From: Desulfurivibrio dismutans | GTDB taxonomy: Bacteria; Desulfobacterota; Desulfobulbia; Desulfobulbales; Desulfurivibrionaceae | Assembly: GCF_029210385.1 (NCBI RefSeq) | Contig: NZ_JARGDQ010000002.1 | Span: 62,001 to 126,000 of the forward strand | DNA length: 64,000 bases | Reading direction: 5' to 3' | In this document: positions 1-64,000 of the stretch, piece by piece | Position numbering within the stretch: position 1 is the stretch's first letter | How the letters are laid out: every line of letters begins with the position of its first letter | Program-made: the position numbers and the translations under genes | The notes under the pieces: generated by a model | Told to the model about the DNA's origin: nothing | Databases searched by the model: none | What the model saw: the letters and a program-made list of their open reading frames with translations, nothing else

Positions 1-2
1 TC

Positions 3-539
3 CGGTTACAAAAAAGCGTTAAAGAATCATTTATAATTGACAAATTTGAATTCAAGGATGCTGTGGTTATTTTGGTTGAGGATCATGAACATAACGGCAG
101 TGTTAATATCATACCGTCGACTTTTGTCAAAGAAGATGGATTATGGAGGTTAACAAATAAATATTCTGCCGACCAAGATCTCCATAAATATTTTTATTAT
201 ATCCCCCCGCTTTTCTACGGCAAGGGGGGGCGCCCAACCGATGTGAACAAGTTTCTAGGCTACGCCCAGCCCACCGAGGCTCGAACCGAACTTGCTCCCG
301 GAGCGAACAGCTATACTGTTCACGTTTATTATGGCCGAACTGTCGATCCGGCCACTTTTTCGGCGGAACTGAACCGGGAGGATATCAGCGCCCTGTTCTC
401 TCCCGAGCCCTTCACCGACGAGGAGCTGGAAATTCCTCTCCAGCCGGGCCGCAACACCCTGGTGCTGTCCATCGAAGGGGGTCGCAATGATGGCAAAACG
501 GCCCGGGATACCGATCGCCTGGTCTTTATCGTGCCGTGA
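3..539 (+). CDS. Hypothetical protein, C-terminal part (5' end outside window)
   Basis: The reading frame is already open at the first base of the window and continues to a stop at 539, so this is the last ~178 residues of a longer protein; the GTG at 63 is internal to the open frame. The visible part has no recognisable catalytic motif. The last ~100 residues read like a beta-rich extracellular domain (FSAELNREDIS, then LQPGRNTLVLSIEG), reminiscent of Ig-like or bacterial surface domains. The first 220 bases are more AT-rich than what follows. Function unknown; only the frame and stop are certain. Confidence 0.6.
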   Translation, partial: RLQKSVKESFIIDKFEFKDAVVILVEDHEHNGSVNIIPSTFVKEDGLWRLTNKYSADQDLHKYFYYIPPLFYGKGGRPTDVNKFLGYAQPTEARTELAPGANSYTVHVYYGRTVDPATFSAELNREDISALFSPEPFTDEELEIPLQPGRNTLVLSIEGGRNDGKTARDTDRLVFIVP

Positions 540-593
540 CACACGGAGATACTCTATATTGGGGTGGCTACGAAAGCCCCGGTTGGCGCAAAA

Positions 594-640
594 CTCTTAA
601 TATGGTATGGTGCAAAAAACTTAACAAACCATATTAAGAG
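594..640. promoter_or_regulatory. Perfect 13-bp inverted repeat upstream of the Fic gene
   Basis: CTCTTAATATGGT (594-606) is repeated as its exact reverse complement at 628-640, with 21 bases between the arms. The right arm ends 3 bases before the possible GTG start and 12 before the ATG start of the Fic gene. The position suits an operator or an mRNA hairpin that controls Fic synthesis. The regulator is not identified. Confidence 0.6.
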
Positions 641-652
641 CTGGTGGCGCCA

Positions 653-1600
653 ATGCCGTATTTGGACTCAAAAGCAACAAACCGTCTGGACGAGAAATTA
701 TCCCTGTTGAATTCCTGTCGACCTTTCCCCGAGGCGGCGGTTAGAAAGCTTAAGGAGCAGTTCGGCTTGGAAATGACTTACAACTCCAACGCCATCGAGG
801 GGAACAGCCTTACACTCAAGGAAACCTTTCTGGTCATAAGCGAAGGTCTGACCATCAAAGGTAAGCCACTCAAGGACCATCTTGAGGCGAAAAGTCACAC
901 TGAAGCCCTGGAGTATTTATACGAATTAGTGGCCAAGGGCCGGGGCATCACGTTCTCGGAGCGCCTGATCAGGGAGTTCAATCAGATTGTGATGCGCGAT
1001 CTCGATAAAGAATGGTCCGGCCGGTACCGGAACAGCAACGTAATCATCGGCGGGGCCGATCATCAGCCGCCCGAAGCAATGGAGGTTCCCCGGTTGATGC
1101 GGGAACTGGTCGCTTGGGTACGGCGAAACAGGATGGTTCTGCACCCGGTTGAGCTGGCGGCCTTGTTGCACCACCGGCTTGCCCACATTCATCCTTTTTT
1201 TGACGGCAACGGCCGGACCTCCAGGCTGGTCATGAATGTTGTCTTGATGCAGGCCGGTTTTCCATTGGTGGTTATCCTGAAAACCGATCGAAAAAAATAC
1301 TACCGGACCCTGGCCGAGGCCGACCGGGATAATCATGGCCCCTTCGTACGCTTCATTGCCCAGGCGGTTTTTCGGTCACTCGATATCTATCTTAAAGTGC
1401 TCACCCCGGCCCGGAAGGCCGGGGAACGTTTCATCCCTTTAGCCGAGCTTGCCAAGCTCTCACCGTTTTCTCCCAAGTATCTCAATCTGTTGGCCCGCAC
1501 CGGCAAGCTTGAAGCCCATAAAGAGAGGCGCAACTGGTTGTCGTCGGAAGAGGCGCTCAAAAGGTATCTGGACAGCAGGGAGAGAAAGAGAAGAAGCTAA
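653..1600 (+). CDS. Fic family protein (predicted AMPylase or related transferase)
   Basis: Fic enzymes move a nucleotide monophosphate, usually AMP, onto target-protein hydroxyls. The full catalytic motif HPFFDGNGRTSR lies near residue 180, with catalytic His and the anion-binding GNGR. An N-terminal SNAIEGN around residue 45-50 fits the [ST]xxxE[GN] auto-inhibitory helix of class II Fic proteins, so activity is expected to be self-limited. After the Fic fold, roughly residues 240-310 look like a small helix-turn-helix domain (LAELAKLSPFSPKYLNLLAR), common in stand-alone bacterial Fic proteins. ATG at 653 was chosen; GTG at 644, in frame, is the alternative, and neither has a convincing Shine-Dalgarno site. 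The gene is alone, with no antitoxin gene beside it. Confidence 0.85.
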   Translation: MPYLDSKATNRLDEKLSLLNSCRPFPEAAVRKLKEQFGLEMTYNSNAIEGNSLTLKETFLVISEGLTIKGKPLKDHLEAKSHTEALEYLYELVAKGRGITFSERLIREFNQIVMRDLDKEWSGRYRNSNVIIGGADHQPPEAMEVPRLMRELVAWVRRNRMVLHPVELAALLHHRLAHIHPFFDGNGRTSRLVMNVVLMQAGFPLVVILKTDRKKYYRTLAEADRDNHGPFVRFIAQAVFRSLDIYLKVLTPARKAGERFIPLAELAKLSPFSPKYLNLLARTGKLEAHKERRNWLSSEEALKRYLDSRERKRRS

Positions 1601-1687
1601 AGTTGCGCTCCGGGCTTCGGCGATTTGGCGGCAGCGACCAATCGGCAGGCTTGACGGTTACCGCCGGAACCGCTACGCTTAGTTGCC

Positions 1688-3478
1688 ATGGAGCCCAGAA
1701 TCTTCACCGCCAAATACCTGCTCAAGACCAACCCCTATTTCTTTGCGGTGCTCCGTGAGGCCCAGGATCTGGAAAGCGCGCGCGGGCGTTTGCTGCAACT
1801 GGTTGACCGGTGTGAAGCCCGCAGCGGCGGCAAAGAACTGGGGCAGGGGCAGGACGCCGGCATCCGGGCCCGCGTCCGCGACTGCGCTGGCGTCCTGCGT
1901 TCGATGATCAAACCGGACGCGGAGGAAGCGGCGGGATTCAGTGTGGCGCAAGCCCTGTGGGATATCGCCCGCCATCAGCCCCGGCCGGAACTGACCCCGG
2001 CCTTTTATGCCGAAATTTTTTATCTCTGCAAAGGGCTGGAGGGGCAAGGACCGCGCCGGGCGCTGGATTCCATCCATCTCACCGCCATCGAGGCCAGCGG
2101 CCGCCCCGCCGCCCGCATCCGCTCCCGCCAACTGGACGATCTTTGGAGCGAGGTGGACCGCTACATGGAATCCTACCCCCTGGGGATGAACGAAGCGGCG
2201 GTGGCCCGGCGCCAGGGCCGCCGGGATAAGATCATCAAGGAACTGGGGGCCGATCTTGACTCCTGGCATGACTGGCGCTGGCAGATCCGCCATATCGTGC
2301 GGGAGCTTGAACCCCTGGAAAAACTGGTCAGGCTGAGCGAGACCGAACGGGAAGCGGTGGCGCTGGCCCGCAAGCACCGGTTGCCGTTTGGCATCACCCC
2401 CTATTACCTGAGCCTGATGGATGACGACCCGGGCGGTCGGGACGCCTCCATCCGGGCCCAGGTGCTGCCGCCCATGAGCTATGTGCAGGGGGTGCTGGCC
2501 GCCAAAGACCCATCCTGCCTAGATTTCATGGGTGAAGAGGACACCTCGCCCTTTGACCTGATCACCCGCCGCTACCCCGCCATCTGCATCTTGAAACCCT
2601 ACAACACCTGCCCCCAGATCTGCGTTTACTGCCAGCGCAACTGGGAAATCGACGAGGTGATGGCCCCGGGAGCCTTTGCCGGCATGGACAAAATCAAGGC
2701 GGCCATCGGCTGGATCCACGATCACCCGGCCATCCACGAGGTGCTGATCACCGGCGGCGACCCCCTGGCCATGGGCAACGAAACCCTGGCGGCGATCCTT
2801 GACCAGGTGGCGGCGATCCCCACCGTGGAGCGGATCCGGCTCGGCACCCGGACCCTGGTCACCATGCCCATGCGCTTCACCGAGGAGCTTATGGAGCTGA
2901 TCGCCCGCCATCACCAGCCCGGCCGGCGGGAGACGGCGGTGGTAACCCATATCCAGCACCCATATGAGATCACCCCGGAAATGGTGGAAGCGGTCAACCG
3001 CCTGCGGCAGCATGGAATTCCGGTCTACAACCAGCTGGTTTACACCTTTTTCATCTCCCGCCGCTTCGAGGCCGCCTGCCTGCGCCGCCAGCTGCGTTTA
3101 AGCGGTATCGACCCCTATTACACCTTCAACACCAAAGGCAAGGACGAGACCATCGGCTACCGGGTGCCCATCGCCCGGCTGATCCAGGAGCAGGAAGAGG
3201 AGGCCCGTTTGCTGCCGGGCCTGGGCCGCACCGACGAGGCGGTGTTCAACGTGCCGCGCCAGGGCAAGTGTTATCTAAGAGCCCGGGAATACCGCAACCT
3301 GCTGGCCATCAAACCCGACGGCGCCCGGGTGTACGAGTTTCTCTCCTGGGAAAAAAAGGTCTCCCAGCACACCTCCACCTATCTCAACGAAGACGTGCCG
3401 ATTCTCGATTACCTGGAGCGGCTGAAAAACATCGGTGAGAGCATCTCGGACTACGAATCCATCTGGTATTACTACTAG
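1688..3478 (+). CDS. KamA-family (lysine 2,3-aminomutase-like) radical SAM protein
   Basis: A 596-residue radical SAM protein. The 4Fe-4S/SAM motif CPQICVYC (CxxxCxxC) lies near residue 315, followed by LITGGDPLAM, typical of the lysine 2,3-aminomutase family, which moves amino groups using PLP and a 5'-deoxyadenosyl radical. VPRQGKCYL near residue 525 may hold the PLP lysine, in place of the glycine-rich motif of classical enzymes. About 230 residues of alpha-helical, charged sequence precede the radical SAM core; classical aminomutases are around 420 residues and lack this. The substrate cannot be told from sequence. The gene stands alone and is followed directly by a palindromic element. 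Confidence 0.85.
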   Translation: MEPRIFTAKYLLKTNPYFFAVLREAQDLESARGRLLQLVDRCEARSGGKELGQGQDAGIRARVRDCAGVLRSMIKPDAEEAAGFSVAQALWDIARHQPRPELTPAFYAEIFYLCKGLEGQGPRRALDSIHLTAIEASGRPAARIRSRQLDDLWSEVDRYMESYPLGMNEAAVARRQGRRDKIIKELGADLDSWHDWRWQIRHIVRELEPLEKLVRLSETEREAVALARKHRLPFGITPYYLSLMDDDPGGRDASIRAQVLPPMSYVQGVLAAKDPSCLDFMGEEDTSPFDLITRRYPAICILKPYNTCPQICVYCQRNWEIDEVMAPGAFAGMDKIKAAIGWIHDHPAIHEVLITGGDPLAMGNETLAAILDQVAAIPTVERIRLGTRTLVTMPMRFTEELMELIARHHQPGRRETAVVTHIQHPYEITPEMVEAVNRLRQHGIPVYNQLVYTFFISRRFEAACLRRQLRLSGIDPYYTFNTKGKDETIGYRVPIARLIQEQEEEARLLPGLGRTDEAVFNVPRQGKCYLRAREYRNLLAIKPDGARVYEFLSWEKKVSQHTSTYLNEDVPILDYLERLKNIGESISDYESIWYYY

Positions 3479-3479
3479 G

Positions 3480-3586
3480 AAAAAGTGCGCCAGCACCGCA
3501 TCTTGCGGGCGATCAGTCCCGGCGATATAGCGCTGCTATAATCGCCGGGACTGCTTGCCCCAACCTGCGGCACTGGCGCACTTTTT
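3480..3586. repeat. REP-like palindromic element, copy A
   Basis: Nested inverted repeat between the convergent genes for the KamA-like protein and bioD. Outer arms are AAAAAGTGCGCCAG and its exact complement (3480-3493 and 3573-3586); inner arms are AGTCCCGGCGAT and its complement (3515-3526 and 3541-3552) around an ATAGCGCTGCTAT core. Copies B (21868-21974) and C (32604-32710), read on the minus strand, share the motifs CAGCACCGCA, GCGATC and GCTTGC in the same order. The outer T-run could also end transcription from either side. Confidence 0.75.
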
Positions 3587-3624
3587 CCGCGATGCTTGCT
3601 GGTTTTTGCTTACTGAATTTTTAC

Positions 3625-4398
3625 TTAATGGCAGAGCAGCGCTTGGGATATTTTTTCGCCGATGGGGGTGAAGGCGGTTCGGGCGCTGGGGTGATCTGGG
3701 CAACGGGGCAGGCGGCCGAGGATGGTGGTTTGGCCCAGTTCGGCGATGGTGCGCCGGTTGTCGTTGACGATGACCTCCGGCGGGCTTGTTTCCTCGTCGC
3801 TGAACACCAGGCCCGCTACAGGGATATCGCGGCGGCGCAGGGCCTCCAGGGTCAGCAGGCTGTGGTTGATGGTGCCCAGGCCGCTGCGGGCCACCAGCAG
3901 GGTGGGCAGTTTGAGTTCGGCCACCAGGTCGATGAGCAGCAACTGCCGGGTTAGAGGCACCAGCATCCCCCCCACTCCTTCCACCACCAGCACCTCATGG
4001 GCCGCCCGGGCCTCTGTAAACAAGGACAGCAGACGGGCCGGGTCAATTTCCCGGCCTTCCTGATCTGCTGCCAGGTGGGGCGAGGCGGGCAGGCTGAAAC
4101 GATAAGGCACCGCCAGCTCCAGGTCGAGACCGGTCAAAATACTTGGTCCTGGCACGACTTTGGTGATCCCATGAAGATCCGGGTCGGCACCGCCCGGCCG
4201 GGGAGGCTCACCGGTCAGGGCCTGCACCGTTGCCAGGTCTTCGGGCAGTTCCTCCTCACAGCCGGTGGCGGCCCATTTCTGGTAGCCGGCGTCAATGCCC
4301 CGGCGGCGGAGAAAATCCACCAGCAGGCCGCTGATCAGGGTCTTGCCGACGCCGGTGTCGGTGGCACCGACAAAGATCGCTCGGGGTAACTTTTTCAT
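3625..4398 (-). CDS. bioD: ATP-dependent dethiobiotin synthetase BioD
   Basis: BioD closes the ureido ring of dethiobiotin from 7,8-diaminopelargonate, CO2 and ATP, the penultimate step of biotin synthesis. The P-loop GATDTGVGKT is at residues 11-20, as in BioD, and VVEGVGGMLVPLT carries the family's second conserved segment. At 257 residues it is slightly longer than the typical ~225-240. It follows the BioH-BioC fusion gene by 6 bases on the same strand, so the two are surely co-transcribed. Other biotin genes (bioF, bioA, bioB) are not in the window. Confidence 0.93.
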   Translation of the reverse strand: MKKLPRAIFVGATDTGVGKTLISGLLVDFLRRRGIDAGYQKWAATGCEEELPEDLATVQALTGEPPRPGGADPDLHGITKVVPGPSILTGLDLELAVPYRFSLPASPHLAADQEGREIDPARLLSLFTEARAAHEVLVVEGVGGMLVPLTRQLLLIDLVAELKLPTLLVARSGLGTINHSLLTLEALRRRDIPVAGLVFSDEETSPPEVIVNDNRRTIAELGQTTILGRLPRCPDHPSARTAFTPIGEKISQALLCH

Positions 4399-4404
4399 GG
4401 GGGT

Positions 4405-5913
4405 TTACTCCTTTTGGGCCTGCACCAGGAAAACCTGGAAGCTGATCCGGTAACCGTGGGGTTGGCCGGCAAACCAGCGGCTCAACTCGCGGTAGTGCCG
4501 GGTGGTAAAAGCGGCGGTATCGGCCGGGCGGCCGGGACCACCGGTGCCGGTGTAACGAAAGTGTCGCAGCAACTCGCCGAGATCGGAAAAGCGGCGGTTT
4601 AAAAAATATTCCTCCACGGTGGCGGCGGGGAACACCGCCGTCACCATGGCCTGCAGTTGCTGATAATCGACAAAGTTGCGGGCCGCCACCCGGAGCCCAC
4701 CGCCGGAGACCGCCCGCAACCCGGCGTCCAGTTCCGGCATGGACCGGCGCCCGAAAATGGTGGTCAGCAGCCGTCCGCCGGGCTGCAGGCCGGCCTGGAT
4801 GGCGGTCAGGGAGCGGGGCAGGTCGCTGAACCACTGGAGGGTGGCGTTGGCGGTGACCAGGTCGAAAGCGGCACGGTTGGCGGCCAGAAACTCCTCCCCT
4901 TCCCGGCACAGCAGTTCCAGACGGGGCGAGTTGAGGCATTTCTCCCGGGTCTGCCGCAGCATGGCTTCGGAGAAATCAAGGGCTGTGATGTGAGCGTGCG
5001 GGAAATTATCGAGCAGCCGCCGGGTCCAGTTGCCGGTGCCGCAACCCAGTTCCAGTACCGCCCGCGCGGCCGGGTCCGGCGGCAGCCGCTCGGCCAGCAG
5101 GGCCAGGGTACGCCCCTGGACATCGGCATGGGCATCGTAGGTGGCGGCGGCCCGGCTGAAACGCCGACGGATGCCTTCCTTGGCATTATCATCCGTCCTC
5201 CGTCCTCTATCCTCTGTCTTCGATCTTCCGTCTCCCGTCTTCTGCTCCAGAAAAATCGCATGCCCGCCATGTTCCAGCAGCCGCTCCTCGGCGCCGGGCC
5301 AGCGCAGGCGCTGTTCCACCGGGGCGATCACATCCCGGCGGCCATGGACGGCCACAACCCGGCAGCCGGCCGGCAGTCCTTCAGGAGCGGGCATCGGGGC
5401 GGCCAGCAGTGCCAGCCCGTGCGCCAGCACCTCCGGCGCCCGCTCGGCCGCCGCCAGGCACTCTTCCTCCAGTTCCCGCTGAAAACGGCGGTACGCCGCA
5501 CGATAGCCCAGGAAGCATTTACGGTAAAAGGAGCGCAGGAAATCTTGTGGTTGCCGCGCCAACTCGGCCCGGATGTCGGCCAGTTCGCCGGCGGGCCAGG
5601 CGGCGCGTACCGCCAGCAGATGCACCGCCGTCACCCGGCCGGGATAAAGCCGGGCCAGTTCCAGGGCGCAACGCCCCCCCAACGACCAGCCGATGATTTC
5701 ACACTGCTCGATGCCTTGTCGATCCAGCCAGGCGCCGAACCCCGCCGCCAGGGCATCGGGGTCAAGCACCCCCCCGGCAACCGGACAAAAAGCCGGATCT
5801 TCGCCACCCAGGATGCCCACCCGGCCGGTAAATCCCCAGCCGGGAAGAAAAACTACGGGACGCCGGGAATCATCTCGAGAGGGAGGGTAACTATCGGTGA
5901 TCACTGTGGCCAT
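4405..5913 (-). CDS. BioH-like hydrolase fused to BioC malonyl-ACP O-methyltransferase
   Basis: Two biotin-precursor activities appear joined in 502 residues. Residues 1-224 are an alpha/beta hydrolase with nucleophile Ser77 in GWSLGG, Asp194 in HGRRDVIAP and His218 in EHGGHAIF, a BioH/BioG-type triad that would release pimeloyl-ACP from its methyl ester. Residues ~244-502 are a SAM methyltransferase (LELGCGTGNW at 287-296) of BioC type, which methylates malonyl-ACP to start the pathway. The linker (about 225-243) is hydrophilic and is encoded by seven copies of a heptanucleotide repeat. bioD follows 6 bases downstream. The start has no strong ribosome site but is the first Met of the hydrolase domain. 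BioG-BioC fusions are known; the repeat-encoded linker is unusual. Confidence 0.85.
   Translation of the reverse strand: MATVITDSYPPSRDDSRRPVVFLPGWGFTGRVGILGGEDPAFCPVAGGVLDPDALAAGFGAWLDRQGIEQCEIIGWSLGGRCALELARLYPGRVTAVHLLAVRAAWPAGELADIRAELARQPQDFLRSFYRKCFLGYRAAYRRFQRELEEECLAAAERAPEVLAHGLALLAAPMPAPEGLPAGCRVVAVHGRRDVIAPVEQRLRWPGAEERLLEHGGHAIFLEQKTGDGRSKTEDRGRRTDDNAKEGIRRRFSRAAATYDAHADVQGRTLALLAERLPPDPAARAVLELGCGTGNWTRRLLDNFPHAHITALDFSEAMLRQTREKCLNSPRLELLCREGEEFLAANRAAFDLVTANATLQWFSDLPRSLTAIQAGLQPGGRLLTTIFGRRSMPELDAGLRAVSGGGLRVAARNFVDYQQLQAMVTAVFPAATVEEYFLNRRFSDLGELLRHFRYTGTGGPGRPADTAAFTTRHYRELSRWFAGQPHGYRISFQVFLVQAQKE
5192..5240. repeat. Heptanucleotide tandem repeat, 7 units, inside the BioH-BioC gene
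   Basis: Seven consecutive 7-base units of the form TCCGTCC / TCTGTCT (plus strand) run from 5192 to 5240. On the coding strand they read as purine-rich units such as AGACGGA and GGACGGA. The tract encodes the inter-domain linker. Because 7 is not a multiple of 3, any gain or loss of one or two units would shift the frame and split the downstream BioC domain from the hydrolase. Confidence 0.85.
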
Positions 5914-6112
5914 TTCGGATTGATTGCCGACAAATCAGGGTTTGCCGGGCCGGATCCTGGTCGGCCCGGCAATGTTTGCCGTTGCTGGCGGTCAAAAGCG
6001 GGCAGTTTTCGGTGGCGGTGGCGACCACCATGGCGTCACCGGCCCGCAGCCCGCGCATTTCCGGCGTGATGTCTATATGGACTGGACATAATGTCTTCCG
6101 GCCACCAGGTTG
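5891..6112 (-). pseudogene. PIN-domain toxin remnant (C-terminal part)
   Basis: The minus-strand frame is open from 6112 to a stop at 5891 but has no start codon. It contains ITPEMRGLRAGDAMVVATA followed by TENCPLLTASNGKH, the usual last third of a VapC-like PIN-domain toxin, with the conserved acidic residue in GDAMV. The N-terminal two thirds are missing, and the frame runs on into the start of the BioH-BioC gene. It is the only recognisable content of the 369-base stretch between 5913 and 6283. No antitoxin gene is visible. Confidence 0.45.
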
Positions 6113-6282
6113 TCAACGATAAATATCCTCTCCGAGCCGGGTCAAGCGGGCTGGTTTACCAAAATTTTCGGGAGCCGATTTACTTTCGGCCGTGGCAAGC
6201 CCACAGTGTAACAGAAGCTTGGAGAGCCGCCGGCCTTTTGCCGGAGGAAGTTGATTCATCAACCAAAAGAGGAGAACCGACC

Positions 6283-6610
6283 ATGAGCACCCAAATCAAG
6301 TGGCACACCGAAATGAACGAAGCCCTGGAACTGGGACGGGAGACCGACAAACCTGTTCTGCTGGATTTCTTCAACCCCCAATGAATTGGCTGCCAACAGT
6401 ATGGATACAGTTACGTATCCCGAAAGCAAAGTGGCACAGTTCATCGAGAAAAACCTCGTTCCGCTGCGGATTCCCTCCGACAGCAAGCCTTACCCGGAAA
6501 AATTCAACATCAAATGGACACCGGCGCTGATCGTGCTGGGTCCGAATAGGGAGGAGCACCACATGGTTGAGCAGATGCCAGAGCCAACGGACGGACCAAT
6601 TTATGATTGA
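6283..6610 (+). pseudogene. Decayed thioredoxin-like gene with UGA at the first position of a CxxC motif (possible former selenoprotein)
   Basis: Starting at ATG 6283 behind AGAGGAG, the frame reads a thioredoxin-like N-terminus ending LLDFFNPQ, then TGA (6382-6384), then IGCQQ. In relatives the motif here is FNP-x-C-IGCQQMD, so the TGA takes the place of the first Cys of CxxC, the expected position for selenocysteine. One extra base (about 6400) shifts the frame. The family sequence then resumes in another frame as MDTVTYPESK, then WTPALIVLGP, and ends at 6610 with an abnormal, shortened C-terminus. A small hairpin follows the TGA (separate entry). As it stands the gene cannot give a full-length protein. 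A sequencing error could account for the shift but not for the altered tail. Confidence 0.65.
6403..6420 (+). promoter_or_regulatory. SECIS-like hairpin downstream of the in-frame UGA
   Basis: GGATAC (6403-6408) pairs perfectly with GTATCC (6415-6420) around the loop AGTTAC. The stem begins 18 bases after the TGA codon at 6382-6384 and the loop 24 bases after it. This is within the usual distance for a bacterial SECIS, and there is a G in the first two loop bases as the published consensus asks. A 6-bp stem can arise by chance, so this supports the selenocysteine reading only weakly. Confidence 0.4.
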
Positions 6611-6720
6611 CAACGGCTTGTTTTTCCGCTTTATTCTTCCGGGTTCAGGTTGGCCGCCACGGAGTGGCAATACCACGCCGCCCGACGGCCGGCCGCCGAA
6701 GTAAAACGGAAACTGTAGCC

Positions 6721-7698
6721 ATGCCCATAAAACCGCTGCTCAACCCTTTTTCGACGCCGCCCGGTGGGTTGCCACTCGGCCGGCGGCTGTTGCTGCTGCT
6801 GTTGCTGTTGCCGTTTTTTCTGTTGCCGGCGCAGCCCGGCGGGGCGGGGGCCGCCGCCCCGCTTTACGCCGCAGCCCATGCGGCAAACTCCCCGGCGTCC
6901 GAGACCCGTCCCCTGGTGCTGCGGCTCAGCGGCTGCTCGGTGAGCCGCACCGGCTACCTGGAACAGTTGAGCGCCGCCTTCACCCAACGCACCGGCATCC
7001 GGGTCTTGCTCAAGGGCGGCGGCTCCATGACCGGACTGCTCACCTTGGATGCCGAAGCCTCGGACCTGGCGGCCAGTTGCCTGCCCCCTTCGGCCGATCA
7101 CGTTCCCGCAAGCGTTCGCCTGGTACCGGTGGCCGGTGATGCCCTGGTTTTTGTCACCCACCGGGACAACCCGGTGGGTGATATCGGCCTGGAGCAGGTA
7201 CGGGAGATATTCCTGGGCCAGATCGACAACTGGCGTCAACTGGGCGGCCCCGACCGGCCGTTGGCGGTTTACCTGCAATACTCCCGCCATGGCGCCAGAG
7301 GCAGCGGCTTTGACAACCATGGCATCCCTTTCACCCTGCAGCAACAGGTGCTGGACGGCCGGCCCATCGCCGTGGCTCCGCAAGTCTTTTTTCCCCGCCC
7401 CTCGGGCGGCCTGGTTGAAGAAAGCGTGGCTCGCGACCCCGACGGCTTCACGGTCAGCGGCTTCACCTCGGCCCGTATTCGCCCCGGTCTGAAAATGCTG
7501 GCCATAGACGGCATCGCCGCCAGCAAGGAAAACATCAGCAGCGGCGCCTACCCCACCCAACTGCACCGCCACCTCTACCTGGGACTGGCTGACGACGCTG
7601 CCCCCGCCGCCCGCCGTTTTCTCGCATTCGCCCTTTCACCCGAAGGCCAGCAACTGATCTCCGGGCTCGGCGCCATCGCCCTACATGAACTGCCATGA
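6721..7698 (+). CDS. PstS-like periplasmic substrate-binding protein
   Basis: A 325-residue protein with a long leucine-rich signal sequence (about residues 20-45), then a type II periplasmic binding fold similar to PstS, the phosphate-binding protein of ABC importers. KGGGSMTGLLTL matches the anion-binding loop after the first strand, and DALVFVTHRDNPV is the conserved second-lobe entry. ATG at 6721 was chosen because it gives a normal signal peptide. No pst permease or ATPase gene follows; instead its stop overlaps the start of a sensor kinase (ATGA), so it may act as the ligand-sensing partner of that kinase rather than in transport. Confidence 0.75.
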   Translation: MPIKPLLNPFSTPPGGLPLGRRLLLLLLLLPFFLLPAQPGGAGAAAPLYAAAHAANSPASETRPLVLRLSGCSVSRTGYLEQLSAAFTQRTGIRVLLKGGGSMTGLLTLDAEASDLAASCLPPSADHVPASVRLVPVAGDALVFVTHRDNPVGDIGLEQVREIFLGQIDNWRQLGGPDRPLAVYLQYSRHGARGSGFDNHGIPFTLQQQVLDGRPIAVAPQVFFPRPSGGLVEESVARDPDGFTVSGFTSARIRPGLKMLAIDGIAASKENISSGAYPTQLHRHLYLGLADDAAPAARRFLAFALSPEGQQLISGLGAIALHELP

Positions 7699-9206
7699 AC
7701 CACGCTCCCCGCTTTATTCCCCTGGCCATCCGGATTTCGACCATCGTGGTCGGGGTGGTGGCGGCAATAGGCCTGGCGGCCACGGTTTTTCTGGTGAACC
7801 ATCTGGCCAAGGATACCGAGGCCCAATTTGTCCAACGGGGCCAGACCCTGAGCCTGATCCTGGCCAAACTGGTCAGTGAAGGGATTGCCGAAGAGAATTT
7901 GGACCTGGTCAACCGGGCTTCGTATATCATCAGAGAGAAGGATGTGGTCCAGGTTTGCGTCTACAACGAGTTCTGGGGCCGGATAGAAGTTTACCCCCAG
8001 CAGACCGGAAGCGTGCACGAGCCGGAACTGCCGCCGACCATCCTGGCCGCCGCCAATTTTTTTGCCTCCTCCCCCGAAGCCCGTTTTTTTTACACCCGGG
8101 ACGACCACGGCCCGCAGCACGTTTTTTTTGCCCGGGTGTTCTACCAGCCTTTCCACGATGCCCCCCCCATGGATGCCGGCTTCGTGGTCGTGCACCTCAG
8201 CGACCGACAACTGGCAACGGCCCGCCGGGAAATGGTGCGCACCCACCTGGCGACAGCGGCGCTCTTCAGCCTGGTCACCATCCTGCTGCTGGTCTGGCTG
8301 CTGCATGTCCAAGTGGTCAAACCGCTCAAGGGCTTGCACCGGGAAATGGAGGATTTTACCCGGCAGGGCGCCCCACCGGCCCCGCCGCCGACGGTCCGCG
8401 ACGAAGTCGGCGAGTTGAAGCGGCAATTCAGTGAAATGGCGCGGACCATTCGCCGTCGGGAAAGGGAAAGCCACCGTTTTCAGCAGGAACTGCAACGCTC
8501 CAACCAGGAGCTGGAACAGTTCGCCTACGTCGCCTCCCACGATCTCCAGGAGCCCCTGCGGGTAATCTCCGGTTTTGTCCAACTGCTGGAAAAACGCCAG
8601 GGTGATAAAATCGACGCCAAGGGGCGGGAACACATGGCCCACATCGTGGAGGCCACCGGCCGCATGAAGGAGTTGATCAACGACCTGCTCAGTTACTCCC
8701 GACTGAGCACCAAGGCCCGCCCGCCGGAGGCGGTGGACCTGAACCAGGTCGTGACCAGGGTCGAGGCCAACCTGGCCCAACTGATCGCCGAAAACGTGGC
8801 CGTCATCGACTGCCCCGAGCCCCTGCCCACGGTGCGGGCCGAAGCCGGCCAGATGACCATGCTGCTGCAGAATCTGCTGACCAACGCCGTCCGCTACCGC
8901 CGAAACGACCAGCCACCCCGGATTACCATCACCGCCCGGCGGGAGAACGGAACCTGGCGGCTGGCGGTGGCCGACAACGGCATCGGCATCGAGCAACAGT
9001 ACTTTGATCGTATCTTCAAGATATTCCAGCGGCTGCACACCCGGGACGAATATCCCGGCACCGGCATCGGTCTGGCCATCTGCCGGAAAATCGTGGAACG
9101 CCACCGGGGCCGGCTGTGGGTGGAATCCACCCCCGGCCGGGGTTCAACCTTTTATTTTACCCTGCCGAAGGGTGAAAGCGAGCCGGCCGAGGGCTCACAG
9201 CCATAA
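7695..9206 (+). CDS. Membrane sensor histidine kinase
   Basis: 503 residues: a transmembrane helix near residues 15-37, a ~140-residue periplasmic sensor region, a second helix near 185-205 ([19 protein letters not shown]), a HAMP linker, the phospho-acceptor helix with His in [15 protein letters not shown], and an ATPase domain with DNGIGIE and [15 protein letters not shown]. The SHDLQEPLR box is the bacteriophytochrome-like type, which usually pairs with single-domain CheY/Rcp1-like regulators. Such a regulator is the next gene. Start overlaps the stop of the PstS-like gene, so the two are translationally coupled. Confidence 0.9.
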
Positions 9207-9222
9207 CAAGGAGGAGAGGGCC

Positions 9223-9711
9223 GTGGAGGCATCAAACAGGGCAGCGCCCAACGTGGAAACACCGAGCAACAACGTGGACCTGATCAACATCCTGCTGGTG
9301 GAGGACAACCCGGCCGACATCTGCCTGACCCGGGAAGTCTTCGCCGACTGCCGGCTCGCCAACAATCTGGAGGTGGCCCGCAACGGCCTGGAGGCCATGG
9401 AATTACTGCGGGGCACCACGGAGCAGGAAAAAATGCCGGACATCATCCTGCTGGATCTCAACATGCCCAAGATGGACGGCCGCGAGGTCTTGCAGGAGTT
9501 AAAAAAGGACTCCCGACTCTGCACCATTCCGGTGATCATTCTCACCACCTCGGACGCCGAGCAGGACGTGCTCAGGTCCTACCAGTTGGGGGTCAACTGC
9601 TATATCACCAAGCCGGTGGACCTCAACCAGTTCATCAAGGTGGTCCAGACCATCGAAGATTTCTGGCTGGCGGTGGTCAAGCTGCCGCCCCGCCCGCCGC
9701 TATCCTGTTGA
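9223..9711 (+). CDS. Single-domain response regulator (Rcp1-like receiver)
   Basis: 162 residues made of one receiver domain, with no output domain. It has the acidic pair in [13 protein letters not shown], phospho-acceptor Asp in [13 protein letters not shown], Thr in [11 protein letters not shown] and Lys in YITKPVDL. Start is a GTG at 9223 behind AAGGAGGAG, 16 bases after the kinase stop. It probably takes phosphate from the upstream kinase and signals by protein contact, perhaps to the receiver-GGDEF protein encoded next. Confidence 0.9.
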
Positions 9712-9767
9712 ATAGTTACCTGCCAGAATAAGCTAGTCAATTAAGTCGAAGTTATAGAGAAAGAGCC

Positions 9768-11042
9768 ATGCACCACATTCTCCTGATTGAAGACAGCCCC
9801 GCCGACGCCGCCCTGATCCGGGCCATGGTGGAGGAAATCGATTCGGTAAGCAAGTTCACCCACTGCCAACGGCTGCAGGAAGCGGCGCCGCATCTCACCG
9901 GCGAAGACTGCTGCCTGGTCCTGCTGGACCTCAACCTGCCGGACAGCGAAGGGCTGGCAACTTTAAAGGGGGTACGCGCCGCCCGCCCCCAGGTGCCGGT
10001 GGTGGTACTGACCGGCCTGGACGACCAGGACCTGGCCCTCAGCGCCATTCGCAACGGCGCCCAGGACTACCTGGTCAAGGGCGAAACCGACCGGCAACTG
10101 CTGGAGCGGACCATCGGCTACGCCCTGGAACGTCACCAATTGCGGCAGGAGCTGGAAAAAAGTATGGAGCGGATGCGGCTGGCGGCCCGGGTGATGGAGG
10201 CCGCCCTGGAGGGCATCTTTGTCACCGATCCGGATTTCCGGATCATCGAGATCAACCCGGCCTTCAGCGAAATTACCGGCCTGCGGCTGGAGGAAATCAG
10301 GGGTCGTCGCCCCCGGGTCCTGGGCGCCGGCTCCTACGAGGAAGAGCGTTACCTGGAAATCGAACAGACGATGAAAAAAGGCGGCTTCTGGCAGGGCGAG
10401 GTCTGGCACCGGCGCAAGGACGGCGAGGTCTACGCCGCCTGGCTCAACGTCAGCCCCCTGCGCGATGAACGGGGCCGGGACGGCGGCCACGTGGGGGTGT
10501 TCATGGATATCACCCAGCGCAAGCTGGTGGAAGAGCACCTCAAGAAGATGGCCCATTACGACGTGCTCACCGGCCTGCCCAACCGCGCCTTGTTCCACGA
10601 CCGGCTGGACCAGGCCCTCCACCGGGCCGGCCGCAACGGCGACAAGGTGGGGATTTTGTTTCTCGATCTGGACAAGTTCAAACCCATTAACGACCAACTG
10701 GGCCACGACACCGGTGATTTGATCCTGCAGGAACTGGCCCAACGGCTGCAAGGCTGCATCCGCAAATCAGACACCGTGGCCCGCCTGGGCGGCGACGAGT
10801 TCACCATCATCCTGCCGGAGATCGACCAGCCCGAGGCCGCCATCCACCTGGCGGAAAAGATATTAGACGCCATCGCCGAACCCTTTTTCCCCAAAAACAT
10901 CGAGTGCCGCCTGGCAGCCAGCATCGGCCTCAGCCTCTACCCCGAACACGGCCAGGACCGGGAAACCCTGCTCAAAAAGGCCGACTGCGCCATGTACCAG
11001 GCCAAGGAAGAGGGTAACCGCTATTATCTCTTCGGCACTTGA
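9768..11042 (+). CDS. Receiver-PAS-GGDEF protein (diguanylate cyclase)
   Basis: 424 residues: a receiver domain at ~1-120 (acidic IEDSPADA, phospho-Asp in LVLLDLNLPDSEG, Lys in YLVKGETD), a PAS domain at ~140-260 (GIFVTDPDFRIIEINPAF), and a GGDEF domain to the end (LGGDEFTIIL). The active-site motif is intact, so synthesis of the second messenger c-di-GMP is expected. RKSD five residues before GGDEF is the RxxD inhibitory site, indicating product feedback. There is no EAL domain. It is the fourth gene of the PstS-like/kinase/regulator set, 56 bases after the regulator. Confidence 0.92.
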   Translation: MHHILLIEDSPADAALIRAMVEEIDSVSKFTHCQRLQEAAPHLTGEDCCLVLLDLNLPDSEGLATLKGVRAARPQVPVVVLTGLDDQDLALSAIRNGAQDYLVKGETDRQLLERTIGYALERHQLRQELEKSMERMRLAARVMEAALEGIFVTDPDFRIIEINPAFSEITGLRLEEIRGRRPRVLGAGSYEEERYLEIEQTMKKGGFWQGEVWHRRKDGEVYAAWLNVSPLRDERGRDGGHVGVFMDITQRKLVEEHLKKMAHYDVLTGLPNRALFHDRLDQALHRAGRNGDKVGILFLDLDKFKPINDQLGHDTGDLILQELAQRLQGCIRKSDTVARLGGDEFTIILPEIDQPEAAIHLAEKILDAIAEPFFPKNIECRLAASIGLSLYPEHGQDRETLLKKADCAMYQAKEEGNRYYLFGT

Positions 11043-11091
11043 ACCCAAAAAACGGCTTGCGACCGGCCCCACCCCTCATTAATCTGCCACC

Positions 11092-12582
11092 ATGGCAAAC
11101 ATGGGCGGCATAACAACCAACGACGAAACCGGAACCCGGCCGGGGCTGGACTACACCACCCTGGAACGCCTGCGCCGGGAGCACCCGGCCTGGCGACTGC
11201 TCTGTTCGGAGCACGCGCCGCTGGTGGCCAGCTTTCTTCACCGGGTATTCATCGCCCCCAATGTCCGGATGCTGAGCCGGGCCGACCTGGCCGAGGCCCT
11301 GGAAGACCAACTTTTCGCCCTGCGGGAGGAACTTGGTGAACAGGCCTTTCCCAAGCCGGCGACCGCCTACCTCAACGACTGGGCCGACAACGACAAGGGC
11401 TGGCTGCGCAAGTTCTACCCCCCCGGCAGCGACGAGCCCCATTTCGATCTCACCCCGGCCTGCGAAAAGGCCGTCAGCTGGCTGGGCGGCCTCAGCGAGC
11501 GGTTGTTTGTCGGCACCGAATCCCGTCTGCTGACCATTTTTGAACTGCTGCGCCAGATCGCCACCGGCCGCGAAACCGACCCCGAGACCCGCATCGCCGA
11601 GCTGGAAAAGCGCCGGGGGGCCATCGAGGCGGAAATAGAGCAAATAAAAAAAGGGGAGCTGAGCCTGTTGGACGACGCCGCCGTCAAGGACCGTTTCCAG
11701 CAGTTTCTGCAACTGGCCCGCGAACTGCTCACCGACTTCCGGGAAGTGGAGGAGAACTTCCGCAAGTTGGACCGCCGGGTGCGGGAGCGGGTGGCCCGCT
11801 GGGAGGGCGCCAAGGGCGAGTTGCTGGAAGAGATCATGGGCCGGCGGGACGCCATCGCCGATTCGGACCAGGGCAAGAGCTTCCGCGCCTTCTGGGATTT
11901 CCTGATGTCCCCCAGCCGCCAGGAAGAGTTGAGCCGGCGCCTGGAAAAAGTGTTGGCCCTGCCACCGGTGGCCCGGTTGACCCCCGATCCCCGGCTGCAG
12001 CGGATCCACTACGACTGGCTGGAAGCGGGAGAGAGCACCCAGCGCACCGTGGCCCGGCTCTCCCAGCAGTTGCGCCGCTTCCTGGACGACCAGGCGTGGC
12101 TGGAAAACCGCCGCATCATGGACCTGCTCCACAACATTGAAAATAATGCTTTGGCCCTGCGAGAAAACCCACCAACCGGCGCCTTCATGACCATGGCCGG
12201 CACCGCCGCCGCCATCGAGCTGCCCCTGGAGCGGCCCCTCTTCCGACCGCCCCGCGCCGTCACCATCACCGCCGCCACCCTGGAGGAAGGACAGGCCGAA
12301 ACCGACCCCGAGGCCCTTTACCGCCAGCTGGTGGTGGACCGGGCGGAACTGGCCCGCCACCTGCGCCGCGCCCTGCAGACCCGAAAGCAGATCAGCCTGC
12401 GGGAGCTGGTGGCCGTCCACCCCCTGCAGTACGGGCTGGCGGAACTGCTGGCCTGGCTGCAACTGGCCGGCGAAGATCCCAAGGTCAGGATCGACGAGGA
12501 GAGCGCCGAAACCATCTCCTGGCAGACGACGGAGGGCCACACCCGCCAAACCGAGCTGCCCCGTATCACTTTCAGGCGATAA
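11092..12582 (+). CDS. jetA: Wadjet JetA (DUF3375)
   Basis: JetA is the MukF-like kleisin subunit of Wadjet, an SMC complex that recognises and cleaves circular plasmid DNA. The 496-residue protein has the DUF3375 opening YTTLERLRREHPAWRLL, a long charged central helical part (residues ~160-250) and a C-terminal region with HPLQYGLAELLAWLQLA. Its place as first gene, followed by JetB, JetC and JetD homologues in the canonical order, makes the call strong. An in-frame ATG nine bases downstream is an alternative start; neither has a clear ribosome site. It lies only 50 bases after the GGDEF gene on the same strand. Confidence 0.9.
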   Translation: MANMGGITTNDETGTRPGLDYTTLERLRREHPAWRLLCSEHAPLVASFLHRVFIAPNVRMLSRADLAEALEDQLFALREELGEQAFPKPATAYLNDWADNDKGWLRKFYPPGSDEPHFDLTPACEKAVSWLGGLSERLFVGTESRLLTIFELLRQIATGRETDPETRIAELEKRRGAIEAEIEQIKKGELSLLDDAAVKDRFQQFLQLARELLTDFREVEENFRKLDRRVRERVARWEGAKGELLEEIMGRRDAIADSDQGKSFRAFWDFLMSPSRQEELSRRLEKVLALPPVARLTPDPRLQRIHYDWLEAGESTQRTVARLSQQLRRFLDDQAWLENRRIMDLLHNIENNALALRENPPTGAFMTMAGTAAAIELPLERPLFRPPRAVTITAATLEEGQAETDPEALYRQLVVDRAELARHLRRALQTRKQISLRELVAVHPLQYGLAELLAWLQLAGEDPKVRIDEESAETISWQTTEGHTRQTELPRITFRR

Positions 12583-12661
12583 TCAGGTGGCCGATGGCAA
12601 AATCGCACAGGGCAAGACGGGCCATGGAAGATGTTAATTCATTGACAAAAAACGGACCCCC

Positions 12662-13336
12662 ATGAAGATGAACGAAAACAACCGGCAAACCATAACCGAC
12701 CCTCCCCCCGAGGATGAGGGACGGGAGCTGGCCGCCCTGGTGGTACCCCTGCTCAAGGGGGTGCTCTACCGGGAGGACGAACCGAGCCGCTGGCAGAGCC
12801 TGCTCAACCTGCAGGCCCGGGTGCGGGATTACGTGGCGGTGCTGGATCTGGAGCTGCTTCTGGACGAGGCGGAAGGTTACGCCTTTCTGCGCTCCCGCCC
12901 GGAGGACGAGCAGGAACCCACGACCGCCAAGGCACCCCGGCTGATGGTTCGCCGCCAGCTCTCGTTTCCGGTCAGCCTGCTGCTGGCCCTGCTGCGCAAG
13001 AAACTGGCGGAATTCGACGCCGGGGCCGGCGGCGGCGACAGCCGGCTGGTGCTGGGTCGCGAGGAGATCGTGGAACTGATCCGGGTCTTTCTGCCGGCGG
13101 GCAGCAACGAAACCCGCCTGTTCGACCAGGTGGACAGCCATCTCAACAAGATCGCCGATCTGGGCTTCATCCGCCGGCTACGCGGTTCGGAACCCATGTG
13201 GGAAGTCCGGCGCATCATCAAGGCCTTTGTCGATGCCCAGTGGCTGGCGGAATTCGACCAGCGCCTGGAGGAATACCGCCTGCACCTGGCCGGCCCCGAG
13301 GCTCCCGCCACCGCCGGAGAACCCCATGACTCCTGA
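12662..13336 (+). CDS. jetB: Wadjet JetB (DUF4194)
   Basis: JetB is the MukE-like subunit that binds the kleisin JetA in the Wadjet complex. The 224-residue protein shows the DUF4194 pattern: [19 protein letters not shown], then [20 protein letters not shown], then [17 protein letters not shown], ending in a winged-helix region ([20 protein letters not shown]). Its end overlaps the start of jetC by 11 bases, implying coupled translation. Confidence 0.9.
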
Positions 13337-16300
13337 ACCCATGCGGCTGGATTTCAGCACTGACGACCGCCGGGCCGGGTTCCGGCTGATGCGCCTGGAA
13401 GTTTACAACTGGGGCACCTTCCACGACCGGGTCTGGACCCTGCGCCCGGGCGGCGACAACGCCCTGCTCACCGGCGAGATCGGCTCCGGCAAGTCCACCC
13501 TGGTGGACGCGGTGACCACCCTGCTGGTGCCGGCCCAGCGCATCGCCTACAACAAGGCGGCCGGGGCCGAGAGCCGAGAACGCAGCCTGCGCTCCTACGT
13601 GCTGGGCTACTACAAGTCCGAACGCAGCGAGTTGGGCGGGCGGGCCAAGCCGGTGGCCCTGCGCGACCATCATCACTACTCGGTGATCCTGGGGGTCTTC
13701 CACAACGCCGGTTACAACCAGACCATCACCCTGGCCCAGGTCTTCTGGCTCAAGGACAACCTGGGCCAGCCGGCCCGCATTTTCGTCGCCGCCGAGCGGG
13801 ACCTTACCATCACCTCCGACTTCGCCGGCTTCGGCCGGGAAATCACCGCCCTGCGTAAACGGCTGCGCGCCTCTTCCAAGGTCAACATCTTCGACACCTT
13901 TCCCCCTTACGGGGCCTGGTTCAAGCGCCGTTTCGGGATCGAACACGAGCAGGCCCTGGAGCTTTTTTTACAGACCGTTTCGCTGAAATCGGTGGGCAAC
14001 CTCACCGATTTCGTCCGCCAGCACATGCTGGAGCCCTTTGCCGTGGAACCCCGCATCGAGGCCCTGATCGGTCACTTTGACGACCTCAGCCGGGCCCACG
14101 AAGCGGTGCTCAAGGCCAAGGACCAGGTGGCGCGGCTCACCCCCCTGGTGGCCGACTGCGACCGCTACGACCGGGAAGCCGCCCGGCGCGACCAACTCAC
14201 CGCCTGCCGCGAGGCCCTGCAGCCCTGGTTTGCCCAACACAAGCTGGCACTGCTGGACGAACGGCTGGCCACCCTGAACGAGGAACTGGAGCGCCACCAG
14301 CTCAAGATCACCAACCTGGAAGAACAGCGACGCGGGCTGCAGAGCCGGGAGCGGGAACTGCGGCGCCATATCGCCGAAAGCGGCGGCGACCGCCTGGAAA
14401 ACCTGGCCGAGGAGATCCGGCAACTGGCGGAGCAGCAGCAACAACGCCGCCGCAAGGCCGAGCGTTACCAGGAGCTGGCCGCCGGGCTGGGGCTAACGGC
14501 GGCCGCCGATGAGGAAGCCTTTCTCAACCAGCGCCAGTGGTGCGACGCCCTGCGGGAAGAAGAAACGGAAAACGAGGCCCGCCTGCAGAACCAAATCAAC
14601 GAAACCGGGGTACGGCTGGCAGAGGGCCGGCGGGAACACGAGCAGTTGGCAGCCGAGATCACCGGCCTCAAGGCCCGGCGCAGCAACATCGCGCAACAGC
14701 AGGTCGCCATGCGCCAGCGCTTAGCCAAGGCCCTGGATTTGAAGGAAGAGGAACTGCCATTTGCCGGCGAGCTGATCCAGGTGCGGGAGGAGGAGAGCCG
14801 GTGGGAAGGGGCCATCGAGCGGCTGCTGCACAACTTCGGTCTTTCGCTGCTGGTGCCCGAACAGCATTACACCAAAGTGGCCGCCTGGGTCGATGACACC
14901 GACCTCAAGGGTCGGCTGGTCTACTTCCGGGTCCGCCCCGGCCGCGTGGGCGAGCCGCCACCACCGGATGCCGACCTGCTGCCAAACAAGCTGGCGATCA
15001 AGCCCGAGACCCCCCTCTACGACTGGCTGGAAGGGGAAATCGCCCGCCGCTTCGCGGTGATCTGCTGCCACGACCAAAAACGTTTCCGCCGCGAAACCCG
15101 GGCCCTGACCAAAAGCGGCCAGATCAAGATGCCAGGCGAGCGCCATGAAAAGGATGACCGCCACCGCCTGGACGACCGCCGCCGCTACGTGCTGGGCTGG
15201 ACCAACGCCGCCAAGATCGCCGCCCTGGAAGAGCAGGCCGGCCGGCTGGAGGAAGAACTGACCGCCGTCGGCCGACAACTGTCCATTCTGCAACAGGAAC
15301 GGCAGCGGCTGCTGGAACGCCTCAACTTGCTGACCAAGCTCGACGAGTACCGGGATTTCCGGGAACTGGACTGGCAACCGGTAGCCCGCCGGGCCGCCGA
15401 GCTGGCGGCGGAAAAAAAGGAGCTGGAGGCCGCCTCCGACCTGCTGCAGACCCTGACCGGTCAACTGGTCGAAACGGAAAATCAGCTGGCGGCGGTGGAG
15501 GCCAAGCTGGAGGCCCGCCGGGAACAGCGGACCCGAACGGCCCAACGCCACCAGGACCTGGGTGAAATGCGCCAACAGCTAACAGAACTGCTGGCCGCCG
15601 TCGGCGACCAAGCCACCGCCTGCTACCCCGAACTGGTTCGCCTGCGGGCCGAGGCCCAGCCCGAACAGCCCCTGACCTTGGAAAACTGCGACGCTAGGGA
15701 GCGGGAGCTGCGGGAGTGGCTGCAAAGCAAAATCGACAACCTCGGCCGCCAGCTAAGCAAGTTACAGGAAAAAATCGGCGCCGGCATGCGGGGCGTCAGC
15801 GAGACCTACCCCCTGGAGACCCGGGATATGGACGTGGCGCTGGCCGCCGCCGGCGACTACCGCCAGTGGCTCGACCGTCTTAGCGCCGACGACCTGCCCC
15901 GCTTCGAGGCCCGCTTCAAGGAGTTGCTCAACGTCAACACCATCCGCGAGGTGGCCGGTTTCCAGTCGCAGCTGATCAAGGAACGGGAGAAGATCAAGGA
16001 AAACATCAAGCGGATCAACCTCTCTTTGGCCCACATCGACTACAACCCCGGCCGTTACATCGTGCTGGAGGCCCGCGCCGCCGCCGACCAGGAGATCAAG
16101 GAATTTCTGGGCGACCTCAAGGCCTGCACCGAGGAGACCCTCACCGGCTCCACCGGCGACCAGTACTCCGAGGCCAAGTTCCTGCAGGTCAAACGGATCA
16201 TCGAACGCTTCCGGGGCCGCGAGGGACGCACCGAGGCGGACCGCCGCTGGACCGCCAAGGTGACCGATGTTCGCAACTGGTTCGTCTTTGCCGCCAGCGA

Positions 16301-16706
16301 GCGCTGGCGCGAGGACGATCGGGAACACGAGCACTACGCCGACTCCGGCGGCAAATCCGGCGGCCAGAAGGAAAAGCTGGCCTACACCGTGCTGGCCGCA
16401 TCCCTGGCCTACCAGTTCGGCCTGGAATGGGGGGCGGTGCGCTCCCGCTCCTTCCGTTTCGTGGTCATCGACGAGGCCTTCGGCCGGGGCTCCGACGAAT
16501 CGGCCCGCTACGGCCTGGAGCTGTTCGCCCGCCTCAACCTGCAACTGCTGATTGTCACCCCCCTGCAAAAGATCCACATCATCGAACCCTTCGTGGCCGC
16601 CGTCGGCTTCGTCCACAGCCCCGACGGCCAAACCGCCACCCTGCGCAACCTCACCATCGAAGAGTACCGGGCGGAAAAAGAACATCGGCAGGGGCGCAAA
16701 CCATGA
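13326..16706 (+). CDS. jetC: Wadjet JetC, SMC/MukB-like ATPase
   Basis: 1126 residues. Walker [10 protein letters not shown] is at about 50-58, a long coiled coil rich in E, R, Q and L runs from roughly 280 to 850 with a hinge-like globular break (~510-620), the signature [11 protein letters not shown] lies near 1007-1017, and Walker [11 protein letters not shown] near 1047. This is the DNA-loop-extruding motor of Wadjet. ATG at 13326 was chosen because it places the nucleotide-binding head at the N-terminus; the same frame is open further upstream but runs inside jetB. All ATPase motifs are intact. The gene after it is a toxin-antitoxin pair, not jetD. Confidence 0.93.
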
Positions 16707-16844
16707 CCCTTGAGCGGGCCCAAATAGATGAGTTTCAAATTGTCACCAAGCAGGCCCGACCACGACTGGGCCAGATTTGTGATCCGTTGAGGCATTTAGA
16801 CACGAAAAACTTGCCCGCAAAACGCAGGAGTGGTAGCATAAATC

Positions 16845-17153
16845 ATGCCTGAAAAAAAGGTAATAGATCGAACCTTCGCCATTTCCAGAAAACGCGGCAA
16901 TGGCATCCTCCGCTATGAAATTTGGGAAACCGCTGGAGTTGTAACCCGATACAACCTGGCCTACATCAACCACCTGATCTACAGCGGCGATAATGGCCGA
17001 GTGGTTGGTTATGACAACAAACATGGTCACCATCGACACTATAAGGGGGCGGTCGAACCGATAAAAGCAACAAGTTTTGCCGAGCTTGAAAAACGTTTCG
17101 AGCAGGACTGGACAACCGTATTGGAGGAGTACAATGCGCAACGTAACCGTTAA
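16845..17153 (+). CDS. TumE-family toxin (DUF6516-like)
   Basis: 102 residues resembling the TumE toxin family: an N-terminal ILRYEIWETAGVVTRYNLAYI and a middle VVGYDNKHGHHRHYKG, a His-rich segment that may be catalytic. The biochemical activity of the family is not something I can state with confidence. The 20-base overlap with the TumA-like gene is typical of a toxin-antitoxin pair, here in toxin-first order. It sits 138 bases after jetC, on the same strand, with AT-richer leader DNA that may carry its own promoter. Confidence 0.7.
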   Translation: MPEKKVIDRTFAISRKRGNGILRYEIWETAGVVTRYNLAYINHLIYSGDNGRVVGYDNKHGHHRHYKGAVEPIKATSFAELEKRFEQDWTTVLEEYNAQRNR

Positions 17154-17508
17154 AACCGGTACCGTTGAGGATTTTCTGGCCCGGAGCCGCAAAATAGCCC
17201 GCCGTATGGACCGGGGAAAGGAACTTCAGCCTGAATATACCCTTACCTTCGAGGACCCGGCGGATATGTTTTCCGTAATGAGCCCCGGTCGCCTGGAGCT
17301 TTTTAGGGCGGTCAAAAAGGAACCTTCGTCGATCACCGCCTTGGCCCAGCGTCTCAAGCGTGATCGCAGTTCGGTCAAGAAAGATATCGATCAGTTGATG
17401 GCCGCAGGTTTGCTGGATGTAAAAGAGGTGCCCCTGCCGGGACACGGTCGGCAGAAGTTTGTCCGGGCTGTAGCCGACAGCATCCAATTACAGGCGGTAG
17501 TGGCGTAA
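17134..17508 (+). CDS. TumA-family antitoxin / HTH transcriptional regulator
   Basis: 124 residues. The C-terminal half is a winged helix: SSITALAQRLKRDRSSVKK followed by DIDQLMAAGLLDVKE, like an ArsR/MarR-type HTH, while the N-terminal half is likely the toxin-binding part. ATG at 17134 lies within the last codons of the toxin gene, so translation is coupled. It is expected to neutralise the TumE-like protein and repress the pair's promoter. The 243 bases after it hold only an 11-bp hairpin (17591-17616, one G-T pair) that is not followed by a T-run. Confidence 0.7.
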   Translation: MRNVTVKTGTVEDFLARSRKIARRMDRGKELQPEYTLTFEDPADMFSVMSPGRLELFRAVKKEPSSITALAQRLKRDRSSVKKDIDQLMAAGLLDVKEVPLPGHGRQKFVRAVADSIQLQAVVA

Positions 17509-17751
17509 ATCCTGTTGTACCCGACTAAAACAGACTTACCCGGATAACAGGGAAAGGGCCATCGGCACAATGGAGTATATACCGAACCATAACAGTCCGT
17601 TTTTCAACGGGCTGTTAGCGGCCACCAAGATCGACATCCGGTTTTAGGCCGACGCCCGTGATGCCCTTTTAAGGCCATGTTGGAATAGGCAGCACGAAAA
17701 ACCGCCAACGATGAAAACCATGAAAACACTTTATCGGGAACCTTTCACCCC

Positions 17752-18585
17752 ATGAACTGGACCACCCCGGTGGAGCTGCGCCGCCAGGTGCGGAAATTGT
17801 GGGACCGGGGCCAGCTGCTGGCCGAGCTGGCCGGCGGCGAGAGCATTTTCCCCCGGCGACTGACCCTCAAAACTCCCACCTCGACCCAACTGGCCAGTGA
17901 TTTTGGCGCCGTCCGCGACTGGATCAGCCGATTGCGCGCCGGGGCCGGGGGCACCGAAACCGGGGCTGACGGAGCCGGGGCTGACGCCCCCGGCCGTAAC
18001 CACGACGCTGACGCCGGGGGTGTGCATGGCAGCGGCAAATACCGGATTCAATGGCGGGAGATCAACCACCGGGTACTGGGTCGCAACCGGGTGCCGACGG
18101 CGGTCTGGCTCGACAGCCTGGACCAGGCCCTGGCCCTGCGCCTGGATGTTTTCACCGACCTCAAGCTGCCGGTGCGCCGGGTCTTTATCACTGAAAACGA
18201 GATCAACTTCCTGGCCTTCCCCCGCCTGGCGGCCAGCCTGGTGATCTTCGGCGCCGGCTACGGCTTCGAGGAATGGTCCCGGATAAGCTGGCTGCAAAAG
18301 CAGGAAATCCACTACTGGGGCGATATCGACACCCACGGCTTTGCCATCCTTAACCAACTGCGGCGGATTTTCCCCCAAGCCCGTTCCCTGCTCATGGATC
18401 GGGAAACCCTGCTTGCCCATCGCCGCCAGTGGAGCACCGAACCCAAACCGCAAAAACGCGACCTGCCCCGCCTGCAGCCGGCGGAAGCCGCCCTCTACGA
18501 CGATCTGCGCCATGACCGCCTGGGGCCATCCGTTCGCCTGGAGCAGGAAAGAATCGCCTACAGCCGCCTGCTGGATATTTTTTAA
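17752..18585 (+). CDS. jetD: Wadjet JetD (DUF3322/DUF2220), shortened
   Basis: JetD is the Toprim-type nuclease subunit of Wadjet. The N-terminus WTTPVELRRQVRKLWDRG is normal DUF3322 and the C-terminal Toprim core is intact: the catalytic Glu in FITENEINFLAFP, then YWGDIDTHGFAIL with its DxD, then LLMDRETLLAH. At 277 residues it is well below the ~380-400 usual in the family. After LDSLDQALAL (near residue 126) the sequence jumps directly to LKLPVRRVFITENE, so the central ~100-150 residues appear to be gone, in frame. Residues ~62-90 are an unusual Gly/Ala/Asp-rich stretch. Whether this JetD works is uncertain. It is separated from jetC by the TumE/TumA pair. Confidence 0.85.
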   Translation: MNWTTPVELRRQVRKLWDRGQLLAELAGGESIFPRRLTLKTPTSTQLASDFGAVRDWISRLRAGAGGTETGADGAGADAPGRNHDADAGGVHGSGKYRIQWREINHRVLGRNRVPTAVWLDSLDQALALRLDVFTDLKLPVRRVFITENEINFLAFPRLAASLVIFGAGYGFEEWSRISWLQKQEIHYWGDIDTHGFAILNQLRRIFPQARSLLMDRETLLAHRRQWSTEPKPQKRDLPRLQPAEAALYDDLRHDRLGPSVRLEQERIAYSRLLDIF

Positions 18586-18722
18586 ATTTGATGGTCTCGC
18601 CAAAACTTGTTAATCGTGCTCGGTCGGCATCGCCACTTTTTACGGCGCCGGCACTTCGGCAGCCCGCAAAAAAAATGCCGTGACATGTCGACGCCAACCC
18701 CGGCGCCCGTCAGGGCCTGATG

Positions 18723-19772
18723 CTATTCGGGGAACAGTACCATGTGGCGGACATCGGCGTGGATGCCGATCATCTCGCCGGTGGCATGCGAGCAGTGGCT
18801 GGGGACCAGGGCCTGGACCGGGTGGCCGCTGCTCAGACGCAGGGTGTAGAGAATATTGGCCCCGCGAAAATCCCGGCGCAACACCTCTGCCTTGACCGGG
18901 CTGGCGTCATCGTGGATGACGTCCTCGGGACGGACCAGGACGCTGACGCGGCTGCCGGATGTTATTTTTTCTTCACCAGCACCGCTGTCCACGCCCTTGA
19001 GCAGGCCCAGGCCGGTTTCCACCGCGCCACCGGCCTCCACCACACCCGGCAGCAGCACCCCCTCGCCGATGAAGTCGGCTACAAAACGGGTTTTGGGTCG
19101 GTGGTAGAGGTTATAGGCGGTGTCCCACTGCTGCAGGATGCCGTCATGCAGTACCCCGATCTCGTCGGCCATGGCGAAGGCTTCGAACTGGTCGTGGGTG
19201 ACCAGAAACGCGGTGAGCTCTTCCTGCTTGAGAATGCGCCCCACCTCCCGGGCCAGTTTTTCCCGGATCTCCATATCCAGGCTGGAAAAGGGTTCATCCA
19301 GCAGCAGCAACTCCGGTCGCGGAGCCATGGCCCGGGCCAACGCCACCCGCTGTTGCTGGCCGCCGGACAACTGGTGAGGGTACAGCGGCCCGCTTTCCTC
19401 CAGGCCGATCAGCACCAGCAGTTCCGCCACCCGCCGGCGGCGGTTTTTGGCGTCCAGACCACCCAGGCCGAAGGCGATATTATCGGCCACACTGAGGTGG
19501 GGAAACAGTGCCAGGTCCTGGAAAACCATACCCACCCGGCGTTTTTCCGGCGGCAGAAAGTGACAGTGGCTGCTGACCAACCGGCCGCCCAGGCGGATCT
19601 CACCTTTGCGCACCGGTTCAAAACCGGCGATGGCCCGCAGCAGGGTGGTCTTACCACAGCCGCTGGGCCCCAGCAGGCAGCCGATGGCCCCGCCGCCCAG
19701 TTGCAGATCGATCCCTTTGACGATGTCGGGACCGCCGTAAGAGATATGTACGTTTTTTACTTCCAGTTGCAT
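18723..19772 (-). CDS. fbpC: Iron(III) ABC transporter ATP-binding protein
   Basis: 349 residues with Walker A GPSGCGKTT, Q-loop VFQDLALFPHLSV, signature LSGGQQQRVALARA, Walker B LLLLDEPFSSLD and the His-switch VTHDQFEA. A ~100-residue C-terminal TOBE-like regulatory domain follows. FbpC/AfuC powers ferric-ion import across the inner membrane. ATG at 19772 was chosen because GGGGAG sits five bases upstream; a longer frame from 19811 would overlap the permease gene. It follows fbpB by 10 bases. Confidence 0.9.
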   Translation of the reverse strand: MQLEVKNVHISYGGPDIVKGIDLQLGGGAIGCLLGPSGCGKTTLLRAIAGFEPVRKGEIRLGGRLVSSHCHFLPPEKRRVGMVFQDLALFPHLSVADNIAFGLGGLDAKNRRRRVAELLVLIGLEESGPLYPHQLSGGQQQRVALARAMAPRPELLLLDEPFSSLDMEIREKLAREVGRILKQEELTAFLVTHDQFEAFAMADEIGVLHDGILQQWDTAYNLYHRPKTRFVADFIGEGVLLPGVVEAGGAVETGLGLLKGVDSGAGEEKITSGSRVSVLVRPEDVIHDDASPVKAEVLRRDFRGANILYTLRLSSGHPVQALVPSHCSHATGEMIGIHADVRHMVLFPE

Positions 19773-19782
19773 AATATCTCCC

Positions 19783-21459
19783 CTATTTTTGCTCGCGGCG
19801 GCTGCGGGCAATGGTCAGACTCAGCAGGATCACCGGCACGATCCCCGCCGCCACTATGGCCAGGGCGGCCAGGCTGGACTCGGCCAAAAATTCGTCGGAG
19901 GCCAGCTCAAAGGCCCGCACCGCCAGGGTGTTGAAGTTAAAGGGGCGCAGCACCAGGGTGGCGGGCAACTCCTTGAGGACATCGACAAAAACCAGCAACA
20001 GGGCGGTGAGCAGGCTGCCCCGCAACACCGGCAGATGCACCCGCCGCAACACCTGGAAGGGGCGCATCCCCATGACCCGGGCGGCATCATCCATGGACTG
20101 CTTGACCTTGCCCAGGCCGGCTTCCACCGCGTGCAGGGCCACCGCCATAAAGCGGGCCACGTAGGCAAAGAGCAGGGCCGCCACGGTGCCGCTGAGCAAC
20201 AGGCCGGTGGAGATATTAAAATTATCCCGCATCCAGCTGTCAACGGTATTGTCCAGCCAGGCGAAGGGGATAATCACTCCGATGGCGATCACCAGCCCCG
20301 GCACCGCATAGCCCATGCTGGCCACTTGGACCCCGACCCGGATCACGGGAGTGGGCCGCAAACGCTTACCGTAGGCCAGCAGCAGGGCCAGGGTCAGGGT
20401 CAGCAGGGCGGCGCCGGCGGCCAGCAGCAGACTGTTGCGCATCAGCACCAGGAAATCAGCGTCGAAAGTGTGTTCCCAGGTGGCCCAGGCCCAGGCTCCA
20501 AGCTGAGCCGCCGGCAACAAAAAGCCAAGCATAAGGGGCAGCAGGCAGACCGCAAAGGCGGCCAGGGCCCGGCCGCCGCACAGTTGATAACCTGGCAGGT
20601 CCTGGTGGCGCTGGCCGGTGTTGTGGTAACGAGCCCGGTGCCGTGACCAGCGCTCCAGTACGATCAGTACCAGGACAAAGGTCATCATCAGAGCGGCCAG
20701 CTGGCTGGCCGCGTCGATATCGCCCAGGCCGTACCAGGTGCGAAAAATGCCGGTGGTGAAGGTGTCGACCCCGAAATACTGGACGGTGCCGAAATCGGCC
20801 AGGGTTTCCATCAGGGCTAAAGTCAGTCCGGCGATGATGGCCGGCCGGGCCATGGGCAGGGCCACGGAGAAAAATGAGCGCCAGGGGCCGCAGCCCAGGG
20901 TGCGGCTGGCCTCCAGCACGCAGACCGATTGCTCAAGAAAGGCGGCTCGGGCCAGCAGGTAAACATAGGGGTAAAGCACCAGGGAGAGCATCAGCACCGC
21001 CCCGGGCAGGGAGCGTATTTCGGGAAACCAGTAGTCACCGTGGCCCCACTCGAACCAAGCCCGCAGGGCGGTCTGCAGAGGGCCGGTAAAGTCCAGCATG
21101 CCGGTATAGGTGTAGGCAATGATGTAGGCCGGCATGGCCATGGGCAACAGCAGCGCCCACTGAAAAAAACGGCGGCCGGGAAAGCGGCATAGGGTACAAA
21201 CCCAGGCGCAGGAAACCCCGATCAGCAGGGTACCGAAGCCCACCCCCAGCATCAGCAACAGGGAATTGCCAACGTAGTCGGGCAGCACGGTGGCGGCCAG
21301 ATGCCGCCAGACCTCACCGGTGGGCTTGAAAACGGAGGACAGCACCACCAGCACCGGCACCGACAGCGCCAGGGCCACCAAGGGCACCCCCACCCCCCAA
21401 AAGTCAAGCGGACGGGATCCCCCCCGCCCACCGATATACCGAGCAAAAAAGTGTTTCAT
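19783..21459 (-). CDS. fbpB: Iron(III) ABC transporter permease
   Basis: A fused two-unit permease with about 12 transmembrane helices and two EAA-type loops (SRTLGCGPWRSFFSVALPMA in the first half, ARVMGMRPFQVLRRVHLPVL in the second), as in FbpB/SfuB. It forms the membrane channel for FbpC. The frame is open to 21609, but its first ~25 codons lie in a DNA repeat also found upstream of argF, where they give nearly the same peptide. The true start must therefore be inside: ATG 21459 (558 residues) is preferred, ATG 21534 possible. Confidence 0.88.
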   Translation of the reverse strand: MKHFFARYIGGRGGSRPLDFWGVGVPLVALALSVPVLVVLSSVFKPTGEVWRHLAATVLPDYVGNSLLLMLGVGFGTLLIGVSCAWVCTLCRFPGRRFFQWALLLPMAMPAYIIAYTYTGMLDFTGPLQTALRAWFEWGHGDYWFPEIRSLPGAVLMLSLVLYPYVYLLARAAFLEQSVCVLEASRTLGCGPWRSFFSVALPMARPAIIAGLTLALMETLADFGTVQYFGVDTFTTGIFRTWYGLGDIDAASQLAALMMTFVLVLIVLERWSRHRARYHNTGQRHQDLPGYQLCGGRALAAFAVCLLPLMLGFLLPAAQLGAWAWATWEHTFDADFLVLMRNSLLLAAGAALLTLTLALLLAYGKRLRPTPVIRVGVQVASMGYAVPGLVIAIGVIIPFAWLDNTVDSWMRDNFNISTGLLLSGTVAALLFAYVARFMAVALHAVEAGLGKVKQSMDDAARVMGMRPFQVLRRVHLPVLRGSLLTALLLVFVDVLKELPATLVLRPFNFNTLAVRAFELASDEFLAESSLAALAIVAAGIVPVILLSLTIARSRREQK

Positions 21460-21547
21460 CGGCACAACAAACGTTTTCCCACCAGTAAAAAAGTAAATAC
21501 CCACGGGGACACCCCGCAGGTATAAAAAAGCCATCAGCCGAAAGTCT

Positions 21548-21707
21548 ATTGGTTGTGGCAAAGGGGTGGGTGCCGATAAAACCGGTAGCGGCTCATTCTC
21601 GGCGGGCATCCATGCCCGCCTCCGAGGCGGCGGCGACCTCCTGCACGTCCCATGTGCCCGGCCCCGCCGCCGAACCCGCCGCTACCGGTTTTACCGGCAC
21701 CCGTCCA
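21548..21707. repeat. 160-base intergenic repeat, copy 1
   Basis: Begins ATTGGTTGTGG and ends GTCCAG, and matches 34872-35029 almost base for base in the same orientation. Inside, ACCGGTAGCGG and CCGCTACCGGT face each other near the two ends (about 21580-21691), and a second small palindrome GGCGGGCATCCATGCCCGCC lies within, so it can fold into a large branched hairpin. It sits just upstream of fbpB. No open frame in it is credible. Confidence 0.85.
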
Positions 21708-21867
21708 GGCCCCAGGCACCTTGCCTGTTGCACCCAGGCTTTCTCTTATTCCCCTCAAGTAAGTATCGTGTAACCGGCTGTAATATCGCAGCCAGCAAAA
21801 ACTTACTTGCCGACAAATCGCCGCCACAGCCGGCGTGGGATGCTAATGCCCTGGTTCGTAACACTGA

Positions 21868-21974
21868 AAAACTTTCAGCATTGCCGCAGATTTGCGCAAG
21901 CAGCCCCCGCGAGTATAGCAGCGCTATATCGTGGGGGCTGATCGCGCAAATCTGCGGTGCTGCTGTGCGTTTTT
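21868..21974. repeat. REP-like palindromic element, copy B
   Basis: Lies directly against the stop codon of fbpA. Arms CCGCAGATTTGCGC (21884-21897) and its exact complement (21944-21957) enclose AGCCCCC/GGGGGCT and the core TATAGCAGCGCTATATC. That 17-base core is the reverse complement of the core in copy A. With the repeat at 21548-21707 it accounts for nearly all of the 515 bases between fbpB and fbpA; the remaining ~160 bases (21708-21867) show nothing recognisable. Confidence 0.75.
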
Positions 21975-23009
21975 CTAGCGCCAACCGGCGCGGTCCATCA
22001 ATCTTACCGCTTCCGGGTTATATTCACCCAGGCGGGCCAGGTCAAGGTCATCGGCCTTGAATTCACCCCAGGCGGCCAGGGTGTCACTCAACTCCACCCC
22101 GGAGCGTACCGGAAATTCGTAGTTGGCCGAGGCATACCAACTCTGGGCCTCTTCACTGACCAGAAACTCCAGCAGCTTAACGGCATTGTCCCGGTTACCG
22201 GCATACTTGGTCACCCCGGCGCCGCTGACGTTGATGTGGGTGCCGTAACCATCCTGATCGGGCCAGATCAGGCCGATGGCCGCCACCGCCGCCTGGTCGG
22301 CCTCGTTGCCATTGGCCATGCCGCCAATGTAGTAGGTATTTACCACGGCCACGTCACATTGTCCAGCGGCCACCGCCCGGATCTGGTCGCGGTCACCACC
22401 CCGGGGTGGCCGGGCCAGGTTGGCCATCAGGCCCCGCACCCACTCTTCGGCGGCCTCCTCCCCTCCATGGGCGATGCGGGAGGCCACCAGGGACTGGTTG
22501 TAGACGTTACTGGACGAACGAATGCAGATCTTGTTGCCCAGTTCCGGATTGGCCAGATCGGCATAGGTGCTGATCCCCGCCGGGTCAAAACGATCCTTGG
22601 CGTAGATGATCACCCGGGCCCGCTTGGAAAGACCGAACCAGTGCCCTTCCGGATCGCGCAAATTGGCGGGAATCACCGCGCTTAAAACCGCCGACTCGAC
22701 GGGCTGAAAAACCCCGGCCACCATGGCCCGGCTCAGATTGCCGGCATCCACGGTGAGCAGCAGATCGGCCGGCGAGTTGCGGCCCTCGCTCTGCAGCCGC
22801 TGCAGCAAGGCCTCCGGCCGACCGGCCACCAGATTGACCTTAATACCGCTAAGCTCGCTAAAACGATCCAGCAGCGGCTTGATCAAAGCCTCCTGGCGGG
22901 CCGAATAGATATTGACCTCATCGGCGGCGGCGGATGTCGGAGCGCCGGCCACGCTGAAAGCGAGCAGCAGCAGGGGAACCATAAAAGAGCACAAACGATG
23001 CATGACCAT
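21975..23009 (-). CDS. fbpA: Iron(III)-binding periplasmic protein
   Basis: 344 residues with a signal peptide (LLLLAFSVAGAPTSAAA) and the ferric-binding fold: VNIYSARQEALIKPLLDRF at the N-terminus and the iron-ligand tyrosine pair in VVNTYYIGG about residue 225. It delivers Fe3+ to the FbpB-FbpC transporter encoded downstream. GGGAG lies 3 bases before ATG 23009 and 9 before an in-frame ATG at 23003, so the second may be the real start. The 252 bases upstream contain no clear Fur box. Confidence 0.92.
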   Translation of the reverse strand: MVMHRLCSFMVPLLLLAFSVAGAPTSAAADEVNIYSARQEALIKPLLDRFSELSGIKVNLVAGRPEALLQRLQSEGRNSPADLLLTVDAGNLSRAMVAGVFQPVESAVLSAVIPANLRDPEGHWFGLSKRARVIIYAKDRFDPAGISTYADLANPELGNKICIRSSSNVYNQSLVASRIAHGGEEAAEEWVRGLMANLARPPRGGDRDQIRAVAAGQCDVAVVNTYYIGGMANGNEADQAAVAAIGLIWPDQDGYGTHINVSGAGVTKYAGNRDNAVKLLEFLVSEEAQSWYASANYEFPVRSGVELSDTLAAWGEFKADDLDLARLGEYNPEAVRLMDRAGWR

Positions 23010-23261
23010 AATCTCCCAAAAAAGAATTCACATACCGGCGGTCCCGAACAGACAAGCAACCTTAAATACCGCACCGGGACCATAAATTACCGCAGACGAA
23101 TGGTTGCGCGCCGGACCATCCGTCGGTTTCAAGTTTTATCTACCACTGTTTTTTGGAGATGTCTAATCTTTTTTTAGATACCAATAACTTTATGTTGCCC
23201 TCAACACTTGGGAGCCGTTACAACCTTTGGCCATTTGCCATACCAGATGCCATGGTCGGAG

Positions 23262-23954
23262 TTATGCTTTTCGGAAAACCAGCAAGTTGCGGCAAGCGCC
23301 GGAAAAAGGGAGGGTAAAGGCTACGGTTTGCTCCAGACAATATGGTGAATCGGGCTGCTGTTGCCGCCAGGCGGCCAGCTCCGTTTCGGCCCGGGGCCCT
23401 TTCATACAGATCACCCGACCGCCGGCCGGGCTCAAGGGGGCGCAAAGGGCCAAGAAAGGGGCAATGGCGGTAAAGGCACGGCTGGTGATCACCGCAAAGC
23501 GGCCCGCCAGCTCCTGATCATCGGTGGCCTCCGGCTCCAGTCTTTGGGCCAGCACCACCGTACCGTCATGGAGCCCCAAGGTGCGGATGACATGGCGAAG
23601 GAAAGAAACCCGCTTCAAACGGGGTTCCATCAGGGTAACGGCGAGAGCCTCGGGCCGCCAGCACTTCAACGCCAGCCCGGGAAAGCCGGCGCCACTGCCC
23701 ACATCCAGCAAAGGTAAGCGATAGCTGGGATCCCGGTTGTTTAAGCTGGCCAGCAGGGGCCACAAGGTGAGAGAGTCGAGGAAATGGGTTGCCAGCAGTT
23801 CCTGCGGCGGCGCGGCGGCCACCAGGTTGATGCGGCGGCTCCATTTAAGCAGTTCGTCATGGTAACGGCAGAGCCGGGCGATGGCCGCAGGTTCGGGCGG
23901 CACCCCCAACCGCTTAAGCCCCACGGCCAGTATGTCGGCACATCCCCGGCTCAC
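23262..23954 (-). CDS. rsmG: 16S rRNA (guanine527-N7)-methyltransferase RsmG
   Basis: 230 residues. The SAM-binding motif LLDVGSGAGFPGL is exactly that of RsmG (GidB), which methylates G527 of 16S rRNA. NLVAAAPPQELLATHFLDSL and SRAFTAIAPFLALC are other family hallmarks. It begins 8 bases after pgsA and is the last gene of the minus-strand array that starts at argB. Confidence 0.93.
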   Translation of the reverse strand: MSRGCADILAVGLKRLGVPPEPAAIARLCRYHDELLKWSRRINLVAAAPPQELLATHFLDSLTLWPLLASLNNRDPSYRLPLLDVGSGAGFPGLALKCWRPEALAVTLMEPRLKRVSFLRHVIRTLGLHDGTVVLAQRLEPEATDDQELAGRFAVITSRAFTAIAPFLALCAPLSPAGGRVICMKGPRAETELAAWRQQQPDSPYCLEQTVAFTLPFSGACRNLLVFRKA

Positions 23955-23962
23955 AAGGACGC

Positions 23963-24538
23963 TCAGGAAGAGGAAACGGTGGGCAGGTACAGTTTCTGGA
24001 AACGCACGAAGTACTCCACCCCGGACCAGACAGTGAGCACCATGGCCACCATCAGCAGCACCTCGCCCACTTCATGCAGGTAGGGCAGCGGCAACAGGGA
24101 GGCGGGAAAAATCAGTACGCACAGGGCGATATACTGGAACACGCTTTTCAACTTGCCCATCCGGCCGGCGGCAATGACAATCCCGGCATCGGCCGCCACC
24201 CCCCGGAAGCCGGTGATCACCAGCTCCCGGGCCAGAATCACAAAGGCCACCCAGGCCGCCACCTTACCCAAAGGGATCAGCATGATCAGGGCCACGGCGA
24301 TCAGCACCTTGTCGGCCAGGGGGTCCATCAGTTTGCCCAGCACCGACTCGCTCTGCATCTTACGAGCGAAATAACCGTCGGCCAAATCGGTGAGCGCCCC
24401 GGAAAGAAACAGAATAAAGGCGACCAGGCCGGCCAGTTGACCCGCCCCGGGCAACAGGCAAAGCAGGATAAAGGGCACCACCGCAAACCGGTAAGCGGTT
24501 AGCAAATTGGGCAGGGTTATGATCTGACGATGGGGCAT
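23963..24538 (-). CDS. pgsA: CDP-diacylglycerol-glycerol-3-phosphate 3-phosphatidyltransferase
   Basis: 191 residues, about four to five transmembrane helices. The CDP-alcohol phosphotransferase signature DLADGYFAR, then GKLMDPLAD, is complete. PgsA makes phosphatidylglycerol phosphate, the committed step of acidic phospholipid synthesis in the inner membrane. NLLTAYRFAVVPFIL at the N-terminus is typical. It is tightly packed between fsa and rsmG. Confidence 0.92.
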   Translation of the reverse strand: MPHRQIITLPNLLTAYRFAVVPFILLCLLPGAGQLAGLVAFILFLSGALTDLADGYFARKMQSESVLGKLMDPLADKVLIAVALIMLIPLGKVAAWVAFVILARELVITGFRGVAADAGIVIAAGRMGKLKSVFQYIALCVLIFPASLLPLPYLHEVGEVLLMVAMVLTVWSGVEYFVRFQKLYLPTVSSS

Positions 24539-24544
24539 CGTTCT

Positions 24545-25192
24545 CTACTTACGGGGTCTTTTGGCCCAATCGGAAAGAAATTTCTCCATGCCGATGTCGG
24601 TGAGCGGATGGGCCGCCAACTGGGAAATCACCTTGAAGGGAATGGTGGCGATATGGGCTCCCATCAAGGCTGATTCCACCACGTGGATGGGGTTGCGAAC
24701 ACTGGCCACGATGATCTCGGTGGTGAACCCGTAGTTCTCGTAGATGGTGAGAATATCCTGGACCAGGTTGAGACCGTTTTCGGAAACATCATCCAGCCGC
24801 CCGACAAAGGGAGAAACGTAGGCGGCTCCGGCCTTGGCCGCCATCAGGGCCTGACTGGAGGAAAAAACCAGGGTGACGTTGGTTTTGATCCCTTCTTCGG
24901 CCAACTTCTTGACCGCCTTGAGCCCCGCCGTGGTCATGGGCACCTTGATCACAATATTGGGGTGCAGCTTGGCCAACTGGCGCCCCTCTTCCACCATGCC
25001 GTCGCTTTCCGAGCTGATCACCTCGGCGCTGATGGGGCCGTCCACCAGGGCGGTGATCTCTTTGAGCAGGGCCTCGAAAGGTTTGTTTTCCTTGGCCACC
25101 AGGGAGGGGTTGGTGGTAACGCCATCCACCATGCCCATCTCCACGGCCTGGGCAATCTCTTCCAGATTGGCGGTATCGATAAAAAATTTCAT
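24545..25192 (-). CDS. fsa: Small transaldolase / fructose-6-phosphate aldolase
   Basis: 215 residues, the short TalC/FSA class. It opens [16 protein letters not shown], has the Schiff-base lysine in IVIKVPMT, and SPFVGRLDD and [13 protein letters not shown] further on. The enzyme works in the pentose phosphate pathway (transaldolase) or as fructose-6-phosphate aldolase; these two cannot be separated by reading alone. GGAGG lies 7-8 bases before the ATG. Confidence 0.88.
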
Positions 25193-25236
25193 GGTTTCCT
25201 CCGGAGGTTTAAATAAATTAACGGTGACTGAATATG

Positions 25237-25506
25237 TCAGCCGGCTGAGTTATCCTTTTTCTTTTCGACAAAAGTACGGCGACACTTCTCACTGCAGAAA
25301 AAAAACTCCTCCCCGTGGTGCTGATGCCGCAGGGCCTGACCGCGGGGCACATAAGCGCCGCAGGAGGGATCCTGCACCAGTACGTCATTAATGGCCGCCC
25401 GCTCCCGCTGGTCTTCCGCCGCCAACCGCTTTTTGCGGCCGGCCATATACAGACGGTATAGCAGATAACCCAGCACAATGATGATAATAATTTTCAGCGG
25501 GTGCAT
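25237..25506 (-). CDS. Small membrane-anchored protein with Cys pair (TRASH/PP0621-like)
   Basis: 89 residues: an N-terminal membrane helix ([19 protein letters not shown]), a basic stretch, and a soluble C-terminus containing [15 protein letters not shown] and [12 protein letters not shown]. The pattern Cys...CxxxC resembles small TRASH/YHS-like metal-binding domains. Role unknown. It lies between folK and fsa in the minus-strand array. Confidence 0.75.
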
Positions 25507-25520
25507 AAATACCGTCCTTA

Positions 25521-26024
25521 TTATTCGTCCCAGTCTTCGGGGATCAGCCGTTGCCCCTCCACCGCTGCCAAAGAGGCGGCCATGGTGGCGATGTTTTGCC
25601 GCGCCCCCGGGGGCACCAGCGTCGGGGCCAGTTCCCGCAGGGGCTCCAGCACAAAACGGCGGCGGCGCATCTCGGGATGCGGCACCACCAGGTGGGGCAG
25701 GTTGATCACCTGGTCGCCATAAAGCAGCAGGTCCAAGTCAATGGGCCGGTCAAATCCCTGGTGTTGCCGGTCCCGACCCAATTCCGTCTCGATCCGCAAC
25801 AGCAGGGCCAGCAGTTCTTCCGCCGCCAACTCAGTGTCCAGTTCCCCCACCGCGTTGGTAAACCACTGCTCGCTTACCCCGCCCACCGGCTCACTGCGCC
25901 AAAGCCGGGACAAGCGCCGGGCGGTAATACCCGGCACTGCCCCCAACCGCCGCCAGGCCCGGAGCAAGTTGCGCCGCCCTTCGCCCAAATTGGCACCCAG
26001 CCCGATATAGGCCACAACCCTCAA
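25521..26024 (-). CDS. folK: 2-amino-4-hydroxy-6-hydroxymethyldihydropteridine pyrophosphokinase
   Basis: 167 residues. FolK transfers pyrophosphate from ATP to 6-hydroxymethyl-7,8-dihydropterin in folate synthesis. The sequence opens YIGLGANLGEGRRNL and contains the signature DRPIDLDLLLYGD and VPHPEMRRRRFVLEPL. The start appears to be a TTG at 26024 that overlaps the dapB stop (TTGA), so translation is coupled to dapB. Confidence 0.92.
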   Translation of the reverse strand: MRVVAYIGLGANLGEGRRNLLRAWRRLGAVPGITARRLSRLWRSEPVGGVSEQWFTNAVGELDTELAAEELLALLLRIETELGRDRQHQGFDRPIDLDLLLYGDQVINLPHLVVPHPEMRRRRFVLEPLRELAPTLVPPGARQNIATMAASLAAVEGQRLIPEDWDE

Positions 26025-26833
26025 AAATCTTCGAGGCCCAGGACATCGAACATGTTGTACAGCCCTTTGGGCTTGTCCACCACCCAGGCCGCCGCCAGCG
26101 CCGCCCCGCGGGCGAAGTTATCGCGGTTGTGGGCCCGGTGGGTCAACTCCAGGCGCTCGCCGGCGCCGGCAAAATAGACCGTGTGCTCACCGACGATGTC
26201 ACCGGCTCGGATGGTCTGGATGCCGATTTCCTGGTCGGTACGCTCACCAATGATGCCGTGGCGGGCATACACCCCCACCTTCTCCAGGTCGCGCCCCACC
26301 CCTTCGGCCACCATCTCCCCCAGCTTGAGGGCGGTGCCGCTGGGGGCATCTTTTTTCATTCGGTGGTGGGCCTCGACGATCTCGATATCGTAACTGTTGC
26401 CCAGCACGGCGGCCATCTTGCGGGCCACCTTGAACAGCACGTTGACCCCCACCGCCATGTTGGGCGCCTGCACACAGGGAAAGGCATCGGCGGCCAGGTT
26501 ACGCAAATCATCCAGGTTTTCGGTGGTTAACCCGGTGGTGCCGATGACCATGGCCTTGCCTTTGGCGGCCGCCAGACGGGCCAGCTTCATGGTGGCCTCA
26601 TGGAAGGTGAAATCGATCACCACTTCCCCCTGGTCGAGCGCCTCCGCGGGATCTCCCACCATCTTGATCCCCAAAGTGCCCAAACCGGCCAGCTCACCCA
26701 GGTCGCTGCCCACCTCCGGGCTGTCCGGCCGTTCAAAGCCGGCGACCAGCTCCAGTCCCGGCTGCTGCTGTACCATGGCGCAAATCCGGCGCCCCATCCG
26801 GCCGGCCGCCCCGGCCACAATTACCTTGGTCAT
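26021..26833 (-). CDS. dapB: 4-hydroxy-tetrahydrodipicolinate reductase
   Basis: 270 residues. NAD(P)-binding GAAGRMGRRI is at the N-terminus, with the active-site EAHHRMKKDAPSGTA in the middle. DapB makes tetrahydrodipicolinate in the lysine/diaminopimelate pathway, using the product of DapA encoded just upstream. ATG 26833 is chosen because MTKVIVAGAAGRMG is the normal N-terminus; the frame is open 31 codons further but runs into dapA. Confidence 0.95.
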   Translation of the reverse strand: MTKVIVAGAAGRMGRRICAMVQQQPGLELVAGFERPDSPEVGSDLGELAGLGTLGIKMVGDPAEALDQGEVVIDFTFHEATMKLARLAAAKGKAMVIGTTGLTTENLDDLRNLAADAFPCVQAPNMAVGVNVLFKVARKMAAVLGNSYDIEIVEAHHRMKKDAPSGTALKLGEMVAEGVGRDLEKVGVYARHGIIGERTDQEIGIQTIRAGDIVGEHTVYFAGAGERLELTHRAHNRDNFARGAALAAAWVVDKPKGLYNMFDVLGLEDF

Positions 26834-26843
26834 GCCTGGCTCC

Positions 26844-27731
26844 TTACAGTAAACCGCATTGCTGCAGCACTTGTTGCAATTTGGTCTTGCCGGCTTCATC
26901 CATGGCATACATGGGCAGCCGAACAAAATCTGATTTAATTTTGCCCATCATGCGCAAAGCGGTTTTGGCCGGTACCGGGTTGGTGTCAAAAAACATTGCC
27001 TGCATCAGCGGAAACAGCCGATAATGGAACTCTCTGGCCTTGGCGTTATCGTTGCTCAAGGCCGCCTCGATCATTGCCGCCATCTCCCCCGGAGCGACAT
27101 TGGAACTCACCGAGATCACCCCGGTGCCACCCACCATGACGGTGGCCATGGAGGTGAAATCATCGCCGCTCATCACAGCAAAACCGTTGGGGCAGAGGCG
27201 GATCACCTCGCTGACCTGCTGCAGGCTGCCGGTGGCCTCCTTGATGCCGACGATGTTGTCGATCTCGGCACAGCGGGCCACGGTGGCCGGCAACATGTTA
27301 ACGGAAGTGCGACCCGGCACGTTGTACATGATGATGGGAATATCCACCGCCTCGGCCAGGGCCTTGAAGTGCCGGTACAGCCCTTCCTGGGAGGGCTTGT
27401 TGTAGTAGGGGGTGATCAACAGAGCGCCGTCGGCCCCAGCCTCCTTGGCGTGCCGGGTCAACTCGATGGACTCGCTGGTGCTGTTGGAACCGGTGCCGGC
27501 CAGCACCGGCACCCGGCCGGCAACGGTCTTGATGGTCAGCTCCACCACCCGGTGATGTTCATCGTGGCTCATGGTGGCCGCCTCACCGGTGGTACCGCAG
27601 GGCACAATGCCGTGGGTGCCGGCGGCGATCTGAAATTCAATCAGGTCGATCAGCCCCTGTTCGTCAAGGCTGCCGTCGGGATTGAACGGCGTGGCGATGG
27701 CCACGAAGGCGCCGCGAAATTTGTTGCTCAT
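26844..27731 (-). CDS. dapA: 4-hydroxy-tetrahydrodipicolinate synthase
   Basis: 295 residues. It has the Schiff-base lysine in IVGIKEATG, the CGTTGEAATMS loop and YNVPGRTSVN with its catalytic Tyr. DapA condenses pyruvate with aspartate semialdehyde, the first committed step to DAP and lysine. ATG 27731 has AGGAGG eight bases upstream. It lies 26 bases after dapF. Confidence 0.95.
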   Translation of the reverse strand: MSNKFRGAFVAIATPFNPDGSLDEQGLIDLIEFQIAAGTHGIVPCGTTGEAATMSHDEHHRVVELTIKTVAGRVPVLAGTGSNSTSESIELTRHAKEAGADGALLITPYYNKPSQEGLYRHFKALAEAVDIPIIMYNVPGRTSVNMLPATVARCAEIDNIVGIKEATGSLQQVSEVIRLCPNGFAVMSGDDFTSMATVMVGGTGVISVSSNVAPGEMAAMIEAALSNDNAKAREFHYRLFPLMQAMFFDTNPVPAKTALRMMGKIKSDFVRLPMYAMDEAGKTKLQQVLQQCGLL

Positions 27732-27757
27732 GGTTTCTCCTCCTAAGGACAATATCG

Positions 27758-28663
27758 TTACAATCTTCGCAAGGCTTCTTGATGGAGTTGGCCGTCGTAA
27801 ATAAAGTCCGCCGGTCCTTCCAGTTTCACTTCGCTGAACTCATCACCATCCCGGCGATAATGGATCACCAACTCTTCCCGGCCGGAGGTGATGATCCGGG
27901 TAGGTGCGGCGGCCAGCCCCAGGGAGCCGGCCACCAGGGCGGCGGCCACCGCGCCGGTACCGCAGGCCAGGGTTTCATCCTCCACCCCCCGCTCATAGGT
28001 TCGCACCCGCAGCAAGCGATCACGGGGCACCACATCTTGCGGCACCCCGTGATCGCTTGCTGCCGTTTGCGCTCCGTGATCGATTAGCGTTTCCCGGCCC
28101 ACGAAGTTGACGTTGGCCCCGGCGGGGGCAAAGTGGGGGTGAAAACGGAAGTGGCGACCCCACTCTTTCACCGGAGCGGCGTCAATATCATCCACCAGCA
28201 GCACGGCATGCGGCACTCCGGTATTGACCAGGTGCACGGTTTGCTCCATGCCGTCGGGGTTGTCCAGCCGCAGATCAAGCTGCAGGTTTTCCGGCGGGGT
28301 CATGGTCAAGCACACGGTGGTACCGGTGACCTCGGCCTCGATGATCCCGGCCAGGGTGGCAAAACGCATGTGAGCCGGGGCGATCCCCTGCGCAAAAGCA
28401 AAGCGGGCCGCGCAACGGGCGCCGTTGCCGCACATCTCGGCCACCGAGCCGTCGGCATTGAAAAACTGCCAGCGGAAATCGGCTTCTTTACTCTCTTCGA
28501 TCAGGATCAGCCCGTCGGCCCCTACGGAAAACTTGCGCTCGCACACCGCCCGGGCAATTTTCTGTGCCTGGGCGGTATCGCTAAAAAGCGACCGCCGATG
28601 GTCCATCAGGATGAAGTCGTTGCCGGCGCCGCTCATCTTGGTGAATGGTATGGGAAATTGCAT
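27758..28663 (-). CDS. dapF: Diaminopimelate epimerase with an in-frame palindrome-encoded insert
   Basis: 301 residues. DapF converts LL-DAP to meso-DAP for peptidoglycan and lysine. Both catalytic cysteines are present (MCGNGARCAARF and DETLACGTGAVA). Relatives run from NVNFV almost directly into LRVRTYERG. Here about 25 extra residues (from GRETLIDHGAQTAASDHG to VVPRD) intervene, encoded by a perfect inverted repeat at 28009-28063. The insert lies before the second catalytic Cys and keeps the frame, so the enzyme is probably still active. Confidence 0.95.
   Translation of the reverse strand: MQFPIPFTKMSGAGNDFILMDHRRSLFSDTAQAQKIARAVCERKFSVGADGLILIEESKEADFRWQFFNADGSVAEMCGNGARCAARFAFAQGIAPAHMRFATLAGIIEAEVTGTTVCLTMTPPENLQLDLRLDNPDGMEQTVHLVNTGVPHAVLLVDDIDAAPVKEWGRHFRFHPHFAPAGANVNFVGRETLIDHGAQTAASDHGVPQDVVPRDRLLRVRTYERGVEDETLACGTGAVAAALVAGSLGLAAAPTRIITSGREELVIHYRRDGDEFSEVKLEGPADFIYDGQLHQEALRRL
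28009..28063. repeat. Palindromic element inserted within dapF
   Basis: Two 19-base arms, GCAGCAAGCGATCACGGGG (28009-28027) and its exact complement (28045-28063), flank a 17-base loop. The loop region CACCACATCTTGCGG differs at one base from CACCGCATCTTGCGG in REP copies A and C, suggesting a related element. It adds residues to DapF without breaking the frame. Confidence 0.75.
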
Positions 28664-28668
28664 AATAA

Positions 28669-29937
28669 TTACGACTCTTTAAGAAACCCCGGAATCTCTT
28701 CCCCCCGGATCAGGTCGGCATAGCTTTCCCGGCGGCGGATGACATGAAACTCGGCGCCGTTGGCCAGCACTTCCGCCACCCGGGGGCGGGAGTTGTAATT
28801 GGAGGCCATGGTAAAACCGTAAGCCCCGGCGCTTTTCACCGCCAGCAGTTCACCGGGACGGGCGGCGGGCACCTCCTGGTCGCGGGCCAGAAAATCGCCG
28901 GTCTCGCAGATGGGCCCCACCACATCGGCGGTCTGGGTCGCGCCATCTCCCTGCACCACCGGCACGATGGCATGATACGCATCATAGAGGCTGGGCCGGA
29001 AAAGATCGTTCATGCCGGCATCCACCACTATGAACTTCTTTTCCCCGCCCTGACCGCTTTTGGTGTAAAGCACTTTGGTCACCATGATCCCGGCGTTGCC
29101 CACTATAACCCGGCCCGGCTCCAGGATCAAGGTGCAGTCCAGCTCACCCAGGGCCTGGCGCACGGCGGCGCCGTATGCAGCGGGCTCGGGCGGCTCTTCC
29201 CGGTCATAGCGAATCCCCAGGCCGCCGCCGATATCGAGATATTTGACAGCAATGCCGTCGGCGGCCAGCCGGGCCAGGAACTTTTTGAGTTTGTCGATGG
29301 TATCGACAAAGGGTGAAACCTTGGTCAACTGCGAGCCGATATGGCAGCTGACCCCGACGATTTCCACCCAGTCCATCTTTTGCGCCCGGCGGTAAACCGC
29401 CGGCGCTTCGGCAATGGGAATGCCGAACTTGTTTTTGGCCAGGCCGGTGGAGATATAGGCATGGGTATGGGGATCCACATCGGGGTTGACCCGAAACGAA
29501 ATCCGGGCCGTCACTTGCAGTTCGGCGGCACAGCGGGCCACCACCGTAAGCTCCTGCTCCGACTCCAGGTTGAACATCAAAATCCCGGCCTCAAGGGCCT
29601 GGCGAATCTCCGCCGCGGTCTTGCCGACCCCGGAATAGACGATCTTACCCGGCTCAATACCGGCGGCCAGGGCCCGGTAGAGTTCACCGCCGGAGACGAT
29701 GTCGGCACCCCCCCCCAGCCCGGCAAAGAGTCGCAGGATGGCGATGTTGGAGCAGGCCTTGACGGCAAAGCAGGTCAGGTGATTCAACCCGGCAAAGGAG
29801 TCGTCCAGGGCCCGGAAGTGGCGCTGCAGAGTGGCGGTGCTGTACAGGTAGAAAGGAGTGCCCACCTGGTCGGCGATCTCCGGCACCGCCACCTCTTCGA
29901 CCCACATGACCCCGTCCCGGTATTGAAAATGATCCAT
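28669..29937 (-). CDS. lysA: Diaminopimelate decarboxylase
   Basis: 422 residues. PLP lysine in CFAVKACSN, glycine loop in DIGGGLGIRY, EPGR in LILEPGRVIVG and the second-subunit Cys in CETGDFLA are all present. LysA converts meso-DAP to lysine and completes the pathway whose other genes follow it. dapF begins 5 bases downstream. Confidence 0.95.
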   Translation of the reverse strand: MDHFQYRDGVMWVEEVAVPEIADQVGTPFYLYSTATLQRHFRALDDSFAGLNHLTCFAVKACSNIAILRLFAGLGGGADIVSGGELYRALAAGIEPGKIVYSGVGKTAAEIRQALEAGILMFNLESEQELTVVARCAAELQVTARISFRVNPDVDPHTHAYISTGLAKNKFGIPIAEAPAVYRRAQKMDWVEIVGVSCHIGSQLTKVSPFVDTIDKLKKFLARLAADGIAVKYLDIGGGLGIRYDREEPPEPAAYGAAVRQALGELDCTLILEPGRVIVGNAGIMVTKVLYTKSGQGGEKKFIVVDAGMNDLFRPSLYDAYHAIVPVVQGDGATQTADVVGPICETGDFLARDQEVPAARPGELLAVKSAGAYGFTMASNYNSRPRVAEVLANGAEFHVIRRRESYADLIRGEEIPGFLKES

Positions 29938-30045
29938 AAAACGCCCTCAACAAGGTTTTAATAATCGTTCAGCAAGGCCCCGGGGCCGACAAAGTCACCG
30001 GCTTTGGCACCGGGGTGAGGGCCATGCGATTTTGACGTTGCCCCG

Positions 30046-31119
30046 TCACGGCCGGTTAAACGGCAGTTCGTTGCCCGCCTCACTGCGGTTGCCCTCGGCA
30101 TCGACGGCAACCAGGCGGTAGTACCAGGTGTCGGCCGCCGCCGGCGGCCGGCGGTCGAGGTAGCTCAAGGCCGGGGCCGATAACCGGCCTATTTCCCGGG
30201 ACTCTTCCTCGCCGGCCAAACGGCGCAGCACAACAAATTCGACGATATTACCATCTTCCGGCATCTCCCAGAGCAGGCGCACCCCCTCCCGCACCGGTAC
30301 CACCGCCTCCAGGGTCGGAACCGGCGGCGGAGTCAGATCCCGGGCGACAACCCGAACCGTTTCCCCCACCGGGCCGGCTATCTGGCTCTCGTCATGGACC
30401 GCCCGGGCCTGCACCCGATAGTAATAGGTCCGACCGCCCACCACCTCACGGTCGATAAAATCAGGGTCATCGGCCTGGGCCAGAACCCGAAAATCCTCCC
30501 CATCATCGGAGCGGTAAATCCGGTAGCGCAGCTCGGCTGGCACTTCGGCCAACACAGGGATTTCCCGCGGCGGCTGCCACCGCAGCCCAACCAGCCGGTC
30601 GCCGGCCTCGGCGGTCAATCCACCGGGGGCGCCGGGCGGTGTCAGCCAGGTAAAAGCAATCCGGTTGGACGGCGCACTGGCCAGCAGCCAGCCGGCCCGG
30701 CTCCGCACCTGATAAAGATAACGGTGGCCCGGCAGCAGTTGAGTTTCGCGGTAAACCAGGCGTTCACCGGCGGCTATTTCATTGCGCACTGTCAGCGGCC
30801 GGCCAAACGGGGGCGGCTCCTCTGCCCGGTACTCTGCTTCCGGCACCACCGCTCGGTAGAGCTGAAATTTTTTAACCCGGTAGGGCAAGCGTTCACCCTG
30901 TAACGTCCGACGGGGTACGGTCCAGGAAAGCTTGATGCCGCGTTCATCAAGAACAAAATCCAGGTCGGCGATGGGGGCCGGCAGAATCTCCTCCGGCGGC
31001 CGCGGATCGGTTTTTTTACCGCAACCGGCGGCAAAAAGCAGCAGCGCCATTACCCCAAACACCAGGCAAAACCGGCGAAAACCGGAGGCTGCCCCCGGTT
31101 TTTTGATCAACTCCCCCAT
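30046..31119 (-). CDS. Fibronectin type III domain lipoprotein
   Basis: 357 residues with a lipoprotein signal ending LLLFAAGC, so it is a predicted membrane-anchored lipoprotein. Three FN3-like beta domains follow, each with the WxxP...YRIYRS...YYYRV pattern (about residues 45-150, 150-250, 255-350). ATG 31119 is chosen to give the signal peptide. Homologues with the GCGKKTDP start are found in the argH-lysA interval of related bacteria as far as I recall, but the function is unknown. Confidence 0.8.
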   Translation of the reverse strand: MGELIKKPGAASGFRRFCLVFGVMALLLFAAGCGKKTDPRPPEEILPAPIADLDFVLDERGIKLSWTVPRRTLQGERLPYRVKKFQLYRAVVPEAEYRAEEPPPFGRPLTVRNEIAAGERLVYRETQLLPGHRYLYQVRSRAGWLLASAPSNRIAFTWLTPPGAPGGLTAEAGDRLVGLRWQPPREIPVLAEVPAELRYRIYRSDDGEDFRVLAQADDPDFIDREVVGGRTYYYRVQARAVHDESQIAGPVGETVRVVARDLTPPPVPTLEAVVPVREGVRLLWEMPEDGNIVEFVVLRRLAGEEESREIGRLSAPALSYLDRRPPAAADTWYYRLVAVDAEGNRSEAGNELPFNRP

Positions 31120-31147
31120 GATAACGCCACCCACTATTTCAACGCCA

Positions 31148-32548
31148 TTACCCGACAGACAGCTCCGCCTCGGCCCGGGCGATGGCCTCTGCCACCCGGG
31201 CTCCACCGGTGCCGCCCACGGAGTTGCGGCTGTTGACCGAGCCCTCCACCGACAGCACGGCAAAGACATCCTCTTCGATGCACTCGGCAAAGCGCCGCAG
31301 CTCGGTCAGGCTCAACTCGGCGATATCACGGCCCTGCTCCAAGGAATAGGCCACGGCCCGGCCGACGATGGCGTGGGCCTGGCGGAAGGGCACCTGCTTG
31401 CGCACCAGGTAATCGGCCAGGTCGGTGGCGGTCATGCAGCCCCGGCGCAGGGCCGCCGCCAGGTTTTCTTCCTTGAAGCGCAGCCCGGCCATCAGTTCGG
31501 CGGCCAAGGCCAGGGAGGCGGAGACGGTGTCCACGGTGTCGAAGATCGGCTCCTTGTCTTCCTGGAGATCGCGGTTGTAGGCCAGCGGCAGGCCCTTGAG
31601 CAGGGTCAGCAGGGCCATCAGGTGGCCCACCACCCGGCCGGACTTGCCGCGGATCAACTCCGGCACGTCGGGGTTTTTCTTCTGGGGCATGATGGAACTG
31701 CCGGTGCAGAAGGCGTCGGGCAGCTCGACAAAGGCGAACTCTTCGCTGGTCCAGAGCACCAGCTCCTCGGCCAGGCGGCTTAAATGGACCTGGATCAGGG
31801 CGGCGGCGGCGGCAAACTCGATGACGAAATCCCGGTCGGCCACGGTGTCCAGGCTGTTGGCCGAGACTTCGGGGAAATCCAGCAACCCGGCGACATACTC
31901 ACGATCGATGGGCAGGCCGGTGCCGGCCAGGGCCGCCGCCCCCAGGGGCAGAACGTTGATCCGCCGGCGGCAGTCGGCCAGGCGTTGACGGTCGCGCTTG
32001 CACATCTCGTAGTAGGCCAGCAGGTGGTGGGCCGCCAGCACCGGCTGGGCCCGTTGCAGGTGGGTGTAACCCGGCATCACGGTCTGCCGGTAGCGACGGG
32101 CCTGGGTCACCAGGGAGCGCTGCAGCTCGGCCAGCAGACCATCCAGGCGGTCGCACTCCTCCCGCAGGTAGAGGCGGAAATCCAGGTTCACCTGGTCGTT
32201 GCGGCTGCGGGCGGTATGCAGCTTTTCCCCGGCGGGACCGATCTTTTCGGCCAGGGTCTTTTCGATATTCATGTGAATATCTTCCAACTCCGGCCGAAAG
32301 ACAAACTCGCCCCGCTCGATCTCGCCTTCTATTTCATCCAGCCCACCCAGGATCAACCGGCACTCCTCGTCGCTGATCAGCCCCTGGCGAGCCAGCATGC
32401 GGGCATGGGCCCGGCTGCCGGCGATATCGTGGCGGTAGAGCCGGCAGTCGAAATGAACCGAACAGGTAAAGGCCTCCACCGAGGCCGCGGTCTTTTCCGC
32501 AAAACGCCCGCCCCACATCTTCATATCGCCGGTTTGCTGCTGCTTCAA
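31148..32548 (-). CDS. argH: Argininosuccinate lyase
   Basis: 466 residues. The fumarase/ASL signature GSSIMPQKKNP contains the catalytic Ser, and HTARSRNDQV and GYTHLQRAQP are the other active-site regions. ArgH splits argininosuccinate into arginine and fumarate, the last step of arginine synthesis. MKMWGGRFAEKT at 32524 is the usual family N-terminus and may be the true start, eight residues inside. Confidence 0.95.
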   Translation of the reverse strand: MKQQQTGDMKMWGGRFAEKTAASVEAFTCSVHFDCRLYRHDIAGSRAHARMLARQGLISDEECRLILGGLDEIEGEIERGEFVFRPELEDIHMNIEKTLAEKIGPAGEKLHTARSRNDQVNLDFRLYLREECDRLDGLLAELQRSLVTQARRYRQTVMPGYTHLQRAQPVLAAHHLLAYYEMCKRDRQRLADCRRRINVLPLGAAALAGTGLPIDREYVAGLLDFPEVSANSLDTVADRDFVIEFAAAAALIQVHLSRLAEELVLWTSEEFAFVELPDAFCTGSSIMPQKKNPDVPELIRGKSGRVVGHLMALLTLLKGLPLAYNRDLQEDKEPIFDTVDTVSASLALAAELMAGLRFKEENLAAALRRGCMTATDLADYLVRKQVPFRQAHAIVGRAVAYSLEQGRDIAELSLTELRRFAECIEEDVFAVLSVEGSVNSRNSVGGTGGARVAEAIARAEAELSVG

Positions 32549-32603
32549 TGTATATGATCCTCAAAAGTATAACGAAACAAGGCCAATTGTTTAGGCAACC
32601 AAG

Positions 32604-32699
32604 GTAAACGCTGAGCAGTGCCGCAGGTTGCGGCAAGCGGACCGGCGCCGCGTACACCAGTACGCAAGCCGGGCCGATCGCCGCAAGATGCGGTGCTGC

Positions 32700-32710
<11 letters not shown>
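32604..32710. repeat. REP-like palindromic element, copy C
   Basis: Outer arms GTAAACGCTGAGCAG and CTGCTTAGCGTTTAC (one mismatch) at 32604-32618 and 32696-32710. Inner parts CCGCAGGTTGCGGCAAGC and GATCGCCGCAAGATGCGGTG match copy A in reverse. The argG stop codon (32700-32702) lies within the right arm, so the last argG codons belong to the element. It fills most of the 151-base argG-argH gap. Confidence 0.75.
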
Positions 32711-33902
<1,192 letters not shown>

Positions 33903-33904
33903 TA

Positions 33905-34822
33905 TTATTTCCTTGCGATAAAATCGGCCAGGATGGCCGCGTGGATGTGCATCTTGTTTTCCGCCTGGTCCCAGACCACCGATTGCGGCCCTTCCAGCAC
34001 CGCCTCGCTGATTTCCTCGTCGCGATGGGCCGGCAGGCAATGCAGCACGATGGCCTGCGGGTCGGCCTGGGCCAGCAGCCGGCTGTTGATCTGGTAGGGG
34101 CGGAAGACCTGGAGCCGGTGAAGCTGTTCGTCTTCCTGGCCCATGCTGGCCCAGACGTCGGTGTTGATCACGTCGGCCTCGGCCACCGCCTCGGCGGGAT
34201 CCCGCACCAGGTTGATGGGGCGGGCGGCGTCCACCCGGGCGGCCTTGAGGATCTCCATGTCGGGGTCATAATCTTCGGGGCAGGCCAGGGTCAGGGCAAA
34301 GCCCAGGCGGGCGGCGGCCTGGATCCAGGAGTTGGCCATGTTGTTGCCGTCTCCCACCCAGGCGACTTTCAGCTTGTCAAGCTTGCCCTTGTGTTCGATC
34401 ACCGTCATCAGGTCGCTCAAGACCTGGCAGGGATGATGCAGGTCGGTAAGGGCGTTGATCACCGGCACATCGGAATAGCGGGCCAGTTCCTCGACGATCT
34501 GCTGGCCGAAGGTGCGCACCACCAGGCCGTCGACGTAGCGGGCCATGACCCGGGCCATGTCCTTCAGGGGCTCGTTACGAGCCAACTGGGTGTCGCGGGA
34601 GGAGAGGTAGATGACCTGGCCGCCCAGTCCGTACATGGCGGCCTCGAAGGAGACCCGGGTGCGGGTGGATGGTTTTTCGAAGACCAGGGCGATGGTGCGC
34701 CCTTCCAGGTCCCGGTGACGGATCCCTTCCCGGCGCTCACTTTTCAGGACCAGGGCCCGGTCGATCAGGGCGACCAGCTCGGCGCCGCTGAAATCCGCCA
34801 GGCTGAGCAGATGTCGTGCCAT
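33905..34822 (-). CDS. argF: Ornithine carbamoyltransferase
   Basis: 305 residues. Carbamoyl-phosphate site [15 protein letters not shown] in [11 protein letters not shown] and ornithine site LHCLPAHR are complete. ArgF makes citrulline from ornithine. ATG 34822 is the family start. The open frame extends 37 codons further, but these are encoded by the 160-base intergenic repeat and give a peptide nearly identical to the false extension of fbpB. Confidence 0.95.
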
Positions 34823-34871
34823 GTTTGTTCCGTTGTTTTCGTTATTTAACGTTACCAAAGACATTAAGGTC

Positions 34872-35029
34872 ATTGGTTGTGGCCAGGGGGTGGGGGCCGC
34901 GTAAACCGGTAGCGGCTCATTCTCGGCGGGCATCCATGCCCGCCTCCGAGGCGGCGGCGGCCTCCTGCGCGTCCATGCGCCCGGCCGCCGCCAAACCCGC
35001 CGCTACCGGTTTCCGCGGCCCCCGTCCAG
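34872..35029. repeat. 160-base intergenic repeat, copy 2
   Basis: Near-identical to 21548-21707, same orientation, again just upstream of a minus-strand gene (argF here, fbpB there). It keeps the facing AACCGGTAGCGG / CCGCTACCGGTT arms and the small GGCGGGCATCCATGCCCGCC palindrome. It takes up about half of the 346-base argF-argD gap; the rest shows only a short CCTTTGTAAAGG hairpin (about 35140). Confidence 0.85.
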
Positions 35030-35168
35030 TGTTCACGCGGCTTGCTTTTCGCTCTGAGACACCCTGCAACCGGTGGCACTGCCCCGGCCAGCCTTGAAAA
35101 AGGACGAACCTAGACACTTACAAAATATCAACCACCTTTGTAAAGGTCTTTTTCTTGCCCCGCCGTCC

Positions 35169-36359
35169 TTAACGGATCGCGTCCGCCACCAGTTCCAGGG
35201 CCCGGTCGATTTCCGCCCGGCTGACCACCAGCGGCGGGATAAAGCGCAGGGCGGTGTTGCCGGCAAAATTGAGCAGCAACCCCTGTTCAAAGAGCTTTTG
35301 CACCATCGCCGGGCCTTGGTCGCGAAATTCTTCCCGCAGCACCAGGCCCTGGATCAGCCCCATGCCGCGTACTTCCTGCAGGCGGTCGGGGTAACGCCGC
35401 ACCAGCTCGTTCAGTCCGGCGGCCAGGTAAGCGCCTTTTTCCCTTACTGCGGCCAGGAAATCCGGGGCCAGCATGGTGTCCAGCACCGCCAGGGCGGCGG
35501 CGGCGGCCACCGGGTTGCCGCCGAAGGTGGAGGCGTGGGTGCCCGGGGTGAAGGCCGCCGCCACGTCTTCCTTGGCCAGCATGGCTCCCATGGGCAGGCC
35601 GTTGGCCAGGCCCTTGGCCAGGGTGATGATATCCGGGACCACCCCCAGCTGCTCGTAAGCCAACAGGCTGCCGGTACGGCCCATTCCCACCTGGACCTCG
35701 TCGAAGATCAACAGCAAACCGTGGCGGTCGCAAAGCTCGCGGATGCCGCGCAGGTACTCCGGCGCCAGGGGACGCACCCCGCCTTCCCCCTGCAACGGTT
35801 CACAGAGCACGGCACAGGTCCGCGGCCCCACCAGCCGCTCCAGGCCTTCAAGATCCCCAAAGGGGGCGTGGAGAAAACCGGCCGGCAGGGGCTCAAACCC
35901 CTCATGGAACTTGCTTTGGCCGGTGGCGGCCACGGTGGCCAGAGTCCGGCCGTGGAAAGAACCGGTAAGCGAAATGATTTCGTATTTACCCTCACCGCTT
36001 GCCTTGCGGGCCAGTTTGAGGGCCGCCTCGTTGGCCTCGGCCCCGGAGTTGCAGAAAAAGACCCGGTCGGCAAAACTGTGCGCACAGAGCTTTTCCGCCA
36101 GCTTGATCTGCGGCACGGTATGGTAAAGGTTTGAAACATGGACCAGCTTTTCCACCTGCTCCCGTACGGCGGCCGATACCGCCGGATGGCAGTGCCCCAG
36201 GTTGCAGACCGCGATCCCGGCCACGAAATCCAAATACTCCCGGCCGTCGGCATCATGCAGGGTACAGCCGCTACCCCGCACCATGGTCACCGGCAACCGC
36301 CCGTAGGTGTTCATCAAAACTCCGTTCCCCCGCTGGTTCCACTGCTCGTTGGCGCTCAT
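35169..36359 (-). CDS. argD: Acetylornithine aminotransferase
   Basis: 396 residues, class III PLP aminotransferase. [38 protein letters not shown] and the PLP lysine in [11 protein letters not shown] are all present. ArgD converts N-acetylglutamate semialdehyde to N-acetylornithine and may also serve in DAP synthesis (DapC). Its ATG overlaps the argB stop, so translation is coupled. Confidence 0.94.
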
Positions 36360-37237
36360 TTTACTATCTCCGTTCCCACCCCGCTCTGGGTAAACATCTC
36401 CAGCAGAATGGCATGTTCCTTACGACCGTCAATAATATGGGCCTTGCCCACCCCGCCGGCCACCGCCTCCCGGCAGCAGCGGACCTTGGGGATCATGCCG
36501 CCGCCCACCACCCCGTCGGCGATGAATTTTTCCACCTGGCCGGAGGCGATGGAGGAAATCAGCCCGCCCTCTTTATCCAGCACCCCGGCCACGTCGGTGA
36601 GCAGGATCAGCTTGGCGGCCTTGAGTTTGGCCGCCACCGCCCCGGCCACCAGGTCGGCGTTGATATTGTAGGCCCGGCCGTCATCGCCCACTCCCACCGG
36701 CGCGATCACCGGGATAAAGCCTCGGGCGTCCAGGGTTTCCAGTACAGCGGCATCAACCCCCACCACCCGACCCACCCGGCCGAGATCAATCAGCTCCGGC
36801 GGCGCGTTTTCCACCTGCTCCTTCATGATCTGCATCTTCTCGGCCCGGATCAGGTCGCCGTCGCGGCCGGAGAGGCCCACGGCCCGGCCGCCGTGGTAGT
36901 TGATCAAACTGACGATCTCCTTGTTGACCTTGCCCACCAGCACCATTTCCACCACGTCCATGGTTTCATGGTCGGTGACCCGCATCCCCTGCACGTAGCT
37001 GGGGGTGATCTGCATCTTGTCGAGAAAGAGGTTGATCTGCGGGCCGCCGCCGTGCACCACCACCGGGTTGATGCCGACATATTTCATCAGGATGATATCG
37101 AGGGCGAAATTTTTCTTCAGTTCCTCGTCCACCATGGCATGGCCGCCGTACTTGATGACCACCGTGGCGTTGGCGAATTCCCGCAGGTAGGGCAGGGCCT
37201 CGATGAGGGTTTTAGCTTTGTCCAGGCTGTTGTTCAT
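36356..37237 (-). CDS. argB: Acetylglutamate kinase
   Basis: 293 residues. [12 protein letters not shown] and [12 protein letters not shown] form the phosphate and substrate loops, and [20 protein letters not shown] binds ATP. ArgB phosphorylates N-acetylglutamate and is usually the arginine-feedback control point. It is the first gene of the minus-strand array that runs through arg, lys/dap, folK and on to rsmG. Confidence 0.95.
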
Positions 37238-37271
37238 GTTATCTCTTGCCTTATATATTAGTTAAGGACGC

Positions 37272-37288
37272 TTGGCACGTTTTGTGCT
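37272..37288 (+). promoter_or_regulatory. Candidate sigma-54 promoter upstream of lptA-lptB-rpoN
   Basis: TTGGCACGTTTTGTGCT has the -24 GG (37274-37275) and -12 GC (37286-37287) exactly 10 bases apart, as sigma-54 requires; the only departure from the TTGC box is G for the first T. It points right, towards lptA. The start of transcription would be near 37299, about 140 bases before a terminator-like hairpin. Confidence 0.5.
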
Positions 37289-37437
37289 ATCCTGAAAAAT
37301 CTGTGTTACGATGAATCTGAAACGGGCGAAACAATCCCTATACCGGTCCGGAAATGAATTCTATAAAGTAATGGTTTCACCAGCCAGGACGCAAGCAGAA
37401 AGCGGCACTGGTTCTGGTTATTGTGCGTAAGGGGAGC

Positions 37438-37462
37438 AAAAAGTCCATGGACGGACTTTTTT
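37438..37462 (+). terminator. Terminator-like hairpin before lptA
   Basis: AAAAAGTCC (37438-37446), loop ATGGAC, GGACTTTTTT (37453-37462): a stem with a T-run on the plus strand. No gene lies between the sigma-54-like promoter at 37272 and this hairpin, so it would end a transcript of about 160 bases or act as an attenuator for lptA. Confidence 0.6.
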
Positions 37463-37498
37463 GCGGATTCATCCTATTTAGGTTACGAATTAACAAAT

Positions 37499-38134
37499 AT
37501 GCGATTCTTTTTGATTTTTTTTAGCTTGGGGCTGCTGCTGGGCAGCATGCCGCCTGTTTCTTTCGCTGCGGCGAGGGGAGGAGCGGAACCGGTGCGAATT
37601 GAATCGGACCGGATGGAAACCGGGGCTGAACCAAACTCGGTGGTGTTCAGCGGCCAGGTAGTAGCCCGCCAGGGTGAGCTGACGGTTTATGCCGAGACCA
37701 TGACCATCTTCCACCTCAGCCAGGAAGAGCAGGAGCAGTTGCCGCCGGGGGATCGGCGGCAACTTAAAAAACTCCACGCCACCGGCCAGGTCCGGGTGGA
37801 GGCCGAGGAATGGATCGGCACCGGCGACACCATGGAGTACACGGAAACGGAACGCAGGGTACTGCTGGCCGGCAACGCCCGGGCCTGGCAGGAGGGCAAC
37901 CTGGTCACCGGCCAGTCGATCACCATCTATCTCGACGAAGGCCGAAGTATCGTGGAACGGGGCGAAGACCCCGAAAAACGGGTGCGGGCCTTTTTTTATT
38001 CCGGCGATGATTCCCCCGGGGCCGACGATGAAGCAACCCCGTCCCCTGAGCCGCCCACCGATGAAGATGAACCGGCGGAGCCCGCGACCAATGATAACCA
38101 GCCACCGCCGCCGGCCGATCCGGAGGCCCCATGA
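37499..38134 (+). CDS. lptA: LPS-transport periplasmic protein LptA
   Basis: 211 residues with a signal peptide (LIFFSLGLLLGSMPPVSFA) and an OstA/LptA jelly-roll: IESDRMETGAEPNSVVFSGQ, LTVYAETMTIF, LVTGQSITIYL. LptA forms the periplasmic bridge for lipopolysaccharide. The acidic, proline-rich tail (last ~45 residues) is longer than usual. ATG 37499 chosen for the signal peptide; ribosome site weak. Its stop overlaps the lptB start (ATGA). Confidence 0.85.
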   Translation: MRFFLIFFSLGLLLGSMPPVSFAAARGGAEPVRIESDRMETGAEPNSVVFSGQVVARQGELTVYAETMTIFHLSQEEQEQLPPGDRRQLKKLHATGQVRVEAEEWIGTGDTMEYTETERRVLLAGNARAWQEGNLVTGQSITIYLDEGRSIVERGEDPEKRVRAFFYSGDDSPGADDEATPSPEPPTDEDEPAEPATNDNQPPPPADPEAP

Positions 38135-38877
38135 GTTCAGCCGCACCACTTCCGAAAACGCAGCTGGCCACCCGCGACATCGTTAAACAGTACAACAGGA
38201 GACGGGTGGTGGACGGCATCAGCCTGTCGGTGGAAACCGGCAGCGTGGTGGGCCTGCTGGGCCCCAACGGGGCCGGCAAAACCACCACCTTCTACACTAT
38301 CGCCGGCTTTGTCCGTCCCGATGCCGGTCGGGTGCTGCTGGACGAGCAGGATATTACCGCCCTGGCCATCCACCGCCGGGCCCGCCTCGGTTTGGCCTAC
38401 CTGCCGCAGGAGTCCTCGGTGTTCAAAAAGCTCAGCGTGACCGAAAATGTCCGCATTATCCTCGAGCCTCTGGGGCTGGGCCGCCAGGAGATCAAACAGC
38501 GCATCGACTCCCTGCTGGAAGAATTGAAACTGGGCTACCTGGCCGATAACCCGGCCCACTCCCTGTCCGGTGGCGAACGGCGGCGGGTGGAGATCATGCG
38601 GGCCCTGGCCATGCAGCCCCGGTTTATTTTACTGGACGAACCATTTGCCGGCATTGACCCGCTGTCGGTGGCCGACCTGCAGCAGATCATCAAAGATCTG
38701 AAAAACCGGGGCCTGGGAGTGCTGATTTCCGACCACAACGTGCGGGAAACCCTGGCCGTCTGCGACCGGGCCTATATTGTCAACCACGGCCAACTCTTGA
38801 CCAGCGGCACGGCGGAAGATATTATCCGTTGCCCCGAAGCCCGCCAGATGTACCTGGGCGAACATTTCACCCTTTAA
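38131..38877 (+). CDS. lptB: LPS export ABC transporter ATP-binding protein LptB
   Basis: 248 residues. Walker A GPNGAGKTTTFY, Q-loop YLPQESSVFKKLSV, signature LSGGERRRVEIMRAL, Walker B FILLDEPFAGIDP and switch His in ISDHNVRE are all present and match LptB specifically. It powers LPS extraction from the inner membrane. It lies between lptA and rpoN in the standard order. Confidence 0.95.
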   Translation: MSSAAPLPKTQLATRDIVKQYNRRRVVDGISLSVETGSVVGLLGPNGAGKTTTFYTIAGFVRPDAGRVLLDEQDITALAIHRRARLGLAYLPQESSVFKKLSVTENVRIILEPLGLGRQEIKQRIDSLLEELKLGYLADNPAHSLSGGERRRVEIMRALAMQPRFILLDEPFAGIDPLSVADLQQIIKDLKNRGLGVLISDHNVRETLAVCDRAYIVNHGQLLTSGTAEDIIRCPEARQMYLGEHFTL

Positions 38878-38892
38878 CCAAGAAGACCGACC

Positions 38893-40389
<1,497 letters not shown>

Positions 40390-40481
40390 CCGGGCATCCG
40401 TTTAGGGCTTGTACATTTTGGCTGTTTTCGATATTGCTTTTAGTTAGCAGCCCAAACGTTTATCATCGACGGCTACTTATT

Positions 40482-40949
40482 ATGAATGCGATCAAGAAGG
40501 CCGAACAGGCCGTTATTATTCCGGAACTGGCCGCCATTACCCGCAAGGAAGTGTTGCAGGAACTGGCGGCGGCGGCCGTAAAGCAACGTCCGGAACTGGA
40601 ACTGGAACGACTTTACGCCATCCTGGAGGATCGGGAAGAGCTGGGCTCCACCGGCCTCGGCGACGGAGTCGCCATTCCCCACGGCAAGGTGCCGGAACTG
40701 AATGAGATGATACTGGTTTTCGGCCGCAGCACCAATGGGGTCCCCTTTGCCGCCCAAGATGGCCGCCCCATTCATCTTTTCTTCCTGCTCCTGGCCCCGG
40801 CCGCCAGCAGCACCCCCTATCTTGGCCGCCTGGCCGAACTGGCCCGTTTCCTCCGGGACCCCCAGGTCCGAGCTCGCCTGCTGCAGGCGGAAAACCGGGA
40901 AGAGCTGATGTCAATCCTGCAGGGCGAAGACCAGGGTGATCATGAATAG
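40482..40949 (+). CDS. ptsN: PTS IIA-like nitrogen-regulatory protein PtsN
   Basis: 155 residues, one EIIA-Ntr domain. The phosphorylated His is in GDGVAIPHGKV. PtsN belongs to the nitrogen PTS and commonly follows rpoN. The ribosome-hibernation factor gene (hpf) usually found between rpoN and ptsN is absent: only 92 bases separate them. ATG 40482 gives the normal N-terminus (VIIPELAAITRKEVLQEL). Confidence 0.9.
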   Translation: MNAIKKAEQAVIIPELAAITRKEVLQELAAAAVKQRPELELERLYAILEDREELGSTGLGDGVAIPHGKVPELNEMILVFGRSTNGVPFAAQDGRPIHLFFLLLAPAASSTPYLGRLAELARFLRDPQVRARLLQAENREELMSILQGEDQGDHE

Positions 40950-41382
40950 GCCTGAAACCAGCGGGCAGGCGGTAAGCGGCGGACGTTTAAACCTGACACT
41001 GCAAAGCTTTGGCCACAAGCACGGATCGGCCCCGGCCGCCGACCTGGTTTTCGATGCCCGCCCCCTTCCCAACCCCTACTGGGAAGCGCCTTTACGCCAC
41101 CGTCACGGCCTGGAGCCGGAGGTTGCCGCCTATGTTCTGCGACACCCCCAGGGGGAGCGTTTTCTCGCGCTGCATCTGGACCTGCTGCGTTTTTACCTGC
41201 AACTGGAGGCCTCCCGCGACCAGCACCGGGAGGCCATTACCATCGCGGTGGGCTGTACCGGCGGCCGCCACCGCTCCCCGGCGGTAACCGAAGCCCTGGC
41301 CGAGGCTCTGTCAAAGGCCTTGGCCGACACCGGCCTGCCGGTAAAGATCACCACCCGGCACCGCGATATCGACAAGCAATAA
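40942..41382 (+). CDS. Stand-alone RapZ C-terminal domain protein
   Basis: 146 residues matching only the C-terminal half of RapZ (YvcJ): LTLQSFGHKHGSAPAADLVF, DARPLPNPYW and the signature IAVGCTGGRHRSPAVTEALA. The N-terminal P-loop kinase-like domain is missing. In RapZ this half binds RNA and the metabolite GlcN6P. Its start overlaps the ptsN stop by 8 bases. Single-domain relatives exist, so this may be a full gene rather than a fragment. Confidence 0.82.
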   Translation: MNRPETSGQAVSGGRLNLTLQSFGHKHGSAPAADLVFDARPLPNPYWEAPLRHRHGLEPEVAAYVLRHPQGERFLALHLDLLRFYLQLEASRDQHREAITIAVGCTGGRHRSPAVTEALAEALSKALADTGLPVKITTRHRDIDKQ

Positions 41383-41488
41383 CATTGCAAACGTTTACCG
41401 CCCGTTATATCAACACGTTAATGGCCCTGGTGAGCGGCAACCAAGCCGGGTAGCTTAACCTGCTCCCGGTCAACCTCGCAAAAAAAAC

Positions 41489-42919
41489 ATGCCCAGCCAA
41501 CCCCCTGCCATTGATTCCCGCTTGCTCGCCGCCCTGCAACAGGTGGTGGGCAAAAAACAGGTCGCCACGGCCCCCGAAGAACGGCTGAGTTATGCCTACG
41601 ACGGCTCCGGCCGGGAGTACCCGCCGGCGGCGGTAGTCTTTCCGGCCAACAGCGATCAGATCGCGGCGGTACTGCGGCTGGCCGGCAAATACCGCACCCC
41701 GGTGATCCCCCGGGGCGCTGGCACCGGCATGTGCGGCGGGGCGCTGGCCACCCGGGGCGGCATCATCCTGGCCTTGAGCCGGATGACCAAAATTGTGGAA
41801 ATCGACGAAGACAACCAGGTGGCAGTGGTCCAGCCTGGGGTGATCACCGCCGAACTGCAAGCGGCGGTGCGGCGCCACGACCTTTACTATCCGCCCGATC
41901 CCGCCAGCCGCGCCTTCTGTACCATCGGCGGCAACGTGGCCTGCGGGGCCGGCGGGCCGGCGGCGGTCAAGTACGGGGTTACCCGCGACTATGTGCTGGG
42001 GCTGACGGCGGTGCTGGCCAACGGCGACATCATCCACACCGGGGTGCGCACCGCCAAGGGAGTGGTGGGTTACGACCTTACCCGGCTGCTGGTGGGCAGC
42101 GAAGGCACCTTGGCGGTGATCGGCGAGATCACCCTGCGCCTGGTGCCGGCCCCGGCGGCCAAGCAAACCATGCTGCTGCTCTGCCGCGATCTTCTGCAGG
42201 CCACCGGCCTGGTCAGCGCTATTTTGCGCCGGCTGACCCCCGCCACCCTGGAATACCTGGACCGCACCGCCTTAGGCCTGGTGGCCGACCGCCTGCCCAC
42301 CGGGCTCATTGAACGCTCCCAGGAGCAGATCGGGCAAAACCCGGCGGCCATGCTGCTGCTGGAGCTGGACGGCAGCCCCGAAGAGGTGGCGGGACAAACC
42401 AGGCAGCTCAAGGAGTTCCTGCAGGACCAGCAAGGGGTGATCCTGCACGCGGCGGCGGACCACGAGGAGGCCGAGCAACTCTGGGCCGCCCGCCGGGCCG
42501 TCTCGCCGGCGGCTTTCAAGCTGCGGCCCCACAAGATCAGCGACGATGTCGTGGTGCCCCGCAGCCGCATTCCCGATCTGGTGGCCACCGCCGAGCAACT
42601 GGCGGCCGGCACCGGCCTGCCGATTTTCACCTTCGGGCATGCCGGCGACGGCAACATCCACGTCAATATCATGCTGGATCGGGACAACGAGCAGGAACGC
42701 CGGGCGGCGGAAACCGCCCGGCAAGCCATTTACAAGCGGGTGCTGGAACTGCGGGGCACCCTTTCCGGCGAACACGGGGTGGGGATCAGCAAGGCGGCGG
42801 CCATCACCGCCGAGGTGGACCCGGCCAGCCTGGAGTTGATGAAAAACCTGAAAAAACTCTTCGACCCGGGCAACATTCTCAACCCGGGTAAGATTTGGGG
42901 GGAGGGGGTCAGGTCTTGA
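41489..42919 (+). CDS. glcD: FAD-linked oxidase, glycolate/D-lactate dehydrogenase subunit GlcD-like
   Basis: 476 residues. The FAD-binding PCMH fold shows VIPRGAGTGMCGGAL, FCTIGGNVACGAGG and LLVGSEGTLAVI. The C-terminal half has FTFGHAGDGNIHVNIM and SGEHGVGISKA. It would oxidise glycolate or D-lactate, passing electrons to a GlcF-type iron-sulfur partner, which is not next to it. The last four or so codons are part of the 30-bp inverted repeat shared with pyrF. Confidence 0.88.
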   Translation: MPSQPPAIDSRLLAALQQVVGKKQVATAPEERLSYAYDGSGREYPPAAVVFPANSDQIAAVLRLAGKYRTPVIPRGAGTGMCGGALATRGGIILALSRMTKIVEIDEDNQVAVVQPGVITAELQAAVRRHDLYYPPDPASRAFCTIGGNVACGAGGPAAVKYGVTRDYVLGLTAVLANGDIIHTGVRTAKGVVGYDLTRLLVGSEGTLAVIGEITLRLVPAPAAKQTMLLLCRDLLQATGLVSAILRRLTPATLEYLDRTALGLVADRLPTGLIERSQEQIGQNPAAMLLLELDGSPEEVAGQTRQLKEFLQDQQGVILHAAADHEEAEQLWAARRAVSPAAFKLRPHKISDDVVVPRSRIPDLVATAEQLAAGTGLPIFTFGHAGDGNIHVNIMLDRDNEQERRAAETARQAIYKRVLELRGTLSGEHGVGISKAAAITAEVDPASLELMKNLKKLFDPGNILNPGKIWGEGVRS

Positions 42920-42969
42920 CATGACAGTTTGGTTTGGGTCAAACTGTCATGTCAAGACCTGACCCCCTC
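42902..42969. repeat. 30-bp perfect inverted repeat between glcD and pyrF
   Basis: GAGGGGGTCAGGTCTTGACA and ten further bases (42902-42931) are repeated as the exact reverse complement at 42940-42969 around an 8-base loop. Both stop codons lie inside, so glcD and pyrF both end in the residues EGVRS encoded by the element arms. The arm sequence looks like the short palindromes linked to REP-associated transposases in other genomes. It can act as a two-way terminator. Confidence 0.85.
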
Positions 42970-43728
42970 TGCGGCGGCGGCGATCTCCTTTTGCAGGGCG
43001 GCGGCGGCCGCTGGCGGGTCGGCGGCATCTCGGATGGGGCGGCCCACCACCAGGAAGTCGGCGCCGGCGGCAATGGCGGCCCCGGCGGTGGCGGTGCGCT
43101 GCTGGTCATCAGATCCGGCGGCCCCGAAGGCCCCGGCAGGGCGAATACCGGGGGTAACGATCAAAAAATCCTCGCCCCATTGGCGGCGCAGGGCCAAAAC
43201 CTCCCGGGGCGAGGCCACCACCCCTGCACAGCCGGCGGCCAGGGCCTTGCCCGCCCGCTGCAGTACCAATTCTTCGGCGGTGCCGGCCCAGCCCGCCTCC
43301 CGCAACTCCTCCTCGCCGATACTGGTAAGCACCGTCACCGCCAACACCTGTAAGTCTCCCCGGGCCGCTTCCGCCGCCGCCTGCAGCATGGCCCGGTCCT
43401 GGCCGTGCACCGTGGCCAGGCTGACTCCGTGTTCCCGCAGGCGGCGCACCGCCCGGTAAACGGTTTCGGGAATATCATGAAATTTAAGATCAAGCATCAC
43501 CCCGTGCCTCCGCCCGGCAATCTCTTCCACCACCGGCCACCAGCCGGCGGTGAACAACTCCAGCCCCACCTTGAAAAACCCTACCCGGCTCCCCAACCGC
43601 GCCACCCACTCCCGCGCCTGGCCGGGCTCCGGCACATCGAGGGCAAAAATCAACCGCCGGTCCGGCGTGATCGTGGAGGAACGCCGGGAATCAAAAGCTT
43701 CTGCGGTGGTACGTTGATCGCTTCGCAT
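42952..43728 (-). CDS. pyrF: Orotidine 5'-phosphate decarboxylase
   Basis: 258 residues. LIFALDVPEPGQA opens the barrel, MLDLKFHDIPETV contains the catalytic DxKxxD, and VTPGIRPAG and FLVVGRPIRDA bind phosphate. PyrF makes UMP, the last step of pyrimidine synthesis. ATG 43728 is preferred; in-frame starts further upstream give a lysine-rich extension foreign to the family. The last residues are encoded by the inverted repeat shared with glcD. Confidence 0.92.
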   Translation of the reverse strand: MRSDQRTTAEAFDSRRSSTITPDRRLIFALDVPEPGQAREWVARLGSRVGFFKVGLELFTAGWWPVVEEIAGRRHGVMLDLKFHDIPETVYRAVRRLREHGVSLATVHGQDRAMLQAAAEAARGDLQVLAVTVLTSIGEEELREAGWAGTAEELVLQRAGKALAAGCAGVVASPREVLALRRQWGEDFLIVTPGIRPAGAFGAAGSDDQQRTATAGAAIAAGADFLVVGRPIRDAADPPAAAAALQKEIAAAAEGVRS

Positions 43729-43953
43729 GCCGTTGATATAGCCCGGGCCGCAACCACCTGCAAGATCTTTCCCGAGCATGGTATTTATTTTCTTGATTTT
43801 TGCTTTATTTTTCTCTATCGTTGCGGACAATCGCCCGCCGGACGGGGTTTTATGCCGACGAACGGGCCGCAACCCCTGGCCGGCCGGGCTGATCGGAGGG
43901 TGAAAAAAATTTGAACCGCGATCAAAAAATTTAAACTTTTGGTCGGTTTTTGC

Positions 43954-43983
43954 TTGACAGGGGATGGCAGTATCTATTAAATA
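43954..43983 (+). promoter_or_regulatory. Sigma-70-type promoter of the porin gene
   Basis: TTGACA at 43954-43959 and a -10-like TAAATA at 43978-43983, 18 bases apart, in an AT-rich stretch of otherwise GC-rich DNA. It lies about 130 bases before the porin start codon. With the hairpin at 44057-44078 it is the only structure seen in the 385-base pyrF-porin gap. Confidence 0.6.
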
Positions 43984-44056
43984 ATTCAGGAGCTTTCAGC
44001 TTGTCCCCCGTTAAAATGCAATATTGACGGGGCTAAACAAGACCGCAAGATGTAGG

Positions 44057-44078
44057 GACGGGCGCTTGAGCGCCCGTC
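44057..44078 (+). other. 9-bp perfect hairpin in the porin leader
   Basis: GACGGGCGC, loop TTGA, GCGCCCGTC. It lies in the untranslated leader between promoter and ribosome site (AAGGAGAG at about 44103). There is no T-run, so it is not a terminator; it may stabilise the mRNA or be a small repeat remnant. Confidence 0.5.
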
Positions 44079-44113
44079 GGGTACCCAACCAAAAGGAGTA
44101 TAAGGAGAGCATC

Positions 44114-45391
44114 ATGAAAGAGATCAAAGGTTCCACCGTTCGGCGGCGCTATGCCCGCTTCCCCCTGACCCTGGCGCTGGGCGCCATGGTTCTGACCTCG
44201 GGCGCCATCGGCGTCGGCACTTCCACCGCAGAAGCCGCCGTAGCCACCAAGGGCGAAACCGGAATCACCCTGAGCGGCGACGCCCGTTTGCGGGGCTTCT
44301 GGCGCGAAGATGCCGATTTCAGCTCGGCCGACGACACTAACCGTCAGCTCCAGCATCGTATGCGGATTGCCGTAGACGCTCAAGCCGCTGGCGGCACCTC
44401 GCTGCACACCCGTTTTCACATGGCCAACAACGAGATGTACACCTGGGATTCCATGGCCAACAACGCCAATAATGACAGTGGTACCTCCAGCCTCAACGTC
44501 GCCACCGACTACCTTTATGTCCGGGTTCCCGTCGCAACCGGCACCGTGACCCTGGGCCGTCAGGTGTTCAACTACGGGCACAAGTTCAGGGTCTGGGACG
44601 GTCGCGGCGACCGCCTTACCTACAGCCAAAAAATCACCGATGACATAAGTGTTTTCGGCTATTACCAGAAAATGCAGGAATCCCAGGCTGGTAGTGGTCC
44701 CGGTGTTGCCGCCGAAGACGAAGATCGCAACCTGTACGCCATCGGCATGGGCTACAATGCCGGGCCGCTGACCGCCAACGCCCAGATTCGCCACCATGAT
44801 CAGGAATGGAGCAACGGCAACGACGGCCAGGAACTTGTCGGTTTCGTCACCTACCAGATGGCCGACCTGACCCTGGAGTTCGAAGGTCACTTCACCACCG
44901 GCGATCTCTTTGAGAACGCCGAAGATGACAACCAGCAGAAATTCTACCTCGGTGCTGCCTACCAGTTGGGCGACACCACCCTGACCGGCGGTCTGGCCTA
45001 TGCATTGGCTGGCTCCTCCGCCAGCGGCTTCTTTGACAAGATCTCCATGTTCCACAACACCAGCGGCGGCCATGGCCTCGGCCATACCGCTTTCGGCGCT
45101 TCAGCCAACCCAGTCGATAAGGCCATGGCTGTAGGCGTGGGCGCCAGCCACAAGCTCAGCCCTGAGCTGACCCTGGGCGGTCGACTGGCTTACACTGCCT
45201 ATGATCTGTACAATGACAATGCAACTGGCAATGACGATCCTTCTGTCGTTTCCGTTGACGCCAGCATGGCTTACAAGATTAACGCCAGCACCACCTATCA
45301 TATCGACGCCATCTACGCCAAGCCCGATAATGTGACCAACGATGACGACGCCTACTTCGGCCTCAGCCACCGTCTGGAAATTCGCTTCTAG
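44114..45391 (+). CDS. Outer-membrane beta-barrel porin
   Basis: 425 residues with a signal peptide ending STAEAA, alternating beta-strands rich in Gly, Asn and aromatic residues, and a C-terminal Phe (HRLEIRF), the signal for outer-membrane insertion. It resembles the 16-strand general or alginate-export-like porins common in Desulfobacterota; the substrate is not known. A strong promoter, a good ribosome site (AAGGAG) and a strong terminator suggest high expression from a single-gene unit. Confidence 0.85.
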   Translation: MKEIKGSTVRRRYARFPLTLALGAMVLTSGAIGVGTSTAEAAVATKGETGITLSGDARLRGFWREDADFSSADDTNRQLQHRMRIAVDAQAAGGTSLHTRFHMANNEMYTWDSMANNANNDSGTSSLNVATDYLYVRVPVATGTVTLGRQVFNYGHKFRVWDGRGDRLTYSQKITDDISVFGYYQKMQESQAGSGPGVAAEDEDRNLYAIGMGYNAGPLTANAQIRHHDQEWSNGNDGQELVGFVTYQMADLTLEFEGHFTTGDLFENAEDDNQQKFYLGAAYQLGDTTLTGGLAYALAGSSASGFFDKISMFHNTSGGHGLGHTAFGASANPVDKAMAVGVGASHKLSPELTLGGRLAYTAYDLYNDNATGNDDPSVVSVDASMAYKINASTTYHIDAIYAKPDNVTNDDDAYFGLSHRLEIRF

Positions 45392-45438
45392 TTTCGGCTG
45401 CAACTTAGTGTAATAGCCAGATCTTCTGATCCGGCTGC

Positions 45439-45478
45439 AAAAACCCCCGATCGGCATTCCCGGTCGGGGGTTTTTTTT
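45439..45478 (+). terminator. Rho-independent terminator after the porin gene
   Basis: CCCCCGATCGG, loop CATTC, CCGGTCGGGGG (one G-T pair) followed by eight T. It starts about 48 bases after the porin stop; an A-run on the other side would allow some activity in the opposite direction. Confidence 0.9.
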
Positions 45479-45667
45479 ACCCTTGCCCCGGCCCTCTCCC
45501 CCAACGTTGAACCACCGGAGTGAAAAACAGGATTTTACTTGACCTCCGTGAGCGCTCTGCTTTAAAGTACGCGGTGCTTATTTTGTAACTAAGCGGCGGA
45601 GGGAAACTTGGTAGTGGTTCCGGCAATAACCTCAACAGTTCCCATCAACCCGAGGAGAGTGACAATC

Positions 45668-47662
<1,995 letters not shown>

Positions 47663-47677
47663 AAAATGGAAAATATT

Positions 47678-49384
47678 ATGAAGCGTCTTTTTCTGTTTTT
47701 TGTGCTGCTGTTTTCTGCGCTGCTGCCCTTCGCCACCACCGCCCTGGCCGACCAGGAGCCGCCACCGCCGCGCCTCGGCATGCTGCCGCTGGAGCTGATT
47801 GCCCCCCAGGAGGTGAGCTATCTGCAGGAAGGGATCAGGACCATGCTGGGCAGTCGCCTGGCGGCCGGCGGCCGGGCCGTGCTGGTGGATCGCGGCCGAT
47901 TGACCCGTGAACTGGCCGGCCTCGAGCAGGCGCCCACCGAACTTGAAGAATTTGCTGCCCTGGGCCGGCAACTGGAGGTCGACTACCTGGTGGGCGGCGT
48001 GCTTACCGCGGTGGGGGGTGGTCTCAGCCTGGATATTAATGTTTATGAGGTCGGCTCTGAAGGTAAGGCCCACGGTTTCTTTGCCACCGCCGCTGACGAA
48101 GACGAGGTGATCCCCCAGGTTGATCAACTGGCCCGGGAAATCCTGGATTCCCTCTTCGCCCCGGCCCCCGGGCCAACCCCGGCACAGGCCCCGGCACCCA
48201 TTACCCCCGAGACCGGACAACCTTCCTATGTCGCCCCGCACCCCCAACGGCAGTTGCTGGAATCCCGCGCTCCCCGGCCTTCTTCATCCCTGATCCGGCC
48301 CACAACCATTGACCGGCTCCGCGGCGATTTTAAAAGCCATGATATTTCCCTGGATCTGCAGGCCATGGAGACCGCCGACGTCACCGGAGATGGCGAAATG
48401 GAGGTCATTCTGGCCGGCCGTAACCGGGTGGAGGTCTACCGGCGCGACCAGGACCGCTTTGTCCGCATGGGTACCATCAACACCCTCAGCCGCTACCCCA
48501 TCCACTATCTTTCCGCCGCCGATCTCAACCGTAACGGTCGGGCGGAAATCTACATCAGCGCCGCCGACCTGAACCGTCCCAACTCCCTGGTTATCGAATG
48601 GAACGGGACCGATTTCGTTCGCACCCACGACAACCTGCCCTGGTATCTCCGCGCCATGCGCCTGCCCGGCGAGGGTATGACCCTGGTGGGCCAGCAGGCC
48701 GGCGGCGGTCGCTTCATGGTGCCCGGCCTGCACCGGCTGTACCCCACCGCTGACGGCGGCCTGGAAGAAGAAGGGCGGTTGAGTCTGCCGGGGCGGCTTA
48801 ACCTGTTTGACTTTGCCTACGCCGATCTCACCGGCAACGGCAGCGACGAGATCATCACCGTTACCCAGGGCGAACGCCTGGAGGTGCTGGGGGCCGGCGG
48901 CGCAAGGCTTTGGCGCAGCAGCCTCCACTATGGCGGCACCACTCGCCATTTGGGCGGCCAGGAAGGCCTTGATGATGGCCCGGTTCCCCATGAAGTGGAG
49001 GCCTCCAAGCACTACGTGCCCTCCCGCATCGTCATCCGGGATGTCACCAACAACGGCCGACCTGAGGTGATTATAACCCAAAACCACCCCTCATTATCCC
49101 GGGCGGTGGGAAGGCTGCGTTCGTACGCCAGCGGCGAGATCCACGCCTTGCGCTGGGACGGCGCGGGGATGCAGGAACTCTGGAAGACCCACGAAATCGA
49201 GGGCTACATCGCCGATGTTCAACTCGGGCCGGACCTGGCAGCCACCGACCAGGACGGTCAGGGGTGGCGCGGCGCCGAACTGTATGTCGGAGTAGTCACC
49301 AAAGCCGGCGGTTTCGGCCTGTTTTCCAGCCCCACCAGCGCCATCCATGTCTACCCGGTGGAATACCTGGAAAACAACGAGTAA
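47678..49384 (+). CDS. Secreted FG-GAP/VCBS-repeat protein with CsgG/FlgO-like N-terminal domain
   Basis: 568 residues: signal peptide (LFLFFVLLFSALLPFATTALA), a ~120-residue domain like the CsgG/FlgO family (LRLGMLPLEL-type strand, VDYLVGGVLTAVGGGLSLDI), a proline-rich linker, then a beta-propeller-like region with at least four Ca-binding-type repeats (DVTGDGEMEVILA, DLNRNGRAEIYIS, DLTGNGSDEIITV, DVTNNGRPEVIIT). Probably periplasmic or outer-membrane; function unknown. ATG 47678 is chosen for GGA seven bases upstream; ATG 47666 is in frame. It follows acs by 15 bases. Confidence 0.8.
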   Translation: MKRLFLFFVLLFSALLPFATTALADQEPPPPRLGMLPLELIAPQEVSYLQEGIRTMLGSRLAAGGRAVLVDRGRLTRELAGLEQAPTELEEFAALGRQLEVDYLVGGVLTAVGGGLSLDINVYEVGSEGKAHGFFATAADEDEVIPQVDQLAREILDSLFAPAPGPTPAQAPAPITPETGQPSYVAPHPQRQLLESRAPRPSSSLIRPTTIDRLRGDFKSHDISLDLQAMETADVTGDGEMEVILAGRNRVEVYRRDQDRFVRMGTINTLSRYPIHYLSAADLNRNGRAEIYISAADLNRPNSLVIEWNGTDFVRTHDNLPWYLRAMRLPGEGMTLVGQQAGGGRFMVPGLHRLYPTADGGLEEEGRLSLPGRLNLFDFAYADLTGNGSDEIITVTQGERLEVLGAGGARLWRSSLHYGGTTRHLGGQEGLDDGPVPHEVEASKHYVPSRIVIRDVTNNGRPEVIITQNHPSLSRAVGRLRSYASGEIHALRWDGAGMQELWKTHEIEGYIADVQLGPDLAATDQDGQGWRGAELYVGVVTKAGGFGLFSSPTSAIHVYPVEYLENNE

Positions 49385-49427
49385 GCAAGCTAAAGGCTAA
49401 TGAGAGGCGCCCACGCGCCAAGCGTAA

Positions 49428-49470
49428 AAAAAGGGTGGGCCGGATCAGATTGATCCGGCCCACCCTTTTT
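49428..49470 (+). terminator. Strong bidirectional terminator
   Basis: A 20-bp perfect stem, AAAAAGGGTGGGCCGGATCA (49428-49447) and its complement (49451-49470), with a 3-base loop and A- and T-runs on the two sides. It ends the acs operon and, from the other side, would end transcription of the tRNA-Arg gene originally present here. Confidence 0.93.
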
Positions 49471-49476
49471 AATTTC

Positions 49477-49525
49477 TGGCGCGCCTGGCAGGATTCGAAC
49501 CTGCGACCTACGGCTTAGAAGTCCG
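49477..49525 (-). tRNA. 3' part of tRNA-Arg(TCT), left attachment site (attL)
   Basis: Read on the minus strand, it has the anticodon loop CTTCTAA (anticodon TCT, Arg), the 3' anticodon stem GCCGT, the T arm GCAGGTTCGAATCCTGC, and an acceptor end with encoded CCA. The 5' half (acceptor 5' strand, D arm) is absent; unrelated DNA begins just past the anticodon. A tyrosine integrase gene starts 170 bases away. This is the duplicated tRNA 3' end left at one edge of an integrated element, and the intact tRNA should lie at the other edge, outside the window. Confidence 0.85.
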
Positions 49526-49622
49526 TTTTTTTATCTTCCCGCTTTTTCCCATAGTCTCACAATCCCTTGACATTAAATGCTTTCCTCTTTATCCTGTTTC
49601 CCATAAGTACCCTTGATTTCCC

Positions 49623-49657
49623 CTTAAAAGTTGGACAGGAGTTGGACAACTTTTAAG
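49623..49657. promoter_or_regulatory. 11-bp perfect inverted repeat upstream of the integrase
   Basis: CTTAAAAGTTG (49623-49633) and CAACTTTTAAG (49647-49657), 13 bases apart, with a nested direct repeat GTTGGACA. It lies 37 bases before the integrase start and could be an operator or integrase/excisionase binding site. The 309-base gap between 49384 and 49694 otherwise holds the terminator and the tRNA fragment. Confidence 0.6.
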
Positions 49658-49693
49658 ATGGAAACATAGACAGGGCAAGAGGAGGCTGGCAGC

Positions 49694-50890
49694 ATGGCAA
49701 CATGGAATAGGTCAAAATACCCAGGTATTAGATACAGGGAGCACGACACCCGCCGTCATGGGGTCGGAAATAAACCAGATCGGTACTACACCATTTTTTA
49801 TAAGCTGGATGGAAAGACAGTGGAAGAGGCCGTGGGCTGGGCCAGTCGGGGCATGACCGAAAAGAAAGCCGCCGCGATCCTGGCCGAGCTGCAAGAGAAT
49901 CACCGCCGTGGCACCGGCCCCCGAACCCTGAAAGAAAAACGGGAGCTGGGCGCAGCTGAACGCCAGGAGCAGGAAGAGCAGGCCACGCAGGACGCCATCG
50001 ACAACCTGACCCTTTCCGCCATATTCTATGACAAGTTTATCCCCCACATCCAAGCGAACCGCCGCGCCCTCAAATCGTGGAAACGAGACGAAGGCCTTTT
50101 TCGTCTCTGGATTGCCCCGGTTATCGGCAATAAACCCCTGCGAGACATTGCCCCTTTTGACCTTGAGAAGATCAAGAAGAGCATGACGAAGGCCGAAAAG
50201 GCCCCCCGCTCCATCGTCTATGCCTTGGCCACAATCCGCCTGGTGTTCAACTTTGCCCTGGCGCATGACCTTTACACCGGGAAGAACCCGGCAGGCCCGG
50301 CGGGCAAGGTGAAGAGGCCGACCACCGATAACAGTCGAACGCGCTACCTTTCACGGGAAGAGGCGGTTGCCCTACTGGCCGAACTTGCCGCGAGGAGCCA
50401 GGATGTTCACGACATGGCCTTTCTGTCGCTTTATACCGGCATGAGGGCAGGCGAGATTTTTTCCCTGACCTGGGCGGATATTGACCTTGATGGGGGTGTA
50501 ATCATGCTCAGGAAAACCAAGGGCAACAAGAACCGGGCTGCGTTTATGACCGGGGCAGTCAAGGCCATGCTGCAAGCCAGAACAAAAAGCGTACCGGCTG
50601 GGCTGGTGTTCCCTGGCCGCAATGGGGTAAAGATCGAGCAAGCGTCTGACACCTTTACGCGGGCAGTTGACAAGCTGGGGTTCAATGAGGGTATCGCCGA
50701 CCGGGAGCAGCGTGTCGTCTTCCACACCATGCGTCACACCTTCGCATCCTGGTTGGTTGAGATCGGTACCGATATTTACTATGTTATGAAATTGATGGGG
50801 CACTCTGACATAAAGCTCACGATGCGTTATGCCCACCTTGGAAAAAACTCATTGAGGGCGGCGGTGCATCGTCTTGAGGCGGCAGGATGA
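49694..50890 (+). CDS. int: Tyrosine-type site-specific integrase
   Basis: 398 residues. The catalytic residues are Arg in YTGMRAGEIFSL, Lys in the following beta-hairpin (LRKTKGNKNR), HTMRHTFASWL (HxxR), His in MGHSDIKLTMRY and the nucleophile Tyr in that last segment. N-terminal arm-binding and core-binding domains precede (residues ~1-190). It would integrate and, with an excisionase, excise the element at tRNA-Arg. Start ATG 49694 has AGGAGG 9 bases upstream. Confidence 0.94.
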   Translation: MATWNRSKYPGIRYREHDTRRHGVGNKPDRYYTIFYKLDGKTVEEAVGWASRGMTEKKAAAILAELQENHRRGTGPRTLKEKRELGAAERQEQEEQATQDAIDNLTLSAIFYDKFIPHIQANRRALKSWKRDEGLFRLWIAPVIGNKPLRDIAPFDLEKIKKSMTKAEKAPRSIVYALATIRLVFNFALAHDLYTGKNPAGPAGKVKRPTTDNSRTRYLSREEAVALLAELAARSQDVHDMAFLSLYTGMRAGEIFSLTWADIDLDGGVIMLRKTKGNKNRAAFMTGAVKAMLQARTKSVPAGLVFPGRNGVKIEQASDTFTRAVDKLGFNEGIADREQRVVFHTMRHTFASWLVEIGTDIYYVMKLMGHSDIKLTMRYAHLGKNSLRAAVHRLEAAG

Positions 50891-50920
50891 ACCGGCCCGG
50901 AGGCGGCACGGAGATAATAT

Positions 50921-52318
50921 ATGGCTGAGAAAAAGTGGATTGATACTCCTGGCTTGAAGGATATTCTTGAAAAAGATGTGCCTTTGGCGGGGGAACTGTT
51001 GGCCAGTAACAGATACCCCATTCTTGTTAGGGGAATGCTTCGGACAGGCAAAAGCCACATTAGAGATAAAATATGGGAAGCAAGTGGTTTGGAGAAAATT
51101 AAGGAGGGGGTTATCAACTGTGCTGCAATACCAGAGAATTTGGCCGAGGCCATCCTTTTTGGGTACAAAAAAGGAGCATTCACAGGAGCTAGTAACAATA
51201 AGCCCGGTTTGCTCTTTGATGAATCCATACCGCCAAAAGTTGTCTTCTTAGAAGAGATCGGTGAATTACCTCAATACGTCCAAGCGAAACTCCTGGTTTT
51301 TTTTGATACTGGAGCTTTTATGCCAGTTGGAGCCGAGTGGGGACAAGGGGTAAAATCAACTTTGGTAGTTATAGCAACGTCAAATGCGGAAGATGATAAA
51401 TTTCGGCCTGACTTTTTGGCTCGATTTTGGGAAGTAAAAGTGCCCCCTCTTCATGAGCGGAGAGAAGACATCCCCTTTTTTCTAAACCTTTTTTTGGAGG
51501 GAAAAGAACAGCAACTTACAACAGAAGAGTTATTCCATTTAATGGCTTACAATTGGCCAAAGGGAGTTACTGAAATTGAAAAGACGTGCATAAAGATAAA
51601 ACATTATATTTTCACGATGAAACTTGCACGTTCAGAACGATATGATTTTGTGAAAAAGTTACTCACATCACTTCCTCCCGCTTACGATAATTATATGCAA
51701 TATTGCCATTATCTTGTTTGGCATGCAGATGATTATACAATAGAGAAATTATTCCCTTATTTTTGCATAGACTGGCCTAGCCCTAACAAGCAACCAATGG
51801 TTTACGATATTCATAAATTAATAAGAGAGTGGAAGGCGTGGTGTTTTTTCTTTGACCAGAACCCTAAATCACCGACAAATATTTATGAGGACATCCAGAA
51901 AAAAAAACCTGGTAAAGGTGGTTATTACGCAGATATTTTTCATCACTGGGGAGACAGCAAAAGAACTCTTGACCAATCATATGACAATGATCATAGGCTC
52001 GCATATTTTGTAGATTTTTTAAAAGAGCAAAAAATGTGGAACGAAGATGGCCTAACTTTTTTAAACAACTTTAGAAGAAATGCTTTTGAGGAACTTTTTG
52101 AGGCGCCAGAAGAAGAAAATAGCGCTGAAGCAGTGCAAGGGCAGCCCCCTCCATTTGAGACGATGCGCCCAAGTGACTATCTCGATCAATTTTGGGATTA
52201 TCAGGTAGAGCGTGGCCGGACGGGGGCAGAAATAGAGAAGAAGTATGGCATAAATAGAAAAACAGCTGAGACCAATATGAGGAATGTGAAGAAAAGATCA
52301 ACCGCGAGAGAGGATTGA
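50921..52318 (+). CDS. AAA+ sigma-54-interacting transcriptional activator, element-encoded
   Basis: 465 residues. The central AAA+ domain is of the NtrC class: Walker A RGMLRTGKS (residues ~37-45), GAFTGA loop within YKKGAFTGASNNKPGLLFDE, Walker B VVFLEEIGELP (Glu replaces the usual Asp) and VPPLHERREDIPFF. There is no N-terminal receiver, PAS or GAF domain, so it is not a classical two-component regulator. After ~residue 240 comes a long unfamiliar region, then a C-terminal HTH-like segment (GAEIEKKYGINRKTAETNMR). GAFTGA is the loop that contacts sigma-54, so activation of sigma-54 promoters is expected. The gene is clearly AT-richer than its neighbours, a sign of transfer. A perfect sigma-54 promoter lies 140 bases downstream. 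Confidence 0.8.
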   Translation: MAEKKWIDTPGLKDILEKDVPLAGELLASNRYPILVRGMLRTGKSHIRDKIWEASGLEKIKEGVINCAAIPENLAEAILFGYKKGAFTGASNNKPGLLFDESIPPKVVFLEEIGELPQYVQAKLLVFFDTGAFMPVGAEWGQGVKSTLVVIATSNAEDDKFRPDFLARFWEVKVPPLHERREDIPFFLNLFLEGKEQQLTTEELFHLMAYNWPKGVTEIEKTCIKIKHYIFTMKLARSERYDFVKKLLTSLPPAYDNYMQYCHYLVWHADDYTIEKLFPYFCIDWPSPNKQPMVYDIHKLIREWKAWCFFFDQNPKSPTNIYEDIQKKKPGKGGYYADIFHHWGDSKRTLDQSYDNDHRLAYFVDFLKEQKMWNEDGLTFLNNFRRNAFEELFEAPEEENSAEAVQGQPPPFETMRPSDYLDQFWDYQVERGRTGAEIEKKYGINRKTAETNMRNVKKRSTARED

Positions 52319-52320
52319 TA

Positions 52321-52348
52321 TTAATCCAAACAGGATTTAAATTAATCC
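52321..52348. promoter_or_regulatory. TTAATCC/GGATTAA boxes upstream of the sigma-54 promoter
   Basis: TTAATCC at 52321-52327, an inverted imperfect copy GGATTTAA at 52333-52340, and TTAATCC at 52342-52348, just after the activator gene stop and ~110-135 bases upstream of the -24 element. The spacing suits an enhancer for a sigma-54 activator. Two more copies lie after the promoter (52497-52513). Confidence 0.5.
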
Positions 52349-52420
52349 TTTGAGTTCGATTGGCGCAGTTAGCTCTCCGTGAACTGATCCGCGCATTTAC
52401 TTAAAAATTTATATAATATC

Positions 52421-52455
52421 AACCCGTTATGGCGCTTGTCATGACGGGTTTTTTT
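52421..52455 (+). terminator. Rho-independent terminator after the activator gene
   Basis: AACCCGTTATG, loop GCGCTTGT, CATGACGGGTT (one G-T pair) followed by a run of T. It insulates the activator gene from the operon driven by the adjacent sigma-54 promoter, whose first base is only two bases on. Confidence 0.9.
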
Positions 52456-52456
52456 G

Positions 52457-52473
52457 TTGGCACGGACATTGCT
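52457..52473 (+). promoter_or_regulatory. Consensus sigma-54 promoter
   Basis: TTGGCACGGACATTGCT matches the sigma-54 consensus YTGGCACGN4TTGCW at every fixed position, with -24 GG (52459-52460) and -12 GC (52471-52472) 10 bases apart. Transcription should start near 52484 and run into the excisionase-like, primase and downstream genes. It stands between the element's own AAA+ activator and its replication genes. Confidence 0.85.
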
Positions 52474-52496
52474 GTAGTAACACCCAAGAACCCATG

Positions 52497-52513
52497 GGAT
52501 TAAGAGGGATTAA
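52497..52513. promoter_or_regulatory. Tandem GGATTAA boxes in the early transcribed region
   Basis: GGATTAA at 52497-52503 and again at 52507-52513, 10 bases apart (one helical turn), just after the predicted start of transcription. The same box, inverted, occurs upstream of the promoter. Such placement fits an operator for a regulator binding cooperatively. Confidence 0.5.
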
Positions 52514-52536
52514 TATAAATGTTAGAGAGGAGCAAA

Positions 52537-52764
52537 ATGAGAGATCCCGACATTATCGAACATTTAAGACAACAGCTGCCTGTGGCTTTTGGGAGAACAG
52601 AAGTAGAAAAACTTCTCCCGGGAATCACCTCATCCAAAACGCTTGCGAATCTCTCAAGTTGCGGAGAAGGCCCGCCTTTTTATTACCATGGAAGAAAGGT
52701 TTTTTATGAAAAAGAGGGTTTTCTCAGTTGGCTTTCAAAGAGAATTAAGCCAGGAAACTATTGA
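52537..52764 (+). CDS. Excisionase-like / HTH DNA-binding protein
   Basis: 75 residues. FGRTEVEKLLPGITSSKTLA followed by NLSSCGEGPP and YYHGRKVFYEKEGFLSWL is the pattern of small MerR-like winged-helix proteins that serve as excisionases or AlpA-like regulators in integrative elements. ATG 52537 has AGAGAGGAG about 7 bases upstream. It is the first gene after the sigma-54 promoter, so excision may be under sigma-54 control. Confidence 0.75.
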   Translation: MRDPDIIEHLRQQLPVAFGRTEVEKLLPGITSSKTLANLSSCGEGPPFYYHGRKVFYEKEGFLSWLSKRIKPGNY

Positions 52765-52875
52765 GGCCATCATCATGATACGACATCTTATTTGTACTAT
52801 GGTGGTATGTCAAACTCAAGATGGCGAGAGATCCAGAATTGGATGTCATCGGCTGATTACTGAGGGTGAGCCGGG

Positions 52876-53055
52876 ATGAGTTCAGGTATTTACTTGGAAT
52901 CAGAGCTTTTGACTTCGGCTACCGTCAAAGGATTTGGCAAATGGGAGTGGAAAATCTATCTCAGATTTCTACAAGGGTCCTTTTCAAGCCCAAAACGACC
53001 AAGAACCGGTCGTCAGAAAAGATCGTCGTCAATAATGGTGAAACAATATGATTGA
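52876..53055 (+). CDS. Small hypothetical protein (59 residues)
   Basis: Starts MSSGIYLESELLTSATVKGF, then KWEWKIYLRFLQG, and ends in a basic Ser/Arg/Lys-rich tail. It is supported mainly by its stop overlapping the start of the primase gene (ATGATTGA), which is typical of coupled genes. No known domain; it may be a small DNA-binding helper of replication. The ribosome site is weak. Confidence 0.45.
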   Translation: MSSGIYLESELLTSATVKGFGKWEWKIYLRFLQGSFSSPKRPRTGRQKRSSSIMVKQYD

Positions 53056-55441
53056 CGCGGCCCACACTCTGCTCGCTGCTGGTTTTTCAGTCATCCCCAC
53101 CGGAGCAAACAAGAAAGCATCTATCCCCTGGGCACAGTACCAACAACAGAGGATGACGGCGGATGAGGCCAAACAGCACTTCACCAATGGCGCAAGGCTG
53201 GCTATTATCGGTGGGAAGGTGTCCGGAAATCTCGAATGTCTGGACTTTGACGACCCCACCACATACCATCCTTTTCTTGACCTGCTGGAAATGCGGTGCC
53301 CTGGCCTACCGGATAAGCTGCTGAAGAGACAGACCCCTTCCGGTGGGTATCATTTGATTTATCGTTGCTCTACTCCTGTTGCTGGCAATCTCAAACTTGC
53401 CATGATGCCGGGGGTAGATGATGACGGAAAACCGAAGGAAGACGTCCGTATAGAAACCAGGGCTGAAGGCGGATATTTTCTTTCAGCCCCTTCTGAGGGC
53501 TACAGGGTTCTTTCCGGCAGCATGACAAAATGCCCCACATTGATCGCTGAGGAAGTGGATGTGATCCATACCACGGCCAAGGCGTTTGACCTGCGAAAAT
53601 CTACCAAAGGAGGGACCACTCCCCGCACCAGCGAAAACAGCAATTCACCCGGCAGCCAATTTAACCAGGCACACCAAGTGGCCGACATTTTAGAGGCCAA
53701 GGGCTGGAAGGTAGATAGGCGTACTACCTTGGGAACGGGATGGACGCGGCCCGGCAAGGATAAAGACACTTCCGGCGTTTTGTTGGATGACAGCGGCAAC
53801 TTCTATGTCTTCAGCGCAAACGCTTACCCGCTGGAGCCTGGGCAGTCTTACAGCGCTTTTGCAATTTACGCCGCCTACAATCACGGCGGAGACTATTCAG
53901 CAGCAGCCCGCGATCTTGCCCGTCAGGGTTTCGCGGAGCAACCGAGAGCCGTTTCAAATGAAACGAAATCGAAAATCAAACCATTACCCGCCACCTTGGA
54001 CCCAGTTGCACAATTTGATTACGACCTGCTGCCGGAGGCCCTACGGGACTGGTGCCGTGACGTTGCCGAGCGTATGCAAGCCCCGCCTGACTTCGTGGCT
54101 GTGGGCTTGCTGGTGGCAGCGGGCGCAACCCTAGGGCGTAAGATCGGGATAAGGCCGCAACAGCACACACCCTGGACCGAAGTTGCTAACCAGTGGGGCT
54201 TGATTGTGGCCCGGCCCGGCAAGCTCAAAACACCATCCCTGGATGACGCCATGGGACCGCTTAACCGGCTCATAGCATCCGCGACAGATCGGTTTCAGCA
54301 GAAGCTGCGGCAGTACGAGCGGGAAAAAGAGGCTGAAGAACTGCGGCAGCAGGCCAGGAAGAAAGCGGCCAAGGATCGGCTGAAGGAAAACCCCGACGCC
54401 GACATCTCGGACTTGCAGGGGCAGGAGATGGAGTCGCCTACCCTGCGCCGGTACAAGACCAATGACCCGACCCCGGCCGCCCTGGGCGAACTCCTGCGAG
54501 TAAACCCCAACGGTTTAATGGTCTTTCGTGATGAGTTGGTCTCTTTGTTTCGGCAGCTTGACAAGGAAGACAACGCCGAGGGGCGCGGATTTTACCTGAC
54601 GGGATGGGGCGGTAACTCCCCGTACACGTTCGACCGCATCGGGCGCGGGCTTAACCTTCACCTGGAGGCGGTCTGCATTAGTGTGCTGGGTGGTACTCAA
54701 CCGGGGAAGTTGGCAGGGTACATCCAGGAAGCCGTCAAAGGGGGGGCTGGTGATGATGGCCTGCTGCAACGGTTCGGGCTGCTGGTCTGGCCCGATGACC
54801 ACCACAAATGGCAGAACATCGACCGGCCCGTCAATATGGTCGCCAAAAATGCCGCCTACGCAGCTTTTGAACACCTGGACAAGCTGAACCCCGCCGAAGT
54901 AGGGGCAAAGCAGGACAAGGACTTCAGCGGCGACCCAGAGGGCATACCCTATCTACGTTTCGACACCGAAGCCCTAGCCCTGTTCACCGAGTGGCGGACC
55001 GACCTGGAAAACAAAAAGCTCTGTGGCGACGACCACCCCGCGATTGTCTCTCACTTAGCAAAATACAGAAAGCTGGTGCCTTCACTGGCCCTGATCTTCC
55101 ATATCATGGACGGTGGATCAGGGGCTGTTACCTTGCCTGCGGTGCTGCGCGCCCTGGCCTGGGCGGAGTATCTCGAAACGCACGCCAGAAGGGCTTACGG
55201 CGCTGTTACAAAACCGGAGGTGGGGGCAGCCAAAAGCATCCTGAAGAAGCTGAAGTCAGGAACCCTGGCTGGTTCATTTACGGCCCGCGATATATACCGT
55301 GCAGGCTGGACGGGTTTAGGTGATCGGCAGACAGTGGTCGATGCGCTAGAGCTGCTGGTTGATCACGGCTACCTGGGAGAGCAGGTCGAGTCCACCGGCG
55401 GCAGGCCGACAAGTGCCTACAACTGGCAGGGGGTGGGGTGA
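53048..55441 (+). CDS. Primase-polymerase (Prim-Pol) with DUF3987 domain
   Basis: 797 residues. The N-terminal ~230 are a bifunctional primase/polymerase domain (FSVIPTGANKKASIPW, then LECLDFDDP with metal-binding acidic residues, then SGGYHLIYRC). A degenerate zinc-less linker region follows, then from ~residue 330 a DUF3987 domain (LLVAAGATLGRKIGIRP, LMVFRDELVSLFRQL). The combination is typical of replication proteins of satellites and genomic islands, which copy the element after excision. A winged-helix tail (VVDALELLVDHGYLGE) may bind the origin. Confidence 0.9.
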   Translation: MIDAAHTLLAAGFSVIPTGANKKASIPWAQYQQQRMTADEAKQHFTNGARLAIIGGKVSGNLECLDFDDPTTYHPFLDLLEMRCPGLPDKLLKRQTPSGGYHLIYRCSTPVAGNLKLAMMPGVDDDGKPKEDVRIETRAEGGYFLSAPSEGYRVLSGSMTKCPTLIAEEVDVIHTTAKAFDLRKSTKGGTTPRTSENSNSPGSQFNQAHQVADILEAKGWKVDRRTTLGTGWTRPGKDKDTSGVLLDDSGNFYVFSANAYPLEPGQSYSAFAIYAAYNHGGDYSAAARDLARQGFAEQPRAVSNETKSKIKPLPATLDPVAQFDYDLLPEALRDWCRDVAERMQAPPDFVAVGLLVAAGATLGRKIGIRPQQHTPWTEVANQWGLIVARPGKLKTPSLDDAMGPLNRLIASATDRFQQKLRQYEREKEAEELRQQARKKAAKDRLKENPDADISDLQGQEMESPTLRRYKTNDPTPAALGELLRVNPNGLMVFRDELVSLFRQLDKEDNAEGRGFYLTGWGGNSPYTFDRIGRGLNLHLEAVCISVLGGTQPGKLAGYIQEAVKGGAGDDGLLQRFGLLVWPDDHHKWQNIDRPVNMVAKNAAYAAFEHLDKLNPAEVGAKQDKDFSGDPEGIPYLRFDTEALALFTEWRTDLENKKLCGDDHPAIVSHLAKYRKLVPSLALIFHIMDGGSGAVTLPAVLRALAWAEYLETHARRAYGAVTKPEVGAAKSILKKLKSGTLAGSFTARDIYRAGWTGLGDRQTVVDALELLVDHGYLGEQVESTGGRPTSAYNWQGVG

Positions 55442-56046
55442 TGAGCTACCTCGAAAAACTGAAAAAACTGAATATGCCGCCGAACCACACTGACAAAACT
55501 GACAAAAGTACTTTTGTCAGTTTTGTCAGTACCCCTCAGAGGCATTTTTCACTTTTTATTGATGAGGATGAGGGGGAAACGGCCCAAAAAAATGAAAATA
55601 TGCCCCCTAACCCTACTGACAAAACAGACAAAAGTATTCAGGGCGATGAAGAAGAGATCAGGGCGACGGGGAACCGCACCTGGGAGCGTGGTAACCCGCA
55701 CCTCTGCGATTGCGGTTTTGAAACTGGCTGGACGCTGGGCGGTGCGCCTCTTTGCCCTGGCTGCTGGCACGACCAGGCACCAAAGCAGGAGGCGGCCAGT
55801 AAGCAGGCCACGCCGGCCCCGGCCAACTGCGAAGGCTGCGCCGATCTCTTACTGGACATCACCGGCGGTGAAAGAACACCGGGCTGCTCGCCCAGCGGCG
55901 ACGGCCTTTCCGACTGGCAACCACTGACGGCACTGGCCAGCTGCCCGCTCAACAGCGGAGGCGAACGGCACCACCGTTCAGCTAATCGCTCGTCCTCAAT
56001 CCTCTCTGTTCCAGACAACTCATTAAGGAGCTATTGCAGTGCCTGA
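55441..56046 (+). CDS. Zinc-ribbon-like protein with repeated TDKTDKS motif
   Basis: 201 residues from ATG 55441, which overlaps the primase stop (TGATG). MPPNHTDKTDKS near the start is repeated as MPPNPTDKTDKS about 40 residues later; the first copy is encoded by a 42-bp perfect palindrome. The middle has CDCGFETGW, then LCPGCW, then CEGCADLL, a likely zinc-binding set. The last ~50 residues are low-complexity and may be non-functional. The role is unknown; genes next to DUF3987 primases in other elements often carry similar repeats. Confidence 0.65.
   Translation: MSYLEKLKKLNMPPNHTDKTDKSTFVSFVSTPQRHFSLFIDEDEGETAQKNENMPPNPTDKTDKSIQGDEEEIRATGNRTWERGNPHLCDCGFETGWTLGGAPLCPGCWHDQAPKQEAASKQATPAPANCEGCADLLLDITGGERTPGCSPSGDGLSDWQPLTALASCPLNSGGERHHRSANRSSSILSVPDNSLRSYCSA
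55489..55530. repeat. 42-bp perfect palindrome within a coding sequence
   Basis: ACTGACAAAACTGACAAAAGT (21 bases, given here only as its repeated half-unit CTGACAAAA) is followed immediately by its exact reverse complement, with no loop. It encodes TDKTDKSTFVSFVS. The half-unit recurs at about 55616-55634. Position beside the primase gene makes an origin, iteron or regulatory hairpin plausible. Confidence 0.85.
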
Positions 56047-56476
56047 TAGCACGCAAAAAACACGCCAAATTGACGGCAAATGGAAACCAGGCACCAGTGG
56101 CAACCCCACCGGCAGGCCAATCAGTAACCCCGCCCGGCGGCTACTGGCGGATAACTCGGAAAAACTGGTGCAAGCGGCCATCGACAAGGCACTTGACGGC
56201 GATACGGCGGCCCTGAACGTTTGCCTGTCCAGGATATTGCCCGCCTATCGGCCGACGATCAAACCCGTTGTGCTGAACGTTGATCCGTCGGCTGACCTGG
56301 TGGAAATCGGTCGGCAGGTGGTAAGCGCGGTGGCCGCCGGTGAATGCCCACCAGACGTTGCTGGTCAACTTCTACAGGGGCTGGGAACCCTGGCAAGGAT
56401 TACCGAGATCGAAGAGCTTAAAGACCGTCTTGCCGCCCTGGAGACTGCTATTAATCTCAATAAAGGTGCAAAATGA
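56039..56476 (+). CDS. DUF5681 domain protein
   Basis: 145 residues. The N-terminal GKWKPGTSGNPTGRP is the DUF5681 hallmark, found mostly in phages and phage-like elements, often near terminase genes. The rest is helical (KALDGDTAALNVCLSRILP, then LEEL-type coil near the end). The start is a GTG at 56039 with TAAGGAG 7 bases upstream. Its end overlaps the next gene by 4 bases (ATGA). Confidence 0.8.
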   Translation: MPDSTQKTRQIDGKWKPGTSGNPTGRPISNPARRLLADNSEKLVQAAIDKALDGDTAALNVCLSRILPAYRPTIKPVVLNVDPSADLVEIGRQVVSAVAAGECPPDVAGQLLQGLGTLARITEIEELKDRLAALETAINLNKGAK

Positions 56477-56940
56477 AGATCAAAGACCAGACGTATGAGA
56501 ACCTGACCCCGGATCAGCGGGTTGTTGCATTGATGGAAGCCAGCATCCGGGACGACGAGGCCGAAATGCGGCGGCTTGTCGCAACTACCCCGCGCAGGAC
56601 TTACGTCCAAGGGGACGCAGCAGTTGTTGACAAATTGGAATGGCTAACCGCCCTGTGCATTGCCATTGAGCTGGATATGGCCAATATGGCCCTGACTGCC
56701 TTTCTGGTGCAAAAACATGACGGAATAAAGGCGTCGTTCAACGAAGCGGCTATCATGGCCGCGATGAACGAAGCCAGTGCCCGGTGGTTTGAAAGCAGAA
56801 ATGTCCCTCGTGAAACCTGGCTGAAATTCCGACCCAAGCGCCATTTCATGGTGGACAACCTGATTGACCTGGCGCCTGAACCTGCTGATTTTGACGTACA
56901 AAATATTCTGGACCAATGGGCCAGGCAGGACATTTTCTGA
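56473..56940 (+). CDS. Hypothetical protein, related to its downstream neighbour
   Basis: 155 residues, no known domain. The N-terminus KIKDQTYENLTPDQRVVALM, with EASIRDDEAEMRRLVATTPR, is patterned like the next gene's product (TY..L.P..R.VA...A..R.D..E...LV...PR), so the two are diverged duplicates. It is largely helical. Tight packing in the operon suggests a real gene. Confidence 0.65.
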   Translation: MKIKDQTYENLTPDQRVVALMEASIRDDEAEMRRLVATTPRRTYVQGDAAVVDKLEWLTALCIAIELDMANMALTAFLVQKHDGIKASFNEAAIMAAMNEASARWFESRNVPRETWLKFRPKRHFMVDNLIDLAPEPADFDVQNILDQWARQDIF

Positions 56941-56947
56941 GGCCGTC

Positions 56948-57487
56948 ATGCAAATTCCAAAATCAACATATCAATCTCTGTCCCCAGCTCCCCGCGCCGT
57001 TGCGGCCTTCCTGGCAATCAACCGTTGCGATGGGAGCGAGGCAGAAAAACTGGTTGGCTCCGCCCCAAGGGGTGGGGGTCACGGGAAGCCAATTCTGGCC
57101 CTGGGCCAGGCAATTGACGCCTACAATCGTCTGGCCGGTCACTTTTTCATTCAAATGCAAAGCAGGCTCGATCTTTGGTCGGAGACGCTGGCCTACTGCG
57201 AGGCTTGGTTGGCAGCTGGCGGTGATCTTCAGGATGAGGGGTATCTTGGCAAATACAAAAATCTTGACCACCTAAAGGGCGAAGCGACTGAGTGGGCGGC
57301 GTCATTGGAGGCGGTCAGGGTGGCGGTCAGGGAATGGGCTGATAACAGCGGTGTTCCAAGAAAGGTGTTTTCCGGCCCTCTGGTCTTGGTGGACCTTGAG
57401 AAACCCCTGGGCGACTTCAAGGCGGACAATGAAGTGCTGGCCGTGGTCCGGGAATTATTCGATGACCGCTTATCTTTGGCCTGGTGA
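56948..57487 (+). CDS. Hypothetical protein, related to its upstream neighbour
   Basis: 179 residues from ATG 56948. It opens QIPKSTYQSLSPAPRAVAAF and shares its N-terminal pattern with the preceding gene product; the C-terminal two thirds differ and are helical. It begins 7 bases after that gene's stop. Function unknown. Confidence 0.6.
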   Translation: MQIPKSTYQSLSPAPRAVAAFLAINRCDGSEAEKLVGSAPRGGGHGKPILALGQAIDAYNRLAGHFFIQMQSRLDLWSETLAYCEAWLAAGGDLQDEGYLGKYKNLDHLKGEATEWAASLEAVRVAVREWADNSGVPRKVFSGPLVLVDLEKPLGDFKADNEVLAVVRELFDDRLSLAW

Positions 57488-57529
57488 ATACAGGATTGTA
57501 CACCATCATTTACACTGAGAGGCAAGATC

Positions 57530-58071
57530 ATGGCTAAAAATGCAGCCCGGGCAGGGTACAGCCCGAAAGTGGCGCGACAGGTGGCGGCCGAGAACATGAC
57601 AAAACCTGTCATTGCCGAAGCGATCAGGAAGGCGAAACAGGTGCGGACGGGACGCGTCCAAGTTGATCAGGATTATGTGATCAACAAGATCAAGGAGACA
57701 TTGAGAGGTGCTCCCAGGAGCGTCCGGTTCTGGATAAGGCGGGAAACCCTGTGTTGGTAGAGACGGCGACCGGCGATCTGACACCGGCATACGAGTTCGA
57801 CGCCATGGCCGTGCTGCGAGGTGCTGACCTTCTCGCGAAGCACGTAGGTCTCTACGAGCGGAACAACAACCAGAAGCGTTTGGACCTGGGCGGGGACCCT
57901 CGCTCCGTGCTGGAGGTCTTGATAAGCAAATTGAACAAGTTGATAGTCAGGATGGGGCAACCACGGCATCAGGAGAAAATAGTGGTTAGCTACGATTTGG
58001 ATACCAAAGCGCACGGCCAGGAGTTGGTCGATGCGTTGATTATCGGCCTTCACGGCCTCAAAAAACCTTAA
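57530..58071 (+). pseudogene. Frameshifted terminase small subunit-like gene
   Basis: From ATG 57530 the first frame reads AARAGYSPKVARQVAAENM and DQDYVINKIKE, typical of the Terminase_2 small subunit (TerS). The matching continuation, ERCSQERPVLDKAGNPVLVE then DAMAVLRGADLLAKHVGLYE, is in another frame from about 57697 to 58071, so one base appears lost near 57696-57701. The N-terminus before AARAGYS is also shorter than usual. Intact TerS proteins recognise DNA for packaging and are a typical gene of phage satellites. No slippery sequence is seen, so programmed frameshifting is unlikely. Confidence 0.65.
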
Positions 58072-58084
58072 CGGAGGTATTTTT

Positions 58085-58309
58085 ATGGAAAGATTTCGAA
58101 CCAAACACCATGTAGTCGGCGGGGCTGTGGGTATCGACATTCCTGGCGGGGTGCCGCTGGAAAGCGTTGCCAGCGTCTTGTCGGGTGAGCTGCGTGATGT
58201 CCGCGCCCTGATGGCCCGCTTTGGGGGTGCCGCACCAGCGGGTGAGGCCATGTGGACCTTGGCCCGTGAGCAGCAGACCGCTGACCGGTTGGCCGAACTG
58301 GAAGGCTAA
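58085..58309 (+). CDS. Small hypothetical protein
   Basis: 74 residues, starting MERFRTKHHVVGGAVGIDI and ending in a helical segment rich in Ala and Glu. GGAGG lies about 8 bases before the ATG. No known domain. Last gene before the terminator at 58365, so likely the end of the sigma-54-driven operon. Confidence 0.55.
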   Translation: MERFRTKHHVVGGAVGIDIPGGVPLESVASVLSGELRDVRALMARFGGAAPAGEAMWTLAREQQTADRLAELEG

Positions 58310-58364
58310 ATCACGCACTGCGTGACGGCACAACCGGTAGGTGCTACGAGGTTGTGTTGCCCCG

Positions 58365-58397
58365 CCCCACCGATCCGCTGCGATTGGTGGGGCTTTT
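58365..58397 (+). terminator. Rho-independent terminator at the end of the replication operon
   Basis: CCCCACCGATC, loop CGCTGC, GATTGGTGGGG (one mismatch or wobble) then CTTTTTG. It follows the small gene at 58085-58309 by 55 bases. Confidence 0.85.
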
Positions 58398-58420
58398 TGT
58401 TGCCGAAAACAGGCGCATAT

Positions 58421-58637
58421 GACAGAGGTGGTCCCCCATTTTCGGACAGTGTTCTAAGGTGGACAGCCACCCACTACGGCTGACGAAAAAGGATCACCGA
58501 AGAGCAATATCAAGCGTAGCCGTTACACAGAGGAGTTCAAAGTCTTGAAAGCACTCAATGGCGAGCAAACCGCAGCCGAGCTTGGCAGACGCTGTGGCTG
58601 TCCCAACCTTTCCGAACAACCGGGGCCACCTCTGTCC
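58421..58637 (+). mobile_element. IS3-like insertion sequence remnant with terminal inverted repeats
   Basis: GACAGAGGTGG at the left end (58421-58431) faces its exact complement at the right end (58626-58636), with further C/G matches. Between them a frame reads KRSRYTEEFKVLKALNGEQ and TAAELGRR, like the start of an IS3-family OrfA; the rest of the transposase is gone. The ~217-base size suggests an internally deleted, MITE-like copy. Confidence 0.65.
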
Positions 58638-58977
58638 AGAGTGGTTAAATTAGTTTGGTTCAAGCTGAACGAATGAAAGTGACCACCCTTGAATGAACGC
58701 GAAAGGGCTATGCAGGTAGATGTTCCCATTTCAAACTTCCCTTGCCATTGATGTCGAGACCAGAACCGGCGCTCACTGCCCTGGAAGCCCAAAATCCCGT
58801 CAAATATAGGAGATGGGTAATCGGTAACCGGAAAAAGGCTTGTAGATAATTATTTTGAATATTATAGAGGATACGAGTCTACCGGCTTCACCGTCGGAAT
58901 ATGGAAATGCTGGGATATACCCGGTTTAGGATGATATACAGATCTGTATAATTACTTTTGGGGCTACTGGGCTCGGC
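58638..58977. other. Intergenic stretch without recognised genes
   Basis: The 340 bases between the IS remnant and the HsdR-N-like gene are AT-richer than the flanks (for example TAGATAATTATTTTGAATAT near 58845) and could carry that gene's promoter. I see no credible open frame, RNA gene or long repeat in it. Confidence 0.5.
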
Positions 58978-59988
58978 ATGAATATTCCTCTAGCATTTGA
59001 AAGTCTGAACGAGACCGATATTCGGGAGGAGGTACTTGCCCCCCTTATTAGAAGTCTTGGCTACAGCTCAGGGACACCGAACAACGTTATTCGAGAACAG
59101 TCGTTGCGGTATCCAATGATGTCTCTCGGTCGCAAGGACACCAAGAGAGATCCTGCGCTTCGGGGTAAAGCGGACTACATTCTTGAAGTACAACAACGTG
59201 TGCGCTGGGTTATCGAAGCAAAGGCCCCAGAGATCACTCTCGGCGTAGACGACATAGAACAAGCATGGACATACGCCAACCACCCAGAAGTTCGTGCCGT
59301 CTATTTTGTTCTATGCAATGGCCGTGTTCTTCTTGTTTATCGAACTGTTCACGGCCCTGAAGCACCGCCAGTTCTTTCTCTCACATATGAGCAGTTGGAG
59401 TCGGACTTTCAGGTACTCTCGAATCTTGTCAGCCCCGACGCTCTGCTGCGAGACTTCCCTGACGTAGGAATCGACGTTGGAGTACCAATAGCTCCTGGGC
59501 TTAGATCAATTGCTCGGATCACAAATGGCTTTATTCGCTATGAAGCCAATAGCCTTGGGTCGCCGATGCTGAGTGAACTCCAAAATGGAATCCGAGAAGG
59601 AGCTATCGAGCGCGATAGCAATGGAACATTAGTTGTATTCTTGAAGACTGGCGGACCTAGTAGTTCTCTTCAAGAGCTTAACGAAAGGCTGGGACTTTCT
59701 ATATTTGAAATGACCAGTCCAGACACCCAGCTTTCCAGCGACCCATCGCATCCAACGTTATTAACTTATGCTCATCGTGTCATTCTCCCGGCCGGCGAGA
59801 AATTACTTGACCTGAACACTTGGAAACATATTCAGCTTCCCCAAAATATTACCTGCGATGTTTGTTCAAGGGCTAGCGGCGTATTTGAAAACCGCATCTT
59901 TTCCGGGCGCTTTATGACGGATATGCATTACCTTGAATCTGGTATGACCGTCAACATGTCTGGCTCGTTTGAGGTTCATCTTGCGTAG
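58978..59988 (+). CDS. HsdR N-terminal-like restriction endonuclease-fold protein
   Basis: 336 residues. Residues ~10-150 match the N-terminal nuclease domain of type I restriction HsdR subunits: DIREEVLAPLIRSLGY, then GKADYILEVQQ and WVIEAKAP, giving the PD-(D/E)xK residues Asp, Glu and Lys. No helicase or HsdM/HsdS partner follows. The C-terminal ~180 residues are unknown, with a lone Cys pair in CDVCSRASG. Stand-alone proteins of this kind are common in defence islands. The codon use is less GC-rich than that of the ABC-3C genes that follow. Confidence 0.75.
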   Translation: MNIPLAFESLNETDIREEVLAPLIRSLGYSSGTPNNVIREQSLRYPMMSLGRKDTKRDPALRGKADYILEVQQRVRWVIEAKAPEITLGVDDIEQAWTYANHPEVRAVYFVLCNGRVLLVYRTVHGPEAPPVLSLTYEQLESDFQVLSNLVSPDALLRDFPDVGIDVGVPIAPGLRSIARITNGFIRYEANSLGSPMLSELQNGIREGAIERDSNGTLVVFLKTGGPSSSLQELNERLGLSIFEMTSPDTQLSSDPSHPTLLTYAHRVILPAGEKLLDLNTWKHIQLPQNITCDVCSRASGVFENRIFSGRFMTDMHYLESGMTVNMSGSFEVHLA

Positions 59989-60160
59989 CCCCAACCTGCG
60001 TAAAAAGCTGCGCAGGCCACTCACTTCTACGTTATGCCGCTGGAAAGCGACGCTGGAAGGACCGTACGAGTTGAGAGTGTGAAGAACGAAACGTTCTCCG
60101 GAGTTTTATCTTAACCACGATAAGACCACTGAAGCCTGCAATCAAGAGTCAATTGGATCG

Positions 60161-61384
60161 ATGAAAGACTCAACCACCGACAAATATTCAGCTGGCGAAC
60201 AGGGACTGGGATACATTTACCAGGCGCGGCTGGCCCTGCTCCATCTCCTGCAATTGCCTGAGGAAACCGCCGTCTTCCTAGAAAAGGATGATGACCTCGA
60301 TTTCATCGACGGCGATGGCGGAAAATCTCTGGCCTCGCTCAAACACAAGGCGGTCGGTGACCACTTAACCGATCTTTCGACCGATTTCTGGAAGTCCGTC
60401 AATATCTGGTTGGCGCGGTACAAACGTGATGGCCGCGCCGCATCAAACCTGCGGTTCTTCCTATTCACCACTGGCACGGTGTCGGCCGGCTCGTTCCTCA
60501 CCCGCTTCCTCCCCGACCAGCCTCTCTCCTCCGGTGATGCAGCCACTCTGACCGAGTTGGCGAATGCCGCGCTCGCCAAGTCGAAGTCACAGCTCATTGG
60601 CCAGATCGCCAAGGAGTTCAACGAACTGAGCGACCCCGAGAAGCAGAGTTTTCTCGAACGTATCCTGATCCTCGATGGAAGCCCGCGCATTGGCGACATC
60701 CCGGCGACGATCAAGAACAAGTACATGCGAAGCGTCCGGCGCGATCACCGCGAGTTCGTCTTCGAGCGACTCGAAGGTTGGTGGAACGATGCCGTCATCA
60801 AGCAGTTGACCAACGCCAGAACTGAAGGAATCTTCGGCTACGAGGTCTCGGACAAGCTGTCCGCCTTTGCCGAGGAATACAAGATCGACAACCTCCCCAT
60901 CACTTTCCGAGGAAAGGTGCCCGCCGACGACATCGACACCGAGACCGACCCGCGACTGTTCGTAGTGCAACTGCGCGAAATCGGTATTTCCTCCAACCGG
61001 ATCAGGAGCGCGATCCTGGACTACTACAGGGCGTTCGAGCAGCGGTCAGCCTGGGCGCGTGAAAACCTCTTGGTATCAGGAGAGGTCGAGGAATACGAAG
61101 ATCGTCTTGCTGATGAGTGGAATCGTTACAAGGATGTCGCATTTGAGAAACTAAAGGAGGACAGCGCCGAGGACGCACTGCAGGAAGCCGGCGCGATCGT
61201 CTACAACTGGGCGGAGTTCGAGACAGGGAAGATCGAATCCCTGCGCATCCGCGCGCGGGTGACCGAGCCCTACGTTCTCCGCGGCAGCTTACACATCTTG
61301 GCGGATACCACTCCGGAACCCCGGGTCTATTGGCATCCCAGGTTCCTCGACCGTCTTGGCAAGGTGCTGGGGGTGGCTAAATGA
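60161..61384 (+). CDS. ABC-3C system effector with DUF4297/Cap4-like nuclease N-terminus
   Basis: 407 residues. The N-terminus GEQGLGYIYQARLALLHLLQ, then FLEKDDDLDFID and SLASLKHKAVGDHL, has the Glu/Asp...xLKxK arrangement of DUF4297 (Cap4-type) PD-(D/E)xK nucleases, followed by a helical middle and a C-terminal domain of about 120 residues. In ABC-three-component systems this is the effector held in check by the ATPase pair. Its stop overlaps the next start (ATGA). The specific C-terminal domain class is not assigned. Confidence 0.7.
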   Translation: MKDSTTDKYSAGEQGLGYIYQARLALLHLLQLPEETAVFLEKDDDLDFIDGDGGKSLASLKHKAVGDHLTDLSTDFWKSVNIWLARYKRDGRAASNLRFFLFTTGTVSAGSFLTRFLPDQPLSSGDAATLTELANAALAKSKSQLIGQIAKEFNELSDPEKQSFLERILILDGSPRIGDIPATIKNKYMRSVRRDHREFVFERLEGWWNDAVIKQLTNARTEGIFGYEVSDKLSAFAEEYKIDNLPITFRGKVPADDIDTETDPRLFVVQLREIGISSNRIRSAILDYYRAFEQRSAWARENLLVSGEVEEYEDRLADEWNRYKDVAFEKLKEDSAEDALQEAGAIVYNWAEFETGKIESLRIRARVTEPYVLRGSLHILADTTPEPRVYWHPRFLDRLGKVLGVAK

Positions 61385-61869
61385 AGCGATGGGACCAGCG
61401 CCCCTTTGAGATAAGGAATTTGTTCAACCCCGCCTTCTGCGGCTTGGTACTGTTCCGCGCCCTGCATAGCTACGAAGAAGAAGACGCCCGCGGAATGCCC
61501 TTCTCGCTGTCGCTGCTGGTGTTGCCCCTGTGCCTGCACAAGGACTCACGCGAGGTAATCGCTAGTAGCCCGCGTAGTTACCTACTCAAGACCACGGAGA
61601 AAAACCAGCAGCTAATGGTGGGCTTCGCAGACAGGGTCACCCAAATGCTGCCCTACACGTTCGAGGGGTTCGGTCTGCTGATGGAAAGGGGCTGCATTGT
61701 CATCGCTGACGACGGGCGCATACAAACAGTGCCAAATAAGGTGCGCAAGACCTTCACTGGAACAGACGAAACCGTCTCATGCCAGAAAGTGGCGCGAGTC
61801 TTCGGAAGGGAATTCGCGCGAATCGCTGACCGGGTGACCGTTTACATGACTTTCGGGATTCGTCCATGA
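61381..61869 (+). CDS. ABC-3C system middle component
   Basis: 162 residues. RPFEIRNLFNPAFCGLVLFR is the characteristic opening of middle-component proteins of ABC-three-component defence systems, followed by an all-helical body with MPFSLSLLVLPLCLHKDSRE. It overlaps both neighbours by 4 bases (ATGA at each end), implying fixed stoichiometry. The middle component is thought to link the effector to the ATPase. Confidence 0.72.
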   Translation: MKRWDQRPFEIRNLFNPAFCGLVLFRALHSYEEEDARGMPFSLSLLVLPLCLHKDSREVIASSPRSYLLKTTEKNQQLMVGFADRVTQMLPYTFEGFGLLMERGCIVIADDGRIQTVPNKVRKTFTGTDETVSCQKVARVFGREFARIADRVTVYMTFGIRP

Positions 61870-63812
61870 AGATTAGTTCTATTCACATCTATAGCCACGA
61901 CGGCCAACGCCGGGATCTCCAGTTCAAGGTGGACGGGCTAAACGTCATCACAGGCCGATCCTCCACCGGTAAGTCCGCGCTCTCCGAGATCATCGAGTAC
62001 TGCATGGGGCGCTCCTCGTTCAACGTCCCCGAAGGCGTCATCCGCGACAAGGTGGCTTGGTTCGCCGTGATCTACCAGTTCGAGAACGAGCAGGTTCTGG
62101 TTGCCAAGCCGACCCCGACCGCAGGTGGTGCCAGCTGCAGCACTGCGATGCTGCGGCGGGGAACTCAATTGCGGGCCCCTTCGTTCAAGGACCTGGCAGT
62201 CAACACGGACGACGACACCATCGTCGAACTGCTGTCGCGTCTGCTCGGAATTCCCGAGAACCGTACCGAAGTGGCACTCGAACACAGCCGCGACAGCTTC
62301 GACGTGAATGTAAAGCATACGATTTATTACCTGTTCCAGAAGCAGGGGCTGGTTGCCAACAAGGACCAGCTTTTCTACCGCCAGAATGAGGACTACCAGC
62401 CGCAGACGATCCGCGATACGCTTCCGATCCTTCTCGGCGTTTCCTCCCGCAACCGCTATGAACTCGAGTCCAAGCTGCGCACGGCTAAGAGGGACCAGAG
62501 GATCAACACGAAGCAGTTGGAGCATGCGCGCGACGCCGTCGACACGTCGCACGATAAGGCCATCGGCCTTTACTCGGAAGCCAAGGCGGTCGGCGTCATC
62601 GGCAAGACCGACGGGAACCCCAATCCCAATGCGATCATCGACGCATTGAGATCGGCCCTGTCGTGGAAGCCCGAAACGGTACCCGACGACGACGGCAGCC
62701 GGATTTCGTGTCTGGAGGAAGAACTGGTCCAGTTGCGCAAGCAACGCCGCGAGACCCAGGCCAGGATCGATTCGACGCGCCAGTTTGCCATGCGGGCCGG
62801 GGGCTACGAAAGCGAGGCCGCAGAACAGGTGGACCGGCTGTCCTCGATCAAGGCGCTACCGAAGAACCCAGAGACCGGCGAGTGGCAATGGCCGTTCAGC
62901 GAGCGGAACCTGGCACTAGAATCGCCCATCGCCACCGTTCTGCTCTACGAGCTGGCGTCGCTCGACAAGGAGTTGCGCATAGCCACCGGCCAGCGTCCCA
63001 AGCTCGAAGCCTACCTCACCGATCTGGCCAGCACGGTGGATGAGATCGCGGGCGCCATCAGGCGGAAGGAAGCGGAGCTTTCCGCGGCGTTTTCGGCCAA
63101 CGAGGTCATCGCACAGATAGGGACCCGCAACAACGCGGCCGCGCGCGTCGTGGGCCGTATAAGCCTGTTCCTTGAAACCCTCCTCCCGAACGAAGATCTC
63201 GCCAGGCTGGAAGCGGATAATCGCCGCATCAAGAACAAGGTGCAGCAGCTAGAGGACCAGATCGGCGCCGACGACAGCGACGAACGCTTAGCTTCGATCC
63301 TCAACAACATCTCCGCACAGGTAACGCGGTACATCCAGACGTTCAACGCTGAATTCGGCTCATACCCAGCGCGGCTCAATCTGTCTCAGTTGACGATCAT
63401 CTTCGATCGACCTGAACGTTGGGTCCCGATGGCCCGGACGGGAGGCGGAGCGAACCATCTGGCCTACCACCTGTCGGTGTTGCTCGCCCTGCATCTGTTC
63501 GCTGCCCAGAACAACCGCCCGATCCCGCGCTTCCTCCTGATTGACCAGCCGAGTCAGGTTTACTTCCCGTCTGAACAGGTCTACAAGGATGCCGATGGCT
63601 CAGTTCAGAGGACCGAAGCCGACGCCGACCTCAATGCCGTGCGCCGGCTATTCGAGTTGTTGCTGCAGTTCACTCAAGAGGACGTCCCCGGCTTCCAGTT
63701 GATCGTTACAGAGCACGCAAATCTTCGAGAGCATTGGTTCCAGGACACCTTGGTAGAACTGCCTTGGACAAAGCCGCCAGCGCTGGTTCCTGAAGACTGG
63801 AATCAAGAATGA
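61866..63812 (+). CDS. ABC-3C system ATPase (DUF3732, SMC/RecN-like)
   Basis: 648 residues. Walker A GRSSTGKSAL at residues ~30-39, a coiled-coil middle (~190-480), an ABC-like signature near 525 (GGGANHLAYHLSVLLALH) and Walker B FLLIDQPSQVYFP near 558, where Gln follows the Asp, as is usual for DUF3732. It is the motor or sensor of the three-component system, expected to detect invading DNA. The 188 bases after it, to the window edge, show nothing recognisable. Confidence 0.85.
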   Translation: MKISSIHIYSHDGQRRDLQFKVDGLNVITGRSSTGKSALSEIIEYCMGRSSFNVPEGVIRDKVAWFAVIYQFENEQVLVAKPTPTAGGASCSTAMLRRGTQLRAPSFKDLAVNTDDDTIVELLSRLLGIPENRTEVALEHSRDSFDVNVKHTIYYLFQKQGLVANKDQLFYRQNEDYQPQTIRDTLPILLGVSSRNRYELESKLRTAKRDQRINTKQLEHARDAVDTSHDKAIGLYSEAKAVGVIGKTDGNPNPNAIIDALRSALSWKPETVPDDDGSRISCLEEELVQLRKQRRETQARIDSTRQFAMRAGGYESEAAEQVDRLSSIKALPKNPETGEWQWPFSERNLALESPIATVLLYELASLDKELRIATGQRPKLEAYLTDLASTVDEIAGAIRRKEAELSAAFSANEVIAQIGTRNNAAARVVGRISLFLETLLPNEDLARLEADNRRIKNKVQQLEDQIGADDSDERLASILNNISAQVTRYIQTFNAEFGSYPARLNLSQLTIIFDRPERWVPMARTGGGANHLAYHLSVLLALHLFAAQNNRPIPRFLLIDQPSQVYFPSEQVYKDADGSVQRTEADADLNAVRRLFELLLQFTQEDVPGFQLIVTEHANLREHWFQDTLVELPWTKPPALVPEDWNQE

Positions 63813-64000
63813 ATCATTCGCAATGGGGCAGTAACATAAGATGAACGCTGTCCGTTCTGACGCCTGCAACTGGTTATAGACGGCTGGCGACTTATCCGAG
63901 TGGCGATTCATAACAATCAATTGCACCTGATTAAGCTTGGCTGCGCAAAATTTGCCGGCTGAATTGGACGTTGACCTCCTGACAAACGCGGAGTCACATG
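63813..64000. other. Right-edge sequence without recognised genes
   Basis: No open frame with known similarity, no tRNA-Arg 3' sequence and no long repeat is visible here. The right boundary of the integrative element therefore lies beyond the window. Confidence 0.5.

Follow-up and report, generated by a model that had tools for sequence, protein, structure and literature searches.

An integrated element of Desulfurivibrio dismutans appears to encode its own bacterial enhancer-binding protein, which would act on a single promoter of the same element and switch on excision and replication through the RpoN of the host. We put the probability of this reading at about 0.72. It is drawn from the parts of the putative switch, their spacing, their uniqueness in the genome and their partial conservation in related elements, all of which are visible in the sequence. 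We read the system as a standard sigma-54 switch placed in a satellite-like integrative element, and hence as a new combination of known parts.

An integrated element with satellite-like gene content

The element has a length of approximately 25.3 kb and extends from position 49473 past the right edge of the window, the whole 64,000-nucleotide stretch of DNA that was analyzed and to which coordinates refer. The features of the element, and the host gene rpoN to its left, are:

38923..40380, plus strand: host rpoN, outside the element, about 9 kb left of it
49473..49525, minus strand: attL, the 3' half of tRNA-Arg(TCT) (identity by reading of the sequence)
49567..49595, plus strand: sigma-70-like promoter upstream of the integrase (consensus match only)
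49694..50890, plus strand: tyrosine integrase (family search)
50921..52318, plus strand: sigma-54 activator with AAA+ domain and GAFTGA loop, 465 aa (ORF and family search)
52537..52764, plus strand: small AlpA/excisionase-like protein, 75 aa (reading and locus comparison)
53048..55441, plus strand: primase-polymerase with a DUF3987 part (Pfam, PHROGs)
56039..56476, plus strand: DUF5681 protein (Pfam; homologue present in the G166 element)
56864..57487, plus strand: protein of no assigned function (homologue present in the G166 element)
57530..57760, plus strand: small terminase, partial in its frame (Terminase_2 in Pfam; PHROGs)
58364..58393, plus strand: strong terminator, the predicted end of the sigma-54 transcript (hairpin scan)
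58978..63812, plus strand: cargo, an HsdR_N-like protein and Lamassu LmuA, LmuC and LmuB (family searches)
Contig C12:136747-136823, which would be window 74747-74823: intact tRNA-Arg(TCT) at the right end (ARAGORN)

The predicted linkage of the element to a tRNA gene was borne out, as attL reads as the 3' half of tRNA-Arg(TCT) and the whole gene is located at the opposite end; the 53-bp end repeat displays 91% identity. The gene order runs from the integrase through the activator, a regulatory gap, the small AlpA/excisionase-like gene, the primase and several small genes to the defence cargo, and type I restriction genes lie past the window edge (the specificity subunit by family search, the others by reading). 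Among the searched proteins, a subset of the ORFs of the element, no capsid or tail genes were found. The gene encoding the small terminase subunit looks frameshifted, and likely is: by our own reading, the possible remainder occupies another frame at 57751-58071, a region that gave no match in the family search. The gene content fits the label of a satellite.

The activator protein

The gene starting 30 bp past the stop codon of the integrase encodes a protein that, judged by domain and loop, is a member of the sigma-54 activator superfamily. Residues 27-172 match Pfam Sigma54_activat with an E value of 1.1e-27 (97.2 bits against a cut-off of 20.2), and the GAFTGA loop is intact. The AAA+ domain (residues ~27-225) is preceded by only about 30 residues and followed by an unfamiliar region (~230-410) and a probable helix-turn-helix (~415-460); the latter matched no family and is proposed from the sequence and from the unique dyads of the control region. 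As no Pfam match to receiver, PAS or GAF families was obtained at E <= 0.1, the original prediction of an AAA+ protein with an intact GAFTGA loop and none of these domains was upheld. So was the description of the middle of the protein as unfamiliar, since profile searches of Pfam, PHROG and NCBIfam returned no family past residue ~230.

The top NCBIfam match of the activator is RtcR (E 4.8e-35, residues 29-206) and comprises the AAA+ part alone; the full-length RtcR model scores 121.4 bits against a cut-off of 650, with coverage confined to AAA+. In RtcR, a CARF sensor domain precedes the AAA+ domain, an arrangement that is absent from the window activator. Thus, RtcR and other sigma-54 activators share the AAA+ domain and the GAFTGA loop with the window activator, whereas the latter, unlike RtcR, begins with AAA+, has no N-terminal sensor and contains about 190 unfamiliar residues before the presumed helix-turn-helix. 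Its putative target is also unlike that of RtcR in being the operon of a mobile element.

Among the ATPase motifs, with the Walker, sensor and Arg-finger positions taken in their usual roles, Walker A, the Asn of sensor I and the two presumed Arg fingers are retained. Walker B reads EE, with Glu replacing Asp as in 5 of the 6 family members, and sensor II has Thr in place of the usual Arg. These two substitutions could have weakened the activator. Substitution rates in the AAA+ region (dN 0.16, dS saturated, dN/dS ~0.04 over 143 codons) indicate that it is under purifying selection. A single-sequence AlphaFold model of the activator was useless (mean pLDDT 39.8), so that the idea of a sensor has no structural support.

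The control region and the sigma-54 promoter

The region between the end of the activator gene and the small gene contains the following sites:

52311..52327, plus strand: upstream activator dyad 1, AGGATTGATATTAATCC (motif analysis, genome-wide uniqueness)
52332..52349, plus strand: upstream activator dyad 2, AGGATTTAAATTAATCCT, starting 21 bp after the start of dyad 1
52417..52429, plus strand: perfect IHF consensus, TATCAACCCGTTA, overlapping the terminator stem
52421..52450, plus strand: terminator-like hairpin after the activator gene (hairpin scan)
52457..52473, plus strand: -24/-12 sigma-54 promoter, TTGGCACGGACATTGCT, with a predicted start near 52484
52496..52513, plus strand: two extra half-sites, GGGATTAA, 10 bp apart, just past the predicted start

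A sigma-54 promoter without its activator is silent. In agreement with the original prediction, the activator gene is followed by a terminator-like hairpin and then by TTGGCACGGACATTGCT, which agrees with the generally known -24/-12 consensus YTGGCACGNNNNTTGCW at all fixed positions. When the 218-bp gap was shuffled 3000 times with its dinucleotides preserved, an equally good site arose 0 times, and the genome contains six perfect sites, compared to none for the pattern read backwards. By these counts, the match is not due to chance.

The dyad pattern AGGATTN6AATCC has no second location in the 2.84-Mb genome. The heptamer TTAATCC occurs four times in the 64-kb window, each time within 52321-52513, and one further copy occurs in the 39 kb spanning the element and its flanks. 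The dyads are 21 bp apart and would therefore lie on the same face of the helix. Since the shuffle test on a single dyad was not significant (72 of 400 as good), the case for the window dyads is their tandem copy together with their genome-wide uniqueness. The IHF consensus, as printed in PMC3897727, occurs in perfect form three times in the window, once between the dyads and the promoter. Five IHF/HU-like matches were identified, the best one to IHF-alpha scoring under the curated cut-off.

On the plus strand, no sigma-70-like match was detected between the terminator and position 53180, and only two terminator-like sites with at least 12 pairs occur in 49300-60200, which bracket the predicted transcript. 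Because the next such terminator is at 58364, one transcript could span the excision, primase and terminase-like genes and end before the cargo.

The promoter had been predicted to face an excisionase-like gene and a primase gene. This was substantiated for the primase (Prim-Pol/DUF3987); the excisionase-like gene is without a family match. Its product gave no Pfam family at E <= 0.1 or 0.05 and no PHROGs match at E 0.01, and an 81-aa form of it had a weak PHROGs match to phrog_25262 (E 0.074). The name excisionase-like is based on our reading of the sequence and on the match to the gene at the equivalent position of a related element (36% identity across 67 aa, with an E value of 9e-5 in a small search of six loci). 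Due to a good ribosome site, position 52537 is a more likely start than 52519.

Related elements

In the searches for homologues of the activator, scoring was confined to the best 4 to 8 candidates of each genome, and all member counts are thus lower bounds. The closest relative is a pseudogene found in a search of 193 genomes (G189, L036), which is 71% identical to the activator and adjoins the integrase of a different element. In G172 (L010, L053), an integrase and tRNA-Arg neighbour a homologue of about 450 aa, and one of 486 aa occurs in G166 (L031, L054). G568 (L055) was gained from a search of 395 genomes of the phylum, and two elements of G070 (L087, L088) from a profile search of 257 genomes of the order. 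Intact members were present in 4 of the 257 order genomes and, by profile search, in 2 of the 395 of the phylum sample (G000, G568). Of the profile hits in the phylum sample, G316, which by our own reading has a receiver-type start, was left out of the family, and G264 and G296 are not counted in it either. Of the hits in the first phylum search, G316, G495 and G543 were left out because their sequences look like those of ordinary activators that carry N-terminal domains. With residues 235-465 of the activator as query, the protein itself was the sole match across the 193 genomes.

All homologues, from five other integrase-bearing elements and one pseudogene, display the same order, AAA+ first and then an unfamiliar C-terminal half, which differs between elements. 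An integrase is found in the same stretch as every intact homologue. The activator gene comes immediately after the integrase gene in the window element, in L053, L087 and L088 and in the pseudogene case L036; a distance of about 10 kb separates the two in L054 and L055. Common to L054 and the window element are the integrase (46%), the DUF5681 protein, the small gene that follows the site and another protein, to which two window ORFs align. The DNA common to L087 and L088 comprises the part from the integrase to an SSB-like gene and a short stretch at the right end. One of the two carries a small and the other a large terminase (L087 encodes a Terminase_2 protein of 155 aa), as would be expected of satellites.

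The primases of the elements are of Prim-Pol/DUF3987, NrS-1, RepB and DUF927 kinds; the L053 gene at the primase position gave no PHROG match, and the L087 primase was identified by an 88% DNA alignment to L088. The loop is GAFTGA, GAFTDA or, in L055, GASSTA. GAFTDA is a variant expected to retain activity, according to PMC4641369.

The GC content of the activator genes is 38-42% in 7 of 7 cases, the pseudogene included, while that of the integrases is 40-57% and that of six replication genes 47-57%; the integrases of the relatives are 21-46% identical to that of the window. Given this constant GC content amid distant integrases and different primases, the simplest reading is that the activator gene looks like a module moved between elements. 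More tentatively, and at somewhat below even odds, we envisage a low-GC, swappable sigma-54 induction cassette, composed of the activator gene, its dyads and a -24/-12 promoter, that is taken up by unrelated satellite-like elements differing in integrase and primase, in which RpoN would gate excision and replication and the rapidly changing C-terminal half would be the signal receptor of each element, probably for a helper-phage product.

Conservation of the promoter layout

For each of the six intact members, the best -24/-12 match between the activator and the next gene was compared with 3000 shuffles. L088 has a perfect site (0 of 3000 shuffles as good), L054 and L087 have sites with one mismatch (1 and 2 of 3000, respectively), and L055 and L053 have three mismatches each (67 and 247 of 3000). 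Hence, 3 of the 5 other intact relatives carry a site at the corresponding position, which is perfect in one and has a single mismatch in two. As the L087 and L088 activators are 88% identical, the independent cases with such a site number 3 of 5. In L054, L087 and L088, the site precedes a small gene without a family match and then the primase.

As a control, ordinary activators were used, namely the best 80 of at least 557 relatives (at least 589 stretches), two of which (L192, L238) also show an integrase-like match. At 5 of these 80 best-kept loci, L238 being one of them, the 300 bp past the gene contain a site with no more than one mismatch, and a perfect site was seen at none, compared to 4 and 2, respectively, of the 6 intact family members.

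The dyad AATGGAACANTGTTCCATT of L087 and L088, allowing for at most one mismatch, is found at two places in a 4.2-Mb genome, one per element. In these paralogues the dyad is retained and the -12 elements and GAFTGA loops differ. In the dyad shuffle test, 26 of 400 shuffles were as good for L053, 1 for L054, 4 for L087 and 1 for L088; L055 (371 of 400) was, like the window, not significant. No perfect IHF site was present in the other five members, and L055 and L087 have sites with one mismatch.

The proposed action of the activator through host RpoN is thus favored by the unique dyads, the IHF consensus, the presence of rpoN and the site in 3 of 5 relatives, and is disfavored by L053 and L055. 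Retention of the activator where the promoter is missing, named beforehand as evidence against the idea, was seen in part: L053 has no credible site and L055 a weak one, and the gene behind that weak site does not belong to the small excisionase-like kind. A co-variation of the loop (GAFTGA/GAFTDA) with the -12 element (TTGC versus TTGT/TTGG) among L087, L088 and L054 was considered but is not claimed, the cases being too few and L053 a misfit.

Proposed mechanism and alternatives

From the arrangement we infer binding, RpoN dependence, excision and a trigger in the following form. The activator would most likely be made at a low level together with the integrase and would occupy both dyads, near -165 and -144, via its C-terminal helix-turn-helix, staying inactive until a signal arrives. 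This signal would act at the unfamiliar C-terminal half and lead to formation of the ATPase ring, the IHF site would bend the DNA, and the RpoN polymerase of the host would open the -24/-12 promoter. A single transcript from ~52484 to 58393 would then provide the AlpA/excisionase-like protein, the primase and the terminase-like gene product, and the island would excise and replicate. As a guess, the trigger may be a helper or an invading phage. Such a system would represent a gate that is tightly switched on and off at the expense of ATP and whose sensor is encoded by the element, a logic distinct from that of repressor-based switches, and the occurrence of the same arrangement in several elements suggests that host RpoN gates exit from the chromosome.

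The switch might be real and tied to the state of the host (nitrogen, surface or redox), like that of ordinary enhancer-binding proteins, instead of sensing phage, which appears rather unlikely to us. Some sigma-54 activators, PspF among them, have no sensor at the N terminus and are controlled through partner proteins, and it is not unusual for an activator gene to have a potential target next to it, as illustrated by the nearby site at 5 of the 80 best-kept control loci. However, the C-terminal half of the window activator is large and varies between elements, suggesting that the signal varies as well. The candidate target, moreover, is an AlpA-like/primase operon, and in the E. coli island EcCICFT073 it is at alpA that the helper phage acts (PMC6092414).

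We consider it improbable that the activator or the whole element is a defunct, decaying remnant. The likely terminase frameshift, the lost sensor II Arg, the Asp-to-Glu change in Walker B (shared by 5 of 6 members) and the nearest relative (G189) being a pseudogene would all fit decay, but the activator ORF is intact with a dN/dS of ~0.04 over 143 codons (dS saturated), and the dyads, the IHF consensus and the promoter are all still there. It is highly improbable that the -24/-12 match arose by chance and that the operon is transcribed from a sigma-70 or read-through promoter: neither the 0 of 3000 shuffles, the correct spacing of dyads and IHF consensus, the recurrence in L054, L087 and L088, the terminator directly upstream nor the lack of a plus-strand sigma-70-like match from there to 53180 would be expected in that case, even though a match to a consensus does not equal function and L053 retains the activator without a credible site.

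Comparison with known systems

To our knowledge, P4 control does not use sigma-54, and there are few systems in which the means by which a satellite recognizes the moment to exit the chromosome is understood. P4-like satellites resemble the window element, by gene layout alone, in having an integrase, an AlpA/Vis-like protein, a primase-helicase and defence cargo (in part from PMC6092414); the proposed sigma-54 control sets the window element apart. In EcCICFT073, a phage-inducible chromosomal island of the Gram-negative kind, the helper phage raises transcription of alpA and AlpA starts the island cycle; the phage inducer was still being studied in 2018 (PMC6092414). Islands of this type share with the window element an integrase at the end, an AlpA-like gene followed by a primase, phage-resistance cargo and, in some, a small terminase. 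Unlike these islands, to which it is likened by gene layout alone, the 25-kb window element has its own sigma-54 activator, dyads and a -24/-12 promoter ahead of the AlpA-like gene. Use of sigma-54 by phages is already known: development of the Pseudomonas phage YuA strictly needs host sigma-54, according to PMC5053324. YuA thus has the sigma-54 link in common with the window element but is a phage, not an integrative satellite. In the literature searched (among the titles and abstract openings listed, few subscription journals), no satellite or island gated by sigma-54 through an element-encoded activator was found.

Sigma-54 activators in phages

Scans of viral contigs with the window activator and with the motif TGKSHIRDK gave no match, and a two-member core pattern matched 181 stretches, among which there were 0 relatives. 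A tblastn search of 50,697 phage records with the activator returned 64 records, none at 80% query coverage and many, in our judgement, apparently being host sequence deposited under a phage label. With two phage activators from IMG/VR as queries, 66 records each were obtained, of which 0 and 27, respectively, had more than 80% coverage, all at less than 60% identity.

A scan of IMG/VR viral contigs with the family profile yielded 62 loci. Three short ORFs (L145, L147, L154) were excluded before clustering, and the 31 short activators (up to 320 aa) formed 14 clusters, the largest of them accounting for 17 proteins. In 5 of the 14 clusters, the 100 bp that follow the short activator include a -24/-12 site with no more than one mismatch (3 perfect), the other 9 having none within that distance. 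In the control bins, such sites occurred in 15 of 3633 (5 perfect), and of 28 long viral activators (>320 aa) 1 had a perfect site within that distance. At four partly annotated loci (L116, L129, L139, L140), the activator has genes for helicase, exonuclease and DNA polymerase as its neighbours, with no sign of an integrase. The IMG/VR phages with phrog_7998-like activators therefore resemble the window element in combining a receiver-less activator with a nearby downstream -24/-12 site, and are unlike it in their shorter activators and DNA-replication neighbours. These activator-promoter pairs suggest that mobile elements under sigma-54 control are more numerous than has been counted so far.

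Variation among the activators

Among the six intact members of the activator family, that of the window (50921-52318) is the sole case with Thr in place of the sensor II Arg (WPKGVTE); Walker B reads EE in five of the six. At three loci with intact homologous activators, L087 and L088 (both G070) and L054 (G166), GAFTGA is paired with a TTGC -12 element and GAFTDA with TTGT or TTGG. The activator loop and the -12 element may thus vary jointly, although the cases are too few for a claim.

A further locus with an intact homologue, L053 (G172), carries a group of three genes:

L053:3761-12214, minus strand, three adjoining genes, whose products are two proteins of 1963 aa and 359 aa and a second, GAFTGA-bearing AAA+ protein

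In the latter protein, an unfamiliar N-terminal part precedes the GAFTGA-bearing portion. The 1963-aa and 359-aa proteins had no PADLOC match at E <= 0.001.

Activators and sigma-54 sites in other elements

The closest relative of the window activator is a pseudogene (L036:10091-10680) that adjoins an integrase. By their sequence the genes downstream read like conjugation genes, so that the module would have entered another kind of element too.

On IMG/VR viral contigs, perfect -24/-12 sites lie at most 100 bp after sigma-54 activator genes in L116, L121, L123-L130, L133, L139, L140 and L151. The majority of these activators are short and lack a receiver, and those of L116 and L139 match phrog_7998 ('unknown function'). 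DNA replication genes surround the activator in all four loci annotated (L116, L129, L139 and L140).

The control locus L238, from a Spirochaetes MAG, encodes a GAFTDA activator of ordinary length. A -24/-12 site with one mismatch lies 178 bp past this gene, and an integrase-like match is located at a distance of about 3.5 kb. In the window, a sigma-54-like site with one mismatch, TTGGCACGTTTTGTGCT (37272-37288), lies outside the element.

Restriction and terminase genes

The type I restriction genes of L035 include an extended subunit:

L035:3011-5182, type I specificity subunit, preceded by a 345-aa unknown gene and situated between HsdM-like and HsdR-like genes

It has about 240 additional N-terminal residues, an extension that we take to resemble a NADAR domain. 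The small terminase of the element (window 57530-58071) apparently occupies two frames, 57530-57760 and 57751-58071, a split that appears to be a frameshift or sequencing error.
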